From: Gracilaria domingensis
Lineage: Eukaryota > Rhodophyta > Florideophyceae > Gracilariales > Gracilariaceae
Reading direction: 5' to 3'
NCBI GenBank assembly: GCA_022539475.1
Contig: VCMS01000203.1
Coordinates: forward strand, 81,990 to 145,989
DNA length: 64,000 bases
Shown: in pieces, positions 1-64,000 of the stretch
How the letters are laid out: each line of letters opens with the position of its first letter
Position numbering within the stretch: the first letter of the stretch is position 1
The notes under the pieces: model-generated
What the model was told of the DNA's origin: nothing
The model's input: only the letters and a program-made list of their open reading frames with translations
Database searches by the model: none
Translations under genes and position numbers: made by a program

Positions 1-872
1 GAGAGACGAAAAGAAACTGGTTGCGTACTTGCAGTCGTTGTGAACGTCGGAAGAAATACAAAGGACGCACGTCAAAGAGTGGTTACCTTCAATCAAGACA
101 ATGTTAGTAGCAAGACGTAGAACAAGATGGAACATATCGTAAGCAGAACGTAGTTGAACAAATGGAACGAGTTGGAGGCTGAAAACGGAACCCGGTAACC
201 CAAAGCTTATTTTCTGCCGTTTACATGTCGCATAGCGCGAAAAACGTGGTGAGGATGGATTAGTTTAGAGCAAGATACATAGAAGAATATGGAAGAGAAC
301 CTACGAAAAGACTGCACGGAATACATCCGTGAGATACGGATGATGTCCGCTTTATGGAGGCGTCCGACGAGGGCGAAGAAAGAGAATGAGGTACGCTTCA
401 TGTCCGCTTAATGAAATCCATTAAGCAGAGATGAAGCGTACTTCATTCTCTTTCTCAGCACGCTGCTTCGTAGCGAGTGCGAGGGCGCAAAAAGTACGAC
501 GGAGCGGAGTAGAACGCGTGGATGTGAATGGCACGGATCACGACGGTAACAGAAGGTCGGACGTCGGACGGGCGGCGCGGCTGCGGAGGGAAGAGATTTA
601 TTTTCGTGGGCGAGATTGGACAGGTGTACAGCGTACAACGTTGCAAAACCACAGGTTTATAACCAGTGGTAGATAATACGAGAAGTACACCCTTGTGTTG
701 AGTTCGACGTGTACCTACGTTCCTTTTTGAACGAAAGCACGTGATTTAAACTCAAAATATATTCTCCTTTCTCAGCATTACGTCGATCTTGACTGTCGCT
801 CGACCTCGTTCTCCCTTCGGACGACCTTCCCTTGCAGTCTTTGTCGTCGTTTCTCGTTCATTTCTTCTTCCC
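1..872. other. left flank of transposon-like block, no gene seen
   Basis: I see no convincing gene here. The stretch holds one strong inverted repeat (376-457, listed separately). The short open frames on both strands around it share the same first residues only because of that palindrome. The segment just before 873 is the presumed 5' leader and promoter of the transposase gene. I could not identify a terminal inverted repeat or target-site duplication that would fix the element end. Confidence 0.5.
376..457. repeat. 38-bp imperfect inverted repeat (hairpin)
   Basis: The arm at 376-413 pairs with 419-457 around a loop of about five bases, with four or five mismatches in 38. The repeated core contains gaatgaggtacgcttcat on one side and its complement on the other. 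It may be a small foldback insertion or a structural signal near the edge of the block; no function is shown. Confidence 0.75.
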
Positions 873-2000
873 ATGGTCTACTACTGTACACATAAGAAGC
901 GTGGGTGCCCGTTCGTTACTCGCCGAGGAGTCTTATCTCTTCAACAGCATGTCAACCATTGCCCGTTTCGTCTGAAAGCAGCGCTGGAAGACGAAAATAG
1001 GCCGCCCATTCGGAGAAGCAAGCGTCTCAAGCTTTCCACGCCCGCGGCCGCATCTTCCGAAACCGTCACTGCTCCTTGTCGCCTTCTCGAGCCTCCGGTG
1101 TCCGAGGAAATCGTTGACCCCACTCCGTGTGCCCCTCCCATTCCGGACACTTCGCATTGTGTTTCTCCTTCCCCGAGTCCCGCGTCATTAGAGCGAGAAC
1201 ACGGAAGCAGTTCCCGCCCAGTGCCTTCTGAGGAGGCCCTCGGTGATTTGCATATGGATTATCTCACGGTTTGTCTGGCTTCAGTAGCTTCCAACCTTGG
1301 TCATCGTGAGGCAGACGAGCTAATTGGGCTACTTCGGGACCCGCGATTCTCGCAAAATCGATTCAAAGAGACCATAACAAGTTCCAAGCGCTGTACAGAA
1401 CTGAAGAACGCCATTTTCGAACGATACGCCTCAAAGGACGGTTTCAATCGAAGAACTGTCTCGCCAGAAGGATGTAAGTTCAGCGCCACCCTCTACACGA
1501 GAGACCTCGTTCAGACACTTGTGAAACAGCTCCAGTTGGCTAACAACGAAAACACATTCTTCCATCCTATACCTCAGACCCACTCCACGAAAATATCTCA
1601 CCCCATGTCCGGCTCTCTCGCAAGAGACGCCACCTCAAAACTGAAGGAAATGGTCATGGGCTCTTTGGATAGTAGAATAGTGTGGTACTCCCAAGAAATA
1701 AGTTACAGTGAATCTTTCGTAGGTCTTCTGCAGGTATACACCGATAAGTCTTCAACAACTCTAAAGCAAACATCGGTTACCGCCTATCCTCTTCACCTCA
1801 TATTTCTCAACTTCTCCGAAGAGCTACGCCGTAAGTGCATCCGTGATGACCTCACAGTAGTGGCATACTTCCCTACCACACTGATCGAGGTTTCCGCATC
1901 TGAAGCAGACGCAATGCCATTCGTGTCTAGCAAGTCTCTACGCGAGTCCAGGATGCAAATCCTTCAAGACTCTCTTGTCAAGTTCTGGAGTCCATTCTAA
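873..2000 (+). CDS. transposase, N-terminal part (zinc finger; CACTA/Plavaka-like)
   Basis: The first ATG in this frame is at 873; the frame is open upstream only through non-ATG codons. The product opens with a Cys-rich finger (CTHKKRGC, then HVNHC about 25 residues later), as at the N-terminus of several eukaryotic DNA-transposon transposases. A basic patch (RRSKRLK) and a Pro/Ser-rich linker follow. The frame ends at a stop at 2000, but the frame one base back (starting about 1975-1985) carries straight on into the downstream part, so this is the 5' portion of a gene broken by a frameshift. Family placement is inference from the downstream motifs. Confidence 0.6.
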   Translation: MVYYCTHKKRGCPFVTRRGVLSLQQHVNHCPFRLKAALEDENRPPIRRSKRLKLSTPAAASSETVTAPCRLLEPPVSEEIVDPTPCAPPIPDTSHCVSPSPSPASLEREHGSSSRPVPSEEALGDLHMDYLTVCLASVASNLGHREADELIGLLRDPRFSQNRFKETITSSKRCTELKNAIFERYASKDGFNRRTVSPEGCKFSATLYTRDLVQTLVKQLQLANNENTFFHPIPQTHSTKISHPMSGSLARDATSKLKEMVMGSLDSRIVWYSQEISYSESFVGLLQVYTDKSSTTLKQTSVTAYPLHLIFLNFSEELRRKCIRDDLTVVAYFPTTLIEVSASEADAMPFVSSKSLRESRMQILQDSLVKFWSPF

Positions 2001-4051
2001 ATCTCACGCAGAAAGGTTTTCAGTTCATCGGCGAAGACAAACTAAGTCGAGTGTGCCATCCTCTGCTTGCAAGTTATTGTGCGGATATTCCTGAGGCTAA
2101 GGGCATTCTGTCCATTCTTCATGGGACCAAAACGGAAAGCCCGTGTCATAGATGCAAAGCTGCTCGCTCATCTTTATGCAGTCCTATTCCCACCTCATTC
2201 AACGGACGTTCTCAAAAGCACACGAAAAGCATCCGAAAGACATACACAGCTATCTTGCAACATGCGCAAAAAGACGAAGCGGAAAGACGTCCACGTCGTG
2301 CGAGGGAGAGGAGATCTCAAGCGGATACTCTGATGCGTTCAAATTCCATATCTCTCATTCCTTCGTTCCTCGAAACTTCCGTAAGCCTTGGAATGATCGC
2401 GGGATTGTCTCCATACACTCTGTTTCCATTCGAACCATTACACAACTTGCATCCCGGCATCTCGAAGCTGATAAAAATGGCCACAATCGAGAGACTGCAG
2501 TCAGACACCCTGTGCACCACAACAGAAACATCTGCATCGCGTTCATTTCGAATGATACGCACCCAACTCCTCAACCATGCAAACGCAATTCTAGCTGCCA
2601 TAGAACGCGATTCTCCTGCCAAAGGTTTACATATCGATTTCTCCACGCAGGAGAAAGGCAAATCTTTGAATGGTATCTTCACGAAAGACGGTCTCTGTGG
2701 AATGCTGGAGGCCAAAAACTACAAAGCACTTGACATGGTCTTCCCCTTCATAGGAGCATTCTTTGACATATGCTGTGGAGAACAGGACGTTGCCCCAATC
2801 ACAACCGTTTTCTCTCAGTACTCGGACTTGCTTTCGACCTTATTCACATACAATCGTGACCCGTATTGGACTGAAAGCTCTCTCCTGTGTCTTAGTTCGG
2901 GGATTGAAGCCTTCAAGCGTTCCGCAACAAAGACTCTGGCGGATTTTCATCCCTCCAGACTGGGAACTCTGAAGTTTCATCTTCTCGATCATCTCGTGGA
3001 CGATATTCGCCGTCTGGAAAGTATCAAGTACTACGACGCAGGCATATACGAACATGCTCACCTGCTATTTATGAGACACTACAAAAAGACGTCCAGAAAA
3101 ACAGCAACGGCTGTGGAGGAGACTATTCGCTCCATTGAGCACGGACATGTTAGAAAGCAATGGAATGGCAATACTCCTTTCCAGCGTAATCCAGGTTTAC
3201 CAGGAACCTCCACACAGCTTCCTCGATTTGCAATGAGAGGGCGTTCTTTCACTTTACGAGCTCTTCAACTTTGTGTTTCAAGTATGTCCAGTTCAAAAAC
3301 ATGGACTGCTGTTAGAGAGATGTTCTCAAGTACGGACACAAGGTCGATTCTTGACCAAATTGGTGAACAGGCCCTTCCTCCTTTCCTCAATCTCATGAAA
3401 GAAACACTGGATGAGCACTCTATTACATACTTCCCAGAAAAGACAATGATAACTCTGGTGAATTCGGCCCTTGTGAAAGGCGGTTTCGTTCCGACTCTTG
3501 AACACTTCGATTCGTCTTCTAAGGCACTTAAGCTAGGACGACCCAAATACCCCATCATCCAACGAGTCTTCGCTTCTCCAGCATTTGGTCCCAATATAAA
3601 GCCAAAGTTTTCCACTGTATTGATAAGCGGAGAAGATTCAGAGACTTGGGTTGCCCAGGTAGTCGCTCTGATTCGAATATCTCTCCTTGATTCTGCACTT
3701 ACCGCACCAGAGGTGGCATTCGTCCGGTATTTCGAGGTTTTACCCCCCGCAACAAACATCGATTACATATTGAAATGCATATCTTTACGGTGGGCTACAA
3801 ACGATGAAAAGAACCACACTGTTCCGTTCCCTCGTCATTCCAAAGCGGAGACTATCGTAGAGTTAACTCCTTGGTACGGGATGGTTCCGGCTTCTGCACT
3901 ACAGGGAACTGTCCATGTTGTTCGATCAAACTACCCTGCTCCACCTTTTTGTCCTCCACTTCAATGTTTTCAACACCGATTCTACATCAATCGATTCTAT
4001 CATGATTCAGATGAAGGACCAACTGAGCACGTTGATCTTGTACAGTCTTAA
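1982..4051 (+). CDS. transposase, C-terminal part (RNase H-like, CACTA/Plavaka-like)
   Basis: This continues the preceding frame after a one-base shift and is open from before 1982 to the stop at 4051. Visible motifs are HPLLASYCADIPE followed by a Cys pair (PCHRC), then EPLHNLHPGISK, and later KFHLLDHLVDDI with a following YDAGIYEHAH. This order resembles catalytic-core landmarks of the CACTA-related Plavaka group in fungi and similar protist elements; I recognise the pattern from memory and did not align it. The usual start-codon argument fails (first codons GTG), which supports a broken single gene. Its 3' end faces the 3' end of the next gene, 157 bp away. Confidence 0.55.
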   Translation, partial: VLESILNLTQKGFQFIGEDKLSRVCHPLLASYCADIPEAKGILSILHGTKTESPCHRCKAARSSLCSPIPTSFNGRSQKHTKSIRKTYTAILQHAQKDEAERRPRRARERRSQADTLMRSNSISLIPSFLETSVSLGMIAGLSPYTLFPFEPLHNLHPGISKLIKMATIERLQSDTLCTTTETSASRSFRMIRTQLLNHANAILAAIERDSPAKGLHIDFSTQEKGKSLNGIFTKDGLCGMLEAKNYKALDMVFPFIGAFFDICCGEQDVAPITTVFSQYSDLLSTLFTYNRDPYWTESSLLCLSSGIEAFKRSATKTLADFHPSRLGTLKFHLLDHLVDDIRRLESIKYYDAGIYEHAHLLFMRHYKKTSRKTATAVEETIRSIEHGHVRKQWNGNTPFQRNPGLPGTSTQLPRFAMRGRSFTLRALQLCVSSMSSSKTWTAVREMFSSTDTRSILDQIGEQALPPFLNLMKETLDEHSITYFPEKTMITLVNSALVKGGFVPTLEHFDSSSKALKLGRPKYPIIQRVFASPAFGPNIKPKFSTVLISGEDSETWVAQVVALIRISLLDSALTAPEVAFVRYFEVLPPATNIDYILKCISLRWATNDEKNHTVPFPRHSKAETIVELTPWYGMVPASALQGTVHVVRSNYPAPPFCPPLQCFQHRFYINRFYHDSDEGPTEHVDLVQS

Positions 4052-4208
4052 ACATTAAGGGCTCCATCCTCTACATGTTCACCTTGTGGTGCCTTTTCTT
4101 GTGATCCTGTGCTACTTCTGAAATCGTTCATGTCCATTTCCTTGAACTCCATATCCCCTTCCTCGCATTCACCAACGAAACAATCGCTAATAGAACCCAA
4201 TCGTCGGC

Positions 4209-6443
4209 TCACACTGTCAATAAAAATTGTTCTTTCACAGTGAGGTAAAGTCTTCCGTTCGACGGCATTCGATATCCAAATGTAGCCTCTCTCATGTCAT
4301 TACCAAGAACCTTAGTCCAATCTTCCGTTGTCGTTCCAAACTTATGAAACTCGCTGGAATTGGTCCTCAAGACACGTTGCCTAACATCCCCCAGAACATT
4401 CTTTAAACACAGAGGTAGCAGTTGGGCAAACTTCTTTGTAAACAGTTTCTGTCTCTGGCCACCCCTTGACACATCCGTACTTAGAAGGGTCACAACCGTC
4501 AACACCCAAACGTCCAAACGTGCCAGCAACAGTATTGTGCCATCTAAAAAGGTGCCCGTATCCTTGTCTTCCACATCATACCCAATAAACTCCTTCAGTA
4601 CTTGTACCCCGGCACGGTTTCGGAAGAACAAGTCTTGATCTTCCGTCCGCATATCCTCGACATTGTCCGCATTGGAGTACTTTAGACGAACAAATGGGGC
4701 TTTCCTCCACCATGAAGTGTTCGGTACACCATTTTCGTCAAGACGCAGTATGTTCTTCCGCTCTTCCTTCAACTGCATTGTGAGTTCGTCAGCATTCTCT
4801 TCTACCAGCTTTGTTCTTCTCCAAATCAGATCGTACCCCAGGAGCAGAAATAGTTTATCCCTCGTATTTCTCTTCCGAACGCCCACGACGTCACTCATGG
4901 TCTGCCGCATTCTCTGCCTAAGGCACATATATGCACAAAGTTCTAGTATACACCTGTCGGTAAGAGATGATTTTCTAATACCTTCCCAGCTCAACTCCTT
5001 CAACTCACTTTCAACCATTTTCTTCAGCAAAGCATCTGGCCCCCCCTCTACCGACGGTGTGAACATGCCAAAACTGCTCAAGAGCTCCACGGGGTTTTTA
5101 GGAACCATGTATGAACCACCTTCCTCCGACTCAATAAGCCCTTCCCCACTCTCAGTTGCGTCTTCCACCTTCTCGGCACGGTTACCCCAATTTCGGGTGA
5201 GCGACTCACCTTCGAGCCATAGCTCACTTGTTTCTCTCCTTACCCACGTCAGCATGTTCTGATACACTGCTCGAGCAACCCCTCGAAACTCGTCGCACAC
5301 CTCAATTTTATGCTTCTTTCGACCAGTCTGCCCAGGTTCACCAGCACGTGTACTCCTATCTCCCTCCTGTTTCAGTGCCCCTCTTAGCCCTTCAATGACT
5401 AGATCCTTCTCTTCAAGCCTCTTTTTCAGAGCCGTACTCTGCTCTTGGGCGACCTTCACTAGAATTCCCCGAACCATCAAGTCCTCTTGTAGCGTCTTAA
5501 CCTTTCCTTTCAAGCAATTCAGTTCATTTAAAAGATCACGTCTGTTCATAGAGGTTGAATTCACACCAGTGTGGATATCTTCCGGTATTTCTCTAGCCTC
5601 TCCGGCGACAGGCCCCGGTAATGCCGCAGGATTCGGTGTTATTTCGTTATCGGAACTATCCTCATGTGCCATACCCTTAGACACGAGAGGCTGCAGGCGT
5701 TCTGTTTCCACCCTTGCAACGGCTCCGAGCTCCACCTCCCGTGTCTGTTCTCCTCCATGGCATCGTATATCAGATGAATTGGGCCACGTACGAGCTGCAG
5801 CGGCCCCCGTTTTAGAAAGAGGGGAAGGTCGAGGAGTAACTCGTCTATCAGTTGTCTCTCGATTTCTTATTGTCTTTCTCCCTTGTTCGGACCCATTGCG
5901 AGGCATGATACGATTCATAGCGGCCCCAGTTCTAGAAGACAGGGAGGGACGTGACGATCTTAATATACTAGGGCTCTCACGACTTCTCTTCATTGTCCCT
6001 TGTTGTCCAGATCCACTGGGCGGCGTAACCCGCGCCCCAGTAGCTCCGGTCTTCGATATCGGCCGGGGACATGAAGGTTTTGGTGTCATACGAACCTCTT
6101 CATTTCCAGTTGTCATGCCCTCTTGTCCTGACCCGCTGGGCCGAGTTACCTCATCTTCTTGAGGAGCAGAGACAGATGCACGATTTGCATTACCGGCAGT
6201 TGACGGCACGACATCGTTCGCTGATCCACGAATTCTTGACGCAATTCCGGAAGACGCTCCGCTGCGAGATGGGCGAGAGAGTACTGTAGAAGGACGCCCA
6301 CTGACTCTCTCCTTCGTCGAGGACGACTTCCGTTTAGGACGTGCGGTGCTTGTAGCCTGATTCTTATCATCTGATGCTCTTCTCTTCTTCTGTTCTTTCT
6401 TGTTCCGCTGCGTACTATTTCGCTTTCTCGGCGTTATACCCAT
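4209..6443 (-). CDS. nuclear coiled-coil protein of the transposon-like block, unknown function
   Basis: The frame is open from 6635, but the credible start is the ATG at 6443, which begins MGITPRKRNSTQRNKKEQKK, a strongly basic nuclear-localisation-like N-terminus. Residues roughly 20-230 are Ser/Arg/Gly-rich with imperfect repeats of a unit containing RPS.LS(R/K)TGAA. Residues about 290-360 form a Leu-heptad coiled coil. The C-terminal 350 residues look globular and mixed charge, and I do not recognise them. It is the only gene of the block I found uninterrupted. It lies downstream of the methyltransferase gene in the same direction, and a 14-G run (6481-6494) sits just upstream of the start. 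A structural or DNA-binding accessory protein of the element is possible but unproven. Confidence 0.6.
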   Translation of the reverse strand: MGITPRKRNSTQRNKKEQKKRRASDDKNQATSTARPKRKSSSTKERVSGRPSTVLSRPSRSGASSGIASRIRGSANDVVPSTAGNANRASVSAPQEDEVTRPSGSGQEGMTTGNEEVRMTPKPSCPRPISKTGATGARVTPPSGSGQQGTMKRSRESPSILRSSRPSLSSRTGAAMNRIMPRNGSEQGRKTIRNRETTDRRVTPRPSPLSKTGAAAARTWPNSSDIRCHGGEQTREVELGAVARVETERLQPLVSKGMAHEDSSDNEITPNPAALPGPVAGEAREIPEDIHTGVNSTSMNRRDLLNELNCLKGKVKTLQEDLMVRGILVKVAQEQSTALKKRLEEKDLVIEGLRGALKQEGDRSTRAGEPGQTGRKKHKIEVCDEFRGVARAVYQNMLTWVRRETSELWLEGESLTRNWGNRAEKVEDATESGEGLIESEEGGSYMVPKNPVELLSSFGMFTPSVEGGPDALLKKMVESELKELSWEGIRKSSLTDRCILELCAYMCLRQRMRQTMSDVVGVRKRNTRDKLFLLLGYDLIWRRTKLVEENADELTMQLKEERKNILRLDENGVPNTSWWRKAPFVRLKYSNADNVEDMRTEDQDLFFRNRAGVQVLKEFIGYDVEDKDTGTFLDGTILLLARLDVWVLTVVTLLSTDVSRGGQRQKLFTKKFAQLLPLCLKNVLGDVRQRVLRTNSSEFHKFGTTTEDWTKVLGNDMREATFGYRMPSNGRLYLTVKEQFLLTV

Positions 6444-6480
6444 ATTGTGGAGATAAATGGGGTAATGAAACGAAATTGTT

Positions 6481-6494
6481 GGGGGGGGGGGGGG
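6481..6494 (+). repeat. poly-G run
   Basis: Fourteen consecutive G on the + strand, about 40 bp upstream of the leftward gene starting at 6443. It may matter for that promoter or may be a site of slippage and assembly uncertainty. Confidence 0.9.
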
Positions 6495-6674
6495 TGCATG
6501 GTTCAGATATTCCGGGAGACTCCGCAGTTCCTGCTTTTTAGGAATTTGAGGTGCCCAATGGGTCGCAAATATCGCCGTTACAGATGAAGAGCTCCAGTGT
6601 ACATGTACAATGCGTATTGCAGGCAGCTGCAACATTCACAAGCATATTTACTTCCTATTTGGTACTGAACTCAT

Positions 6675-8785
6675 CTATTGCTCCAATGTCAGAGCCCAGT
6701 CCCAGGGGTACTGCTCTCCGTAGTTGAAATACAACTCTTCGCCCCTCTCAATCTCTCTTACTGCTCTACAACGAAGTAGAGCATAGTTAGAAAGGTCGGA
6801 CTTAAACTGTATCACGGACTTCGCTTCCACCATCTGCACATTTGCACTTCGAGTCCTGTTTGACCGGGGCTACGATAAATCAGGATCCCCGGCATGATAT
6901 CCGGCGTCGTTAATGTAGCCCCGATACGAAAAGGCGCCGGGACAATGTACACTTCGCTCTCCTTTCTATTCTGAGCCTGTCCCGGTCTGTTCTTCAGGTG
7001 CAGAAACTCCGTACCAGTCACAGTGACCATCATAGAAAACAACTTGTACCGCACTGGAGTTGCTCCGAGACAGCCACTTCCATACGTTAAGTGTCTTTCC
7101 TTCCGGTTCGTCAGATCCGTGTATACCAAAGTTCCATAAAAATGACAGATAGTCTCCCCAGCCAATATGTTATGTTCCGTGAACACCCCCATACCAGCAC
7201 GGGGATGTCGAATCTTAGAAGATGCTACATGTAAGCCATAGCGATTGGCTTCAACAGTCAACAGCATATGCATATCCATTAGATTCAGAGCTCCTCGGTA
7301 CTTCTCCTCCCAAAGATGTACAGTATGCTGTCCACATTTGTCGACAAAGTCCCAGTCCTTCCAGTATCTTCCTAGGAACTGAGTAATATGTGCAGGCATC
7401 ACTTGGTACTCGGGGTATTCAAATGGAGCCTCCCATTCAAGCCGATCTCGGTCTTGATGTGGAACCCGTTCATAAGTCGTTGAAGCAGCATCCACGACCT
7501 CCTGTTCAACCACGATGTCATTCTTTCCCCCGCGAAGAACTTCGGACATAAGAGTCGTTATATGGTGCTTCGCATGGCTGAAACATGGCCTATTCTTCTC
7601 GCACCCCAAGAACTTCATATGCTTTGTCAGCGATAGGCACGCCATACCCGTAGAAAAAGTTCCCGCGAACATGTCCATGACAAGATCACCCGGTCTTGTG
7701 AAGCGACATATCAACTCTTTCATCAACTCCCTTGACTTCTGCTCCGGTCTTATGTACTGCCTACTTGGTACTGAACTACCTGGATCATTTACCTTCCATG
7801 TCAACCACTTCACCGCTCTCGGTTTTGGCACCCGGTCAATTACATTCCTGTTAGCCGGGAAAGTAGAAGGAATGAATTTGTTCTCCTCAAATGGAGTAAG
7901 ACTGGCTTCCTCCGATGGTCGCAATCCACGCTTCACCCCATGAACGGCGTACTCCGTTACGGGCTGTATCCCAAACTTCCGTGGATTCCCTCCAACATTA
8001 CTTCGATCCCGGATGAACACCAGTGGATTCCCATCCACTTTAAACGAAGGCATGAGTTCTGGCTTACCTTCGCTTCCAGCTTCATCTTTCGTACTCGCCG
8101 TTTCCGAAAGTATCCTGTGCCAAACATGAAACTGTGCCATGGCATAGAATATAATGAAGTGCCCACCTGACCGAAGCGCGGAACTTATTAAGTCAGCCGT
8201 ACTGATCATGTCATCCTCACTGAAGACATCGTGAGCACTATTCCGTTTGCTTCTCTTCCTTCGAGTGTTAAAGGGAGGGTCTGTTAGGACAAGCTGTGCC
8301 TCACCCCATAAAATCTCACTCTGATTCACAAACGTTTCGTGTGTGTGCCTCAGGTCCTTCATGTCACAGTTGTACGCTACAAAGTATGACTTTCTCATCC
8401 CCTTCCACACCTTGTCCATATTCATTCGAAGGAGACTGGATATCCCCTTCATGGGCGGCTCAATACCAGTCTTTTGGATGTTGTAACCGGCAACCCGAGA
8501 TTCATGCTCCGCAAGATTCACTGGTTTCTCGAAGACGTCGCTATCGGAGCTCACGAGGTCCATATACTCTCGACGAGGTGGGAGTGGGGCAGACTTGGTC
8601 GAAGAAGGTTCGGCATTACCGGAAGTTTTAGGGGTTTTCGTCAGTTCAATATCAGGTTTGGCGTGAATGCCGACATGGAACCCTGCTGCATGACGCATAT
8701 CCTGTATCGGTTTCCATAGCAACTCCGAAAACTTCTGAAATCGAGCAGGCAACTCACCGGAGTCAGAACCAGATACGATATCCAT
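6675..8785 (-). CDS. beta-class DNA amino-methyltransferase fused to a SET domain (frameshifted near 6865)
   Basis: Methyltransferase motif IV (LTDPPFN, residues 167-173 counted from 8785) precedes the AdoMet motif (TRPGDLVMDMFAGTFSTG, residues 363-380). That is the IV-then-I order of beta-class N6-adenine/N4-cytosine DNA methylases common in bacteria and phages. The second motif has F where Gly is usual. From residue about 523 a SET domain begins (RAGMGVFTEHNILAGETICH, then FYGTLVY). The reading frame stops at 6812, but after a frame change near 6850-6880 the next frame gives ANVQMVEAKS and then EIERGEELYFNYGEQY, the expected SET C-terminus, ending at TAG 6675-6677. Upstream, only one TAG separates it from the 8807-9769 frame. 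Predicted substrates: DNA adenine/cytosine and histone lysine. Activity of this copy is doubtful. Confidence 0.75.
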
Positions 8786-8806
8786 CCGTATCTCCGAAAA
8801 CTCTAT

Positions 8807-9769
8807 CTAGTTCCTCATCTGATCAGCCCGTAAGCTATAGAGGCTATCGTGAGTGCATATGGTTTCGAGGTCTGTCAAAAATTCCTTAGCCAGTATTCGG
8901 AGGTTTGTATCGAATTCATCACTCAAGGTCTCCACCGATCCACTAGTACTGCTCTGTGGCACATCCTGTGTGTTGAATTGAGTACTCTGGCTCGGCAGGG
9001 CATAACCAGACTCCCGTGTCTCTAGCGCTGTATACTTCAACGTCTGCATATTCATGTAAATGTATGGTTTCACCATGTTCTGAACGTTCGTGTATCCAAG
9101 ATGAGCCGCAAAACAACTCCATGCCCATACGACCTCACTGATAGCGAATCCCAGTCGATCACAGTTGTCTTTGGAGAACGGCGTAAAAGTGGGTATGTAC
9201 ACAGATGGTGCATGGTTCACTTTTCGTTTCTTTTTCGGTTGTTTCTTCTTCATCATTCTGATGTTGTCGTTCTCTCCCATTATGTGGCCGAGGTATGATA
9301 AGTATATAACGACCTCAAATGGGTTCAGAGATGTTGGTGGGATGAACACTGTTGTCTTCAGAACCTGCTTTCTCCTGGTCATGAAATAACCAACCAGGCA
9401 TCGCACCGGTAGGTATATACCCATATCCATAGAGAGAAGCAAAGAATCGCTGAGTATCTGGTCCTCATTCCCGTCCTTCTTGTCAAGAAGCTTCGTTACA
9501 AGATATCGTTGTTCTACAGGTTTGTTATTCACAACACTCTTTCGCAGCTGTTGCAGTGTCAAGTTCTGCAGGTTCTTGGAGTTAGTGGCCTCCTCAAACA
9601 TCTTCCTTGCCTCCGGAATATTCTTATAGTTCTCGGCGCAGAACTCTATTAGCCCTCTAAACACCACGTCCCGTGGCCGATCAAGGCCTCCATCGCTGTT
9701 TGCCAAAGCATCGCGAAGAACCAAGAAAAGTCTGACATATGCATGGAACGCGGGAGCCGGAGCACTCAT
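8807..9769 (-). CDS. N-terminal region of the methyltransferase-SET gene, with an SV40-type NLS
   Basis: ATG at 9769 begins MSAPAPAFHAYVRLFLVLRD. The frame runs 320 codons to TAG at 8807-8809 and then stays open, in the same frame, through the methyltransferase. The first methionine after the stop is only eight codons on. I therefore read this as the N-terminal part of one long protein cut by a nonsense codon. It contains KKKQPKKKRKV (about residues 176-186), matching the classical monopartite nuclear localisation signal. The rest is probably helical and unrecognised. The start lies 57 bp outside the left promoter arm at 9827-9915. The alternative is two separate neighbouring genes with a 21-bp gap. 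Confidence 0.6.
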   Translation of the reverse strand: MSAPAPAFHAYVRLFLVLRDALANSDGGLDRPRDVVFRGLIEFCAENYKNIPEARKMFEEATNSKNLQNLTLQQLRKSVVNNKPVEQRYLVTKLLDKKDGNEDQILSDSLLLSMDMGIYLPVRCLVGYFMTRRKQVLKTTVFIPPTSLNPFEVVIYLSYLGHIMGENDNIRMMKKKQPKKKRKVNHAPSVYIPTFTPFSKDNCDRLGFAISEVVWAWSCFAAHLGYTNVQNMVKPYIYMNMQTLKYTALETRESGYALPSQSTQFNTQDVPQSSTSGSVETLSDEFDTNLRILAKEFLTDLETICTHDSLYSLRADQMRN

Positions 9770-9826
9770 GTCGATAGGAGTATCTCCTCTCCATTATCGT
9801 TGGAATCCATCGCTTCAGCGCAAACA

Positions 9827-9915
9827 ACGGAGGCGAGCCTTTAAATGGCGACTTAGGCTGGGCATCCCCGCTTTCGGCAGCTCCTCCCAGCGCACTACCG
9901 GTCTCGTCCGTGTCC
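9827..9915 (-). repeat. left arm of 89-bp inverted repeat (promoter module)
   Basis: It matches the reverse complement of 10628-10716 over 89 bases without gaps, with seven mismatches by my count (about 92%). The shared core includes aggcgagcctttaaatggcg and ctgggcatccccgctttcgg. The TTTAAA sits about 70 bp upstream of the ATG at 9769. Confidence 0.85.
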
Positions 9916-10095
9916 GTGTCGGCTCCCTTCTGAGGTCGGTGTCCGTGCCGCTTCGAGCGGGTGCCATAGCGTCGCGTGTCGGCCACGTCGCGATTCGGAG
10001 CTATTGCAAAGGTCGCGTATTGTGCTAATAGTCGCGGACCAAGTGGGTGTGAAGCGCTAGTTTTCTCTAGTTCGATATATGTGAACGGCGTGTGC

Positions 10096-10420
10096 AGCGA
10101 AATCACTGCCGGAAGTGCCGGGGGGTGTGTTTTGGGAGGTCTCCGAAAGGCGCCAGAATGTGGCCAAAAGGTGCCCGCGGGCGGGGGGGTCGGTCGTGTT
10201 AGGGTAGGTACCCTAACACGACCGGACCCCCCCGGCCGCGGGCACGTTTTGGGCGATTTTTTGAAAAATGTGCGATTTTATGCCCGCGGGCCGGGGGGTC
10301 CGGTCGTGTTAGGGTACCTACCCTAACACGACCGACCTTCCCGCCCGCGGGCACGTTCTGGCCACATTCCGGCGCCTTTCCGGGACCTCCCAAAACACGC
10401 CGCCCCGCAGTGATTTCGCT
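10096..10420. repeat. 325-bp nested palindrome able to fold as a T-shaped (three-stem) structure
   Basis: Outer arms (about 10096-10170 and 10355-10420) are complementary, both ending in agcgaaatcactgc when read outside-in. Inside lie two further palindromes: one at about 10171-10244 centred on gttagggtaggtaccctaac, and one at about 10281-10354 centred on gttagggtacctaccctaac. A 36-base AT-richer spacer (10245-10280) lies between them. The G/C-rich stems would make very stable hairpins. It may be a foldback transposon inserted in the promoter, a fused pair of element ends or a regulatory/replicative structure. Confidence 0.8.
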
Positions 10421-10627
10421 ACAACCGGCCGCCGGTACGTTGGCGCCGCTGTCCACGTGTATTGGCGGGAGTAGGCTGTACATGAAAGTGAATGAGTGTA
10501 CTCTTGACTACTATGCAAAGCATTTGAAGAGCACGATTAGAGAGCGCGACCATTGCTCGCGTGAGTCATCATTGCGCGAACTCTACGACTCTAAGGCGTA
10601 CAATCAGCGTGCGAGCGGCCACGGACA

Positions 10628-10716
10628 GGACACGGAGGAGACTGGAAGTGCGCTGGAAGGAGCTTCCGAAAGCGGGGATGCCCAGCGTAAATCGCCATTT
10701 AAAGGCTCGCCTCCGT
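10628..10716 (+). repeat. right arm of 89-bp inverted repeat (promoter module)
   Basis: This is the inverted partner of 9827-9915. Its TTTAAA lies about 77 bp upstream of the ATG at 10780, mirroring the left side. Confidence 0.85.
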
Positions 10717-10779
10717 TCTTGTATCGTCCAGAGCGAGCGTATTGTTGATATACACCTTTCACTGAAATAGCTGTTCAAC

Positions 10780-11664
10780 ATGAAGCCAACTCCTGTTCGA
10801 AGGCGTACGCAAAGCGTGACTCCTCGCACTCGGCGGAGCACTCGATCATTGCAAGGTGGAATGCGGGTTTCTCTGCAGATGGATATTGAGAATAAAGGAA
10901 AGGTGATAGTCGGGGAAGCGTTGTTGCATGGAATTGGAAGTGTTCTACGCCGCGAGTTGAACGGGAAGCAATTGGACCCAGGTCTTGTGGTGGTTTATAA
11001 TATTCTCATCAGTCGAAGCGGTCAGACGTTCTACCCTTACCGGGCGGAGGGCCTGAATCTTCCACAATACATCCAGGATCTCCGGACGGCCGCTTCTTGG
11101 GATGAGAAAATGATAGAACCGGTAGCAGCCAGCATTCCGGCGTCCAAGCGACGAACGGTGAGCGCTATGAGTAAGTTGATGACGCCGACAAGCCGCACGG
11201 AGCCAATTCGAAGTTCATCAACACCGAGAGGTAGCGCATCAGTAGCACCTCCGCGGGCAGGTCCGTCGTTTGTTACGAAGCGGTCTATAGAGACGAGATC
11301 ATCCCCAACTACGAAGCGGACAGGTCAAACAAAGTTTACCTCCGCTACGAAGCCCACTGCGTCGAAAAGGGCATCTCCTGCGATGAATCAGACCGTCGAC
11401 CTAAGGGGAACTTCTGCGTCGAAACAGACGGTTCAGCACGGGACGGCTGTGCAAGAAGAGGAAGATGAGATCATAAAAGGTTCCCTTCCAGACGCGGATG
11501 CGCAATCCGCACAAGGAGCTGGTTCATCTGTACCCCAAACTGCACAAGAAACTGCGGAGCAGCAGAACGATGACGTTGTGCCTCTGTACGCAAGAATAGC
11601 ACGTTCAAGTGTTTCTGGCGAGCGGTCTGGAACACAAGGGACACCTACTCGGAGCAAGACGTAA
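10780..11664 (+). CDS. N-terminal section of the rightward ParB/2OG-oxygenase gene (basic, low complexity)
   Basis: ATG at 10780 starts MKPTPVRRRTQSVTPRTRRS, a very basic nuclear-type N-terminus. A compact stretch of about 90 residues follows (GKVIVGEALLHGIGSVLRRE), then about 160 residues of Ser/Thr/Lys-rich repeats with several TKR/TKP units, and an acidic tail. The frame ends at TAA 11662-11664 but is otherwise open onward in the same frame into the ParB-like section. I see no recognisable enzyme domain here. It is probably the disordered N-terminal arm of a single large protein. Confidence 0.55.
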   Translation: MKPTPVRRRTQSVTPRTRRSTRSLQGGMRVSLQMDIENKGKVIVGEALLHGIGSVLRRELNGKQLDPGLVVVYNILISRSGQTFYPYRAEGLNLPQYIQDLRTAASWDEKMIEPVAASIPASKRRTVSAMSKLMTPTSRTEPIRSSSTPRGSASVAPPRAGPSFVTKRSIETRSSPTTKRTGQTKFTSATKPTASKRASPAMNQTVDLRGTSASKQTVQHGTAVQEEEDEIIKGSLPDADAQSAQGAGSSVPQTAQETAEQQNDDVVPLYARIARSSVSGERSGTQGTPTRSKT

Positions 11665-12474
11665 AGACGAATTCGTCAGAAGGTACCAAAGGTGAACCTC
11701 AATCACTACCGGATGGTTGTTGTTTTTGTTGACATCAATCTGGTGCACACTCCGCCCAATTTACTCCGTGGAGTAAGTAAAAGCCACGTTGAAGCCCTTG
11801 TGAAGAGTATGGAGGAGCGGGGGATATTGCAGTCGATGGGTTCTCCAGTGGTGGCCTTACAAGATGCTACTACGGGAGATAGCGATACTGACAAGGGACG
11901 CCTAACGAAGAAGTGCTTCATTGTAGATGGTTTGCATCGTCTGAAAGCTATACAATATTTGGCAGCGACTGGTGCACCGAAGTGGAAGCGATTAGCCAAG
12001 TTTTGGAGTTGCAATCTGCTGATACGAAGAGATGGGAGGCCCATTCGGATGAAGGAATTGTTATGTGTTGCTTCGTACCTCAATGAGTCGACGAGTACCA
12101 TGCGAAGGATGATGTTTGCAGACAAGATACATTCTATAGTTAGTGTGGTCGCCATTCTAATTGAAGATGTTGAGTGGGTGACGCCGGCAGACGTGGATCC
12201 TGCAGAAGTGACAGAAGTGTTGAAGGAGAGCCAACTGATTGGGACTGTGCAAGAGCGTCAGTATCTGAGATATGCCAATGTCGCCCTGCAACTCATGTCT
12301 CGTGAGGGAATGCTGGCCCATTTCGAGAATATATGTGAGAGTATGAGTGACATAGGTCTCACACATCTGTCCCATACTCCGCTATATGTTTTGGATGCCG
12401 AGGAGTTTTCCTTCATTCTTGATTGTTTTCAGATGTTTCTATTGAAGGGCAAGTCGACGAAGACAAAGCAATGA
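11665..12474 (+). CDS. ParB/Srx-like domain section of the rightward gene
   Basis: The frame is open directly after the TAA at 11662-11664. The first ATG is at 11713. The sequence VFVDINLVHTPPNLLRGVSK, then ALVKSMEERGILQ, then FIVDGLHRLKAIQYL matches the ParB N-terminal (ParB/sulfiredoxin-like) pattern: a beta strand with I...P, a helix with ...L..SI...G..., and the (D)G.HR...A nucleotide-binding box. Phage and bacterial ParB-like domains of this kind are often found with DNA methylases. The rest (about 150 residues) is helical and unassigned. The section ends at TGA 12472-12474, after which the same frame stays open. Confidence 0.6.
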   Translation, partial: RRIRQKVPKVNLNHYRMVVVFVDINLVHTPPNLLRGVSKSHVEALVKSMEERGILQSMGSPVVALQDATTGDSDTDKGRLTKKCFIVDGLHRLKAIQYLAATGAPKWKRLAKFWSCNLLIRRDGRPIRMKELLCVASYLNESTSTMRRMMFADKIHSIVSVVAILIEDVEWVTPADVDPAEVTEVLKESQLIGTVQERQYLRYANVALQLMSREGMLAHFENICESMSDIGLTHLSHTPLYVLDAEEFSFILDCFQMFLLKGKSTKTKQ

Positions 12475-13464
12475 AAAAGCTTTGAGGAGGTTCGAGGTTT
12501 CTTTTATGATAGAGCAGCGTCTTTGTTCCACGCGGCTCGAGCAGTGAGGAATGAACTAAACGAGGAAGAGTCCATGGAAGTGTTCCTGAAACGCGAAGTC
12601 AGTCTTTCTGCTCTATCGAATGAAGATGACGTTGAAGACCCAGACAAAAACGCAGCTGTGTATCAGTTCCTTTTGGGACAAGTTGTGAACTTCAACACAT
12701 TGCCGCGTGTTCGGAGCAGGACGAACTCAATTAGAACTGCCACGACTTCCGTTCAGAATCGATTGCGGACGATGCTCAAAGTAATTCCGCCCCCCGCACC
12801 AGTGAAGCAGTCCGTGACGAAGAGGAGAACTCCCGCTGCTGCTGCTGCAACATCTGCCAGTGAAGAAGGGGAGCCGCGAAGAAGTGCACGAGAACGGGCG
12901 CAGGTGAGTTATAGGGAAATTGAGCACGGCCGAAATCGAGGTGCCATAGAAGTTCTGGATAGCTCTGAAGAAGAACAGCGGGCTCCGCCGAGGAAGAAAC
13001 GGAGAAAGACTTTCACACAACAGATGAGATCTACTCTGAACAGCATGACACCGGATGATCTGATGTCTCAACTAAATGAACATGTGCTGAGAGGAAGGTC
13101 GATGAAGGTTCAGTTCGTGGCATTGGGAGAGGGAGCGAATGCAGAGAACGCAGGCAGTTCTGCATTTGTGGATGACGATGAGCTTCTTTCTGTGACAGTT
13201 CCACGGGTTGTCACCGTCGAGAAAGATGCTGCGCCAGACGATCAGCAAGAGACAGGTGGGGGGTCATTTGATGACGAGTTACCTACAGCTCTTCCGGAAT
13301 CTGAGGAGCACGGACTTGTTCGAGGTGACCCATATGATGGCCCACTGAACCCATCATGGTGCGGGTATGTCAGGCTGAGACCGCAGGAATGGCAAGGGAA
13401 GAACGTAATTGAGCACAAGGACCCCTGGCTCAGAGTCATTCACTTGCCGAAGGGACATAGGTAG
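12475..13464 (+). CDS. linker section of the rightward gene (basic/acidic, probably disordered)
   Basis: The frame is open from the codon after TGA 12472-12474 through to TAG 13462-13464; the first ATG is only at 12572. It starts with a plausible helical stretch (FHAARAVRNELNEEESMEVF). A low-complexity middle has a basic patch (PPRKKRRKTFTQQMRS) that would serve as a nuclear localisation signal, and an acidic tail follows. It ends with a more conserved-looking Trp/Pro-rich stretch (NPSWCGYVRLRPQEW). No known domain. The lack of any other stop in the gaps on either side argues that it is not a free-standing gene. Confidence 0.5.
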   Translation, partial: KSFEEVRGFFYDRAASLFHAARAVRNELNEEESMEVFLKREVSLSALSNEDDVEDPDKNAAVYQFLLGQVVNFNTLPRVRSRTNSIRTATTSVQNRLRTMLKVIPPPAPVKQSVTKRRTPAAAAATSASEEGEPRRSARERAQVSYREIEHGRNRGAIEVLDSSEEEQRAPPRKKRRKTFTQQMRSTLNSMTPDDLMSQLNEHVLRGRSMKVQFVALGEGANAENAGSSAFVDDDELLSVTVPRVVTVEKDAAPDDQQETGGGSFDDELPTALPESEEHGLVRGDPYDGPLNPSWCGYVRLRPQEWQGKNVIEHKDPWLRVIHLPKGHR

Positions 13465-14697
13465 GAGCTGCTAAATGTCTCGAATCTCAGAGATGTACAC
13501 CATCTTGTCTTTTGGCACGCTGCAAGGGCTGAACATCGCCTACGGGCGGAGATATTTGGTATGCAGTATCCTCGTACTCGGCCGACAGGTATGGACGATG
13601 AAGAGTTGCTGTGGGTTGCGGCGAAGGAGCATGACGAATTTGGGCAAATGTGCTTCGCCCGAATGCAAGCTGAGCTAAAGCAGAATGGATATTGCGTGCT
13701 TGATGGCTTTGCGACGGATAATGGTGTCTCTAAATGGGAGGAGTTGGAAAAAGTTCGGGAGTTCGGAGATGTGTCGGGGAAGTTGGTGGACTTCTTCGAG
13801 AATGAGTATGGAGCGATGCCGGATATACGGAAAGGGGAGGAACAGAAGTCGTTTGTTCAAATAATCAACTATGATCAAGGATGGAAGGACGGTAGCGATG
13901 GACTATTTGAGAGGAGAGTGATGTCGACACGTTGGGGTACGGTGGAGAAGCCGAAGGATAATGAGGAGCTCAGGTGGGTTGTAAGGTCGCGTGCTTTACT
14001 TGATGTTCGAATGGGTACAATTGCTGCGGCTTTGGTACTATGGGACAATGAAAGGGAAGCTGTGAAGATGTACACTCCGAAAACTGGTGGTCGATTTCTG
14101 GGGACGACGAGAAAGTGCAAGCGCCAGACGCTGCACACCGACTTCAGTGGTCTGGTTACGAAGGAAACAATGAATACTGGTAACCCCGGATACTTTGTAA
14201 TGGCCTCTGGTAAAGAGGGCTTTCCTCTCTGGGTGAGCGCTGGAAGCCATCAACTGGTGCGGATGAACAACCAACAGTTGCGAGTGATGTCGGAGGTGTA
14301 TCCAGCGAAGAAGATAATCATCCCACCGTACTCTGTATTCGTGGGCCGTGGTGATGTGACACATGCTGGAGCAAGTGGGATGGACAAGGTGAATAGGCCC
14401 GAGTCTATGGATTTGCCGGTTAGATACCACATGTACATGGTACCAGAAGGTTACACACTACCTGATGCTGTTCATCGGGTGCGGGATTTCCGACCTATGT
14501 TTGTCAATGGTGACGAGGAGGAGGAGGCGGAGGATGAACTGTTGTCCGATAAGGAGGGTAGGGCGGTTGACATGGAAGAAGACCAAGTGGTCGTGGAGAT
14601 TGTTGTGGAAGCGGAGGCCGGTAGAACTGAAGTGCTCGAGAGTAGTAGTGATGACGACTTGCCAATAATGAGGCTGCGAGCGCCTCGAAGTGGATGA
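13465..14697 (+). CDS. 2-oxoglutarate/Fe(II) oxygenase-like domain, C-terminal section of the rightward gene
   Basis: The frame is open from the codon after TAG 13462-13464; the first ATG is at 13561. Counting from 13561, metal-ligand-like residues are H192 and D194 (LHTDFSG, codons at 14134 and 14140) and H268 (GRGDVTHAG, codon at 14362), followed by R288 (PVRYHM). This is the HxD...H...R pattern of the double-stranded beta-helix dioxygenases, with an LWVSAGSH stretch as in phytanoyl-CoA-dioxygenase-like members. By context a nucleic-acid or chromatin substrate is possible (AlkB, TET/JBP and JmjC share the fold), but the exact family is not settled by reading. An acidic tail ends in DDDLPIMRLRAPRSG. 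Confidence 0.65.
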   Translation, partial: ELLNVSNLRDVHHLVFWHAARAEHRLRAEIFGMQYPRTRPTGMDDEELLWVAAKEHDEFGQMCFARMQAELKQNGYCVLDGFATDNGVSKWEELEKVREFGDVSGKLVDFFENEYGAMPDIRKGEEQKSFVQIINYDQGWKDGSDGLFERRVMSTRWGTVEKPKDNEELRWVVRSRALLDVRMGTIAAALVLWDNEREAVKMYTPKTGGRFLGTTRKCKRQTLHTDFSGLVTKETMNTGNPGYFVMASGKEGFPLWVSAGSHQLVRMNNQQLRVMSEVYPAKKIIIPPYSVFVGRGDVTHAGASGMDKVNRPESMDLPVRYHMYMVPEGYTLPDAVHRVRDFRPMFVNGDEEEEAEDELLSDKEGRAVDMEEDQVVVEIVVEAEAGRTEVLESSSDDDLPIMRLRAPRSG

Positions 14698-14978
14698 GAA
14701 TGAGATGATTAGTAAATTATGAGTGTCTTGCGAGTATTAAGAGTAGTATACTATTGCAAGGCTATACATATGAACATAGAAAAGGTGCAGCAGGCTGGTA
14801 ATTGAACAAATGTCAAACGTCATTGGTCCAGTTGCGTCTAATTGCAACATGCCACATGCTCGGCATCGTTAACATCATTGGTGGCACCATTCAATTCGCA
14901 ATTGAACATGTAGCGTCCTAACACTTCTGAAACTGCACTTAAGGTTGCTTTTAAGAGAAGTATGAAACTGAGAAGTCT
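14698..14978. other. intergenic, possible right flank of the block
   Basis: AT-richer spacer between the oxygenase-bearing gene and the first HAD gene. I see no gene, and no terminal repeat matching 1-872 could be found by eye. Confidence 0.5.
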
Positions 14979-15872
14979 ATGCAGTTCCTGTCTATGCGGT
15001 ACTTGTGGCAGTATGGTGACTGTATCAGGAAAATGGCAGAGGAACAGAGAGACTTGGCGGAAATTTCACCCAATACCTTGTCTAAGTTCATATATGCCAA
15101 TGGTTACGGTATATTAAGTTCCGTTGATGGAACGTTGAGAAGAGAAGGAGAGTCAATTCCAGAAGAAGTTGTGAAGTGTATGAAGTTCATTGACGAACGT
15201 GTTGGTTTCCGACTTGTCACAGGGGGTGATGTGGGCGACGTGGAGGGGAAAATGGAAGGACTCGGAGACTATGAGTTTGGTTTCTCGGCAAATCATGGAG
15301 CTTTCCTCCGTTTCTCTGACGAGAGGGAAATTAAGGCTGCATTCAATGATCACACCCTTAACCACACTGTTGATGGACTTCTGTTCTTGGCAAGGGATTT
15401 GAATAGGAGGCATGGTATTGTGAATGATGATGAGAAGGGTTTCGTGGAGACCAGAAGTGATAGTGGCCTTCCCAATTTCGTGTACAACAAACTGTGGCAG
15501 TGGAGAGAAGAAGTGGATTCTGCTATTGGGGACCTGTTGCAGAAGATGGATGCATTTGTTATCTATCCCGGCCATAAAAGTTGCGAAATTGTGGACAATC
15601 GATACACAAAAGGAAGCGGAAGAGCAAATCTTGTGGATAATGAACCGAGACTTATTGATACGCATGACGTCGTGACGTTCGGAAGTGCTTTGAGCGACGG
15701 GCCTTTGCATGAGGTAGGCGTGTACGGCGTTCACGTCAAAGAAGATTGTATCCCGGGTGGAGTACACAACCTGTTCGAAAGCGTGGAGGATGTACATTCG
15801 ACAATTATGTTGGTGGCTCTGTTGTACGGCTACGAGGAAAAGCAGCACGATAAAAACCACCATGAATCATAA
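14979..15872 (+). CDS. HAD-superfamily phosphatase-like protein, probably inactive paralogue
   Basis: The 297-residue product aligns along its length with the neighbouring convergent gene (15925-16875), a Cof/sugar-phosphatase-type HAD protein. The key motifs are degraded. The nucleophile motif DxDGT reads SVDGT (residues 48-52, first Asp replaced by Ser). Motif II is VTGGD instead of ATGRD. The metal-binding motif IV region reads GSALSDGPL instead of GNASNDGPL. A phosphoaspartate intermediate could therefore not form in the usual way. Possible starts are 14979 or the methionine at residue 19. A regulatory pseudoenzyme or an early pseudogene are both possible; the long intact frame favours some function. 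Confidence 0.7.
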   Translation: MQFLSMRYLWQYGDCIRKMAEEQRDLAEISPNTLSKFIYANGYGILSSVDGTLRREGESIPEEVVKCMKFIDERVGFRLVTGGDVGDVEGKMEGLGDYEFGFSANHGAFLRFSDEREIKAAFNDHTLNHTVDGLLFLARDLNRRHGIVNDDEKGFVETRSDSGLPNFVYNKLWQWREEVDSAIGDLLQKMDAFVIYPGHKSCEIVDNRYTKGSGRANLVDNEPRLIDTHDVVTFGSALSDGPLHEVGVYGVHVKEDCIPGGVHNLFESVEDVHSTIMLVALLYGYEEKQHDKNHHES

Positions 15873-15924
15873 AAGGGTATTGAGATGTATACGACACTTT
15901 TATTACTGAGATCTCATATCCTAG

Positions 15925-16875
15925 CTAAGTATTACAGGCATCGTAGCACTTGAAACAAATTCCAAGAGCATTTCTAAACCATTGACACTTGCATTTTCTG
16001 TACCCGTACAGTTCTGCCACCCTTCTGATGGTCTCATGCACGTCCTCCACCCCATCCACAAGATATGTTACCGCTGCTGGATGGTCTTCTTCCTTCACAT
16101 GAACTGCCAGGGTTGCCATTTCATATAGAGGGCCATCATTGGAAGCATTCCCGAAAGCAACGATTAAATGTGTGTCGAACTGGGGGTCGTTTTCAACCAA
16201 GGCTAGCGCCCCACTATTTTTCGTGAAACGAATGTCCCCTATGTCACAGTTTTCATCTTGAGGGTACGCAACCAGGTTCGGAAAGGATGTCAACACTTTT
16301 GAAATACAGGAGTTAACTTCTGTTTTCCACTTCGACAGTCCATTGTACGTGAAGCTAGGGAGTCCACTGTCTTTTCTAGTGCTCACAACTGCTTGTTGAC
16401 GCTCTTCGTGAAGTCCGTGCGATTCATTTAAGGAGAGTGCAAGTCTCTCAAGTTCGGCTGCACATCTTTCGTAGCCTTCCCTGTCAAGGTCCTGATCAAT
16501 TTCGGTACCATTGGATAATCTCACCGGTGCGCCTTGGTTTCCAGAGATGCCAAAAGTGTAGCCACCCAGGTGCTCCATGAAACTCTCGGCATCCTCTATA
16601 TCTCGCCCAGTAGCAATTCCGAAACCAACGCGTGCGTTGATGTACTTCATGCATTTGGCTGTTTCGGCAGGAATGTTCTCCCCAGCTCTTTTCAGAGTAC
16701 CGTCAATATCACTAATCACGGCGTAGTCATTTTCGAATATTTCGCTAGCCAGCTGCTGAGGAGTTACCTCTTGGGCTCTAACTTCTGAGTTATACATGTT
16801 TTGAAAGCTTTCGAAAGGGTTCGTTTTGCAAATGGGTGTGGGTATACGAATGAGAAGGATGTGATTGATGTTCAC
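15925..16875 (-). CDS. HAD-superfamily hydrolase (Cof / sugar-phosphatase-like)
   Basis: Motif I is ISDIDGTL (Asp56 nucleophile and Asp58 acid, counting from the ATG at 16875). Motif II is IATGRDI, a Lys candidate lies in FTKNSG, and motif IV is VAFGNASNDGPLYEMA, supplying the Mg2+-binding acid residues. Order and spacing fit the class IIB cap HADs that dephosphorylate small sugar phosphates or nucleotides. The start may instead be Met27 (16797), which removes a short hydrophobic leader. The C-terminus has a Cys-rich tail (CKCQW and CFKCYDAC). It lies tail-to-tail with its paralogue, 52 bp apart, so the pair arose by inverted duplication. Confidence 0.8.
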   Translation of the reverse strand: MNINHILLIRIPTPICKTNPFESFQNMYNSEVRAQEVTPQQLASEIFENDYAVISDIDGTLKRAGENIPAETAKCMKYINARVGFGIATGRDIEDAESFMEHLGGYTFGISGNQGAPVRLSNGTEIDQDLDREGYERCAAELERLALSLNESHGLHEERQQAVVSTRKDSGLPSFTYNGLSKWKTEVNSCISKVLTSFPNLVAYPQDENCDIGDIRFTKNSGALALVENDPQFDTHLIVAFGNASNDGPLYEMATLAVHVKEEDHPAAVTYLVDGVEDVHETIRRVAELYGYRKCKCQWFRNALGICFKCYDACNT

Positions 16876-17421
16876 AAGGTGTTTTGTAGTATAAAAATAG
16901 TCTAAGAACGACCATATACGAGTATTGTAGCACTGTTTTAAAACTTTACTACGACGAGAAGCTTTTGCATCGATTTGCAGTAAACAAAGGATGATTTAGT
17001 CATAAATTATATGTACGGGTTCAAGTGGGTAAAGAAAACTATGAATACTATAACATGAGCTTAGAAATCAAGATCAGTAAAACAACCTCCATTAAGGGTT
17101 GAAACCCATAAAAGGTTTACCTTACTTTGTACGGGTGCCCCAAGTATTGCAAAGGCTTAGTTCTTCAGAAATATCACAATTTTGTACTTGTTTCCTTACT
17201 AGTATCGTGCACTTTAATGATGTGGAATGACCTTTTCCATCTAGCAAAAACTTAGCCCGGTATTAGTGATAAGGGATGTAGGATGTAAAGGGGCATGTTT
17301 GAACCACAGAAGGACGAACAATATAAGTAATGTAATAGGAACAGGTCATTTCGATAAAGTAACTTTTATGTTTAACTATCTCTAAAAGGTTTACAACACC
17401 GAAACGTCATGTGTTCTAACC
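16876..17421. other. intergenic, nothing recognised
   Basis: AT-rich spacer between two leftward genes. I see no gene or repeat that I can support. Confidence 0.5.
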
Positions 17422-18306
17422 TCAAAGCTGGGGGAATGGGGATGGGGATAACTTTTCCTTAACAACGTTGACGTAGTTTGTATGAAAAGGAGCGGGGTCA
17501 CCGCCTACGATGTTTCTTTCATGACGGGAAAAGTCGTAGAAGTACGCGTTCCTAAACTGAGAGTTGGAGAAAGAAGTAGGGAAGCCAACGAGAGTTTTCC
17601 CATATGCAAGAAGTCGCCCAACGGCCTCTTCCAGGTTGAAAGTAGTACCTGTCTTAAGCGAAACTATCTTCAACAGCTCTTTCATTATTGTGAGCACAAC
17701 CGTACTGGACTCCGTAGCGACTACGTCCATAGGAATGAAACCTTTTGAGGCCCCGACGATGCTGAACGCTGATAGCCACACGAGCTTCTCATAATAGCTT
17801 ACGAGAAATTTGTCTTCGTCGACAACCCCGCAAGCGAGACCCATAGACCTAAACCTGTCTGCAACGTTGGAGGCCCACTTTCCTGTTGCGACAGTGAGAC
17901 CATCCGGACTTTGGGGAGTGACACCATCCTGCGGAGCTGTGTTTTTTGAGAGGACACCAACGTATAGGACAACTTTTGAACATTTGTCCACACCGAGCTT
18001 CGAAACCAATGGTATGATGTCTCCATTCTGGAAGAAAACGAGATTCTCTCTGAGCGAATAAGGGCAAGCCTTAATTACGGTCTCCAGGGTGTTCGTTCTT
18101 TCACAAACTAGTATCGGTACCTCAGAAAGATGAGAGGTAGCAGCCATGCTGCAGAATTCGTGTGCGGAAATGACCATATCTTCTTCGTTCGCCAGCATGG
18201 TACCTATACGCCCCCTTCCAACAATAACGGCACGAGTCTTTCGGGCGGGAGATGAGGCCTGAGGGTCGTCAGAGTATCTGGGACTCGGAGGTGGAGTCGG
18301 AGGCAT
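17422..18306 (-). CDS. ketopantoate reductase-like (ApbA/PanE-type) Rossmann-fold protein
   Basis: The 294-residue protein has a Pro/Ser-rich start, then a strand-glycine loop AVIVGRGRIGTMLA (about residues 25-38) typical of NAD(P)-binding Rossmann folds. Further on come FFQNGDIIPLVSKLG, recalling the NG.....L motif of ketopantoate reductases, and EKLVWLSAFSIVGAS, recalling the Lys-containing helix of the C-terminal all-alpha domain. A dehydrogenase/reductase role is likely; the substrate is unknown and the residue after the glycine loop does not settle NADH versus NADPH. No organelle-targeting or membrane segment is evident. Confidence 0.6.
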   Translation of the reverse strand: MPPTPPPSPRYSDDPQASSPARKTRAVIVGRGRIGTMLANEEDMVISAHEFCSMAATSHLSEVPILVCERTNTLETVIKACPYSLRENLVFFQNGDIIPLVSKLGVDKCSKVVLYVGVLSKNTAPQDGVTPQSPDGLTVATGKWASNVADRFRSMGLACGVVDEDKFLVSYYEKLVWLSAFSIVGASKGFIPMDVVATESSTVVLTIMKELLKIVSLKTGTTFNLEEAVGRLLAYGKTLVGFPTSFSNSQFRNAYFYDFSRHERNIVGGDPAPFHTNYVNVVKEKLSPSPFPQL

Positions 18307-18735
18307 GTCGGACTAAGAGTTCATTGCAAGTGTTCGATTGTTTTTGTGTGACGATAAAAATGGAAGATGGGGCGGAGAACTGCTGGGGTAAAGAGTGATA
18401 CTTAAGTACAAACGGTCGGGAAGCGCAGAACGGGAACATGGTTCACTTTGTGAAAGTGAGCGAAATGTATGATATGTGATTGTACTGAATGAATGATAGG
18501 GCTTGTATGAGACGACAAGCCACAAAGTGTGATGATGTTTTATGAAAAGTAGGTGGAAGAGTAGAAAGTGTACAATGAATGAAACTGATTTCGAACCTGA
18601 GTTGTAAAGTAGTTGTAAAGTACGAGTTACGGGGAGCTTGAATACAGGATGAAAGGAGCCATTTTGGCTTCATAAATGACGTGAACGGGTTCTATAGCTT
18701 CACTCAGATTGCCGTAATCTTCTTTTTTATTGAGG
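18307..18735. other. divergent intergenic region
   Basis: Spacer between the leftward Rossmann gene and the rightward epimerase gene, presumably holding both promoters. No other gene is supported. Confidence 0.5.
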
Positions 18736-18742
18736 TATAAAA
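18736..18742 (+). promoter_or_regulatory. TATA box of the ribulose-phosphate epimerase gene
   Basis: TATAAAA (context gaggtataaaagggg) lies 48 bp upstream of the preferred ATG at 18790, a consensus-quality TATA element at a distance that would give a short leader. Confidence 0.6.
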
Positions 18743-18789
18743 GGGGTGTATGTCTGGGAGCGAGAGGTTTGGCGTTACTGAAGTTATCG

Positions 18790-19497
18790 ATGTTCAGTAT
18801 GGATTCTCGTTCAATTATAGCGCCATCAATTTTGGCTTCAGACTTTGCTCGCCTTTCAGATGAAGCGAGTGCAATTGAAGAGGCTGGAGCGGAGTGGCTG
18901 CATATAGATGTAATGGATGGTCATTTTGTGGCGAACCTTACTGTTGGACCGCCTGTTTTGAAAGCGTTGCGGAGGCATACGAAATTGTTTTTGGACTGTC
19001 ATCTGATGGTATCAGATCCTGGGCGCTGGATAAAAGACCTTGCAGAAGCAGGCGCAGACGGAGTCACATTTCATATCGAGTGTGTGGCTAAGGGAATAGA
19101 AAAGTGCGAGGTACCAACTGAGGAAGAGAACGTGGTGTTGAAGGAATTATGTAACCGAATTAAAAGGATGGGAATGCAGGTTGGAGTTGCGTTGCGCCCG
19201 AATACCTCTATAAAGGTCGTAGAAGCACTTATGAAGGAAGGAGTTGTAGACATGTTATTGTTGATGACGGTGGAGCCAGGGTTTGGAGGACAGGCGTTTA
19301 TGGAGGGTGTTCTTGATAAGGTGCGACATGCAAGGGAGTTGTACCCAAGAATAGGGATACAGGTGGATGGGGGTATTGGACTGAGTACTTTGAAAGGAGT
19401 AGTGAAGGCCGGTGCAAACATTTCAGTTGCAGGATCTGCCATCTTTGGCTCGAGTAACCCAGCTCATGTCATAGCTGGTTTTCGAAAGGTTGGTTAG
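18790..19497 (+). CDS. rpe: ribulose-phosphate 3-epimerase
   Basis: Interconverts D-ribulose 5-phosphate and D-xylulose 5-phosphate (pentose-phosphate and Calvin cycles). The TIM-barrel signature is complete: IAPSILASDFARL (Ser and Asp regions), HIDVMDGHFV with metal-binding His and catalytic Asp, CHLMV, MTVEPGFGGQ (phosphate loop and the Gly-rich stretch) and VDGGI with the second catalytic Asp, ending in GSAIFGS. From the ATG at 18790 the protein is 235 residues, normal for the family. The frame extends to 18730 only through a TTG, which would place the TATA box inside the gene. There is no obvious transit peptide, so this is probably the cytosolic isoform. Confidence 0.93.
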   Translation: MFSMDSRSIIAPSILASDFARLSDEASAIEEAGAEWLHIDVMDGHFVANLTVGPPVLKALRRHTKLFLDCHLMVSDPGRWIKDLAEAGADGVTFHIECVAKGIEKCEVPTEEENVVLKELCNRIKRMGMQVGVALRPNTSIKVVEALMKEGVVDMLLLMTVEPGFGGQAFMEGVLDKVRHARELYPRIGIQVDGGIGLSTLKGVVKAGANISVAGSAIFGSSNPAHVIAGFRKVG

Positions 19498-19539
19498 AGA
19501 TAGTAGCATAAAATTATTGTTTATTACATTTTTACCTTT

Positions 19540-19880
19540 ACGTGTTATCACGACTATATTCTCCGTCTCCATTGGAGATGTATTTCTCTTGTATCACAAC
19601 CGGGAAAGGATGTGAGAGAACATCAATATATCCCCAGTAGACGCTGAGAGTGAGGATGAACTACTCTACGTGCTATCATTGTTACCCATCCGGTGTCGAG
19701 TGGTGACATATTCTTTTTTGTCACAACCCACACAGGATGTGACGGAAGAAGAAGAAGTCCCCAGTTGAGACAGAGGGTGAGCTACTCTAAGTACAATCAC
19801 TAGTCCCTAGCTTGCCTCCACTGGCAATATCTTCCTGTTTTGCTACAACCATCGAGTGAGGTTATGGTGGAAGAGAATAA
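19540..19880. repeat. degenerate tandem repeat, about three units
   Basis: A unit of roughly 110-140 bp recurs with drift. Each copy has a (t)cacaacc element followed by a run such as ggatgtg(a)(c)gg, then a gtccccagt-like element and gag(c/g)tactct, then a city of tatc/cccatc text. Units start near 19590, 19715 and 19835. It is non-coding; an old satellite or minisatellite. Confidence 0.45.
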
Positions 19881-20158
19881 TATCGCCGGTCGAGGCGAGG
19901 TGGGTGGCGATCATGTGAGCGCGAAAGAAGAGACAGAGAGGTGGCGCTTAAATAGTGGAAGGTGCGGAGGTGTACAGTAGATGTTTTGGCGGAAAATGGC
20001 ATGAGGGAAACAGGGACAATCATGGTGCTGGATATAGCCCGTGTGGTTGGAGAGTGGGGGTGGACAGCACAGTTTCGCTCGATTGCACTGTATCGCAGTG
20101 GAAACTTCGATCCAACTACTACTTCTTCTTCTGAAGATGTCGAAAGGATACGTGAAGG

Positions 20159-20566
20159 ATGAGGAGCTGTTGGCGCGGAGGGGAAGGAGGTACCGCCGAC
20201 GCCGTCACCAAAGCGGAAGAGGACGTGATTACGGCGGCTGGTCGGATGTCGCAGAAGAAGAAAGTGGCCGATGAAGGAAAGAAGTGTGAGGCGAGGAGAG
20301 GGGATGGTGATGAGGTGGAGAAGGGGGTAGAATTGGAGGTGGAGGGGGTCGCAATGGAGAGAAGGGGTGCGGTGCATCTGAGTCAGTTAGAGGTTGGAGA
20401 CCAGATAGAGAGTGGGGGCGGAGAGGGTGACAGGGAGATGCGGTTTGTGGGGGAGATGAAGGCGAGGGTGGGGATGTTGGGGTTGGTGATGAAGGAGCAA
20501 CTGGACGATGGAATTGTGGAGATTATAACGGAAATGGGCGGTGTGGTGCTGAGTGGGGGGTGGTAG
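20159..20566 (+). CDS. degenerate purine-rich ORF, upstream half
   Basis: A 135-codon frame in a strongly G/A-rich strand, with Gly/Glu/Val-rich low complexity. It overlaps the next frame by 14 bp, and the two may be one gene with a frameshift near 20550. No domain is recognised. It could equally be non-coding skewed DNA. Confidence 0.25.
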   Translation: MRSCWRGGEGGTADAVTKAEEDVITAAGRMSQKKKVADEGKKCEARRGDGDEVEKGVELEVEGVAMERRGAVHLSQLEVGDQIESGGGEGDREMRFVGEMKARVGMLGLVMKEQLDDGIVEIITEMGGVVLSGGW

Positions 20567-21062
20567 TGGTGTTTCGGTTGAGGCGATTTCGAGCCTGCGG
20601 AATTCGTTGTCGGTATTGGGAGTGGAGATGAGAAATCATGTGTATGGGATAGTGGAGTGTGCGGGAAGGGAGGTTGGAGAGTTTCGGGAGGAGAATAGGG
20701 CTCTGAACGAGAGGTTGGACGTGCTGGAGAAGGAGGTGAAGGAGCTGGGCAAGAGGCAAAGATTGGTGGAAGAGAAGAGGGTGAAAGGAGGTGTGGAGGG
20801 AAAGACGGAGAAGGGAATTGTGGGAAGGGTGGCGGTGCAGAAGGGGTCCCCTGTGAAACCGAAGACAAAGGGTGGTGGGGTTGGGGATGGGAAGAGCCTT
20901 CTGAAGAAGAGGCGTAAGGAGATGAAGAAGGTGGTGGAGGAGGTGTCGCGGGAGGGAGTCGGAGCTCCGGTGGTGACTGGGTTTAGGAGTGCGGCGGAGG
21001 TAGCGCGGACTGCGAAGGGGATTCTGAGGGGACAGGAGGAGAGAAGGTTGGGAGGGATTTGA
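20553..21062 (+). CDS. coiled-coil ORF of unknown function, possibly mobile-element derived
   Basis: The 169-codon product has a clear Leu/Val heptad coiled coil (about residues 35-75, containing EENRALNERLDVLEKEVKEL). A Lys-rich basic stretch (SLLKKRRKEMKKVVEEV) follows and then a short tail. Small coiled-coil plus basic proteins of this kind occur as ORF1/gag-like proteins of retroelements, but nothing decisive is present. The G-biased codon use differs from the neighbouring epimerase gene. Confidence 0.35.
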   Translation: MGGGSGVSVEAISSLRNSLSVLGVEMRNHVYGIVECAGREVGEFREENRALNERLDVLEKEVKELGKRQRLVEEKRVKGGVEGKTEKGIVGRVAVQKGSPVKPKTKGGGVGDGKSLLKKRRKEMKKVVEEVSREGVGAPVVTGFRSAAEVARTAKGILRGQEERRLGGI

Positions 21063-23300
21063 AAACGTTTTGGAGCGAGGCGGGTATACGAGAAGGGAGA
21101 GAGTTGACCACCTGACTTCTACAAAATGACGTTTGCGGAGACGGAGAGAAAGGATGCGAACGAGTGATGGGCGAGAAATGGGTAAATAGCGGGGTGGTGT
21201 GGACTGGGAAGAAGTGATGGGATGATTGAAGTGGGATGAGTTGCGATTTGCATTGCAACATGGGAGAAAATGGAAACGCAAACTAGCACGAGCGCAGTTT
21301 TGAGAGAGGGTCGCGGAAAAGAGTGAATGGGGTGGTGCGGCGAAGTAGAACCTCTACAACAACTAGGGGACCCAAGAACTAAAACTGCGCGAAATGGAAC
21401 TTAATATTCCAAAATTTCTTAATTTTTTGAGTGCCAGACTCTGCCACCCCCTCGCGCGCCCTAAATAGCCCCAAACTAGCTTAGTTTCCAAAGCGAACAG
21501 ACTATATTCCACTTTGCAGAACACAGACGTGCCACGGTGGCAATGGCCACATTTTGGGATATGCCTAGAAAGGGTAGTGTTTCTGCACAAGTGTGCTTGA
21601 GTTGGCGCGATGCGGGGTGCTCCGTGGCAAGCCTGCCAAGGTTTCACACCTGTAGAGCATTAGCCGGCAGCGACGGATAGTCATATACTTTAGTTGATAT
21701 TTTCAAGTGCCGTATATAGGTAGCGGCACCGACCGCCACTGTACGGGAAGTAAACCTCAACAAGGCTTCTGGATTTGACTTTCTTGCCCCTTGCGAACGA
21801 TCTTCAACCCTAAGCGGGAAAACCGCCGCAATCCCGGTCTAGTCATCCACCATTTACCACTCAGGAGTCCTAGACCGTCGTAACGGCATCTTTTCTGTTG
21901 CTTTGCTGTTATTACTTCCTTCATACAGCTATATCTACTCTTATCTGTTACACAGGTTTGGCCCGCATTTTCCGGGAATATTTCCCAAACTCCCCAGTCA
22001 GTGCACCACTGTGCGGCTCTTATGTAGTTTGTTTTGCCCAAAACCGTTGGCTTGGATGTCTCCACTCGCTGTGGCTCGCCGTGAGCATCCGGATCTAGTG
22101 CCGGTTCTACTTCATTTTACTCCTGACTGCACGCCCAGAACGGGAATGTCCGGATTTACAACCGGCTCGTGTCAGCCCTATCGGAGGGTTCTATCAGTTT
22201 CCCTACCCTTATTTAGAGCAGGACCTGAACACCATGTGGGTGTCTTTCCGCGACGTGGCTGTTGTTCGCCCGCACGTGGGTTTGCGACACATAACTGAAT
22301 ATGACGCTTTGAATGATTCGCAGCGCATTCCTCCCCCGGCTCCATCCCAAATCATCTATGTTTAGGACAGATATTGCATGAAACATCCAATTGTTCCCGT
22401 TCGAGTGTCGAGCCCATGGGAACGAGAGGAAAGCGAGCATTGCGAGCAGTAGTTTCTGAGCGATGGAAGGATGCTCGAGTGCAAAACTAACGAAGTTTGT
22501 CTCCATGCGTTCTTGGCTAAAGGTGTTGCACTGGCTGTTGGCGAAGAATATGGCGAAATCCATTTTGTTGCAGGGTTGTCTGCCCGGGATTACTTCGTTT
22601 AACACCCCCTCTCAATATGTGAACACTCATGTAAAGAGCGTGGTTCTTGAGCGTGTTCACATGTCGCGAATGGAGCGCCGTGACAAGCTGCTTTAGATGG
22701 TGCGGCAGACGGAAGGTGTGTTTCTTGTGCGACTGCGCGCTAAGAATATTGATCACTTAGTACGTGTTCACGCGTCGAGAAAGCGATTCATGTCTCCGGT
22801 GAGCAGAATCAAATGCTGCAGTGCGTTTAATCCTTGAGATGCTGTCTGGCTGACACGAAAACGTTCGAAAGAGTGCTGCAAGTTCAAAGGGTGCGGGAGG
22901 TAGTTGGCTCGGGGAGAGCTATCTAGTGCGGACGGCGCAGACGGAGGCTCAAGAGCTTCAAAAAATAAAAGCAAGGTGCGAACTTGTTTATTGTGATGAG
23001 GAGAGTTCCAGTATTGTTGGTCACACGCGATGCGCGAAAGGACAGGCGAGCAAAGAGAGGAACAAAGCAAGGGAACAGGCACAAAGGAACTCCAACAGAC
23101 TGTGTTGGGTTCTGCCTCCGGACACTAACGGTCTCCCGCTGTGTCCGGGTACTTACTATGGCCTTCCGGGCAAGACAGCAAGGACAGAGCAGCAGCTTTA
23201 GGCTGCAATTCTGTCTTGTTCCCAATCGGGAAAGTAATTCAAACTACAGGCCACCCAGACTCTTGAGTGGTTGATTCTAGCTGTGCTGCTGTAGCTCCCC
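21063..23300. other. gene desert with decayed sequence
   Basis: No gene is convincing. One stretch (22099-22365, +) reads as a smooth open frame without an ATG at its start, ending ...PPPAPSQIIYV before a TAG. It could be the 3' end of a decayed gene. The frame upstream of it is closed by a single TAG at 22096-22098. Other frames are short and on both strands. Confidence 0.35.
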
Positions 23301-26300
23301 ACGCATACCCTTACGCAACCGTGCGGCTACTAACAAGTATGCCAGGAGGAAGTATTCCCATGCTCATCATGTGATTCAGTTTCTTGAACGCATTAGAGTT
23401 TATCTTCTCCAGCCCGTCTGTGGGGTTTTTAGGACCTAGTATCCACTCGAGGTTGTCTATCTCGTGAGACTTAAATGAGTCACGCAGTCTAACAAACGTA
23501 GGACGGAGACAGAAACCTCTCTGCTCATGAAGAGTGGATATTGGTGCTGTACAATCTGTAAGAGTCTACAACCATCCGAAAGTGTCGCTTATTCGCGTCT
23601 CCGTTCTCATCTAGAATGAATACGGTATTGGAAAGATGGATTGCTCTGTGTGTGGTGTGAGCCGTAGCAAGAATCTCAACGTCTGCGATGAGAACGATAA
23701 TCTGCTCTGCTTTGAGCTCCCTAGGAGAATCATGTTTTGTCCGAGGGTAAATACGGGGTGTGCACGGGTTTATTTGGAAAATTGGTGTTCATTTACGGGC
23801 TGTGCAAGGCACGCGCACGGGGTAGATTGCAATTTTGACCACCCAATTTTCTAAATAAACCCGTGCACACCCCGTATTTTCCCTTATGATTCTACTAGGG
23901 GCTGCCTCAGTCGACGATGTGGTAAGTCGTGTGGGCGCCTTGGTTGATGGCTAAGCCGGGCAGAAGGCCAGTTTGAACGTACGATATTGTTCCCGATGGA
24001 CGTCGCTGAAGGCGAGAACGTGAGCTGGGAGTGAATTTAGGAGGAGTGGCTTCTCGCATGCCTTCTAGTAAAGCAATGGCTGCAGAGACTTGATATGGGT
24101 CAGAGCTTGGTTCAGTTGAGTCAGACCTCCAGTGGTGCACCGGGCGCAGCGCAGCTTGGTGCCACGTATACATAGCTTGGTTCAGTTGTCTAATGTGTGA
24201 AAACTTCAGTCTCGCCACTTGCTGTTGAAGCTTGCTTGCCACGATGGAGGCTTGCGCAAGAATGCCATGGCCAAGGAAGTTGAGCTTTAAAGTTAGGCTT
24301 TGGAAATCTCTGACTCCTTCTTGATGCATCGGCTGTACTCTTCCTTCTTGCGGGAGTTGTATCGGATTGATTCAGGAGAGGAATTCTTTCATGATGATCG
24401 TGATTGAGTACTTGTGCATTTGCTTAATGAAAAGCAGATTGAACACGATGTCCGAGTCATAATTGAATCGTCCTACGTTGAACTTTGCCGATATGCTGCG
24501 ACTAAATTGCTGGAGTTGGCATGGACTTCGCTTCAAAATCATGTCTTCTACCACTTTTGCAACGGTCATTATAGGCTTGCCCTCCTCCAAGAGTAGAGAG
24601 AGTTGCGGAACACCAGGGACAGCTTTGAAACCGGATTGGAGTAGCCATTCTTCTACGCATAGTTGCCAGAGTCTGCCTGATTCGGCTAAGCCGTACGCCG
24701 GTGCTTGGATTTTCCAGACCTCGTCTAGATGAGAGGTCTATCCTCGCCGCAGACGTACGTAGATATCACGATTGAGTTCGCCAGCTTGAATAAAGGTCGA
24801 CTTTACATCGAGCGAAGCTATGGCAAAGTGGGAAGAAGATGCGAGGGAGAGAAGGCGGCAGATGGTTGGGAACTGAGCGGTTGAGGAGTCGTTCCTGAGG
24901 TTGTTCTTCTCTAGGACCTTGTTACCATGGAGTACTAAACGGCAATTGAGTTTAAGCGTGTTGCTTTCTCCATCATCTTTGATGACGAAGAAGTGGTCAG
25001 AGAAGAACATGTTCGCGTCTCTCGGTACTGCGCGTGATGATGGTGCCTCCTATGCATTACGATCCATGTATGAAGCCTTCTCCTTTGCAATGGTTTCGTC
25101 TAAAGCAACCATGGGGCACATTGGAGTTTGTGCTCGGAGAGAGCTTCATTCCCAAACTGTTGATAGAGCTTCTTCAGGATTTCCTGTTTTGCAGATCGAA
25201 GGGCTGCGCGGGACGGAGAAGTAACGGAGGAAGGAATTTCGCCGATGTCCTTGTATGGCATGTTCGGCGGACGAGTGACTTGGGCTCCTGCCATGAAGGC
25301 TGATCTGGTCGGATGGTCGTTCCAGTTCGAAAACTCGATGTCCGTCACTGAGTCTTCGTCTACCAGTGACATGTTCTCAGAGAATTGAACCAGGTCGTTT
25401 TAATGTGAGTTCACTTCGTCTTAGAAGGTCGCAGATTGCGGGAGTGGCCTTTCGTCTTGTTGGGTTCCTGGAAGCTCAAACCAAGCAACCTCAACTTGCT
25501 CGATTTTCTGAAGTAAGTCGGACCTCGGGCGTAGCCTCAAGGCCTCGTACGCAACTGTATAGAAACAGCCGCGCAGGTCCTTCATTGCCCAGAGGATGAA
25601 AAAGTGGTCGAAGACCTCCTTGACGTAGCCGGGGTACCATTTTCCCCCGTTCGTTGTTTTTTGAAGAAGTAGACAGGCTGGGCCGAGGGTAAAAGGGTCC
25701 TATCCAGATGCTTCACCTCTCTCATAAGGAAGAAGGTGTGGAGAGCATGTCGGGCAGCTCTCTTGTGATAAGCTATTATCAGGTCTTTGGTTAGATGATT
25801 TTTAGGTAATCCCCAGAGAGATGGCCATTATCCCCTTGCGAGTCCGAAACTGGAGATGTGCCTTGAGCCCGTGGGGATTTTCTTTTGAAACGCGGCCTAG
25901 GAGGCGACTTCTTGGTGAGAGAATTCCTGCTTCCAGAGCTTGGCAATGTGAAACCTGTCCTTGAGAAGTCGCTGGATGAGGTAGCGTATCGTCTCATTAA
26001 ATGACTCGACCACGCCTATCTTGTCGTGCCTTCTGGACGGTCTGGGAGGGAAGTTTATGTCGTTGTGGTCAAACATCGCTTTGAATTCTTCGCAGCCGAA
26101 CTCTGGGTCGGCAGACACTTCTGCGGGGAAGCCATTTACAGGAATCCAGTGTGTTGATAAATTCCTCACTGCTTCCTTCATGTTCCGTGAAAACAACAGG
26201 CAGGCTACTGAGAGGCCTTCTGCCGCTTTCTTGATAAAGAGAATGGGCAGAATTCCAGCTCCGCGGAGAAAATGAAGTCCACTTGGACCTGTTCGTGGAA

Positions 26301-27400
26301 GTTCTTCAAGAGCAGAGTGAACGACACCTTTCTAGACGCAAGCGGTCTGCCTGTGCTAGCGCACGAAGTGCAGGACTCGTATGCTGCCTATAGCAGGGCC
26401 TCTAGTGTCCTTGTAAGAACTTCAGCACGTTCGCAATTCTGCTTCATTTTTCTATGTCCGAGATGGGTATAGAGATGGAGGCGTCTCGCCAACCTTTCTT
26501 CATTTTCCATAACATTGTTCTTGCTGCTCTTTACTATGGCTCGAGCGAGAAATTACGACATTGCGCTCGCGGTCGATGGTAATATCAGTAGGCGGGTTCG
26601 TTTATCAAGATCCGATCGGATGTGATAAGTGGCTATGTGTACGGGGCCTTCCAGGTTCCCGGCAACTCTGGTTGGGATCCTTATTTCATTGCACTCTCCA
26701 AGTATGTCTGACCGAGAGAGTATACCGTTTCCCGGAAGTATTGAACCTGTGCCTTCCACAACGTAGAATGAGATACAGAAACGAACTTCGTTTGTGTCTT
26801 CGCTGGAAAACTTCGAGAGAGCGAAGGTTGGCTTTGAATCGCAGCAAGACTCTCCAAAGCCGTGAAGGAACGGCTCGGAGTCAAGCTCGTCGAGGACCAA
26901 CTCAATTCCCAAGAGATGCATAGGTGAGAGATGGTCGACAAACCGCCGACATTCTTCCGGCATCCTGGATCAACGATGGGGTTCGGGTCTACTAAGGATA
27001 AAAAGATATCTGACTGGGCTCCTTCCGCGGCAGCTAGAGATGACTGTGCTGTGAGGGGTTGGAGTCTCTTTGAAAATCATTCTCTTCCTTGTTCTTGTTT
27101 TTGTTCGCAGCTTCTTTTTCCTTGCGAAGAGGCTTGGTCTCGTGCGAAGATCTCTGAAAGTCGAGACTGCCGCGAGTAGGCGTTTTGGACCCGCAGTCGT
27201 AGCAGTATCCTAGACTGCGATCTGCTTTGCGCTTATTGGTCTCGCGGACACGCAAAGAGTTGTTGCCATTTTTTTGGTTGTCTGTAGAGCTGTATCATTG
27301 CGTTCCTCAGTGCGCCTATGGTAGGCAGCGAGGGCCTGCTGTACGCTTTGGTTGACCAGTAGATCCTTTAGTGTTTCATTCATCACGAGAATGATACTCA
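23300..27400 (-). pseudogene. decayed Ty1/copia-like retrotransposon (gag to RNase H), minus strand
   Basis: Read from right to left, fragments appear in copia order. There is a possible degraded zinc-knuckle near 27180 (CYDCGSK), then an integrase-core fragment at 25897-26196 (VSADPEFGCEEFKAMF and, later, the region before VESFNETIRYL). An open stretch around 25420-25700 (GKWYPGYVKEVFDHFF) follows. Next is a reverse-transcriptase fragment at 24738-25010 (LNCRLVLHGNK, LASLDVKSTFIQ-like text, then LNRDIYVRL), and further pieces near 24000-24590. Frames are broken repeatedly and no LTR pair was found, so this is a dead relic. Confidence 0.65.
23745..23884. mobile_element. foldback/MITE-like element, about 140 bp
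   Basis: The 43-bp arm at 23745-23787 (containing acggggtgtgcacgggttta) matches the reverse complement of 23842-23884 at about 40 of 43 positions, around a 54-bp centre. It has the size and form of a non-autonomous terminal-inverted-repeat element inserted at the edge of the copia relic. No clear target duplication. Confidence 0.6.
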
Positions 27401-30379
27401 GGATCGTTTGAATCTTCTTTACCGCTCATGCTCTTATCTTTCGCGTGGCATGCAGGTAGGCCACGATGAGCGTTCCAATAGCTGATGGGTTCAACGCGGA
27501 TTTCGGCATGAATGATATTGCTCTCTTGAGCACACAAGGTTGCCCGGAAGTTTTGAGTGCGCCTTTGAGATGGGTTCAAATCTGCGTCAGCGTTCGTACG
27601 GAACAATCAATCACAGTAGTAATGCCAACCACACGATTTGAGTACAATTCCCAATTCCAATTGGTCCACGTTATTGCTATCTGAACAGCGCTAAAATCGT
27701 TTAGGCTCCAGACGGGCTAATTCAAAGCTGGGCGTCATTTTCTGCAATCCAATCGGTAGTGTAATGTGACGCGCAAAACTAATCTCCAGAACCGGGCGGT
27801 CGTATAAATACGTCTCAGTAAGGTACGTCAGGCGTTGTCGGAAAAAGCGAGCTGACCAGCAACGGCTTAGGATACTAGTGGTTGGTAGTGACGGTCTACT
27901 TGTCGGTTTGACTTTGTAAAACGTTATTTGAAAACGTTGTTAGCCTTCTTTTACTACAAAGCTACGTAGAAAAAGAAAAGCAGTCCACCTACCACCTCAG
28001 TGCTGCACATCACTACTCACAGTTTAGCTTGGAACCCGCTTACCTGTAGATAATATCAAACAAAACCCAAAATGCCATCTAACAAAGCTGTACTACGTGG
28101 CAATCTATCACTACAGCTTGGCCAATACACGTCACCTAGGCTACTATCATACGTCCGTGAAACCTCTTTCTCAGCGCCGAGACGCTGTCCTCACGAACCC
28201 TATGTTTTCAGGCAGAAAAAAATCGTCAGCTTTCTGCTTGATGAAGCTCGGGTGACCTAGACCAAGTGTATTATGACTGGTTTCACATTATCCTAGCCAG
28301 GTGAAATTCAGCAAACCACAGTGAGGTTTTCAGTCACCTCGAACAAACAAAGATGATGTTAGACGTTTAGGACCACCTTCGGGTGAAGCGACTCTGTTTT
28401 GAATGATCACTCAAGTACGCTGAGACAACTCGAAATTTGTTTCATGCATTCAGGAAGTAAGAATGATATTAAACTTTCTCTCCTTGCTCATCACATCATT
28501 GTCGCGTTCAACTAGACTGCGTCGCAGACCAAACCTTGTACTTTTGCGAGAATCACTTTGGATTCTAAGCCACTCCAGTGCATAAACGCCTTCCAATTTT
28601 TAGAAGCCTGATCAATCACTAGTATGCTTCTGCAACAGTTGAGGTTCACAGGCTGTGTGCTGCTGTTTCTTCATCATCGCTACCATTCTTTCTCTTATTT
28701 GTGTTGGATTCTTGTCATTTTTATTCAGTTTTCTCAATTACGAACTGTTCAGTGTGCCTCCTGACCATTTGCTTTGAAAACATCTAAAGAGTTTTGAAAT
28801 TTTGATTCTACATAACGCTTCGTACAATTTGTATGTTATCTGGCCATTAGAGATGAAGTCGTGGAATTACAGCTCTTATTGTGTCGAAGTAGAGCAAAGA
28901 GCGTTCGAAGAAAAGTTTCGAAGAAACGCGGCCCGCGCAAAGGGGGTGACATGGAAAGGAAGAGCTCGACATTCGCTCGGTCGCGGAGGTGGTGCGCCAG
29001 CAAAAGTGCGCGATGAAATGCGACGGCGGTGTCCAACTGACACCGCCGTCGATCTAAAGATCATCTTTCGCTCTCGCGTGGCAGATTCGGTCAAATTAAT
29101 TCACTTCTACGTTCCTCGAAAATCCACTGGCAGTCTTTAAATGATTTTCATATGTCACAGCTTGCGTCACTACTAGCAGCGCAAATTGTGAACAACGAGC
29201 ATGTCACATCAACGAAAATATTGGTTCAGCCAAACCTACAGGAAGCTAGTAACTGAACGTGGTTCTTTACCTCCAAGGAGAATGACTCGTCCTAGCGCAT
29301 TGGTGTGAACTTTATCAAAGGAGATGTGGATGAATTAGGCAAAGCAATGACTACTCTCGACCATACAAATTCTTCACAGAATGCCATAGTTAGCATTATC
29401 GAACGATTGCTTTTCGGGCAGATTGATACTGCTGCAATTGTTTATCTTCCTGCTTTGGCCACGAGAAGAGAAAGAATTCATGATATAATTGAGGTAAAAA
29501 CAATAGAAAAGGATATCGTGAGCTTCATTATACTGTCTCCGATTGTGCTCTTTCCCCGAGTATGCAAGGCAACTAGCAAAAGTATACAAAACTCAGTCCA
29601 GCATAATAGCTTCTCAACAAACATCATGCCTGGAGAGAAATGTCAGTGTTGGAATGTTAGACCAAAGCTCTTATTTTACGTGCTCTGAACCAATATACAC
29701 GTGAAATTTGGTCGCAATTTACGACACATATCAAGAAAAAGCTGGAAAATTGTTGCAGATACGTTTGCATAAGCGTGTGAAGTGGAAAACGTCTTCTTGT
29801 TCCTTATGATATTACAGTCACACAATCACTAAGAGTGGCCGAAAGATCAGAACGAAAGGCGGCTCGAGATAGTGACAATGGTGCTCTCTCTGCACTCAAG
29901 GGGTGTGTTCAAGGTGTTGGAACCAGTGGAATATCCAGCCAGTTCTTCAGTGCGCCCAAATACCAGAACTTGAACGGAATATCTTACATTGTTCTAGTGA
30001 TCGTTAAACTGCTTCAAACCTTTCGTGAAACGTTTTTGTACCACAGAAAGTTTCCATGGGGGATTCTAAAGAATTGTTATTGGATTCATGTGCATATCCG
30101 GAGCTTTCCTTTTTTCCGTCATCAGTTTTGACTTCCGTATTTTGTCGTTCCACTGTTGGCTCTTGCACTGCTTCATTACGGCTTTCGGACTCTGGTTGAG
30201 TTTTTATATCATTCTTTTTGAGGGCGGCTGTTGGTAAGTGCGACGACGTAGACCAACTCTTACAATCAGCATACGATACAGTTACTGCAGTGCATCATTT
30301 GCCATTGGAGCGATCGAAGAGACAGACTGGAGGTGAAAGAGTGGTTTTTACTCGACATAACGGTTGCAAAAGTCACATA
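27400..30379. other. gene desert, no supported gene
   Basis: Short open frames occur on both strands (for example 29305-29688, +, 127 codons) but show no domain, no neighbouring signals and ordinary AT-rich composition. The only structure I can support is a small hairpin at 29021-29051. Confidence 0.5.
29021..29051. repeat. 12-bp perfect hairpin
   Basis: cgacggcggtgt (29021-29032) and its exact complement at 29040-29051 enclose a seven-base loop. Terminator-like in shape, but there is no gene to which it clearly belongs. Confidence 0.6.
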
Positions 30380-31961
30380 TTAAGATAACTGGGGCAGCAA
30401 GCGTCTTACAGACATTAAATCGAGCTGTGAAACACAGTTGCCGATCCTGATTAGGAGCGTGACCATTCCATCCGTTTTTAGCCGGTTGTTACTAGCGTCC
30501 GCCACGTCCATGACGGGTCTTTGACGAACTCGACAACGGATTTCCAGTGGTAACAACGATTCTACAATGAAATTGGGACCGGTACCTGTATTCAATATGG
30601 ACAGATGTCGCACCATATGCTGGGTGGATAGGCCAAGATATAATAAAACCTTGTAGTTCCTCTTAGCCATGACCATGACTCGGTCCGGGATCCGGTTGTT
30701 CCTAAACCGTATCCACGGGCGACGCAACACACCAACGGTGGTAGAGTCCACGTCTAGATTGGTCTGTTTCCTTGAAAGAATTGTGACCGGGGAGCGAGGC
30801 GGCGACGCCTCGGGCGCCTTGGGCCTCACATTGGGCGCCTCTCCATCGGAGACTCCCGAAATCAGTTTAACTGAGCTCTATTCGTTCTAACGGGAACGGC
30901 GTCCTGTGCTCCAGGGATCTGCGAGGATTTCTGTGGAACTGCAGTAAGACTACCTGCAGCAGCGGTTGCCGCTACGGCTTGAGCCGATGAATACCTAACA
31001 TGGGAAGAACCAGAAAGTGGCAACTCAGCGATTTCTGCAGCCGAAATCCTTCGTGGAAATTCTGTCTTAGCGCCCAGATATGCGGTCACGGGCACTAACG
31101 CCTGCTCTTCCTGAGTGAGTGATTCATAATTCACGACTAATTTAGGCATTTCCCTCAACGTGAGGCTGCTGTTTGGCGCTGTATGCCCATAGCTGTAGCA
31201 AGTATAAAAGATCAGCTTCCGGGCCATGTTTTTGATACTTCGTGGATCTTGCACCTTCACCGTCCGCGGGTCTACCCAACCAGGTCACTGGTAGCGACTA
31301 TCGGCGTAGGGTATCTGCGCCGCTGGAACACGAGGGCGGTGTGAATAAAGCAGTTGGGTGTCCGTCATCATGGAGCCTTCGGTCGTGGACAGCAACTACA
31401 TAGTCGGAACAGAGACCAGGTCCTTCTGTGCGAAGTGTAAGTTATCCACTTCGTGACCAAGATGATCCTGCTGAAGCAGTGAAACCGACAATGGCGCACC
31501 TTCGATATGAAGCGCTTTGGATGGAACTTTGTATCCGCAGCGGGCACAGAACGCGTGATCTTCCGCTTTCGAGTATTGAAAGAGCTTAAGATACGTAATC
31601 GTCCTCTTGACCACCCGTCGGTGGGCGACTAGAGTGCGAATAGCCGGAGTCAATTGGTTGATTTGCAGCGTACAACGTTCATTTGCGAAGTAAACGTTGT
31701 CATAACTCTAGAAAGCCTTATTTAGACGAACTAAGAATTCAGTGTCCGATTCCTTCAAGCGTTGCGTCGTTTCTCGCAGCGCGGTAGCGGCTTTTTTAAT
31801 GGCGCTATTAGTTGCGTACAAACGGAGTAGATATTGTACGGTTTTAAGCCAACTAGTAACGTTTTTTTTGGAGGTTTCAGAGAATCCTTATACAGAGTTG
31901 AATTGATCTTCTGCGAGGCCTTGTAAAAAGTACGGCAAAACGATGTAAGCCTGACCTTCAC
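30380..31961 (-). pseudogene. decayed gypsy-like retrotransposon gag-protease fragment
   Basis: Read right to left, 31961-30862 holds pieces of a gag-like region ending with a degraded zinc knuckle (TCYSYGHTAPNSSL for the expected CxxCxxxxHxxxxC). The frame at 30380-30829 has a retropepsin-like core, SILNTGTGPNFIVESLLP, where the catalytic D of the D(T/S)G triad is N. The typical downstream text with a second hydrophobic glycine motif follows in decayed form. No reverse transcriptase is left downstream. Broken frames and the lost active-site residue make it non-functional. Confidence 0.55.
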
Positions 31962-32097
31962 TCATTCCAAGGATTTTTGCTTTGTGCATATCGATTTTGT
32001 CTGAGCAGTACTTAGTGGCGAGAAATTACGCAGAACTTTCAGAGAGCTAATAATAGCGCAACACGCATGCAGTTACGTAAAATATGCATAATATATG

Positions 32098-32123
32098 CTT
32101 ATGTCTAGTACACAAGACATAAG
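32098..32123. repeat. 26-bp palindrome, copy 1
   Basis: Imperfect palindrome cttatgtctagtacac plus its mirror. Nearly identical to the one at 32187-32212, 63 bp downstream. Confidence 0.75.
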
Positions 32124-32186
32124 AAAAATCACCACATGGCAGACTGACAACCAATTGTTCTGGTTTGCATCCAATCATGGTTGTTT

Positions 32187-32212
32187 CTTATGTCTAGTAC
32201 ACTAGACATAAG
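32187..32212. repeat. 26-bp palindrome, copy 2
   Basis: Near-perfect palindrome with the same half-site (cttatgtctagt). A related half-site (ctagacataag) recurs near 61391. Confidence 0.75.
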
Positions 32213-32791
32213 CTTTTTGTCCCAAAAGGGTTACGAAGTATTGAAGCCACTTGATGTCGACATCTTGTTGATCTATCTCGAGAGTATTGGCGCCTTTTTT
32301 GTGGCTTTGTGGAACAGTTGTCTAACGTGTCAGTCGTGTACACGCCGTAGTATTGATGACTAAGTTCTTTTTCTTTCATTAGTTAGTTAGTCATATATAC
32401 CCCTTCTTGCTCATTAGTTAGTCTGTCATGTGTACGGGGCTGATCAGAAGACATGTTTCGATATATGCATATGTATTTCCATAAACAATTTTACAGAACA
32501 CTTATGTTTCTTTAGACGTATTTCTTTAAACAAGTAGATGTATGTTTCGCTGCAAGAATTGCGCTATGTCCATTATTATTACCTTATGGGCTGTGAATTT
32601 GAGTTTTGAAGATGGGGTTTCAATATACGTGTGTATATACACTAAGTTAACGGTAGTGCTCTACCTTGAGAGGCCCGAAAATGTTGTGGCCATCAAAATG
32701 GTGTTAAGTGAATACTTTGAGGAGACGAAGTGTCATCACGACCGAAAAGGCTGATTTCTGGAGAAATCAGAAAGGCATACGTGAACGAAGT

Positions 32792-33937
32792 TTACTGTGA
32801 GAAGTCGAATGTGGAAGAGAAATCGTATAATGCGACTAAGAAACAGTGATCCCGGGCCACAACATCTACTCCAGTGAGCACACAGGCCCATTTCGAAATC
32901 ACTTTTTTGAAACAAGAGTCGGCCTGAGCACTAATCAGCTGCCCAAATGCCCATGGATTATTGAAGTATTCAAACGCTTCGGGGTTGAAAAACCTTTGCA
33001 GTGTGGACGCCTGTACTGAAGGATCAAGTTCTTGAGCACTCTCCCGAACTGCTTGTAACACAAACTTCGAATAGTTCAGATTGTTCACGACGTCTTGTCT
33101 TGTTCCGATTACGCCGTGTCCTGGGTTGATGATGTCAAAATCCAGCTCAAGCAGTTCTTGCTGCGCAGTTATGAATGATTCAAAATTCATTGCAATTGTA
33201 AACTGAGGCAATGGAGCCTCCTTTGGATTGATAATATCAACGAGGCTCACAATCCCACCACCATCCGAAGACGGACTGATGTATCCGACAATATCCTCTT
33301 TCGTATGCCCTCCAAGAATGAAAAGCTTAAGCGACAAAGTGCGCGACAAGATGATCGTGATTGGTCTGCGACGAGTGACAAATATACTAGGCAACGGAAT
33401 GTCATCGCGGTTTCGTTGCAGAAAATTGAAAGTTTCTCGGGTTGCCACGATTCGGATCGGGACAGCTGGATATCTCTCGGAGAGAAAATGTTTCACATCA
33501 GCGGCGCGACCAATATGGTCGACATGAAAATGAGAATATATCATAAATATATGCTTTGGAATCGAGTCGCCGAGAACCAACTGAAGAGCTGAAAGAAGCC
33601 TGTAGCTTCCATCTGGCGCAATTGAACTGAATATATCTGGAAAATCAATAATGGCCAGCTTGCGATTTTCATAGACAATCAATGAGAAATAAACAGCATC
33701 TGAATAAGAAAAGACTCCCTTTCTAATCTGGGTGAGATTAAATCCTCGTGAATTGATGGGAGTTGGGCGATTGGGGTTGGGAAACAGTGAACATGATGAC
33801 CCGGTCTCCAATGAGGCGATGCACTCGGCAGCTGGCTGGCATTGCGGCGATGGGGTGGAGATTGGGGTGGCGATAACAATTGGGACCAAAAAAACGAACA
33901 GGAAGTTGTTGTTGGTCATTGTTGAAGCGTGTGACAA
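32792..33937 (-). CDS. secreted metallo-beta-lactamase-fold hydrolase
   Basis: The start at 33937 or Met7 (33919) is followed by a hydrophobic signal-peptide core (NNFLFVFLVPIVIATP), so the protein is likely secreted or enters the endomembrane system. The metal site is clear: HFHVDH (residues 136-141, the HxHxDH motif), ILGGH (H211), a DII strand near residue 234 and NPGH (H274). These are the ligands of a binuclear zinc hydrolase. The C-terminal 100 residues are unassigned. The substrate could be a lactone, ester or sulfated/phosphorylated compound; sequence alone does not tell. A single exon of 381 codons, apparently intact. Confidence 0.82.
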   Translation of the reverse strand: MSHASTMTNNNFLFVFLVPIVIATPISTPSPQCQPAAECIASLETGSSCSLFPNPNRPTPINSRGFNLTQIRKGVFSYSDAVYFSLIVYENRKLAIIDFPDIFSSIAPDGSYRLLSALQLVLGDSIPKHIFMIYSHFHVDHIGRAADVKHFLSERYPAVPIRIVATRETFNFLQRNRDDIPLPSIFVTRRRPITIILSRTLSLKLFILGGHTKEDIVGYISPSSDGGGIVSLVDIINPKEAPLPQFTIAMNFESFITAQQELLELDFDIINPGHGVIGTRQDVVNNLNYSKFVLQAVRESAQELDPSVQASTLQRFFNPEAFEYFNNPWAFGQLISAQADSCFKKVISKWACVLTGVDVVARDHCFLVALYDFSSTFDFSQ

Positions 33938-35003
33938 TTATTGGGAGCGACCGAGCAGGGAGAACAGCGATCGCGGGTGTGATGAGATGGTTGTGGAACA
34001 TCACGGTTGGGAGCTCGATGGAAGCGTTTAAATGTATGTAATGAGAGCGGGATAGCTCTTAGAATTGATCGGTATCCAAACGTCATCGGCGTCGTGGTTG
34101 TTCCATTCAGCGCATATCATTGGACGCGCAAGAGTGGTGGACTTGTCATTCTCATCCAATTAGCGTGCACCAACCAAAATTTGCACCATATGTTTTGCAT
34201 CCCACCAATCAGACGTCGGCGTTTTTTTTGAAAGCGGCAGCCGATTGCTGTTCCTCATAGTTATCTCGCGCATTGGATGAAATAGCCGTGTGCTTCTTCA
34301 AGGCTCCGGCTACGGCACGGCGCCGATGTTACGTAACATAGTTTAAAGCACTTGACGAAATCGGCAGGAAGCTAACTTGCTCACTTCAGCGCGGACGCCG
34401 CAGTAGCCTGCAACAGTGCTGTATATTAGTTCGTCGTAGTTTGTTTGTAGTTTGTAGTACTGGCAGGCCATCATCTCGTGTTAAATACGTGTAAAAGCAT
34501 TTGGTTTTGCTTGAGATCTGTGATCTGTTGGGACTGGAAAGGGGGGGCTGTGACGTGTGCTGTATATATATATATATATGTATAGATTGGGTTGGACACG
34601 TACGCTGTTTACGTGGTGTACACGTACTACGGCAGGGTTGGTGTTTGTAAGCTGACATACAGGCGGCCAAAATCGGCGGAAAAAGGGTAAATTCAGGGAA
34701 GGTTTACATGTGTATCGAGGTGGCACAAAGCGCCTTGCTGTGCCTGCGATGCTGGCGACGGAGCACGTGTAAACGGCCACCGGAGCTGCACCGTGCGCCA
34801 GAGCGGCTAACCGTTTCAATCGCAATCGCCGCAGTCGTGCGCAACGCTCGGCATTCGGCCGCTCACCGCCCGCTGGACGTTCTGCTGCATGCCATGCTGC
34901 CTCATGATCACCGCTCCACGCCACAACTACTTAAGCGCATCACGCGCCGCCTTACCCGTCGCCGGCCCGTCGTCCGCTAGCCACCGCCCTCCACCCCCAC
35001 ACC
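33938..35003. other. intergenic, with a (TA)n microsatellite
   Basis: Presumed divergent promoters for the lactamase-fold gene and the RS-rich gene. The alternating tatata run (about 34563-34579) is the only distinct element. The long ORFs across 34481-34980 are low-complexity shadows. Confidence 0.5.
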
Positions 35004-35720
35004 ATGGCCCTGTACGACGTCGTCTACCGGAGGAACCCGCACTACTCCTACGACGAGGATGCCGAACCCTTGTCTGGCATTCTCCGTGGGCCCGGCCCGA
35101 ACGATCGTCGCCGACCTCCCAAGCCGTCGCCGCGTCGCGTGAGCTTTGCCTCCGAGCGCCCTGTACTCTCGTCGTCGTCCCGTCGCACGCGCTCCGACCT
35201 TTCTGCCGAGCAATTCGGCTCACAATCGCGGCTGTACCGACAGAGATCCGACAGCAGCTATCGCAAGGACCGGGCGTTCGAGGTATTCGACGACCGAATT
35301 GCCAAGGATGACGCCAGCTCGGACACGTCCTCTGCCTCCGCTCGAGCTCGTCGCGATTCCAGTCCGTCATGGCGCGACCAGAACCGCTCTCACAACGCCT
35401 CAAAGTCTTCGCGTCACCGCTCGAGGCGCGATAGCAGCGCTTCGCCTGTTCGGCACGCAAGTAGCTCTTCTTCCCGACGCTATGGACAGAGCGACAGACA
35501 GCACGACAAGAGTTCGGACCACCGCCGGCAACGACGGCACCACAAGCATTCGTCGAGGCACCACCGGAAGCACCGGGACGACGAGTACGAGGAACGTCAT
35601 CACCGGTATCGCTACGATGAGGAGGAGGAGGACCGAGACAGGCGTCGCTCGAGGCGTCACTCCTCGTCGAAGCACAAGCGAAAGTCAAGGCGTCGTCCGA
35701 GCGTGGTCACGTTCTTCTAG
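35004..35720 (+). CDS. RS/H-rich disordered protein with a PP1-docking motif
   Basis: The 238-residue product is dominated by Ser-Arg, His-Arg and Asp/Glu-Arg repeats, like the RS domains of splicing-associated proteins. There is no RNA-recognition motif, and no catalytic domain is visible. At about residues 38-48 lies SPRRVSFASE, containing RVSF, the canonical R/K-V-x-F docking motif for protein phosphatase 1, next to serines that are good kinase sites. A GILRGPG patch just upstream resembles regions preceding RVxF sites in other PP1 regulators. A nuclear, phosphorylation-dependent PP1 or splicing-linked role is inference. High GC at third positions fits an expressed host gene. Confidence 0.65.
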   Translation: MALYDVVYRRNPHYSYDEDAEPLSGILRGPGPNDRRRPPKPSPRRVSFASERPVLSSSSRRTRSDLSAEQFGSQSRLYRQRSDSSYRKDRAFEVFDDRIAKDDASSDTSSASARARRDSSPSWRDQNRSHNASKSSRHRSRRDSSASPVRHASSSSSRRYGQSDRQHDKSSDHRRQRRHHKHSSRHHRKHRDDEYEERHHRYRYDEEEEDRDRRRSRRHSSSKHKRKSRRRPSVVTFF

Positions 35721-36469
35721 GAGATGCAGCGAGCGTTTCTCGCTACTGGTAGTTTCTAGAATGGTTAGCTCTGTTTAAACTATATAAAGCATTCAGCTGG
35801 GTAACTTTAACGACTGCCTTATGCGAAACTGCCTTACGTTGGCGCGCGCCCAGCAGCGCCATGCTATTAGATAGCAGCTGGCGATGTCGGGAGCAGGCGG
35901 TGTCGGAAGCAGGCAGTTTGCCGAAAGTAGCCCGTTGCAGGCGACGGCGGCGCATGGAGGCGAGAAACAACGTGCCAACTGGTGCGTTCCACGCTCGACA
36001 TGTGCCACTCCAACAGAATTGTTACAGCAACAGAAGGATGCGACTCTATTGGCCCGGGGGAGGAGACGCACTCGCGTCCTCTTCTCGCAGCGCCAGCGCA
36101 GCCTTTCTGCGGCAGCAATGCACAAATAGATTCTGCTGTTGTACTCGCGCGCGAGAGGCGCCGCGCCGCGCGTCGAAATGGGCCACGTCATTAACCTACG
36201 CGCCCCACCACTCCTGCGCTCAGAAAAGGTACGGCCGTAACTTGTCTCCTCCCATGAGAGCACGGGCATTCGCCCCCAGGGCAGTTACCCAGGGTATTGG
36301 ATTTCTTGTGATCAGCATCGCTACGTGCTACGCTTCAGCAGAAAAAATTCTACACACTCATAAAAGGAGTCTCCTGGACGAGCCCCGTCTGGAGGAGATC
36401 TTCCAAGCCTTGGGAGTCCAAGGTCCTGAGGTCCACCACCTCTGCACACACCCAACTGCCGCTACATCG
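35721..36469. other. convergent intergenic region
   Basis: Space between the 3' ends of the RS-rich gene and the bestrophin gene. Several overlapping frames on both strands, none with a domain. Nothing supported. Confidence 0.45.
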
Positions 36470-39400
36470 CTAAACTTGATCCAAATCCACTCGCATTTTC
36501 TTGCCAGGCTTCGTCTCAGACACGTTCGGAAATGCCGGTCTGTCACTGCGAACAAAGTTCCGAACACCGTCCTTGTACAGAACCAAGTTTGTCTGCACTA
36601 TGCGCGCCGCTTCTTCCGCATACTCGTGGATAGGCAAGTCTGACACATCATGCCCAAACGGATTCGACAGTTCTTCGGCCCACTTTACCGTGCCAACAAC
36701 GCCATACGCAATGAATCCGATCCACAGAATCGTAAGCCAGCCGCTAGATTCCACCAGGCCAAGAGGCAACAACAGCCCCCAGATCAACAGGAATATCTTC
36801 AGATGCTGCACGTATCCGTACGGCATGGGGATGTTGATCAGTTCTTCACATTCCGTTGCTTCGTTCTTCATCATGTAAAGGTAATACATAATGCACCAGT
36901 GCTCGTCATAGCTCACAGGGTCTACTACATCTTCTGCGTTTCTCCAGTGGTCGCTCCTCACGAGATAATGATGAAGCACGTCCAAGCAGTAGTCAGCGTG
37001 ATCCACAGATTTCAGCAGTTGTTCAGTGTCCTCCTCACTCAGTAATTTTCGATACATCTCTCGACAATCTTCTTTCCGAAGTCTTGCGACAAGCCCCACC
37101 GAGAACGCCGCGATGTGCGCCGCAATCCTCTCAAGATCCTTCTCGTGCCATTCATTCCCACAGTAACTTTCGAAAATCCTGTTAGAAACCATTCTCGTGT
37201 GCCCCAAAATAGTACTCCATATTTGAGTACCCTTCACGTAACGACCGTGGCTTTCATACAACCAGAAACCGAGTAAAAGGAAAAGCGCAAATCCAATGTA
37301 CTCTTGAACTGAACTGTCAAGGGCGATTCTTGAGCAGAACCACAAGCCACAAAGGTCCTCTATTTCGTCGTCAAACGGGAACTCCTTCGAAATCGCCCAG
37401 GCCACCAGTATCGCCAAGCTAGTATATATCACAACACCAGCAGTCTCAAACGGTGAGAAGGTATGTCGTGCTAGACTTAAAATCTGACGGAAACCTGATA
37501 GACGGCTCTTTCTCTTCACCTCCATAGCCTGCTTTTCGGAAGTTTCTCTCCAGAAGGACTCAATAGCCGATGGTCGGACAAATTCATGTCCTCGTCCAGA
37601 GTAGTTCCTCTGAACAAACAAAACATCAGAGACGACTCGGTTGGCCATTTCATTGAGATCGAGGTCGTTCAGATCCGTCCCAAAAGGGAATTGTAGTTCC
37701 TTAGCGATTTGAAACATGCTGACATGGGTGTTAGTGCATGATATCCACAAACGAACAAAAGAATGGAGATAACTCACCCCAAAACTCCGTAAGCGATAAT
37801 TGGTACCCATAAAATTGTGAACCATCCTGCGCAGTTAAAACTCAAAAGGTCAGAATCTGGTTTCCACCTGTAGATTAACATCCACGTTGAAGAACAACTT
37901 ACCTGAAAACTCAGCAAGCGCGAAAGGCAAGACTAAGAACCAAAGAAAAATAAAACTGTTGAGCAATACAAGGAATCCAGGAGCGATTTCAAACGATCGC
38001 AAGAACTTGGCCTGTCGAATCATCTTCTCCAAACCAACTATCTCAAACCTAACAAAAGATCCTTTGCTTCCGAGCACCACAGGGCGCTTTAGGTGTTCCG
38101 GATGATGCATATAGAGCAAGAGGTACGACCTTAAAAGATCCACGCAGTGGCTGACCATGCTTTCCGCGCATTGGATTCTCGCGATATCAGAGAATGACAA
38201 AAGGCCCTTGATTTCCCTTAGATCTCTCGAACCACGAAGTTCGCTCTTCAATACCAACGGAATAGCTGCGATGTGAGAAAGAATTCTCCGAAGATCCTGT
38301 TCGTGAACTGTGCCTTCGGAAAAGAGCGTTAGAAAATGTACGCTGAGAGTATGACAAGACGAACGAAGTCGAGCACCCCAGATGGTTCCAGCGGCGATGT
38401 AGCGCACAAACGCGGCTCGAACGAAGAAACCTAGTAGCATGAACGCCGCGAAGGATATGTATGTAGCTACGGTAACATCCACGCTGAAACGAGATTGCCA
38501 CCATCGCGCTACGACTGACTTATCGCGAGCAAGGTAGGATATGAGCGTCGCCACCACAGTCCACACAGTAACATATAGCAATACCCACCACGGGACAGAC
38601 TGGATAAGATGGGCATACAGTTTGGGCTTCATTTTCTCGTCTTCGAGGCCTCTAAGTTTGAACGCAGGCTGTTGACCGTAGAAGCGAGGACCACCGTCTT
38701 CCTCCTGAAAATGGGCCAGGGTGTACTGGCTTTTCACCACTTTGGCATCAACAACATGTCCAATACTTGGCTTGGATTCGTTAACTTCTTTCCGAATTAG
38801 GCTAGTGGGACCCCAATCAACGCTCTCAACTCCTTGGATGACAGAGCTTGCAGCATGGACACACATGTTCTCAAAAGGAATGTCGATGGCGTCTTTCCCA
38901 TACGGATCAACAAGCTTTGCCGCAATCTCCTCGAGCCCAAGAACGCCGAAAGAAATCAGAGGAGCCCATAGAATAGTGAAGAAGCCCGTGATCGGCGTCA
39001 TTGCGAATCGCAGAAGCAATAACCAAAGAACTGTGAATAAATGCTGATGTTTGGTATAACTCGCTATAACAGGAAATCGTTTGACACCAAGAGCGCGAGA
39101 TATTGTCTCACGAATTAACTTCACTCGTGCTATCATAGCGTATGTCACGGAAACAGTCGCCCGTTTGTTCGGAATGTCCGGGTGTTCGAATCGATCTGTT
39201 GAATCCTGAAGAAGGACATAAGCCTCGATTGTATTCAGCACATGATTAATACAATTACGACTCGAATTCAGAGCACGGTGGTCTTCTTCTGATAGAAGAC
39301 CATGGTTTTCCAGAACCCTATACTTTTCCATTTCCAGTAGCGTATCACGGAAGCATAACGGGACCTGTACGATGTGAGCAACTATGCGTTCCTTGTCCTT

Positions 39401-42253
39401 TGGGTGGAAGAAGCCATCATGGAAGCTCTGTACCATTTCAATCGCAAGATTTCGGAGGTGCATCTCCATGTCAAAGATAAGCATCGCTCCTTCCTCGTAC
39501 CGCCCGATTGCATCCGACGCTCGGAAACTGAGGATCATAAACAAAGCAAACCCAATGTTTGCTAATACTGAAACTTCAACGTCAAGTGGGCTACACCAGG
39601 CATTGCATGTATCCCGTTTCATTCTGTCCCAGGCGAATGATAACCCATACGAGGCGAACACAGCAACAACTGTCCACGCTGTGGCTAAAATCATACTCCG
39701 AGCAGAGACTGAGGGCAACGAGTTGAAAACCTTCAAAACGGACCCCAGGAAAGAAGGGTTAACATCTTCATTTTTGGACTGCAGATACTTCCAGATGCGT
39801 TTAAAGAAGTTGAGCTGCGGGGTCTTCATTCCTCCCTCAAGAATGACATTAGTTTCTTGTTCGTCTTTGGCTTTGAACGTATCCCGAGAATATTCACACT
39901 CGTGTACAAATGCCCTTGTCCCATTTCTAGTCGCGTGGTACACACCGTGAATCGAAGTTCGGATTTCCTGACACAAAATGTCAAGGGGGATGTCTTCTCG
40001 GTCAAACCCAAACGGATCAGAGAGATTGCTTCCGATGTTGATAAGGTTAATAACAGAGTAACTGATAGGAATAATGTAGAGAAATGCCAAGAACCCATTG
40101 AAACTGACTAGTGAGAGCGGAAGCAGAGCAAGCCAAAAGAATGTGAACACCTTCAAATGAGTAGTGAAAGATTCACACATCGGAAACTTTCGTAGGGCGA
40201 CGCAGTGTGCCATTGCTCCTTCTAGTTCCCAGATAGTGTATCCCATATTGTACACACTTGCGGTCATAGGCGATTCATTAACCTGAGTCAGGTGAGCATG
40301 AGCGCAATCCGCTGTGTTCAAATACGCGAATACAACATCAATACCATGAGCGAAAAGATCGTCTGCTTCGTCGAACGCAGCCTTATCTTGCGCGGAGAGT
40401 ATGTCGTTGAGCTCCTCGGTATCTCTACTGAAACGCAGCTTCAACTTAGCGGCAAAGGCTAGTGCTGCTACATGAGAAAGCAGTCGCTCCCGATCTCTTT
40501 CGTGCCAGAGCCCCCGTTTACATGCCATAGCCAACTGAAACGCAAGTTCTTCAATGCCCACCCTGATCTTACTTTGCCACAACTGGAGAGCCTGCCAATA
40601 TCGCCCATATGCGTCATTCAACCAGAAACCCAATATCAAGAAAATACCCAAACTGACGTAAGAAGTGATCGATGAATCAACCGGAACATAGATGCACCAC
40701 CACCTGCACTCTCCGTCGACGTTTTCGTTCCGTTGATCCCATGTGAAGAACAGGACGAACGAACTCCACGCAATAACGACAACCAGGTAGAGAAGAACTC
40801 CTTTGCTGAGTTGACCAATGCGCACAGCAAGAAGGCGTCGCAGCAAGCTTCGCGGAGATTGTTTCTCGTCATTTTGGCTTTGCAAAGGTGCCTCAAGCCA
40901 ACTGGGAGTATCATGTTCCGTTCGGATCAATGATTCGAAGTCAAGCTTATCTCGAAAATGAGCATCAAGCACCGTGAGCGCCGTCCCTGCTGCGAGGTGA
41001 TTAAGCTTAACATCCTGCATATCAAAGCCAAAAGGATCACTCAAGGCCTCTCCAATAGTGAACAACATGCCAACACCATAAGTAGTGAGAACAGCCCAAA
41101 GAATGGTAAACCTGTTCAGAAAGAAAGTAAAGAAACAAGTAGAAGGAAAAGTGGTGAGGGTCAGTATCCATAAGATCCATCGGTTCCCATGTGTTCGCTC
41201 GCACACTTACCATCCACTGCTTTTTACGAGAGCCAAAGGAAGGAAAAACATCCAGATGTAGAGAAATATCTGAAGATGGGTGACGTATCCGAGCGAAGGA
41301 CTTGATTTGGCAATCTTAACAAGGTTATTCGCCCGGGAATCAACAGCATCCATGAGGTCTAAGAGGAGATATCGAATTCCCCATCCGGCAGGAGTCTTGT
41401 CTACTGGAACATCAGCAAAGGCATGTCCATCATCCTCGGCGGCGCTAGAGTACGCCCTGACAACCCTCATGCAGTGGCAATGCATCATGTCGGCGTCGAG
41501 AACGTCGTCGAGATCGTTGTCGTGTAGGATTCCCTCAAGTTGCGCGCGTTCACGCTCCCCACGGAGTGCCATCTTCAAAGCGATTGGGTACGCAATCAAA
41601 TGGGCTGCGATTCGCGAAATATCACCATCATGCCATGTACCCTGCGGATAGTTCTGCCTGAACTGACGCGCAGTTTGACGAAGATTGCCGCCAATGTAAG
41701 TCCAATGCACTTGCGCTTCGAAATAGCGGTTTGACGCCTCGCGAATGAAGAAGCCGAGCAAGACGAACAGCGCCCATCCAACACCATACGAAACCGAAGA
41801 TGAAACTGAGAGCCTTGAGGTCCAAAACTCAGTGGTGAACCAATCCAGTTCCTTGTTTGCTAGACCATATCCAATGAGAGTGACAATGGTACTCCAAACA
41901 AGTTGGAAGGCGAGGATGGTATAAGGAACCGTTGTGAGGACGGCGTAGAAAGAAGAGTACTCCGCCTGACTGATTTCGGGCGGTCCCGAACCTAGCTCGC
42001 CGCTAACCTGCGCGTTGCGGAGTCGAAGGGCGAGCGCTCGGTGACTGAAGGACTGGTAACCGACTGCGCGCAACGACGGTTCGCTGTGGGAGGAGGGATT
42101 GTCAGGGTCCATCTCCGCAGAAAGGTCTGGTGAAGTCCGGGCGGGGGCGGTGAGCGCGGAAGCGTGTGGGTGACTTTGCGGATTACCTTCGTTCATGGGT
42201 TGAGGGTCTGGCAGGCGAGACTCCGGCTGCTGAGGCTCCGGAGGCGCTGCCAT
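36470..42253 (-). CDS. five-domain bestrophin-family channel protein (four exons)
   Basis: The ATG at 42253 begins MAAPPEPQQPESRLPDPQ; the upstream GTG at 42274 is not used. Exons are 42253-41211, 41111-37903, 37826-37778 and 37718-36470. All three introns (99, 76 and 59 nt) have GT..AG ends and join in phase, and the sum is exactly 1850 codons including the stop. The product repeats the bestrophin (RFP-TM/UPF0187) unit five times. Each unit has a first membrane pair, an arginine-tyrosine element such as NRYFEA, GRYWQA, GRYEEG, VRYIAA or GRYVKG followed by W or I, and a closing element (DPFGFD.QD, DPFGFDRED, DPYGKDAID, FPFGTDLND, NPFGHDVSD). Bestrophins are pentameric anion/bicarbonate channels, and algal ones move bicarbonate in thylakoids. 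Five units per chain suggests one polypeptide could form a whole channel. No transit peptide is clear. Confidence 0.85.
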
Positions 42254-43484
42254 TGGGAATAGAGAGTGTAGCACGAGTGACTAGGCACAGACGGGGTGCG
42301 ACGCGACTTCAAGCGAGTTTGAAGCAAACGTTTCAACGACGGTGGGTGTGGATTGGGTGAAGGAGCGCAACAGTATGGTGAGCCAGCGTGATGGTGATCA
42401 TTGTCATGGATCGTCGTCCTCCTTGATACTTTCTCGCAACTGTAATAACAAACGAGATCAAATGGAAGGATGTTTGCCAAGTGCATGGTGCTCGAGGTTG
42501 ATTGCGTTTGTCAGGGATCATTCGAGCATGACAAAACGTTAGCAAGCGAGGGTCACCTACGGCGTGTCACGACGCAGATCTCTGCCGATAGTGTCTTCCA
42601 GCTAGAATGATTTTGGCACACCCCCGAAACGAGCCGGTTCAGGTGCTGTAGGATGTCGAGACGGGCGGATGCCATTCTAGAGTTCTACTCGTTCCAGGTA
42701 AGTTTTAAAGGTAGCCTGTACTACTTGCATTGAATCTGCAGTACCAAGGGTAGAAGGCTAGCCTTAAGGATAGCCCTCTTCGGGCTATCTTACGAAGGTA
42801 GGCGTTGCGAGTCGCATCTTGCGAGATTATAACCACGAAGTAGATACGATATCGCCCTGTATTACAGAGCGATATCGTATCTACTTCGTGTACAGAGTCT
42901 GTAATACACCCCAACAATATCGTATCTTACGAACGATCTCAATGTGGGCCTTGCCGCATACTTGTAATACCTCTGTATGCGGTATGCACTGCATACTATG
43001 CAGGAGCTTGCGGGAATGACTGCATTTACATAATACATATTTGAATATAAATGTATAATAAATTATCATTATGTACATATATCCATCTGCACACAAGTTT
43101 TATTCAAGAGGCATTGTTTCATTTTGAGTCTACTGACGCAGCTGACTAATCGATATTGTTTTCTCAATGAAAATGGATCCGTTACAAAATAAACAGGCTT
43201 CATTCACCAAAAGATATCTGACAAGCAAAACATAGTGCCCTCATTTAAAACATTGAATACTAGACTTGTCGAATAAATAGAGAATTGCTTAGGTGTGTTT
43301 TTCTAAGGTTCACAGAAAAAATAAAAGCGGTGCAAATTCTACAGATCACATATGAAAACGGAAACGTTAAAAAGCATGTAGTTTATTTCTTCATTGAAAC
43401 TATAAATAAGAATAAAAAATTGTGCACTAAAGCATGCAACTGTTTTCCATCTTTGCAATATCCCAGTCAATAGAACATCTCTCT
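42254..43484. other. intergenic with strong dyads
   Basis: No gene seen. It contains a small hairpin (42768-42790, gatagccc and gggctatc around a short loop) and the 22-bp perfect inverted repeat at 42834-42890. AT-rich beyond 43000 up to the Harbinger transposase gene. Confidence 0.5.
42834..42890. repeat. 22-bp perfect inverted repeat
   Basis: cacgaagtagatacgatatc plus gc (42834-42855) is exactly complementary to 42869-42890, with a 13-base loop. It contains nested gatatc sites. The nearby text atacgatat recurs at 42920. It may be a foldback element or protein-binding site. Confidence 0.8.
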
Positions 43485-44534
43485 TCATGTAGATAGTTTG
43501 AAATTCATTAAGGTCTCATCCGTCATAAAGGCGATCTGAATAATGTTCGCTAGAGCAAAACATATATGACCATGTTTTGACAAACGATGCCGAAAACGTT
43601 GTTCCAAAGCTGAGAATTGTTTAAAGCGAGCATACAACTTCTCGTGTCTGGCTCGAAATATTTGATGCTTCTCTTTGAAAATAGGTGAAACAGACTCTGG
43701 AGTAATGCATTTCACTTGTTTGTACCCATTGTCCGTTAAAATACATTCGTTTGGCAGTACACAAAAACTCAAATTGGAATTAAATATTTCGCTGTCAGGG
43801 TGGTTTCCACAGCTGTACGGACCATTAATCCATAATATCTCATCTTTGAATAAACTCAATCCTACTTCATATCGAAATCCTGCTGATTTAAATTTGTGAG
43901 AAAACCACATTTTGTTAAACGGTTTTGGTTCACAAATCGGAAAGTCCACTCCATCCACACTCATATAGCAGTTTTCAAAAGGGGTAGGACAAAAACGGTT
44001 TGCAAAATTAATCTTAATTTTGTTAGAAAGATAAACGTGAAAAATGTACTGGGTTTGTAAACTCACCATATTTAAATTTGAAAATGCCTGAACGGTAAAA
44101 TATGTCCATTTTCTATATGTTTTTTCGTCAACTCCACATATCACTGCATTTGTGTGCTCTGTATTATAAAGCTTCAAAAACATAAGTCCCCATAAAATGT
44201 GTTTCATCTCAGTACCATTTGGTAAAGAGTTTCTGAGAAGCACCCAAATGCGAAGAACAACTTCGATTGAGACTCCAAAGATACAGCGAAATTTTCTTAC
44301 GCTATTTCCATTCATTGACATGACTGATTGGCCTAAAATATTAGAAGCCTCCCGTAGTAGATGAAGTTTAAGAGCATGAATATGGTGGTCGGCCATGATG
44401 AAGAACTGTTCTACAAGTGCACGGAAGTGCAAACAACTCAACAGGCAAAGAAGTTCCATATGTAAAGAGCGTTCAAATGCCCGAATCTGCATTATGCTTA
44501 AATGTTTCATACTCGTGTTTGTTTTAGGGCGCAT
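43485..44534 (-). CDS. PIF/Harbinger-type DDE transposase
   Basis: The 349-residue product has the DDE superfamily-4 catalytic set: D194 in YMSVDGVDFPI, D268 in LTDNGYK and E298 in RARHEKL. The typical G.HPDSEIF stretch lies between the first two, and a long arm with FRHRLSKHGHICFALANI at the C-terminus. It cuts and pastes its element together with a DNA-binding partner. The partner ORF lies divergently at 45930, 1.4 kb away, the usual Harbinger two-gene plan. The frame is open from 44534 without breaks, so this gene could still be active, although the partner is frameshifted. Terminal repeats were not identified. Confidence 0.8.
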   Translation of the reverse strand: MRPKTNTSMKHLSIMQIRAFERSLHMELLCLLSCLHFRALVEQFFIMADHHIHALKLHLLREASNILGQSVMSMNGNSVRKFRCIFGVSIEVVLRIWVLLRNSLPNGTEMKHILWGLMFLKLYNTEHTNAVICGVDEKTYRKWTYFTVQAFSNLNMVSLQTQYIFHVYLSNKIKINFANRFCPTPFENCYMSVDGVDFPICEPKPFNKMWFSHKFKSAGFRYEVGLSLFKDEILWINGPYSCGNHPDSEIFNSNLSFCVLPNECILTDNGYKQVKCITPESVSPIFKEKHQIFRARHEKLYARFKQFSALEQRFRHRLSKHGHICFALANIIQIAFMTDETLMNFKLST

Positions 44535-44792
44535 GTCTGTATAAGAAACTATCCATTTCCTCGGTGGGAGGGTTTGCCAATTTGAGAATCAGAGTCTTGG
44601 CATTGGTAGATGTCCTACAAATTCAGAGTAAACGCCTCGTATCAAAATCGTCCTAGGCAGAAACAAAAAAGTTAGATTCTTAATTTGCTTCCTTTGGCAT
44701 GCTTTTACATAGACTATATATGCAGGTAGTGCTAATTGGGAGCGTTAATAAATACGTTTCACAACTCCTAATGAATAAAGTCCCAGATCTTT

Positions 44793-45420
44793 CAGTATGT
44801 TCGCAGATATTCGCGAATGTTCGCGAATGTTCACCAAGTTTATCTTTTTTTTCTTGGAAGGACCTATAGTATCGACAAAATCATTTGAAAACGGGGATGT
44901 ACGAACAGAAAAATTTAAAAGCACTATTGCCTACATTGCCCAAGTGGGGCACACTTGATCCACGTCTTTGACAAAGATACCTCTCTAGCACGAGATCAAA
45001 AACTTGAAGAAAATGTTCGATCCTCCAATCTATAAGACTTTCCTAGACCCTAATGCGAATGTACGTTGCGATATACTCTGCGACATAAGGAGTAGATATG
45101 CTTAATCTCTTTCATAGCAAACGTTCATATATAATTTGTAACATTACAAATGTTTTTGGAGTAGTTCGTTTCCGGAATGTTCGCCGAAAAACCAAATATT
45201 CGTCAACAAAAGTACTCTTTAATAACTAAACTAAACTTCTGCAGCTGCAACTATATTAGGATGACATTCATAAGTAGCTACTCTTGTAATAAATTTTGTT
45301 TCTGCACTTCTTTTTCGCATGAAATTGCTAAATTCGCTAAACAAAAAGGCTTATGTTCGTTGCAAACTTAAACTACGAAAATTATGTTCGCGAATATTCG
45401 CAGCATGTTGGCGAACACTG
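44793..45420. mobile_element. non-autonomous TIR element with CAGT(at)GTTCGC ends, hAT-like
   Basis: The left end cagtatgttcgcagatattc and the right end, which reads cagtgttcgccaacatgctg on the complement, both contain ttcgcgaat repeats. The 628-bp stretch between them is AT-rich and has no gene. CAGTG termini suggest the hAT superfamily. The eight flanking bases on each side do not match well, so target-site duplication is not confirmed. Repeated TTCGCGAA motifs at both ends look like transposase-binding subterminal repeats. Confidence 0.45.
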
Positions 45421-45929
45421 AGCTTTACTTTTTATGATTTAAGCACAGATGCTTTTAGAACAAACCTCCAAGATGAAAGCAAAGGCCTTTAGAGACATGA
45501 ACCAATCTTTAACTTAAGATTCAAATTTTAGGATGATGTGTTGAACATGTCCTTACAATAACATATCTAAACTACAAGGTGTGATCCGACAAAGTTTCTA
45601 CGAAACAAACCCTTGTGCAGATTACAACAGCCACTGACCCATCAAAACTGTATGGCCTTCTACGGTTGTTTTCGGCATGGAACTGCCGTGAATTTGACTT
45701 AGGGCTGAATTGAAAGCAAGAAAAGATACATACTTTTTATGCTTTCGTCAGAGTTTCAGGACAACCACCTGTTACCAAATTCAGTAGAGGACCTATCCAG
45801 AGATTATAGCCCTATAACGGCTCAAAATATAATAAAAAAACAACGTCCTCGTTGTTCAAACTGTGATCGCAGTTCGTATCAGTGGAGCTACGGTTTCACT
45901 TGTCTGGAAACTACTCTTTAATAGACACC

Positions 45930-46791
45930 ATGAAGCCGAAACGAAAGCGTCTAACAGCAAATTCGAATGCTGTGAAGCTTTTCAAGATAAAATTACAAAG
46001 CGGGGAGCTTGATGGAACAGAAAAAGCAGAAAGAGTATGGCGTTCTGAAAGCTTGTTTCAGAAACACAAGCTAGATACGTTTCGTGCTTGTTACAACCGA
46101 ATTCGCAAGGATATGGGTCTCCCGCTAAAAGGTAATTTAACATACAATTTTTCTATCATTGTCGTGACTAACTCTTTGCTTAATTAGATCCTGCGTTGCA
46201 TATTGTTCCTCGTACAAGCTTAGATCCACAACGAGAGAATGACGCAATTGTCATTGAATCTGACGCGTCTAACAAAGATGATAAGTCGTATCGTGAAGAA
46301 ATCTTTGTCGATGTTGATCGTAACAAATGGATGCTTTTTGATCAGTTAGACTGGCGCCCTTTTTACCTGATTTCGGAATGGACGGAGCCAGAAACGACCA
46401 CTAAACGACTTAGTGTTGAAGTCGTAATGCCCTCGGGATTGCAACGAGGTGATTTTTACGTTCAAATAGTTGATGATAATAAGTTTTTACAAATCAAGGT
46501 ACACTGGCCGAGGCCGATGATACATCCGAAGATTCTACACGCAAAGTGGTTGAACCAAAGTGGTTGAACCAAAGTGGTGAGAAGTATACCGATCACCATC
46601 CGGAGTTGAGAGGATTTGAATCGGCATTAAAAAATATAAGGGAGCAAAGCAAAGATCGTGTCTTATCAACCACGAAGATTATCTTACCGTTTGCTGTCGA
46701 ATCTCAGCTGGTTTTAGACAATATTAGATTCAATTGTGGTTCAATTGTATACTATGTGCGCTTAAGAGCTTTCAACGAATCTTATGCGTAA
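45930..46791 (+). pseudogene. Harbinger partner ORF (DNA-binding accessory), broken by a 14-bp duplication
   Basis: The ATG at 45930 begins MKPKRKRLTANSNAVKLF, basic and helical as in Myb/SANT-type partners of Harbinger transposases, though no clear Trp-repeat is visible. An intron of 56 nt (46132-46187, GT..AG) joins in phase, giving GLPLK then DPALHIVP. The second exon stays open to 46567. There the bases gtggttgaaccaaa are repeated in tandem (14 bp, around 46546-46573), shifting the frame into a stop after WLNQSG. The original frame continues after the repeat to 46791 with HHPELRGFESALK and an Ile/Val-rich tail. Removing one copy would restore the reading frame, so the break is recent. Confidence 0.65.
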
Positions 46792-47899
46792 GGTGGTCAA
46801 AACACTGATGACTTTGCGTTGGTCGAATGAGATATGACTGTACTTTCTTGAATGCTTAGATTTGTTTCATATTGTCTATGATTGATGAATAAAAAAGATT
46901 TGTTCTTTGTCTTTTGCGCATAGTACTGCTTCAGATGACTAAGATGCTGTAGAAAAATGAAGATTGAGTTGCACTAATATCTGTTTCACAACATGAAAAG
47001 TACTGTTCCTACAGATATCTGGATAGTTCTTTTCAAGACGTTAACTAGAAGTATAAATCTTTTTTAAACTTTGACGCATAGTTTTAAAGTAAAATGAAAC
47101 AAATATGCTCGTTGCAGGTAGATTGAAAGCTGAAGTCTCCGGTGTTAGATGGCTTCTTGGAGAAGTATGGTTTCTTTCCATTGTTGCTGTAATGATCTGG
47201 AATACGGTCTTCTATCACTTGGTCTGATGCTAATCCTGTTTTTCTTTGTAATATTATCTGAGTTAAACGACAAAGATTGTTTTCCTCTTCACTAGTTCTG
47301 TTGTATTCTATGCATCTTTTCTTGGACGTGTACATATATATTTATGAGCTATGTCAGAATTACGGATATTCCCGCAGGCTCCAGTAATGCCCAGTTCGAG
47401 ATCGTTCGTCACGTTGGTGCGTGGCAGCACATCAAAACGGTGCCATAGTTCGAGAGCGCACGCAAGATGCGAAAAGGATAAATGGATCTCTTCTTACCAA
47501 GGGACCCTTCTATCGAGTCGATACAGGGGGGTCACGAATTAACGGGAGTCCCGTTAATTCGTGACCCCCCTGTCTACCACCACTAATTGCTGGATTGCGG
47601 GCAGTATGAGCTAAACCCCCTTCACATTTGTGCGCAAAACAGGGGTCGCACATATTTCGCGGGACCACGTGGCACATCAAAATCATCAAAACTCTAGAAC
47701 AAAAGCATATTTTGGACGTCCATAACGTTACACCAATGAAAATCAAACGTTTAGGACGTCCAGAAAACTGCAATGAAAGCAATTACTCTACGTAGGTTGC
47801 TGCGACGCTTGCTCTAGCGGCCGAAGGCCGCCTTTCCTTGTATCCGACAAAGAGAGGCAATAGCTTTTACGGCATCAGGTCATCGATGATCGCTGGCTT
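46792..47899. other. intergenic with a perfect palindrome
   Basis: No gene seen. Contains the 51-bp palindrome at 47523-47573. Confidence 0.5.
47523..47573. repeat. perfect 25-bp inverted repeat with one-base centre
   Basis: Arm 47523-47547 begins acaggggggtcacgaattaa; its exact complement is 47549-47573 around a single G at 47548. Perfect conservation and the near-absent loop indicate a recent event or selection. Confidence 0.9.
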
Positions 47900-48961
47900 T
47901 CAGCGCAGACGGCGCCAACCGCGGTTGCGGTTCTTCCGCACCTTGCGACGGATCATTCTGCGATACGAGCGCACCCTCATGGCGATCATCACCGCGCCCG
48001 CGCTCTCGCACTTGTCGCCGTAGAAGGAACTGGTGATACCCACCTGCTCATATTTTCCGTCCACGCGCTGCACAATCGGTCCTCCCGAATCTCCAAAGCA
48101 CGTCCCCGTCCGCCCGCGCTTCGGGAAGCCCAACGACGTGTAGCATATCTCCTTACGACGGTTGGTGGCGCCCTGAAAGCCCAGATGGTCGTCACACACG
48201 GACCACCTCTGGAACAAAACTTTTGCGCGTCGCACGCGTTTCGGCTCGCTCTTCTCCGAGCCGCGTACGCCGTAGCCCGCAGCCTGAATGCGAGTGCCCG
48301 ACTCTTTCGGCGGCTTTTCTAGCTTAATTGCGCTGTAAAAGCGATCGTCAATCTTCTCCTCCAGCTCCACCAACGCCACGTCGTTTGCATACGTTCCGTC
48401 GTCGCGGTACTTTCTGTGCACGAACACGTTCTTCATAAATATCTTGTTGCGAGGCGAGCGAAAGAATTTGGTCTTTGTAGACTTCTCCGCCACCAGTACA
48501 TACGAAGCTGCAATGTCTATCTCAAAGCCCACGAAGCAATGCGCCGCGCTGAGAATGTACTTGCGCGCTATCACGCTGCCGGTACAAGTCACCAACGACC
48601 CGAAGCTGTCCACCGCGATCACACGCGCCAGATGCTTGCGCAGCTTTGAGGGCACCCTCTTCCCGCCCACAATCAGTGATATCGGTTCGTCATTGTCGTC
48701 GTCTTCCTCGTCGTCCTCATCAGGCAGGTCGGACGGTTTCCCCAAAAACTGCAGAGCCACCTGTCGAGGCGGCCTGTCGTCTCCCGACGCCGCGAGTCGC
48801 GACAGCGGGGTGCGTGAACCGTCGTCGTCGCTGCTGCGGTCCGACGTCACGATTAAGACGTCATCTCCGTCTGCGGCATCTGCCGACGCGAACACCGCCT
48901 TCTGTGCGGCTGTTACGACAGCGAGTAGCGCCAGGAGTTGAAGAAAACGGCTCAGTCGCAT
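47900..48961 (-). CDS. secreted chymotrypsin-fold (S1) serine protease
   Basis: ATG at 48961 opens a signal peptide (MRLSRFLQLLALLAVVTAA). The propeptide of about 75 residues contains an acidic run (DLPDEDDEEDDDNDEP), followed by LIVGG (residues 96-100). The triad is H141 (LSAAHC), D194 (YANDVALVEL) and S292 (CFGDSGGP). The base of the S1 pocket (chymotrypsin position 189) is Gly286 rather than Asp, so trypsin-like Arg/Lys specificity is unlikely. The residue before IVGG is Leu, not Arg/Lys, so activation is not by trypsin-type cleavage. The C-terminal extension is very basic (RSYRRMIRRKVRKNRN), an unusual tail that could anchor the enzyme to anionic wall polysaccharides; this is speculation. 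Confidence 0.85.
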   Translation of the reverse strand: MRLSRFLQLLALLAVVTAAQKAVFASADAADGDDVLIVTSDRSSDDDGSRTPLSRLAASGDDRPPRQVALQFLGKPSDLPDEDDEEDDDNDEPISLIVGGKRVPSKLRKHLARVIAVDSFGSLVTCTGSVIARKYILSAAHCFVGFEIDIAASYVLVAEKSTKTKFFRSPRNKIFMKNVFVHRKYRDDGTYANDVALVELEEKIDDRFYSAIKLEKPPKESGTRIQAAGYGVRGSEKSEPKRVRRAKVLFQRWSVCDDHLGFQGATNRRKEICYTSLGFPKRGRTGTCFGDSGGPIVQRVDGKYEQVGITSSFYGDKCESAGAVMIAMRVRSYRRMIRRKVRKNRNRGWRRLR

Positions 48962-49711
48962 GGCGCCGACGCTTGCTGCGCGGGATGGTGGAGATGGTGG
49001 TCATCTCTCCCTCTCTCATATGGAGATGGTGGTTATGATAGTACATTTAACAGACTGGGACGTGCAGGCATCGCCCCGCATGATGCCAAAGGCGGCGGGG
49101 GCGGGAGGTGGGCCGCGGAGATGTGGAGTGTGGAGCGCATAGCGCTCGCGGCCGCATCTGCTTTCGGCGCCAACGGATATTCAGACTTTCACGTTAAGTC
49201 CCGACTTGTTTCTGCCGCTGCTTCTGATAGCAACCTCAACGTTGACCTTACAACACCGTCGCCATGTATATGTACATGTACGTGCAGTACGCACAGAGTA
49301 GTGTGTACGAGCCCGGAGGGCTCCACTCATTCGTTGGGCTCGAAGTGTGAGGCCTGAGGCTCACACAACGGCACGCGAATGCGACAGTGTGACTCACACG
49401 CACTGTGTGAGCGCGTTCGAAAACCGATGCGGGCATTTACCTTCGTACAAACAGAAGCAGAATATTATTCTGATTCTGGCTTTTGTCCAGCTCTAGATTG
49501 GGCCGTTCAACTTTCGAAGCGGTACGAAGGTCCTTCAATATCAGAGCAGACCGTCTCAGTTGAAGATTCATCATGTTGGGGACCCCAAGTTGGGGGGTTT
49601 ACAGCATAGTGATACCACGATAGATTGTCGGTCTTCCCACGTGTTTCTGAGCGGCATCTGTCCATACGCCCACAATCTACAAGTGAATCGAGGACATTCC
49701 GAACGAAGACA
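48962..49711. other. intergenic
   Basis: Region upstream of the protease gene and downstream of the Sel1 gene. Frames are short and overlapping; nothing supported. Confidence 0.45.
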
Positions 49712-51478
49712 TTATGACGTCTGAGATATCATCCGAGACAATATGAGAAGCTCCTTCTTGTCCTTTATTTCGTCCGTGATCGCCATCCATGTGTTGTGCA
49801 CCTCTTCATCCCCAATCTGTTCAACTTGGGCCAAGGCATTTGCAAGGACTGAACGTGCAGCAGCATCATTACTTTCATTGACCTCTTGCTGATAGAGCTC
49901 TATCGCCTTTTCTCTGTTCTGACCAACTCCGCTAATGCCGTGCCACAACACATACCCCAAGTTCAACACTGCTACTAATTTCTGTTTGCTACACAACAAG
50001 CTTTCCAGTAACGCTAACGCCTCCTCGCCGTTGCGCTTGATTATGGATGCCCTCTCCAGAAGCAAGCTGGCCAGGTTCAGCGTCGTCGCCTCCCACACGG
50101 TTCCAATACGTTTCATTCCATCCGTCATAATCCTACAATCGCCGCGGAATGGCAAGGGAATCTTACTCTTTCGGATATATAATGGTACCCATACCAAATC
50201 GTTCCGCACGCCGTCACGTACTAAAAGTTCTCGTAAGCGCTCCTCCGCTTCTCTCAGGTCGGATTCCCTCCCAGTTTCACCAAGTATTATGGCATACGCT
50301 AATGCCTTCGCTGATTCTGCTCCCGCCGCCAACTTGGAGCGAGCGCGCTTCACGATGAGCTTCAGGTCACGCTTTTTGAATCGCAGCAACGAAGCATATG
50401 CACCATACTTGTCGGTTTGGTTATGACGCTTGACATGATCCTTCATCACATCTATAACTGTTGGTAAGCACCATTTGTATTCTCTGATACCACTCCAAAA
50501 CATACCGCAAGCTATAGCCATTCCAAATGAGTTCCCCTGGACAGCGTCTTCCAGACAGAAGGACACGGCCCTCCTATAGTCGGGGCCATAGAACTCATCT
50601 CCCAGCAACAACAGTTTGATCAACCGAGCATACGCGGCAGGCGCACCGTAGAGTCGAAATGCGCGCTTGTAGAGACGTACTGCTCTCAGTCGATTACGCA
50701 CTTGCTCACAATTATCGTATATCTGTGCGAGCAGGACAAGAGCGCGTTCGTTTCTTTGTTGTTCGCAGGCATCTTCCAGAATGCGTACCGCTTGAACGAC
50801 GTCGGCGTCATACTTCGGATGTGGATATGCCAATATCTCTGCCAAGTTGCACTTGGCTTCTATCAGGTCTCCCTTTTTGATGGAAGTTTGGTACCATTTG
50901 ACGGCGTCCGGGAATGAACGACTGACGTTGCAGGTGCCATGGTGATAAAGCAGTCCAAGCGAGTTCATGAGGTGCGGATCTTTCGAGCGGCGAATAGCGT
51001 TGTTGTAGAGTTCCATAGCGCGTTCTTTCTGTGCTACCAGTTGCGGGGTTTTGAGAATAACTTCCGCAAGGCATTGGTCGATTTCAATGTCGCTTGTAAG
51101 TCGCAAAGCGCGTTCATATAGTTGTGCAGCAAGCACACCATCCTTCCTACATGCTATCCCGTCGAAAGTAACCTTTGCGAGGAGCTTGATCGTATCTGGG
51201 CATTCAGATGACCTGAGACTATGTTCCAAAAGCGGGACCACTCGGTGGAAATGAGCGCGAACGCCAGACTTGTACAAGTGGTCTGCAAGGTAGAACATAG
51301 CGTCTGCGCTTTCGTGCTGTTTGATGGCCCTCTCCAGTAGCTGTACGCCCTGCTCCGTGAGGCCGTATTCGCTTATCAGGAACTGTCCCAGGAGAACCAT
51401 AGACGAGCAGTCATTGAACTCTTTGATCGATTGCTCGAACTGCTGGTAGAGAGCTGGTGGGAGCGAATGAGCTGACAT
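49712..51478 (-). CDS. Sel1-like repeat protein A
   Basis: The 588-residue protein is built of alpha-alpha repeats of the Sel1/TPR type with the usual ALA..Y..G..V...KAI.LY..A pattern, for example AMELYNNAIRR..DPHLMNSLGLLYHHGT and DAVKWYQTSIKKGDLIEAKCNLAEIL. Such solenoids scaffold protein complexes. No signal peptide, transmembrane segment or enzyme domain is visible, so it is probably cytosolic. It is paralogous along its length to the next gene, which lies in the same direction; the pair looks like a tandem duplication. Confidence 0.75.
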   Translation of the reverse strand: MSAHSLPPALYQQFEQSIKEFNDCSSMVLLGQFLISEYGLTEQGVQLLERAIKQHESADAMFYLADHLYKSGVRAHFHRVVPLLEHSLRSSECPDTIKLLAKVTFDGIACRKDGVLAAQLYERALRLTSDIEIDQCLAEVILKTPQLVAQKERAMELYNNAIRRSKDPHLMNSLGLLYHHGTCNVSRSFPDAVKWYQTSIKKGDLIEAKCNLAEILAYPHPKYDADVVQAVRILEDACEQQRNERALVLLAQIYDNCEQVRNRLRAVRLYKRAFRLYGAPAAYARLIKLLLLGDEFYGPDYRRAVSFCLEDAVQGNSFGMAIACGMFWSGIREYKWCLPTVIDVMKDHVKRHNQTDKYGAYASLLRFKKRDLKLIVKRARSKLAAGAESAKALAYAIILGETGRESDLREAEERLRELLVRDGVRNDLVWVPLYIRKSKIPLPFRGDCRIMTDGMKRIGTVWEATTLNLASLLLERASIIKRNGEEALALLESLLCSKQKLVAVLNLGYVLWHGISGVGQNREKAIELYQQEVNESNDAAARSVLANALAQVEQIGDEEVHNTWMAITDEIKDKKELLILSRMISQTS

Positions 51479-51722
51479 GGCTGGTACACCAGACTAAAGC
51501 GGAGGGAGAACGGAGACAAGACCAAACCTCGTTGAACGACGCGGTGGTGAGTCGTCTGTTGCGATCAAGCGACGCGGATTTCCGGCTCGGAAGTTCCGAG
51601 GTTCGGAGCCGGAAGACACTGAAAACACTTTCATGGTGGCCCGTCAACGGTCACACGAGATAGAGGCACGTGTCCAGCAGCGCGTAGAGCTGTAAACTGC
51701 GTCATTCACGATGATTCATCTG

Positions 51723-53522
51723 TCACGGTTCGTGATCGCACGCGGCCGAGCGCCACTTCTCCTCGTTGCTCGCCGATATCAGCCGTCTGAGTTTACGCAG
51801 CTCCTCCTCATCGTCCTCTTCCTCTTCCACGCTTCGCCACAGTTTCCACGCCATCTCCGCGTTCCCGTTGTCCGCGTCCATGCGCTCCCCCAACGCGTTC
51901 GCCAGCATGGTGCGAGCCGAAGCGTCGTTTGTTTCCTTCACAGCGTCTTCCAGGAGCTGCATTCCTCTTTGGTACTCCTTTCCCACTCCCCGAATGTCGT
52001 TCATCAAGATGTAAGATAGATTCAACGTCGCCATCAATCTAAGTTCCGAGCTCCTCATCTCCTCCAGTATCGTCACAGCTTCTTCCTCCATGCCCTCGAG
52101 TTCAAGGAGAAGACTAGCGAGATTCAACATTACCACGTTCTTCCAGCATGTAAACCTCTTCATCGGATTCGTTATGCAGTCTATATGTCCATCAAACGGC
52201 AATCCACAGGAGCTCAGTCGGAGATAAACCGCCGCCCAAACAAATGAATGCTCAGAATACTCCTGGATCGCCTGTGACCGAAAGCTCTCCAACGCGAGCA
52301 GCTTGTCATTATCAACCTCGCTTTCACTGAGCATTATCGCTTCAATACTTCGTACGTTTGATCTGTCAATTCTACCATTCAACTTTTTCAAGAACCTTTT
52401 AGCACTCTCTCTGCCACCGGGATATGCACTTAAGTCATGCCGCACCATCAACGACAGGCACCCATGTCGAATCCAGCGACCCGAGCACATGTGCAGTATG
52501 GCCTTTTTCGGATCTCGAACAGAATGATCTGTTCCACTCCATAGCAATTCCGCTAACGTTGTGAGGAACACGAAGTTTTTCGTCTTCTCATAGATATCCC
52601 AACAGAATTTATGCGCATGGGCATGGTCAGAATGCAAATGCTCATCACCTTCAAGAAGCATCTTCAGAAGTACTGCCTTCGTGCCTTCCGAATCGAAAAG
52701 AAAGGATGCGGTTTCGTAGAGGTGGATAGCTCGTTGAACGTTGATGCCATGTTCCAAATAAGTGTCCGCAAGTTCGAGCATTGTTCTTTCAGCGCGTTCA
52801 TTCTCCAACGCATCTTCTAGCAGGCGGATAGCATGTTTGACGTCATCGTCGCTCGGATCATTTCCGAGCAGGAGGACGGCCAGGTTGTACATAGATGACG
52901 GGAATTTGGACGTCTCAATCGCGCGTCGGTACCACTTGGATGCCTTCTTGGGACACGGGTCGAGGTTGCAAGTTCCGCTGTGATAAAGGAGTCCCAGGCC
53001 GTTCATCAACTTGGCATCCAAGGATTCGACGACGGCCTCTCTATACAGAGCGATTGCACGCTTCTTCTCCGACTTCAAATCCGGTGTATGGAGCAAGCTG
53101 TATGCCAAGTGTGCCTTGAGGTAAGGATCTTTGTCGAGCCTCAAAGCACGTTCAAACATTTGGGTGGCAACGAGAAGGTTCTTTGCAGTACCATTGCCAT
53201 GGAGATAACACCGTCCCAAGTCACGAAGTACATCAGGACGCTCTTTCAGTTTCAAAGAACGTTCCAGCAAAGAGATACCCGCAGGGCAATCCTTGTCGCT
53301 GTTCAACATGTATCGCGCAAGACAGTGCATTGCGTACGGATCTTCGGCTTGTTTAACGGCTCGCTTTAACAACTGAAAGCCGCGGAAGCGCTGTGAGACG
53401 AAGTTTCGATCTAGGAGTAACAGTTGGGCGAGCTCTATCATGGCGTCGATATCGTTATATCGGCGCACCGCTTTCTCAAGAGCGCTTGCTTTCGCGAGCG
53501 TCTTTTCAGCGGTGGAAGCCAT
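51723..53522 (-). CDS. Sel1-like repeat protein B
   Basis: The preferred start is the ATG at 53522 (MASTAEKTLAKASALEKAVR). The open frame upstream to 53768 is Pro-rich, in a G-rich + strand tract, and is probably leader. The 599-residue product has the same repeat architecture as its neighbour, including GLLYHSGTCNLDP matching GLLYHHGTCNVSR, so the two are paralogues with about 240 bp between them. The C-terminus carries an acidic run (SVEEEEDDEEELRKL). Scaffold function is inferred from the family only. Confidence 0.75.
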   Translation of the reverse strand: MASTAEKTLAKASALEKAVRRYNDIDAMIELAQLLLLDRNFVSQRFRGFQLLKRAVKQAEDPYAMHCLARYMLNSDKDCPAGISLLERSLKLKERPDVLRDLGRCYLHGNGTAKNLLVATQMFERALRLDKDPYLKAHLAYSLLHTPDLKSEKKRAIALYREAVVESLDAKLMNGLGLLYHSGTCNLDPCPKKASKWYRRAIETSKFPSSMYNLAVLLLGNDPSDDDVKHAIRLLEDALENERAERTMLELADTYLEHGINVQRAIHLYETASFLFDSEGTKAVLLKMLLEGDEHLHSDHAHAHKFCWDIYEKTKNFVFLTTLAELLWSGTDHSVRDPKKAILHMCSGRWIRHGCLSLMVRHDLSAYPGGRESAKRFLKKLNGRIDRSNVRSIEAIMLSESEVDNDKLLALESFRSQAIQEYSEHSFVWAAVYLRLSSCGLPFDGHIDCITNPMKRFTCWKNVVMLNLASLLLELEGMEEEAVTILEEMRSSELRLMATLNLSYILMNDIRGVGKEYQRGMQLLEDAVKETNDASARTMLANALGERMDADNGNAEMAWKLWRSVEEEEDDEEELRKLRRLISASNEEKWRSAACDHEP

Positions 53523-53943
53523 GCGCGGAGACGTCCCACACGGTTGGGGATGGGTGGGGGGAGGGGGGGGAGGGGGGTGTTGAGGGAGAGAGGGCAGGGC
53601 ACGAGTACCGACGGTACGCGGTGGAGCGTGGCTGCGGTTGCGGATGGGGTGAGAAAATGGAGCGCCTGCGGCGACGCAATGGGCAGCGCAAGGAGGGGGT
53701 GGGGGGCGTGACGAGATGTGGTGCTGCAGCGTCGCGGTAAACGGAGCGGCCGCATGTAGGACGACCACGTCACCAATGCCACGTCATGACTGCGCCAGCC
53801 TTACACGTGCATAATGTGTTAGCAGTGGCGTAGATCTCATGTGTTTATACGCCGCTGTATAAACTGATGTGCGCGTCCATCCGACGACGTGCTGTACTTG
53901 TGTTTTCCTGACGACTCCTCAACCAAGTTGATTCGCGATAAAT

Positions 53944-55695
53944 TCAGGCCGTGGTCGGCGTCCAATCTTCCAGGCCATGGTAAAATGTTTCTTTGTCCAA
54001 TCCATACGTTTGTAGGACCCCATTGATCGCATCTGCGAACCTACACATTTCGTCGTCGGGCTCTTGCTCATCTTCGTCCCTTAATCTTTCTCCTTCGATG
54101 CCGCCCAAACGACTTGACATCCGAAGGCACACTCGCTTCAGCGTGCCACAGAATAGTGCTACACTTTCGAGAGCATCGCTAATGTCCTTCCCACACGCCT
54201 TAAAAACCATTCCCCTGTACACGAAATCACAGTTAATCAGTTGAACCTGAAACGCCCTTAAAGACGTCTTGAACTTCTTCAGGACCTGAGTAAACACAGG
54301 TAGTCCAATCGATGCATTTGGCACTTTCAAGTGCTCTAGGGAGCAATTGCATTTCAGAAGACCAATCCAAAGCTCTGTGCTTATTTCATGCATTTCCCTA
54401 ACCCAATGCGGAGAATCAGCTTCAAAATCAATTTCCAGTATCTTTAGCCGTTTCCATGTGTGAATGTACTTTGATAGAAGCCCGACCATTGTAGTCGGTA
54501 TTGTGACATGGAGAACTTCTATGTTTGATGCAACACGGTATAGAAAATCCAGGCCCGGTTTCGTCAACAGTATCCCTCTCTTTGTATGAAATCGTTTGAT
54601 GAGCGGGGCAAGGTGTGTGTACCTACGGCGGCTACTGAACTCTGGAAACACAGGCTCAATATCATAAAAAGAGAGAGATCGCAGTTTGTTTCCGTTCCCA
54701 CGTTTCAGATACTGCAGGTCCGTGAAGACAAACTTCTGACTCTTCCATTCAATGTTCTCGAGGAGGGAATATGAGTGTAGAAAATGCAGGTCTAGTGAGT
54801 TTCTGACCAAAGTAAGCGTCTTGATTTTTCGAGGAATCCCGGAAAATGTTTCAGAGACCGGAACCTTGAGGGAAAAGTGGAGGCAAAGTGTTGACAGTCT
54901 CGGACTTCTCTCTGCCAAACACGGAGCAGAGGCCCAAAACTTGCGAAAATGATCTATGTCTGCTGCATAGTCGAAGTTCTCGTAGTTCAATGAAAGAGTC
55001 TGAAGACGAGGAAACTCAATTTCCCGGTCGCTGAGTACCGCTAGGGTCACATTTTCTGGGTGAATCATGGTAATTTGTTCCACAGTGGAAGCGATTGACG
55101 CTAAGAAAGGTACTATGACTCCCGAAAGTTGATATGGATTGAACACGGTAAGGTTTCCAAGCACAAGCTTTCGAACCGGGCATTTCATGCGTGTATATGT
55201 TGCTATTATACACAACTCATTCTTCACAGAGGCGTCTTGCGAGAATTTCTCTCCTGATAAGAAAGAAAAACTGGGATCATCATGGTCATACTCTTCCAGA
55301 GGTAAACGGAATCTTGTTGCTTTGCCAAAATTGAGCAAAATAAGCGAGCATTTGACCAAACATCGAACTGAATGAAAATCGGAGAAGCCCAAGAACGTGC
55401 CTGGGTTCGAGACAGCGTAGCACCAAAGCAGAGCAGCCGCTTCGCCTTTCTTGATGATTTCAATCGCTCGTCTGCTGTAGAGACAAGTATGTGTTCGGCT
55501 GCAGAAATTGAGTTGTGTTTTTGCGGTGCCCCAGTCCGTCTTCGACGGATCTAAATAGCTGATTATTTTCAGCAGTACATCTGAAGGCAACGAACTGAGG
55601 GATAAAACTACATTTCGTGGTGGATGGTTGGAAAATGATGCTGAGTTCGGTAGAAACCTTCGCGTTCCTGATGGTCTGAGGTGTATGTGCTCCAT
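53944..55695 (-). CDS. F-box protein with leucine-rich repeat-like region
   Basis: ATG at 55695. Residues about 30-70 (VLSLSSLPSDVLLKIISYLDPS) form an F-box, the Skp1-binding domain of SCF ubiquitin ligases. The following 450 residues contain irregular Leu-rich strands such as LQTLSLNYENF, RLSTLCLHFSLKV and IKTLTLVRNSLDL, consistent with a target-binding LRR solenoid. No intron or break is seen. The target is unknown. A short 31-bp tandem repeat lies upstream of its start, at 55859-55950. Confidence 0.7.
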   Translation of the reverse strand: MEHIHLRPSGTRRFLPNSASFSNHPPRNVVLSLSSLPSDVLLKIISYLDPSKTDWGTAKTQLNFCSRTHTCLYSRRAIEIIKKGEAAALLWCYAVSNPGTFLGFSDFHSVRCLVKCSLILLNFGKATRFRLPLEEYDHDDPSFSFLSGEKFSQDASVKNELCIIATYTRMKCPVRKLVLGNLTVFNPYQLSGVIVPFLASIASTVEQITMIHPENVTLAVLSDREIEFPRLQTLSLNYENFDYAADIDHFRKFWASAPCLAERSPRLSTLCLHFSLKVPVSETFSGIPRKIKTLTLVRNSLDLHFLHSYSLLENIEWKSQKFVFTDLQYLKRGNGNKLRSLSFYDIEPVFPEFSSRRRYTHLAPLIKRFHTKRGILLTKPGLDFLYRVASNIEVLHVTIPTTMVGLLSKYIHTWKRLKILEIDFEADSPHWVREMHEISTELWIGLLKCNCSLEHLKVPNASIGLPVFTQVLKKFKTSLRAFQVQLINCDFVYRGMVFKACGKDISDALESVALFCGTLKRVCLRMSSRLGGIEGERLRDEDEQEPDDEMCRFADAINGVLQTYGLDKETFYHGLEDWTPTTA

Positions 55696-55858
55696 CTCAG
55701 CGATAAAGTCAATACCGGGTGACCCTCATCGACGGAATAGAGTTTGGCTTTTGCGGATCCGGGCAGGTGCAAAGCTCGTCAGAGTATCGAAGGAACATTG
55801 TAATTGACAGATACTCATTTGTATGCATAGGTTCCAAATGCCTTTGGGATCAATAAGA

Positions 55859-55950
55859 CTCTGCTGTACCAGCGATGCCCAACGCATAAGACTGCTGTAC
55901 CAGCGATGCCCAACGCATAAGACTGCTATACCAGCGATGCCCAACGCATC
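55859..55950. repeat. 31-bp tandem repeat, three copies
   Basis: The unit contains taccagcgatgcccaacgca and is repeated almost exactly three times, with one substitution in the third copy (gctgtacc to gctatacc). It lies in the spacer between the divergent F-box and receptor-like genes. Confidence 0.85.
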
Positions 55951-56144
55951 TTACCTGTGCACAAACGTGAGAATAAGATTTCGGGATATATCAGCATCGG
56001 TTACTTGACGGCTAAAATATTGCAAAACTATAACCAACCTCTATATTACTGTAGATCAATTTCTCAAAACTTGGTACAGAGTACCTGTAGTAACTTCCAC
56101 CCCATTCTCGTAAAGGCGAATCAGATACGGGCTCACCGCCTTAA

Positions 56145-58011
56145 TCATAATGGAAGTTCATTGGAGCTGTCTTCTGCTGATGAAGAGCAACAGGTTTTTG
56201 TTGCCTTTAAATCATGTTGCGAAAGAAGGTAGGTAGGCTCCTGGATTCCATCTTGTCCTGAAGGCTGTTGCGGTAAGATCACCATCACCAAAAACATAAT
56301 GCCTCCAGACGAGAACACAATTGCAAAGAAAACCCAGAGCTTGTTGAAACTGAGGATGATATTGAGCTGCGCTTCGCATTGCGGCAAGGTGTTCATATAC
56401 TTCCGAAGAGAGAGGTTCGTTTGATTCCTTTGTAGTTCGAGAGTGGCAAGACTCATGGGCTCAGTCAGATCACTACCACTTGGAATAATCATTGATAGGG
56501 CATCGCTCTTGATTGGTTCCCCAACAATCACGAAACGGCCGCAGTACTTCTTTCGAATCGCCGAGGAGATTGCTGATTCAGGGGCGATACCGTATCTACA
56601 TTGACCCCTTTCAATCGCTTCATACATTTTCGGGAATGAATCGACAAAATATGGTGGGTTTCCATCATGGCACGCGCTTTGATGACGAACATGACAAAAG
56701 CATCTAGTCAAAATGTTAGTATTCAACAAAGGTGTTCCGCCAAGCCCTTCATCCGAAGACAACACATACTTAATTGCAATGGATTGGTTCCAATAGGTCT
56801 CGAAGGCACCACCTTTAGCGACACATACTTCTGATGGCTTGACGCGGCAGTTCTGAAGATCGCCTGCAGACCGAAACTCTGTCTCGATAGAATCTTGTAC
56901 CAGGGATGCTCTGAATATCAAAAACGAAAACAAGGGTTTAGACGAAGATGAAACAAGATATCTGTAAAAACCGAGAAAGACCAAGAGAACGGAGAACTTA
57001 CGTCATACTCGCCTCATAAGACAGTACGAGGAACATTGCAGACACCCCAAGAATTAAATTCAAGAACCACTGACGAGTAGTGTGTCCATTTCTAACGTAT
57101 GGGTCGTCGGAGAGCATGAGCATTCTCATCACTAAGCATATGCATCACACGCACGGTCAGTGACATGATACTTTGTGTCCCGCAATCAACGGAAAGTTTG
57201 AAAGGGTGGACTTACCCGTGCTCTGAAAAGCTTTCCTCAATCGATGAAAAAGATGTCTTTTTGTCAGATAGTGTACCAACCGCTCGAATCTATTATGCGT
57301 TTCTGGGAGCGGAGTGTACGGAGCGGGGGGATGGAATCTAGAGTCAAACATCTTCAAAAACGTAAACATGACGAACAAGGAGACTATAGATATCCACGAA
57401 GGGCCGTCAAACGTTTGAAGAAAAAACCAAAGCTTGCCTGAAACTGTAGTGTACGAAAGGTGTGTGAAAACTACAGCTTGATCAAAACTGAAGGGTGGCA
57501 AGAAAGTAACTTTTCCATAACGATTGGTATTCTGAACCCAGCCTCCTATTCCGATATCACAGGGGCAGTTAGGAGAGTCTCTTATTTGGCCATTTGATTT
57601 GTTTGTACATTCATACATGTTGTTTATGAATGCATTGAAATCGGTGGCGTTTGTCTGGCTGAAGGGAACGATGGACGAACAACTCCAACCCAGATAAGAC
57701 TGAAGTTGAAGCACGTAGTCTTTGATGACGCCGTCCAAACCATTCTGAGGATCATTACGGAAACGATTTAAGTTAGTGAAGCAGTAAACATTAGCGGAAT
57801 GTAAATTTGAACAGCATACCCCCCAGTGGCTTCGATTGTTTTTGAAGCTGATAGGAAATTCCTCCATGAAGCAGCAACGCAAAGGTGGATGGGTCGATAG
57901 CGAGTCTTTACTCGCAGACATAGGTTCACACGTCGTGATAGATGCCAGCAGAAAGAGTTGAAGCACTACCATTTGTACGAAGTTTGGATGTTCAGTGTGA
58001 GAGTCTGCCAT
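56145..58011 (-). CDS. ionotropic glutamate receptor-like protein (three exons)
   Basis: Exons 58011-57216, 57131-57002 and 56910-56145, with introns of 84 and 91 nt (both GT..AG, joining in phase), total 1692 nt. The ATG at 58011 gives MADSHTEHPNFVQMVVLQLF, a signal peptide. The order is that of iGluRs: a first ligand-binding half ending FDQAVVFTHLSYTTVSGKLW, then membrane helix M1 (SWISIVSLFVMFTFLKMF), then M3 (RQWFLNLILGVSAMFLVL followed by SYEASMTASLV, cf. the SYTANLAA signature), then the second ligand-binding half, and M4 (LWVFFAIVFSSGGIMFLVMV). The M1-M3 segment has no hydrophobic re-entrant pore loop, so channel activity is uncertain. Ligand unknown. Confidence 0.7.
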
Positions 58012-58990
58012 ACTGGGCCCTGACGCTAAGAACGCCAAGAGTCGCGAAGCCTTTTTGAAGCCGACTGGACAAAAGATGTTGCGATTGACATTATCGCTTG
58101 GTGGGTCTCGGATCCTGGCAATACTTATAAATGCTTTGTTTAAGTATACGAAGTTAAGCAAATCCAAGCATGTGTCATCGATCATTGTCACATGTGAACA
58201 TTATGGCAGAAACTTAGCTGAGAGAAATTGTTTTCCCGGAACGTCTATCTCTGGCAGCAATGTGAGATAGAAGAGGGGAGTCGTAAGGGCTATTCATGTC
58301 GGTATTTAGCACGATCGTCAGCTGCTTTCGGTAGATCTGCTTGGGACAGATTTCCGTGTCAAATTACTTTTTTTTCTCGTACCCGGAAATTACGATACCA
58401 ATGGTACATGTTAGTAGTTTGTGAACCTTTGTCTCCATCGAAAATCTGAATGACTGAGCTGCTCGCAGCGTAGCAGATAACCTGAGTCAGCATCTAAAGT
58501 TACTCGCCATAATCGCAGACTACTGACGAGCATGTGCGGGAAAAGATCTGTTGCTAACACACATGAAGTACCTTCGTACTACGAAGGTACTGTACCGTCG
58601 GTACTCCATGTGTGTACGTTCGTACTACCTTCGTAGCTCATCTCCTTAGGCAGCGACACCAGGGCAGCAAAGCATAAAATTTGTAGACAACGTGTAGTGA
58701 AATAATTGGCTATGTCCAAAGATAGCCGTTTACTCTTATGGTCCTCTCCCCCCATCTCCATCGGACATTCGCATGCCTGCATGCGAATGTATCAGCAGGG
58801 GCGCACGCTGAAAATAATTGGCTACCCACGGACACCGAGGTTCGGGGTATATGTAAATCGTCCTCTCGCTCTCCTCCAGTGGACATTCCTATGCAGCAGG
58901 GGGACAAGACTGCCAGCTACCACAAGTCCTGCAAAACAGGCGCAGCGTGTGCTGCGCGCCAGCGCGCGCGTTCAGCAGGGCGGGCGGCGA
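58012..58990. other. intergenic with nested inverted repeats
   Basis: Contains a nested dyad (about 58556-58615, inner core agtaccttcgta and complement). It also holds a duplicated segment with ataattggcta near 58703 and 58813, each followed by related text up to a gcagcaggg/cagcagggg element. Confidence 0.45.
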
Positions 58991-59224
58991 GATGGTGCTC
59001 GGAAAGGGCCCCGAGGGCGGGTGGAGCGACGCCGAGGTGGCGCGCTGGCTGCGGGGGTTTCCGCCATGCTCTTTGGCGACCGTGTGCTGGGCTCCGAGAC
59101 GGCCGTGGTGGGCGCGCTCGCGCTCGTGCACGAGGGGCTGCGGTGGCGGTGGCGGCGGCGTTGGGCGGTGGGTACGGACGGCCCCGACGCGGGGCGCGAG
59201 GCATACGGGATATGGTACGATTAA
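58991..59224 (+). CDS. possible small GC-rich gene convergent with the protease subunit gene
   Basis: A frame starting at 58991 gives [20 protein letters not shown]. After a frame change near 59060 another frame gives [20 protein letters not shown] to a stop at 59222-59224, overlapping the stop of the convergent gene by two bases. Both segments have GC-rich third positions and a plausible protein look. It could be a short gene with a frame error, or skewed non-coding DNA overlapping the read-through 3' part of the neighbour. Confidence 0.25.
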
Positions 59225-59832
59225 GCCGTAGTGGTTGGCTTCTTCTGCAGACATGAAATGGTCTCTCTCCACCTTGGTCTCAATTTCCTTAAGAGATCTT
59301 GCACATGCGCAACATATATTCCCTTAAGGCGTTTCCGCAAGTTCAGAATCTCCGTGGCATGAATGCCAATATCGCTTGCTTGCCCCTGTGCTCCACCGCT
59401 GGGCTGATGAATCATGATTCGAGCATGTAGAAGGGCTCGACGATTCCCCGCAGTTCCAGCCGCGTGCAGTAGCGATGCCATGGAACAAGGCTGTCCAACG
59501 CATAGAGTCGCGATGTCGGGGGCCACACACTGAATGGTGTGATAGATCGCGAGACCAGCTGCTACTATTCCGCCAGGAGAGTTTGTGCACATCGATATTG
59601 TTCGCGATGGGTGTCCTGATTCAAGAACGAGCAACTGTGCGACAACCATTGAATCATTGATAGGTTCATTCACGCAAATGTGTTCCATAAGAAAGCGGGG
59701 GTAAATATCGAACACTCGCTCACCTCGTGGCGTCTGTTCTAGGACCGTTGGTACCAGAGTAGATTGTGGGGCAAGGCGAGTGGCCTGCTGAAAAGCAAGC
59801 GTCGTGGCACCGCCGCCTTCGAGAACAGACAT
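59221..59832 (-). CDS. clpP: ClpP-like ATP-dependent protease proteolytic subunit (frameshift near the 3' end)
   Basis: The ClpP fold landmarks are present: [47 protein letters not shown] with the catalytic Ser117 and [17 protein letters not shown] with His142. The 203-codon frame ends as ...[11 protein letters not shown]. In another frame the same bases read [20 protein letters not shown] and on to YGLIVPYPV, which is the family C-terminus and carries the third triad residue (Asp of ERDHF). Two extra bases (a duplicated ct around 59295-59300) explain the shift. So the gene is either a pseudogene or has a sequencing error. After the shift the frame runs on without a stop to 58889. Location is probably plastid or mitochondrion, as in the family. 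Confidence 0.8.
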
Positions 59833-61961
59833 TTAGCACTTTCCCAAACTGTTACGCATCAAGAAGTCTTCAAGGACGATCAAATCACTGTGCGCACAAG
59901 AACAAAAGAACACGTTGCTGCAGGGTTTCGACTGGTAGCGTTGCCAAGAAAGTATGGCTGAGATGCTGACTACCACTATCATGTACGTGCAAGGCAGTCC
60001 AAAGTAGCAGCGCCAGGGACTGCCCTTGTACTGCTACACCATCTCAAACTGGGCAATTCTCCAATAACGGCCAAAACCCTTTTGACCAAGTTTTCGTTCA
60101 CGTGTTCTTGATGTCTTGTGTTTAGCGCTACTCCGGTAGCGGGCTGAACTGCGACAACCTGAGTCATTCCCAGCCGTTGCAAATACTAGTGATAACTTTG
60201 CTACGTGAACCGAAGCCTCTGCAAGGAAAAGAACGAAACTCTCGCTTCGAGCTTTACTCATTCTGAACACGGCATGTCACAGTATGATAACTGTCTTTGA
60301 CGGAGAACCTGTCCAGAATCGTTACTTTCTTTGCATTGTGCTATGCTTGGGATCAAACTCCGTGTCGCAACAAACAGGTGACTCAATAGATGGGCATCGA
60401 CACGTCCCTGAATCACAAAATCCGTCGTAAAGTGGAAAGGCGTCCACACGGAGACATTCGCAGTCATTCAAGTGCTCGTGGACAGGCTGCGCGCGGAGGC
60501 TTCGGTCCTTTTGACCGTGGAAACAGGATTATCTCCTCATTGCGCTTGGTAAGCTACCATATGATGATGATTCCATGTTCAGACTGCAAGCGTGGTTGGG
60601 CCAAACAAAGCTGGATTGTGTTACTCAGATTGCTTCCATATTCGAATCGATGACGTTTTGGGCACGAGATCTTCATATTTCCTTTTCTCCGAAGCAGTAG
60701 AATCTTAACGCGAGGATGATTTGTCGCGGACAACACGTCCATATCTGCGCGGCTGCGTTGTACCGTCGGAACGTATACCTTTTCGCGGAAAAGGGCTACG
60801 GTCGGGAAGCTTCCCATGGTAACCTCCCAAGGGGGGATGCAACAGTAAAAAGGTGGATTTCAATTTTGTATAAATTTCCATTATTTTAATCGGTCAAGCT
60901 TTGGGTCAGAAGGCTTTCTTGCTTTGCTGGCTCTAGTGTCTATCCGACCGGCTCTCTGGCCTCATATGGGGCCAAGGAGCCGAAGTAGATTTGTGTAAAA
61001 TTTTGTTTATTTTCAGTGAACGATTCAAAAATTCAATAGTTTAAACAGCAGTTTGAACCACTCTTCTGGTTCTTTCATTCAAATGCTTAAACGTGACGCT
61101 TATGTAGTCAGTGTAAACGTGCGTGAGTGGTCAACAGACTACAGAAGAGCATTAAAAACCCAAGTTCGAACCTCGCTGAGTTCAAATTTACACTCAAAAA
61201 CTGTTTTGGCAGCTCAACTTATTCAAAATCGCTTTACTTTAGAAACACATAAACGTCCACCTGAAAGGCAAACAGAACAAGGTGACATTTGTCAACAAGG
61301 AAGTTTTGTCAGAGCGTAAAATTGCATCTTGCATGTTAAAAAAGCATGTTAATTAACAATTTCCACCCGAAATGTTCTTACGTCTATTTTGCTAGACATA
61401 AGGACTAGCCAATGAAAATAAAAAAGAGTGTAGCATTTGTAGCCCTTTTCATGGCACATGTTGATTTAAATGCACCCATGCTGCAATCACCTACAATACT
61501 GCACTCCAATGTACTCTAGAGTGAACTTCATGACCTCGAAAAAACCTTTCATAGCTCTATCATCGAAACGTGCCGCCACACTTTCTTTACTCCTACAATA
61601 GCTCTTTTGTTGCTTGTAGGCATCTTCTCACGTACTCTGCATTCTATAAAGTGTCTTATTTCTATGAACGGCTCAGCAGAACCAAAAGCATCCTCATATA
61701 TCGCGAAACAATCAACCAATAAACAACTTCCGCACATAACGCCTTACGACGAAGACGTTACCTGTTCAACATGCAATAGAACTCCGTTCTACTAGACTCA
61801 ACATGGTGCATGAATAGTGTGAACCGTAACAGAACTTGTTTCTGCTTCGAAACCACTGAGCACTTTCAACAGCAAAGGTCGAAAAGGCTCCTACAAAGCG
61901 TACGTTTTTGAGCGCTACGGATTCCTTGGAAAAGGAAATCGCGTCCAAATTTCTCATTGCA
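59833..61961. other. intergenic, nothing supported
   Basis: Short frames on both strands with no domains. A fragment cttgctttgctggctctagt and neighbours around 60930 look repetitive. Near 61383-61402 the tctattttgctagacataag segment resembles the palindromes at 32098 and 32187. TTAATTAA-like text at 61350-61357 could be a piggyBac target site. Confidence 0.4.
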
Positions 61962-63983
61962 TTATGCAGGGAATTCGAAACGTTTGGCTAAATAACAAGG
62001 ACGCTTATATGAGATTTGAGGAAGCATAGTGAAACACAATTTACATCTTGAACAATATCTTTGCAGTTTTAGAGTTTCTGTCGCACGATTGATTCGTTTA
62101 AGTCTTCTCTTTGACACAAGTGCTTTCCTTGCTTCTTGAATTGCTTGGTAAACATCGGGTCGTGTTGTTCGAAGTTTCTCCCTTTGATGGTAGAGAGTGA
62201 AGCAATTCACATGAAAGCCGTGCATGCACTTTGTGCAGGAGTACATCTTGTAACCTCCTTCTCTCTCCTTCGATGATAGATTGCATAAGAGGCAGCGCAC
62301 ACTTTTTCTTCCTTCTGTCTCAAAAAGTAAATGTAGAGATTCGCATGATGCATTGCTTGGAGCCTCGCTAGTGTTCGAGTTTCGCGACGAAACACGTCTT
62401 CCTAGAGTTGCTCTTTGCTGTTTGTACCCCCCATGATCTTCCACCATCTGTATGATAAGCCTCTGTTTCATTGTAGAAATGTCAATTAGAGCCTCTCCCG
62501 AAGTTTTAACGGCCTTCAAAAGAGCGTGTGCGTTTAGGATACTCGCGTCTAGAATGAACGTAAGAAGGCTCATTGTAACCCGCTGCTCTTTTCTGACCGT
62601 CGCAGCAGTAGATCGGAATTGGTCAAATCTGTCCACGCCGTTCATGAACAGGTTGTAGGCAACGACCATTGCTGGGACTTGGAAAGTTCTGCGCTGCAGT
62701 GATTCGTTTCCAGTCCATCGCTTTAGAGGTGCCAGTCCATGGACGCATTTGACTGCGTGATCGTCGGGAGAATGAATCGGTTTTGTCGGGGTGTCAAGCA
62801 AATCGTTCGAATAGAAAGTAACTACAGTGCGGTCTTTGAAAACAATAAAGCCAGCGTTGTCTGCGACCTCAACAGTATCGTTTCCTGTCTGAATCTTTTG
62901 GTACACTTGCACAAGACGCCAGTCTCCTCTTTTCGCATGCTTGAGGACTTCGATCGCTTCTTTCAACCTCGGTCTGTTTATACCGTCTACATTGTTGAAG
63001 CGCACTGCTCCTAGTATTCGACACTCCCCATCGCTCAAACGATGTACTTGTCGAGCAAGCAGATGACGTGTGTAGAAATTGTCCATGACTACTAAACGTC
63101 GAAGAGTTTGTTGTGGATGCAGTTGGGTCTGATGGGCCATCTGGGCGCACCAAAGTGCGGACGCGCTTGATTTCTTTACCAACGAGCCATCTACAGTGCG
63201 ATCGACAGCACCGCGTAGTTCACGAAACAATGTTGTATATCTTTGCAGTGGCATTTGACCCGTTTTGTTCCCGGAACTGTTGTCCTGGAAACTGTGAAGG
63301 TAAGCATGTGACCATCCAACAACTGCATAAAATCGTATACCGAATCTGACGGGTTTGCTCTTCATGTAAGAACGAGCTCCCGTGCGTCCTTTACATCTGA
63401 CGGTGTTCTCTTCCAAAGAGCTGACGCCAACGGGTATGGCGAGAGTAGCGGCGATGCGTGCGAAATGTTCCAAAAGTTGGCGACTATGCCATAACGGGTC
63501 AGAGAGGGCTACTTCGTGCTCATAGGAAGCATATATTTGCAGTGATGCTCGTATGTTCATGAACGTATCCCGGCTCAATACCTTTTTGAAGAATGGGATG
63601 CCAAGCAGATCTGATGTCGACCAGTAGTCACGGAGGCGATTGAGACGATGCAAAGAAGTAGCGAGCTCCAGACCCAGATAGGAATACAGCTCGTCTATTC
63701 GTAGGGGCTTCATTCTTCTTCCCTGCTTCATAAGTGCTCTACTAGTCCAGGCCCTCACGCATTCCAGATACGACTCGTTCAAAAACAAACTGAAGAGACC
63801 ACGTTCCTTCTTGTGGGCATACGTTCTCCTTATTAGCGCCTCTTTGGCCAGGTACAACCCACTTTTCTCGCGCCATTTTGCACAGTATGGAACAGTCTTG
63901 TAGAGATCCATTTCCTCGGCCGCTCCAAGAGCTGTCACTGCAAACTCTTCCTCATCATTCTCGTCCCAACAGAATTCCCCCAC
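61962..63983 (-). CDS. piggyBac-type transposase (5' end outside window)
   Basis: Open from the right window edge (an in-frame GTG at 63983 is the first non-edge candidate start, so the true start may lie outside) to a stop at 61962. The DDE_Tnp_1_7 landmarks are in order: a SLEENTVRCKGR box (aligned with the DE...FKGR box, first Asp replaced by Glu), VVMDNFYTRHLLA, then MNGVDRFDQ. A C-terminal cysteine-rich domain (CLLC...CTKCMHGFHVNCF) is a zinc-binding element typical of piggyBac transposases. The reading frame is uninterrupted for 673 codons. Terminal repeats and TTAA ends were not identified. Confidence 0.8.
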   Translation of the reverse strand: MGEFCWDENDEEEFAVTALGAAEEMDLYKTVPYCAKWREKSGLYLAKEALIRRTYAHKKERGLFSLFLNESYLECVRAWTSRALMKQGRRMKPLRIDELYSYLGLELATSLHRLNRLRDYWSTSDLLGIPFFKKVLSRDTFMNIRASLQIYASYEHEVALSDPLWHSRQLLEHFARIAATLAIPVGVSSLEENTVRCKGRTGARSYMKSKPVRFGIRFYAVVGWSHAYLHSFQDNSSGNKTGQMPLQRYTTLFRELRGAVDRTVDGSLVKKSSASALWCAQMAHQTQLHPQQTLRRLVVMDNFYTRHLLARQVHRLSDGECRILGAVRFNNVDGINRPRLKEAIEVLKHAKRGDWRLVQVYQKIQTGNDTVEVADNAGFIVFKDRTVVTFYSNDLLDTPTKPIHSPDDHAVKCVHGLAPLKRWTGNESLQRRTFQVPAMVVAYNLFMNGVDRFDQFRSTAATVRKEQRVTMSLLTFILDASILNAHALLKAVKTSGEALIDISTMKQRLIIQMVEDHGGYKQQRATLGRRVSSRNSNTSEAPSNASCESLHLLFETEGRKSVRCLLCNLSSKEREGGYKMYSCTKCMHGFHVNCFTLYHQREKLRTTRPDVYQAIQEARKALVSKRRLKRINRATETLKLQRYCSRCKLCFTMLPQISYKRPCYLAKRFEFPA

Positions 63984-64000
63984 ACCTTCAGCGTTACACT

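Follow-up and report, generated by a model that had tools for sequence, protein, structure and literature searches.

A many-copy Plavaka transposon carrying a DNA methyltransferase-SET fusion gene in the red alga Gracilaria domingensis

We propose, with moderate confidence drawn from sequence comparison, that a stretch of 64,000 nucleotides of the Gracilaria domingensis genome (hereafter the window; G000:C203:81990-145989, inside a 77.9-Mb assembly of 680 contigs) contains a decayed copy of a cargo-bearing Plavaka transposon of about 23 kb, present in many copies, whose methyltransferase-SET protein marks the element's own chromatin. That the host is a red alga is borne out by contig C680 (179,836 bases), on which 10 of the 12 phycobilisome-family match rows lie, with phycoerythrin, phycocyanin and allophycocyanin genes among them. 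Its phycoerythrin alpha chain comes closest to PDB 1eyx and its phycocyanin alpha chain to 5y6p and 2bv8, which are almost level; 1eyx and 2bv8 are from Gracilaria chilensis. In the window, as in the intact copies C34 and C296, the genes follow each other in the order transposase (+), 808-codon ORF (-), methyltransferase-SET (-), inverted repeat, ParB-like/oxygenase-like gene (+), first HAD gene (+), second HAD gene (-), 415-codon ORF (-), 3-epimerase (+) and coiled-coil ORF. Their positions are collected in Table 1. The window copy has broken genes for the transposase, methyltransferase-SET and the ParB-like/oxygenase protein, and an open one for the 3-epimerase.

Table 1. Features of the transposon copy, with positions in the window
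Feature	Position	Strand	Remarks
Transposon copy	about -1337 to 21529 (within the window 1..21529)	.	22.9 kb; G000:C203:80652-103518; termini common to other copies, flanks differ
Plavaka transposase gene	750..4051	+	frameshifted here: two overlapping ORFs
808-codon ORF	4209..6635	-	basic, coiled-coil look by eye; no Pfam or NCBIfam match
DNA amino-methyltransferase fused to SET	6675..9793	-	pseudogene in the window copy; intact copy L005
Inverted repeat	10119..10407	.	10119-10244 against 10281-10407, 91% over 127 bases; L001 self-match against the window
ParB-like/oxygenase-like gene, 1308 codons	10771..14697	+	VDGLHRL at residue 385, HTD/H/R; three stops here
Candidate Fe(II)/2OG residues	14134..14424	+	HxD 14134, H 14362, R 14422; positions derived from the residue numbering, motif only
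HAD-like phosphatase gene 1	14955..15872	+	Pfam Hydrolase_3 23.5 bits, cut-off 20.9, on L027
HAD-IIB phosphatase gene 2	15925..16995	-	Hydrolase_3 50.6 bits; TIGR01484 44.1 bits, cut-off 41.8; on L027
ORF that by eye begins with GxGxxG as Rossmann dehydrogenases do	17422..18669	-	no Pfam or NCBIfam match
Ribulose-phosphate 3-epimerase gene	18718..19497	+	open here; TIGR01163 230.4 bits, cut-off 212.6
Coiled-coil-like ORF	20156..21062	+	broken here, 342 codons in L027; no profile match above cut-off
Right terminal inverted repeat	21513..21529	+	13 of 17 bases match the left end

Comparison of the copies revealed 17-bp imperfect inverted repeats at the ends of the element. The left end reads CGTCTGTCTCTTGCAGA and the reverse complement of the right end CGTCTGTGTTCTGCAAA; the sequence outside the ends differs between copies. 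Such sharp common ends with differing flanks led us to reject ordinary host genes or a segmental duplication as an explanation. At its left terminus the window copy has GATCTGT against CGTCTGT in the others (one or two changes), and the contig reads N at about window -1228 to 0, inside the left part of this copy. Both ends were located for seven copies (C203, which is the window copy, C34, C71, C69, C157, C91 and C114), with a spacing of 21.9-25.8 kb by lengths worked out by hand.

The ends read CGTCTGT..ACAGACG. As a target-site duplication the outer CG was ruled out. At the right flank of C71, four of five fetched sites are empty and read TTAGA/TCGG without CG (the fifth is another occupied site); where copies are nested in other copies, at the window-equivalent positions w20705 and w5357, the interrupted sequence likewise lacks CG. 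The outer CG is therefore part of the element. For Plavaka transposons a target-site duplication of 2-3 bp is expected; no common bases of this kind were found beside the ends in the six end pairs other than that of the window, and at least three pairs are unlike one simple insertion: the left and right flanks of C69, C114 and C71 do not fit together in this way, owing to recombination or to assembly error.

The genome was searched with pieces of the element, the best 40 of the first-look matches being scored out of 281 for the methyltransferase, 307 for the oxygenase, 660 for the transposase, 623 for the left end and 648 for the right end; for the HAD piece, the best 40 of 399 yielded 70 match rows. 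There are thus at least about 40 copies, probably hundreds. Among the matches listed, those to the methyltransferase, oxygenase, transposase and HAD pieces mostly share 95-98% identity with the window. One contig, C160 (G000:C160:4585-14119), has stretches that agree with the window copy at 99.9-100% identity over transposase and methyltransferase and is a duplicated or allelic contig.

A first-pass annotation of this DNA had supposed, as an inference, that the genes of the region belong to one eukaryotic mobile element and should be sought elsewhere in the genome together with the element's ends. Many copies with common 17-bp inverted ends were indeed found, and the 22.6-kb copy C34, read from end to end, carries the gene set. 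The genes also stand together in C296, the left end of which lies off the contig, so that with C34 two further copies unite them. Among the best 54 and 61 places listed for methyltransferase and oxygenase, 13 pairs are separated by 3.9-6.5 kb. The block outlined in that annotation lies inside the element but makes up only about 60% of its 22.9 kb, the rest of which holds further cargo.

The transposase relic noticed earlier is present, broken in the window copy, and its family is Plavaka. Other copies have at least 1050 amino acids open in one frame, and the intact homologue L020 matches the Pfam profile PF18759 with E=1e-18 (68.1 bits, cut-off 26.3). According to the available text of PMC12730594, the Plavaka lineage has been moved out of KDZ, its transposases bear the motifs C(2)C and H(3-4)H, and its termini are TGT..ACA (PlavakaA) or CATCA..TGATG (PlavakaB). 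The algal transposase has CHRC at 466 and HLLDH at 744 as candidates for the two motifs, which should stand between the catalytic D and E. The termini of the element match neither of the two groups as given there. By its transposase, as judged from sequence, the element is of the Plavaka lineage, in neither described terminal group.

In the intact copy L005 a single frame of 989 codons holds both the methyltransferase and the SET domain. The fusion of a beta-class methyltransferase with SET, which the first-pass annotation had placed at 6675-8785, is thus confirmed with both parts above their Pfam cut-offs, but the gene extends to 9793. N6_N4_Mtase is matched with E=1e-14 (55.5 bits, cut-off 26.7) and SET with E=1.8e-7 (31.9 bits, cut-off 22.4) over the full profile, 1-105 of 105. 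In the window gene a stop is present and the end of SET is missing; of 47 match rows, 10 have an uninterrupted frame of 989 residues, the query included. Among sequences of the PDB, the protein matches DpnA (E=1.2e-7), CcrM (E=1.2e-6) and KMT2A (E=0.06), the last providing the best chains for SET. In PADLOC the methyltransferase resembles type II methyltransferases, down to E=1.9e-11. The protein contains DPPF at 455, RPEQKS at 632, MDMFAGT at 656 and NYGEQY at 974; the catalytic DPPF precedes the AdoMet motif MDMFAGT, which is the beta order. Since SPPY is found in most bacterial N4C enzymes and DPPY in N6A enzymes, as the available text of PMC8885841 has it, the DPPF motif makes N6-methyladenine the better guess for the base mark. 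No reader domain was found in the protein by the Pfam profile scan. Strong basic runs are visible by eye in this protein and in the ParB-like/oxygenase protein.

The methyltransferase is phage-like. It matches phrog_67 of PHROGs with E=2.5e-23, and a tblastn search with the methyltransferase region found 106 phage records, identities being 24-29% among the 15 matches listed. Together with the large size and the many genes, the phrog_67 match could be taken for a sign of an island derived from a virus and not of a transposon. We regard such an origin as highly improbable, given the transposase and the inverted ends. Besides, no virus structural gene was seen among ten proteins scanned in Pfam, and two scans against viral contigs gave 3 pattern matches each, none of which was confirmed.

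On the other side of the inverted repeat lies the divergent ParB-like/oxygenase gene; further short repeats accompany the inverted repeat between the two genes, and their number varies among copies. The four ORFs of window 10771-14697 share one frame, split by TAA 11662, TGA 12472 and TAG 13462, and of 37 match rows two, C296 (itself the query) and C81, have all 1308 codons open. The two regions, ParB-like and oxygenase-like, therefore belong to a single gene. Many of the best DNA matches are frameshifted near window 12735-12801, and most copies seen are thus broken in this gene. A programmed frameshift was considered, the seven best matches (L010-L016) being broken or divided into two ORFs, and rejected on account of the fully open C296 and C81.

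The ParB/Srx-like and oxygenase regions described by the first-pass annotation are present, in one protein, and the HxD/H/R set was found, but ParB profiles match weakly and the oxygenase is seen as a motif only. The best profile matches of the ParB-like region are phrog_3264 (E=0.0085) and Pfam GmrSD_N (E=0.11, below cut-off), and its AlphaFold model, made without an alignment, is useless (pLDDT 33). The oxygenase-like motif consists of HTD at residues 1122-1124, H1198 (76 residues on) and R1218 (a further 20 on), and is weak when taken alone. The oxygenase-like region has no match in Pfam, NCBIfam or PHROGs, TET/JBP included at Pfam E values up to 10. Against PDB sequences both regions gave unrelated weak matches only, with no oxygenase among them, and tblastn found neither region in phages. 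This could be a DNA-binding protein that oxidises a protein or a base.

The remaining cargo is heterogeneous. Window 17422..18669 consists of two ORFs in one frame, which are one 415-codon ORF in L027 and C34. Across the genome the 3-epimerase has 147 match rows, a large share of which cover residues 154-259 only, and C34, C71 and C359 lack 459 bases of the gene with identical breakpoints. A 3-epimerase 57% identical to that of the element, with an open frame of 265 codons, occurs on contig C17 (G000:C17:505012-505731); to judge by sequence it may be the host's own gene and the source of the element gene. The metabolic genes resemble passengers acquired by capture. Outside the element, the window contains an ORF resembling a PIF/Harbinger-type transposase (43485-44588) and minus-strand ORFs resembling a decayed retrotransposon polymerase (23907-24737), both recognised by eye.

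To separate working genes from passengers, we compared 9-18 copies per gene, chosen as best DNA matches. Each change was counted once, as a singleton or as shared by at least two copies, and nonsynonymous to synonymous changes were related to a transition-weighted expectation; the tree was ignored and the p values are nominal per gene. With near-duplicates removed, the shared changes of the transposase (10 copies) comprise 25 synonymous and 14 nonsynonymous ones (ratio 0.21, p=2e-6; singletons 1.07). Methyltransferase-SET, with 9 copies, has 33 shared changes of each kind, a ratio of 0.36 (p=3e-5), and its singletons give 0.59 (p=9e-4). Both parts of the latter gene contribute: shared changes give 0.36 for the methyltransferase (p=3e-4) and 0.36 for SET (p=0.04). 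The ParB-like/oxygenase gene, also with near-duplicates removed, shows no significant deviation (shared 0.83, singletons 1.26), nor do the 808-codon ORF, both HAD genes and the 415-codon ORF with near-duplicates kept (0.80-1.62). Three control readings, in a wrong frame or antisense, gave ratios of 1.19-2.56, those of the shared changes being 1.55-2.56. Singletons of the 3-epimerase, near-duplicates kept, reach 0.55 at a nominal p=0.038, and the border between core and cargo is therefore blurred. A cruder count gave 0.52 for methyltransferase-SET, 0.76 for the transposase, 0.64 for the 3-epimerase and 2.04 for the coiled-coil ORF.

These values suggest clear purifying selection, among the copies compared, on the transposase and methyltransferase-SET only. 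The message of the test is that methyltransferase-SET, unlike most of the other genes carried, appears to behave like the transposase, as a working part. A large part of the cargo may thus be passive, as no clear selection is seen on the ParB-like/oxygenase gene, the 808-codon ORF, the HAD genes and the 415-codon ORF. One could extend passivity to the whole cargo and assume that genes were picked up at random and amplified, methyltransferase-SET having no role for the element. Plainly metabolic genes are carried (3-epimerase, HADs), most of the 3-epimerase is lost in many copies and most cargo looks neutral, all of which would fit. Such capture is nevertheless unlikely to account for methyltransferase-SET, which is constrained like the transposase in both its halves and is still open over 989 residues in the ten match rows mentioned above.

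The C5-cytosine methylase profile PF00145 has no match in the assembly, and 10 of 14 control genomes were positive. Among copies, C-to-T changes amount to 7.9 per thousand CpG, 6.8 CHG and 9.6 CHH (20,657 sites, mean depth 8.6), and the ratio of observed to expected CpG is 0.91 within the element, against 1.04 elsewhere in the window. The lack of an excess of CpG transitions and the CpG value of the element argue against 5mC on element copies. C-to-G changes, which are transversions, are 6.1 per thousand CpG, 5.3 CHG and 2.7 CHH, with no matching rise of C-to-T. Absence of 5mC is countered by PMC8566409, the available text of which cites about 8% methylation in Gracilariopsis chorda.

An oxygenase that erases 5mC in the manner of TET/JBP would have precedent in the Plavaka elements with TET/JBP genes reported in the available text of PMC12730594, and the HxD/H/R set is in place. 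We consider it very improbable here and rejected it: the region matches no such family in Pfam, NCBIfam or PHROGs, no C5 methylase was detected in the assembly and CpG sites show no excess of C-to-T. For two of these reasons, the missing family match of the oxygenase and the failure to detect a 5mC writer in the assembly, one half of the earlier suggestion that the element would oxidise a base or a protein, namely that on a base, found no support.

In the reading we prefer, methyltransferase-SET would be part of the element's working kit. From its families, the protein is expected to transfer methyl groups to amino groups of DNA and to a protein lysine. The methyltransferase would put an amino-methyl group, by the better guess N6-methyladenine, on the DNA of the element, and SET would methylate histones or another chromatin protein nearby. 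The marks would act on the element's own chromatin and favour its expression, in a host that would have to silence repeats without C5 methylation. For comparison, the available text of PMC8566409 places H3K27me3 on repeats of Cyanidioschyzon. A more elaborate scheme, which we put forward only tentatively, has two layers of marking, with methyltransferase-SET writing DNA and chromatin marks and the DNA-binding oxygenase editing or reading them, in replacement of the 5mC layer that the host appears to lack.

The marks might also limit the element, methyltransferase-SET repressing the copies that encode it, whether to hold their number down or to protect the host. In the available text of PMC8885841, the bdelloid N4CMT, an amino-methyltransferase with a chromodomain, is linked to silent chromatin, and the SET domain matches its best PDB chains, those of KMT2A, too weakly (E=0.06) to fix its class. 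We hold repression to be rather improbable, a brake bringing no obvious gain to the element and the Pfam scan having revealed no reader in the protein.

Several known systems share single traits with this element. The giant Plavaka repeats of Amoebidium are likewise multi-gene, many-copy elements with a Plavaka transposase; the accessible part of PMC11244446 describes them as intron-poor gene clusters of up to 50 kb in many copies, with recombinase genes that match dinoflagellates or red algae. It names tyrosine recombinases and 5mC-methylated copies, whereas the Gracilaria element has methyltransferase-SET, the ParB-like/oxygenase gene and metabolic genes in a host with no C5 methylase detected. 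With the fungal TET/JBP-bearing Plavaka and KDZ transposons, as far as the text of PMC12730594 is available, it has in common that a DNA transposon, of the Plavaka lineage, carries an epigenetic enzyme, but TET/JBP is not demonstrated in the algal element and its termini differ from those of both Plavaka groups. The same text reports a SET gene inside the HarbingerS and MuDR transposons of Phytophthora; these have other transposases, and no fusion with a DNA methyltransferase is mentioned in that part of the source. The bdelloid rotifer N4CMT, too, joins a bacterial-type beta amino-methyltransferase to a eukaryotic chromatin domain. By the available text of PMC8885841, however, it is a host gene with SPPY and a chromodomain, a reader, while the algal protein lies in a transposon and has DPPF and SET, a writer. 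A literature search, with subscription papers mostly outside its scope, found no transposon-borne DNA methyltransferase-SET fusion, no red-algal Plavaka and no such gene set.

An active methyltransferase would mean that DNA marking of the bacterial type reached a seaweed through a selfish element, in which it is joined to a histone-type methylase within a single protein. Native long reads would then be predicted to show 6mA or 4mC over element copies, and the system would offer a direct test of transposon escape from silencing where C5 methylation seems absent. With this element the range of giant Plavaka transposons rich in genes reaches the red algae, and here an epigenetic gene among them is under selection.
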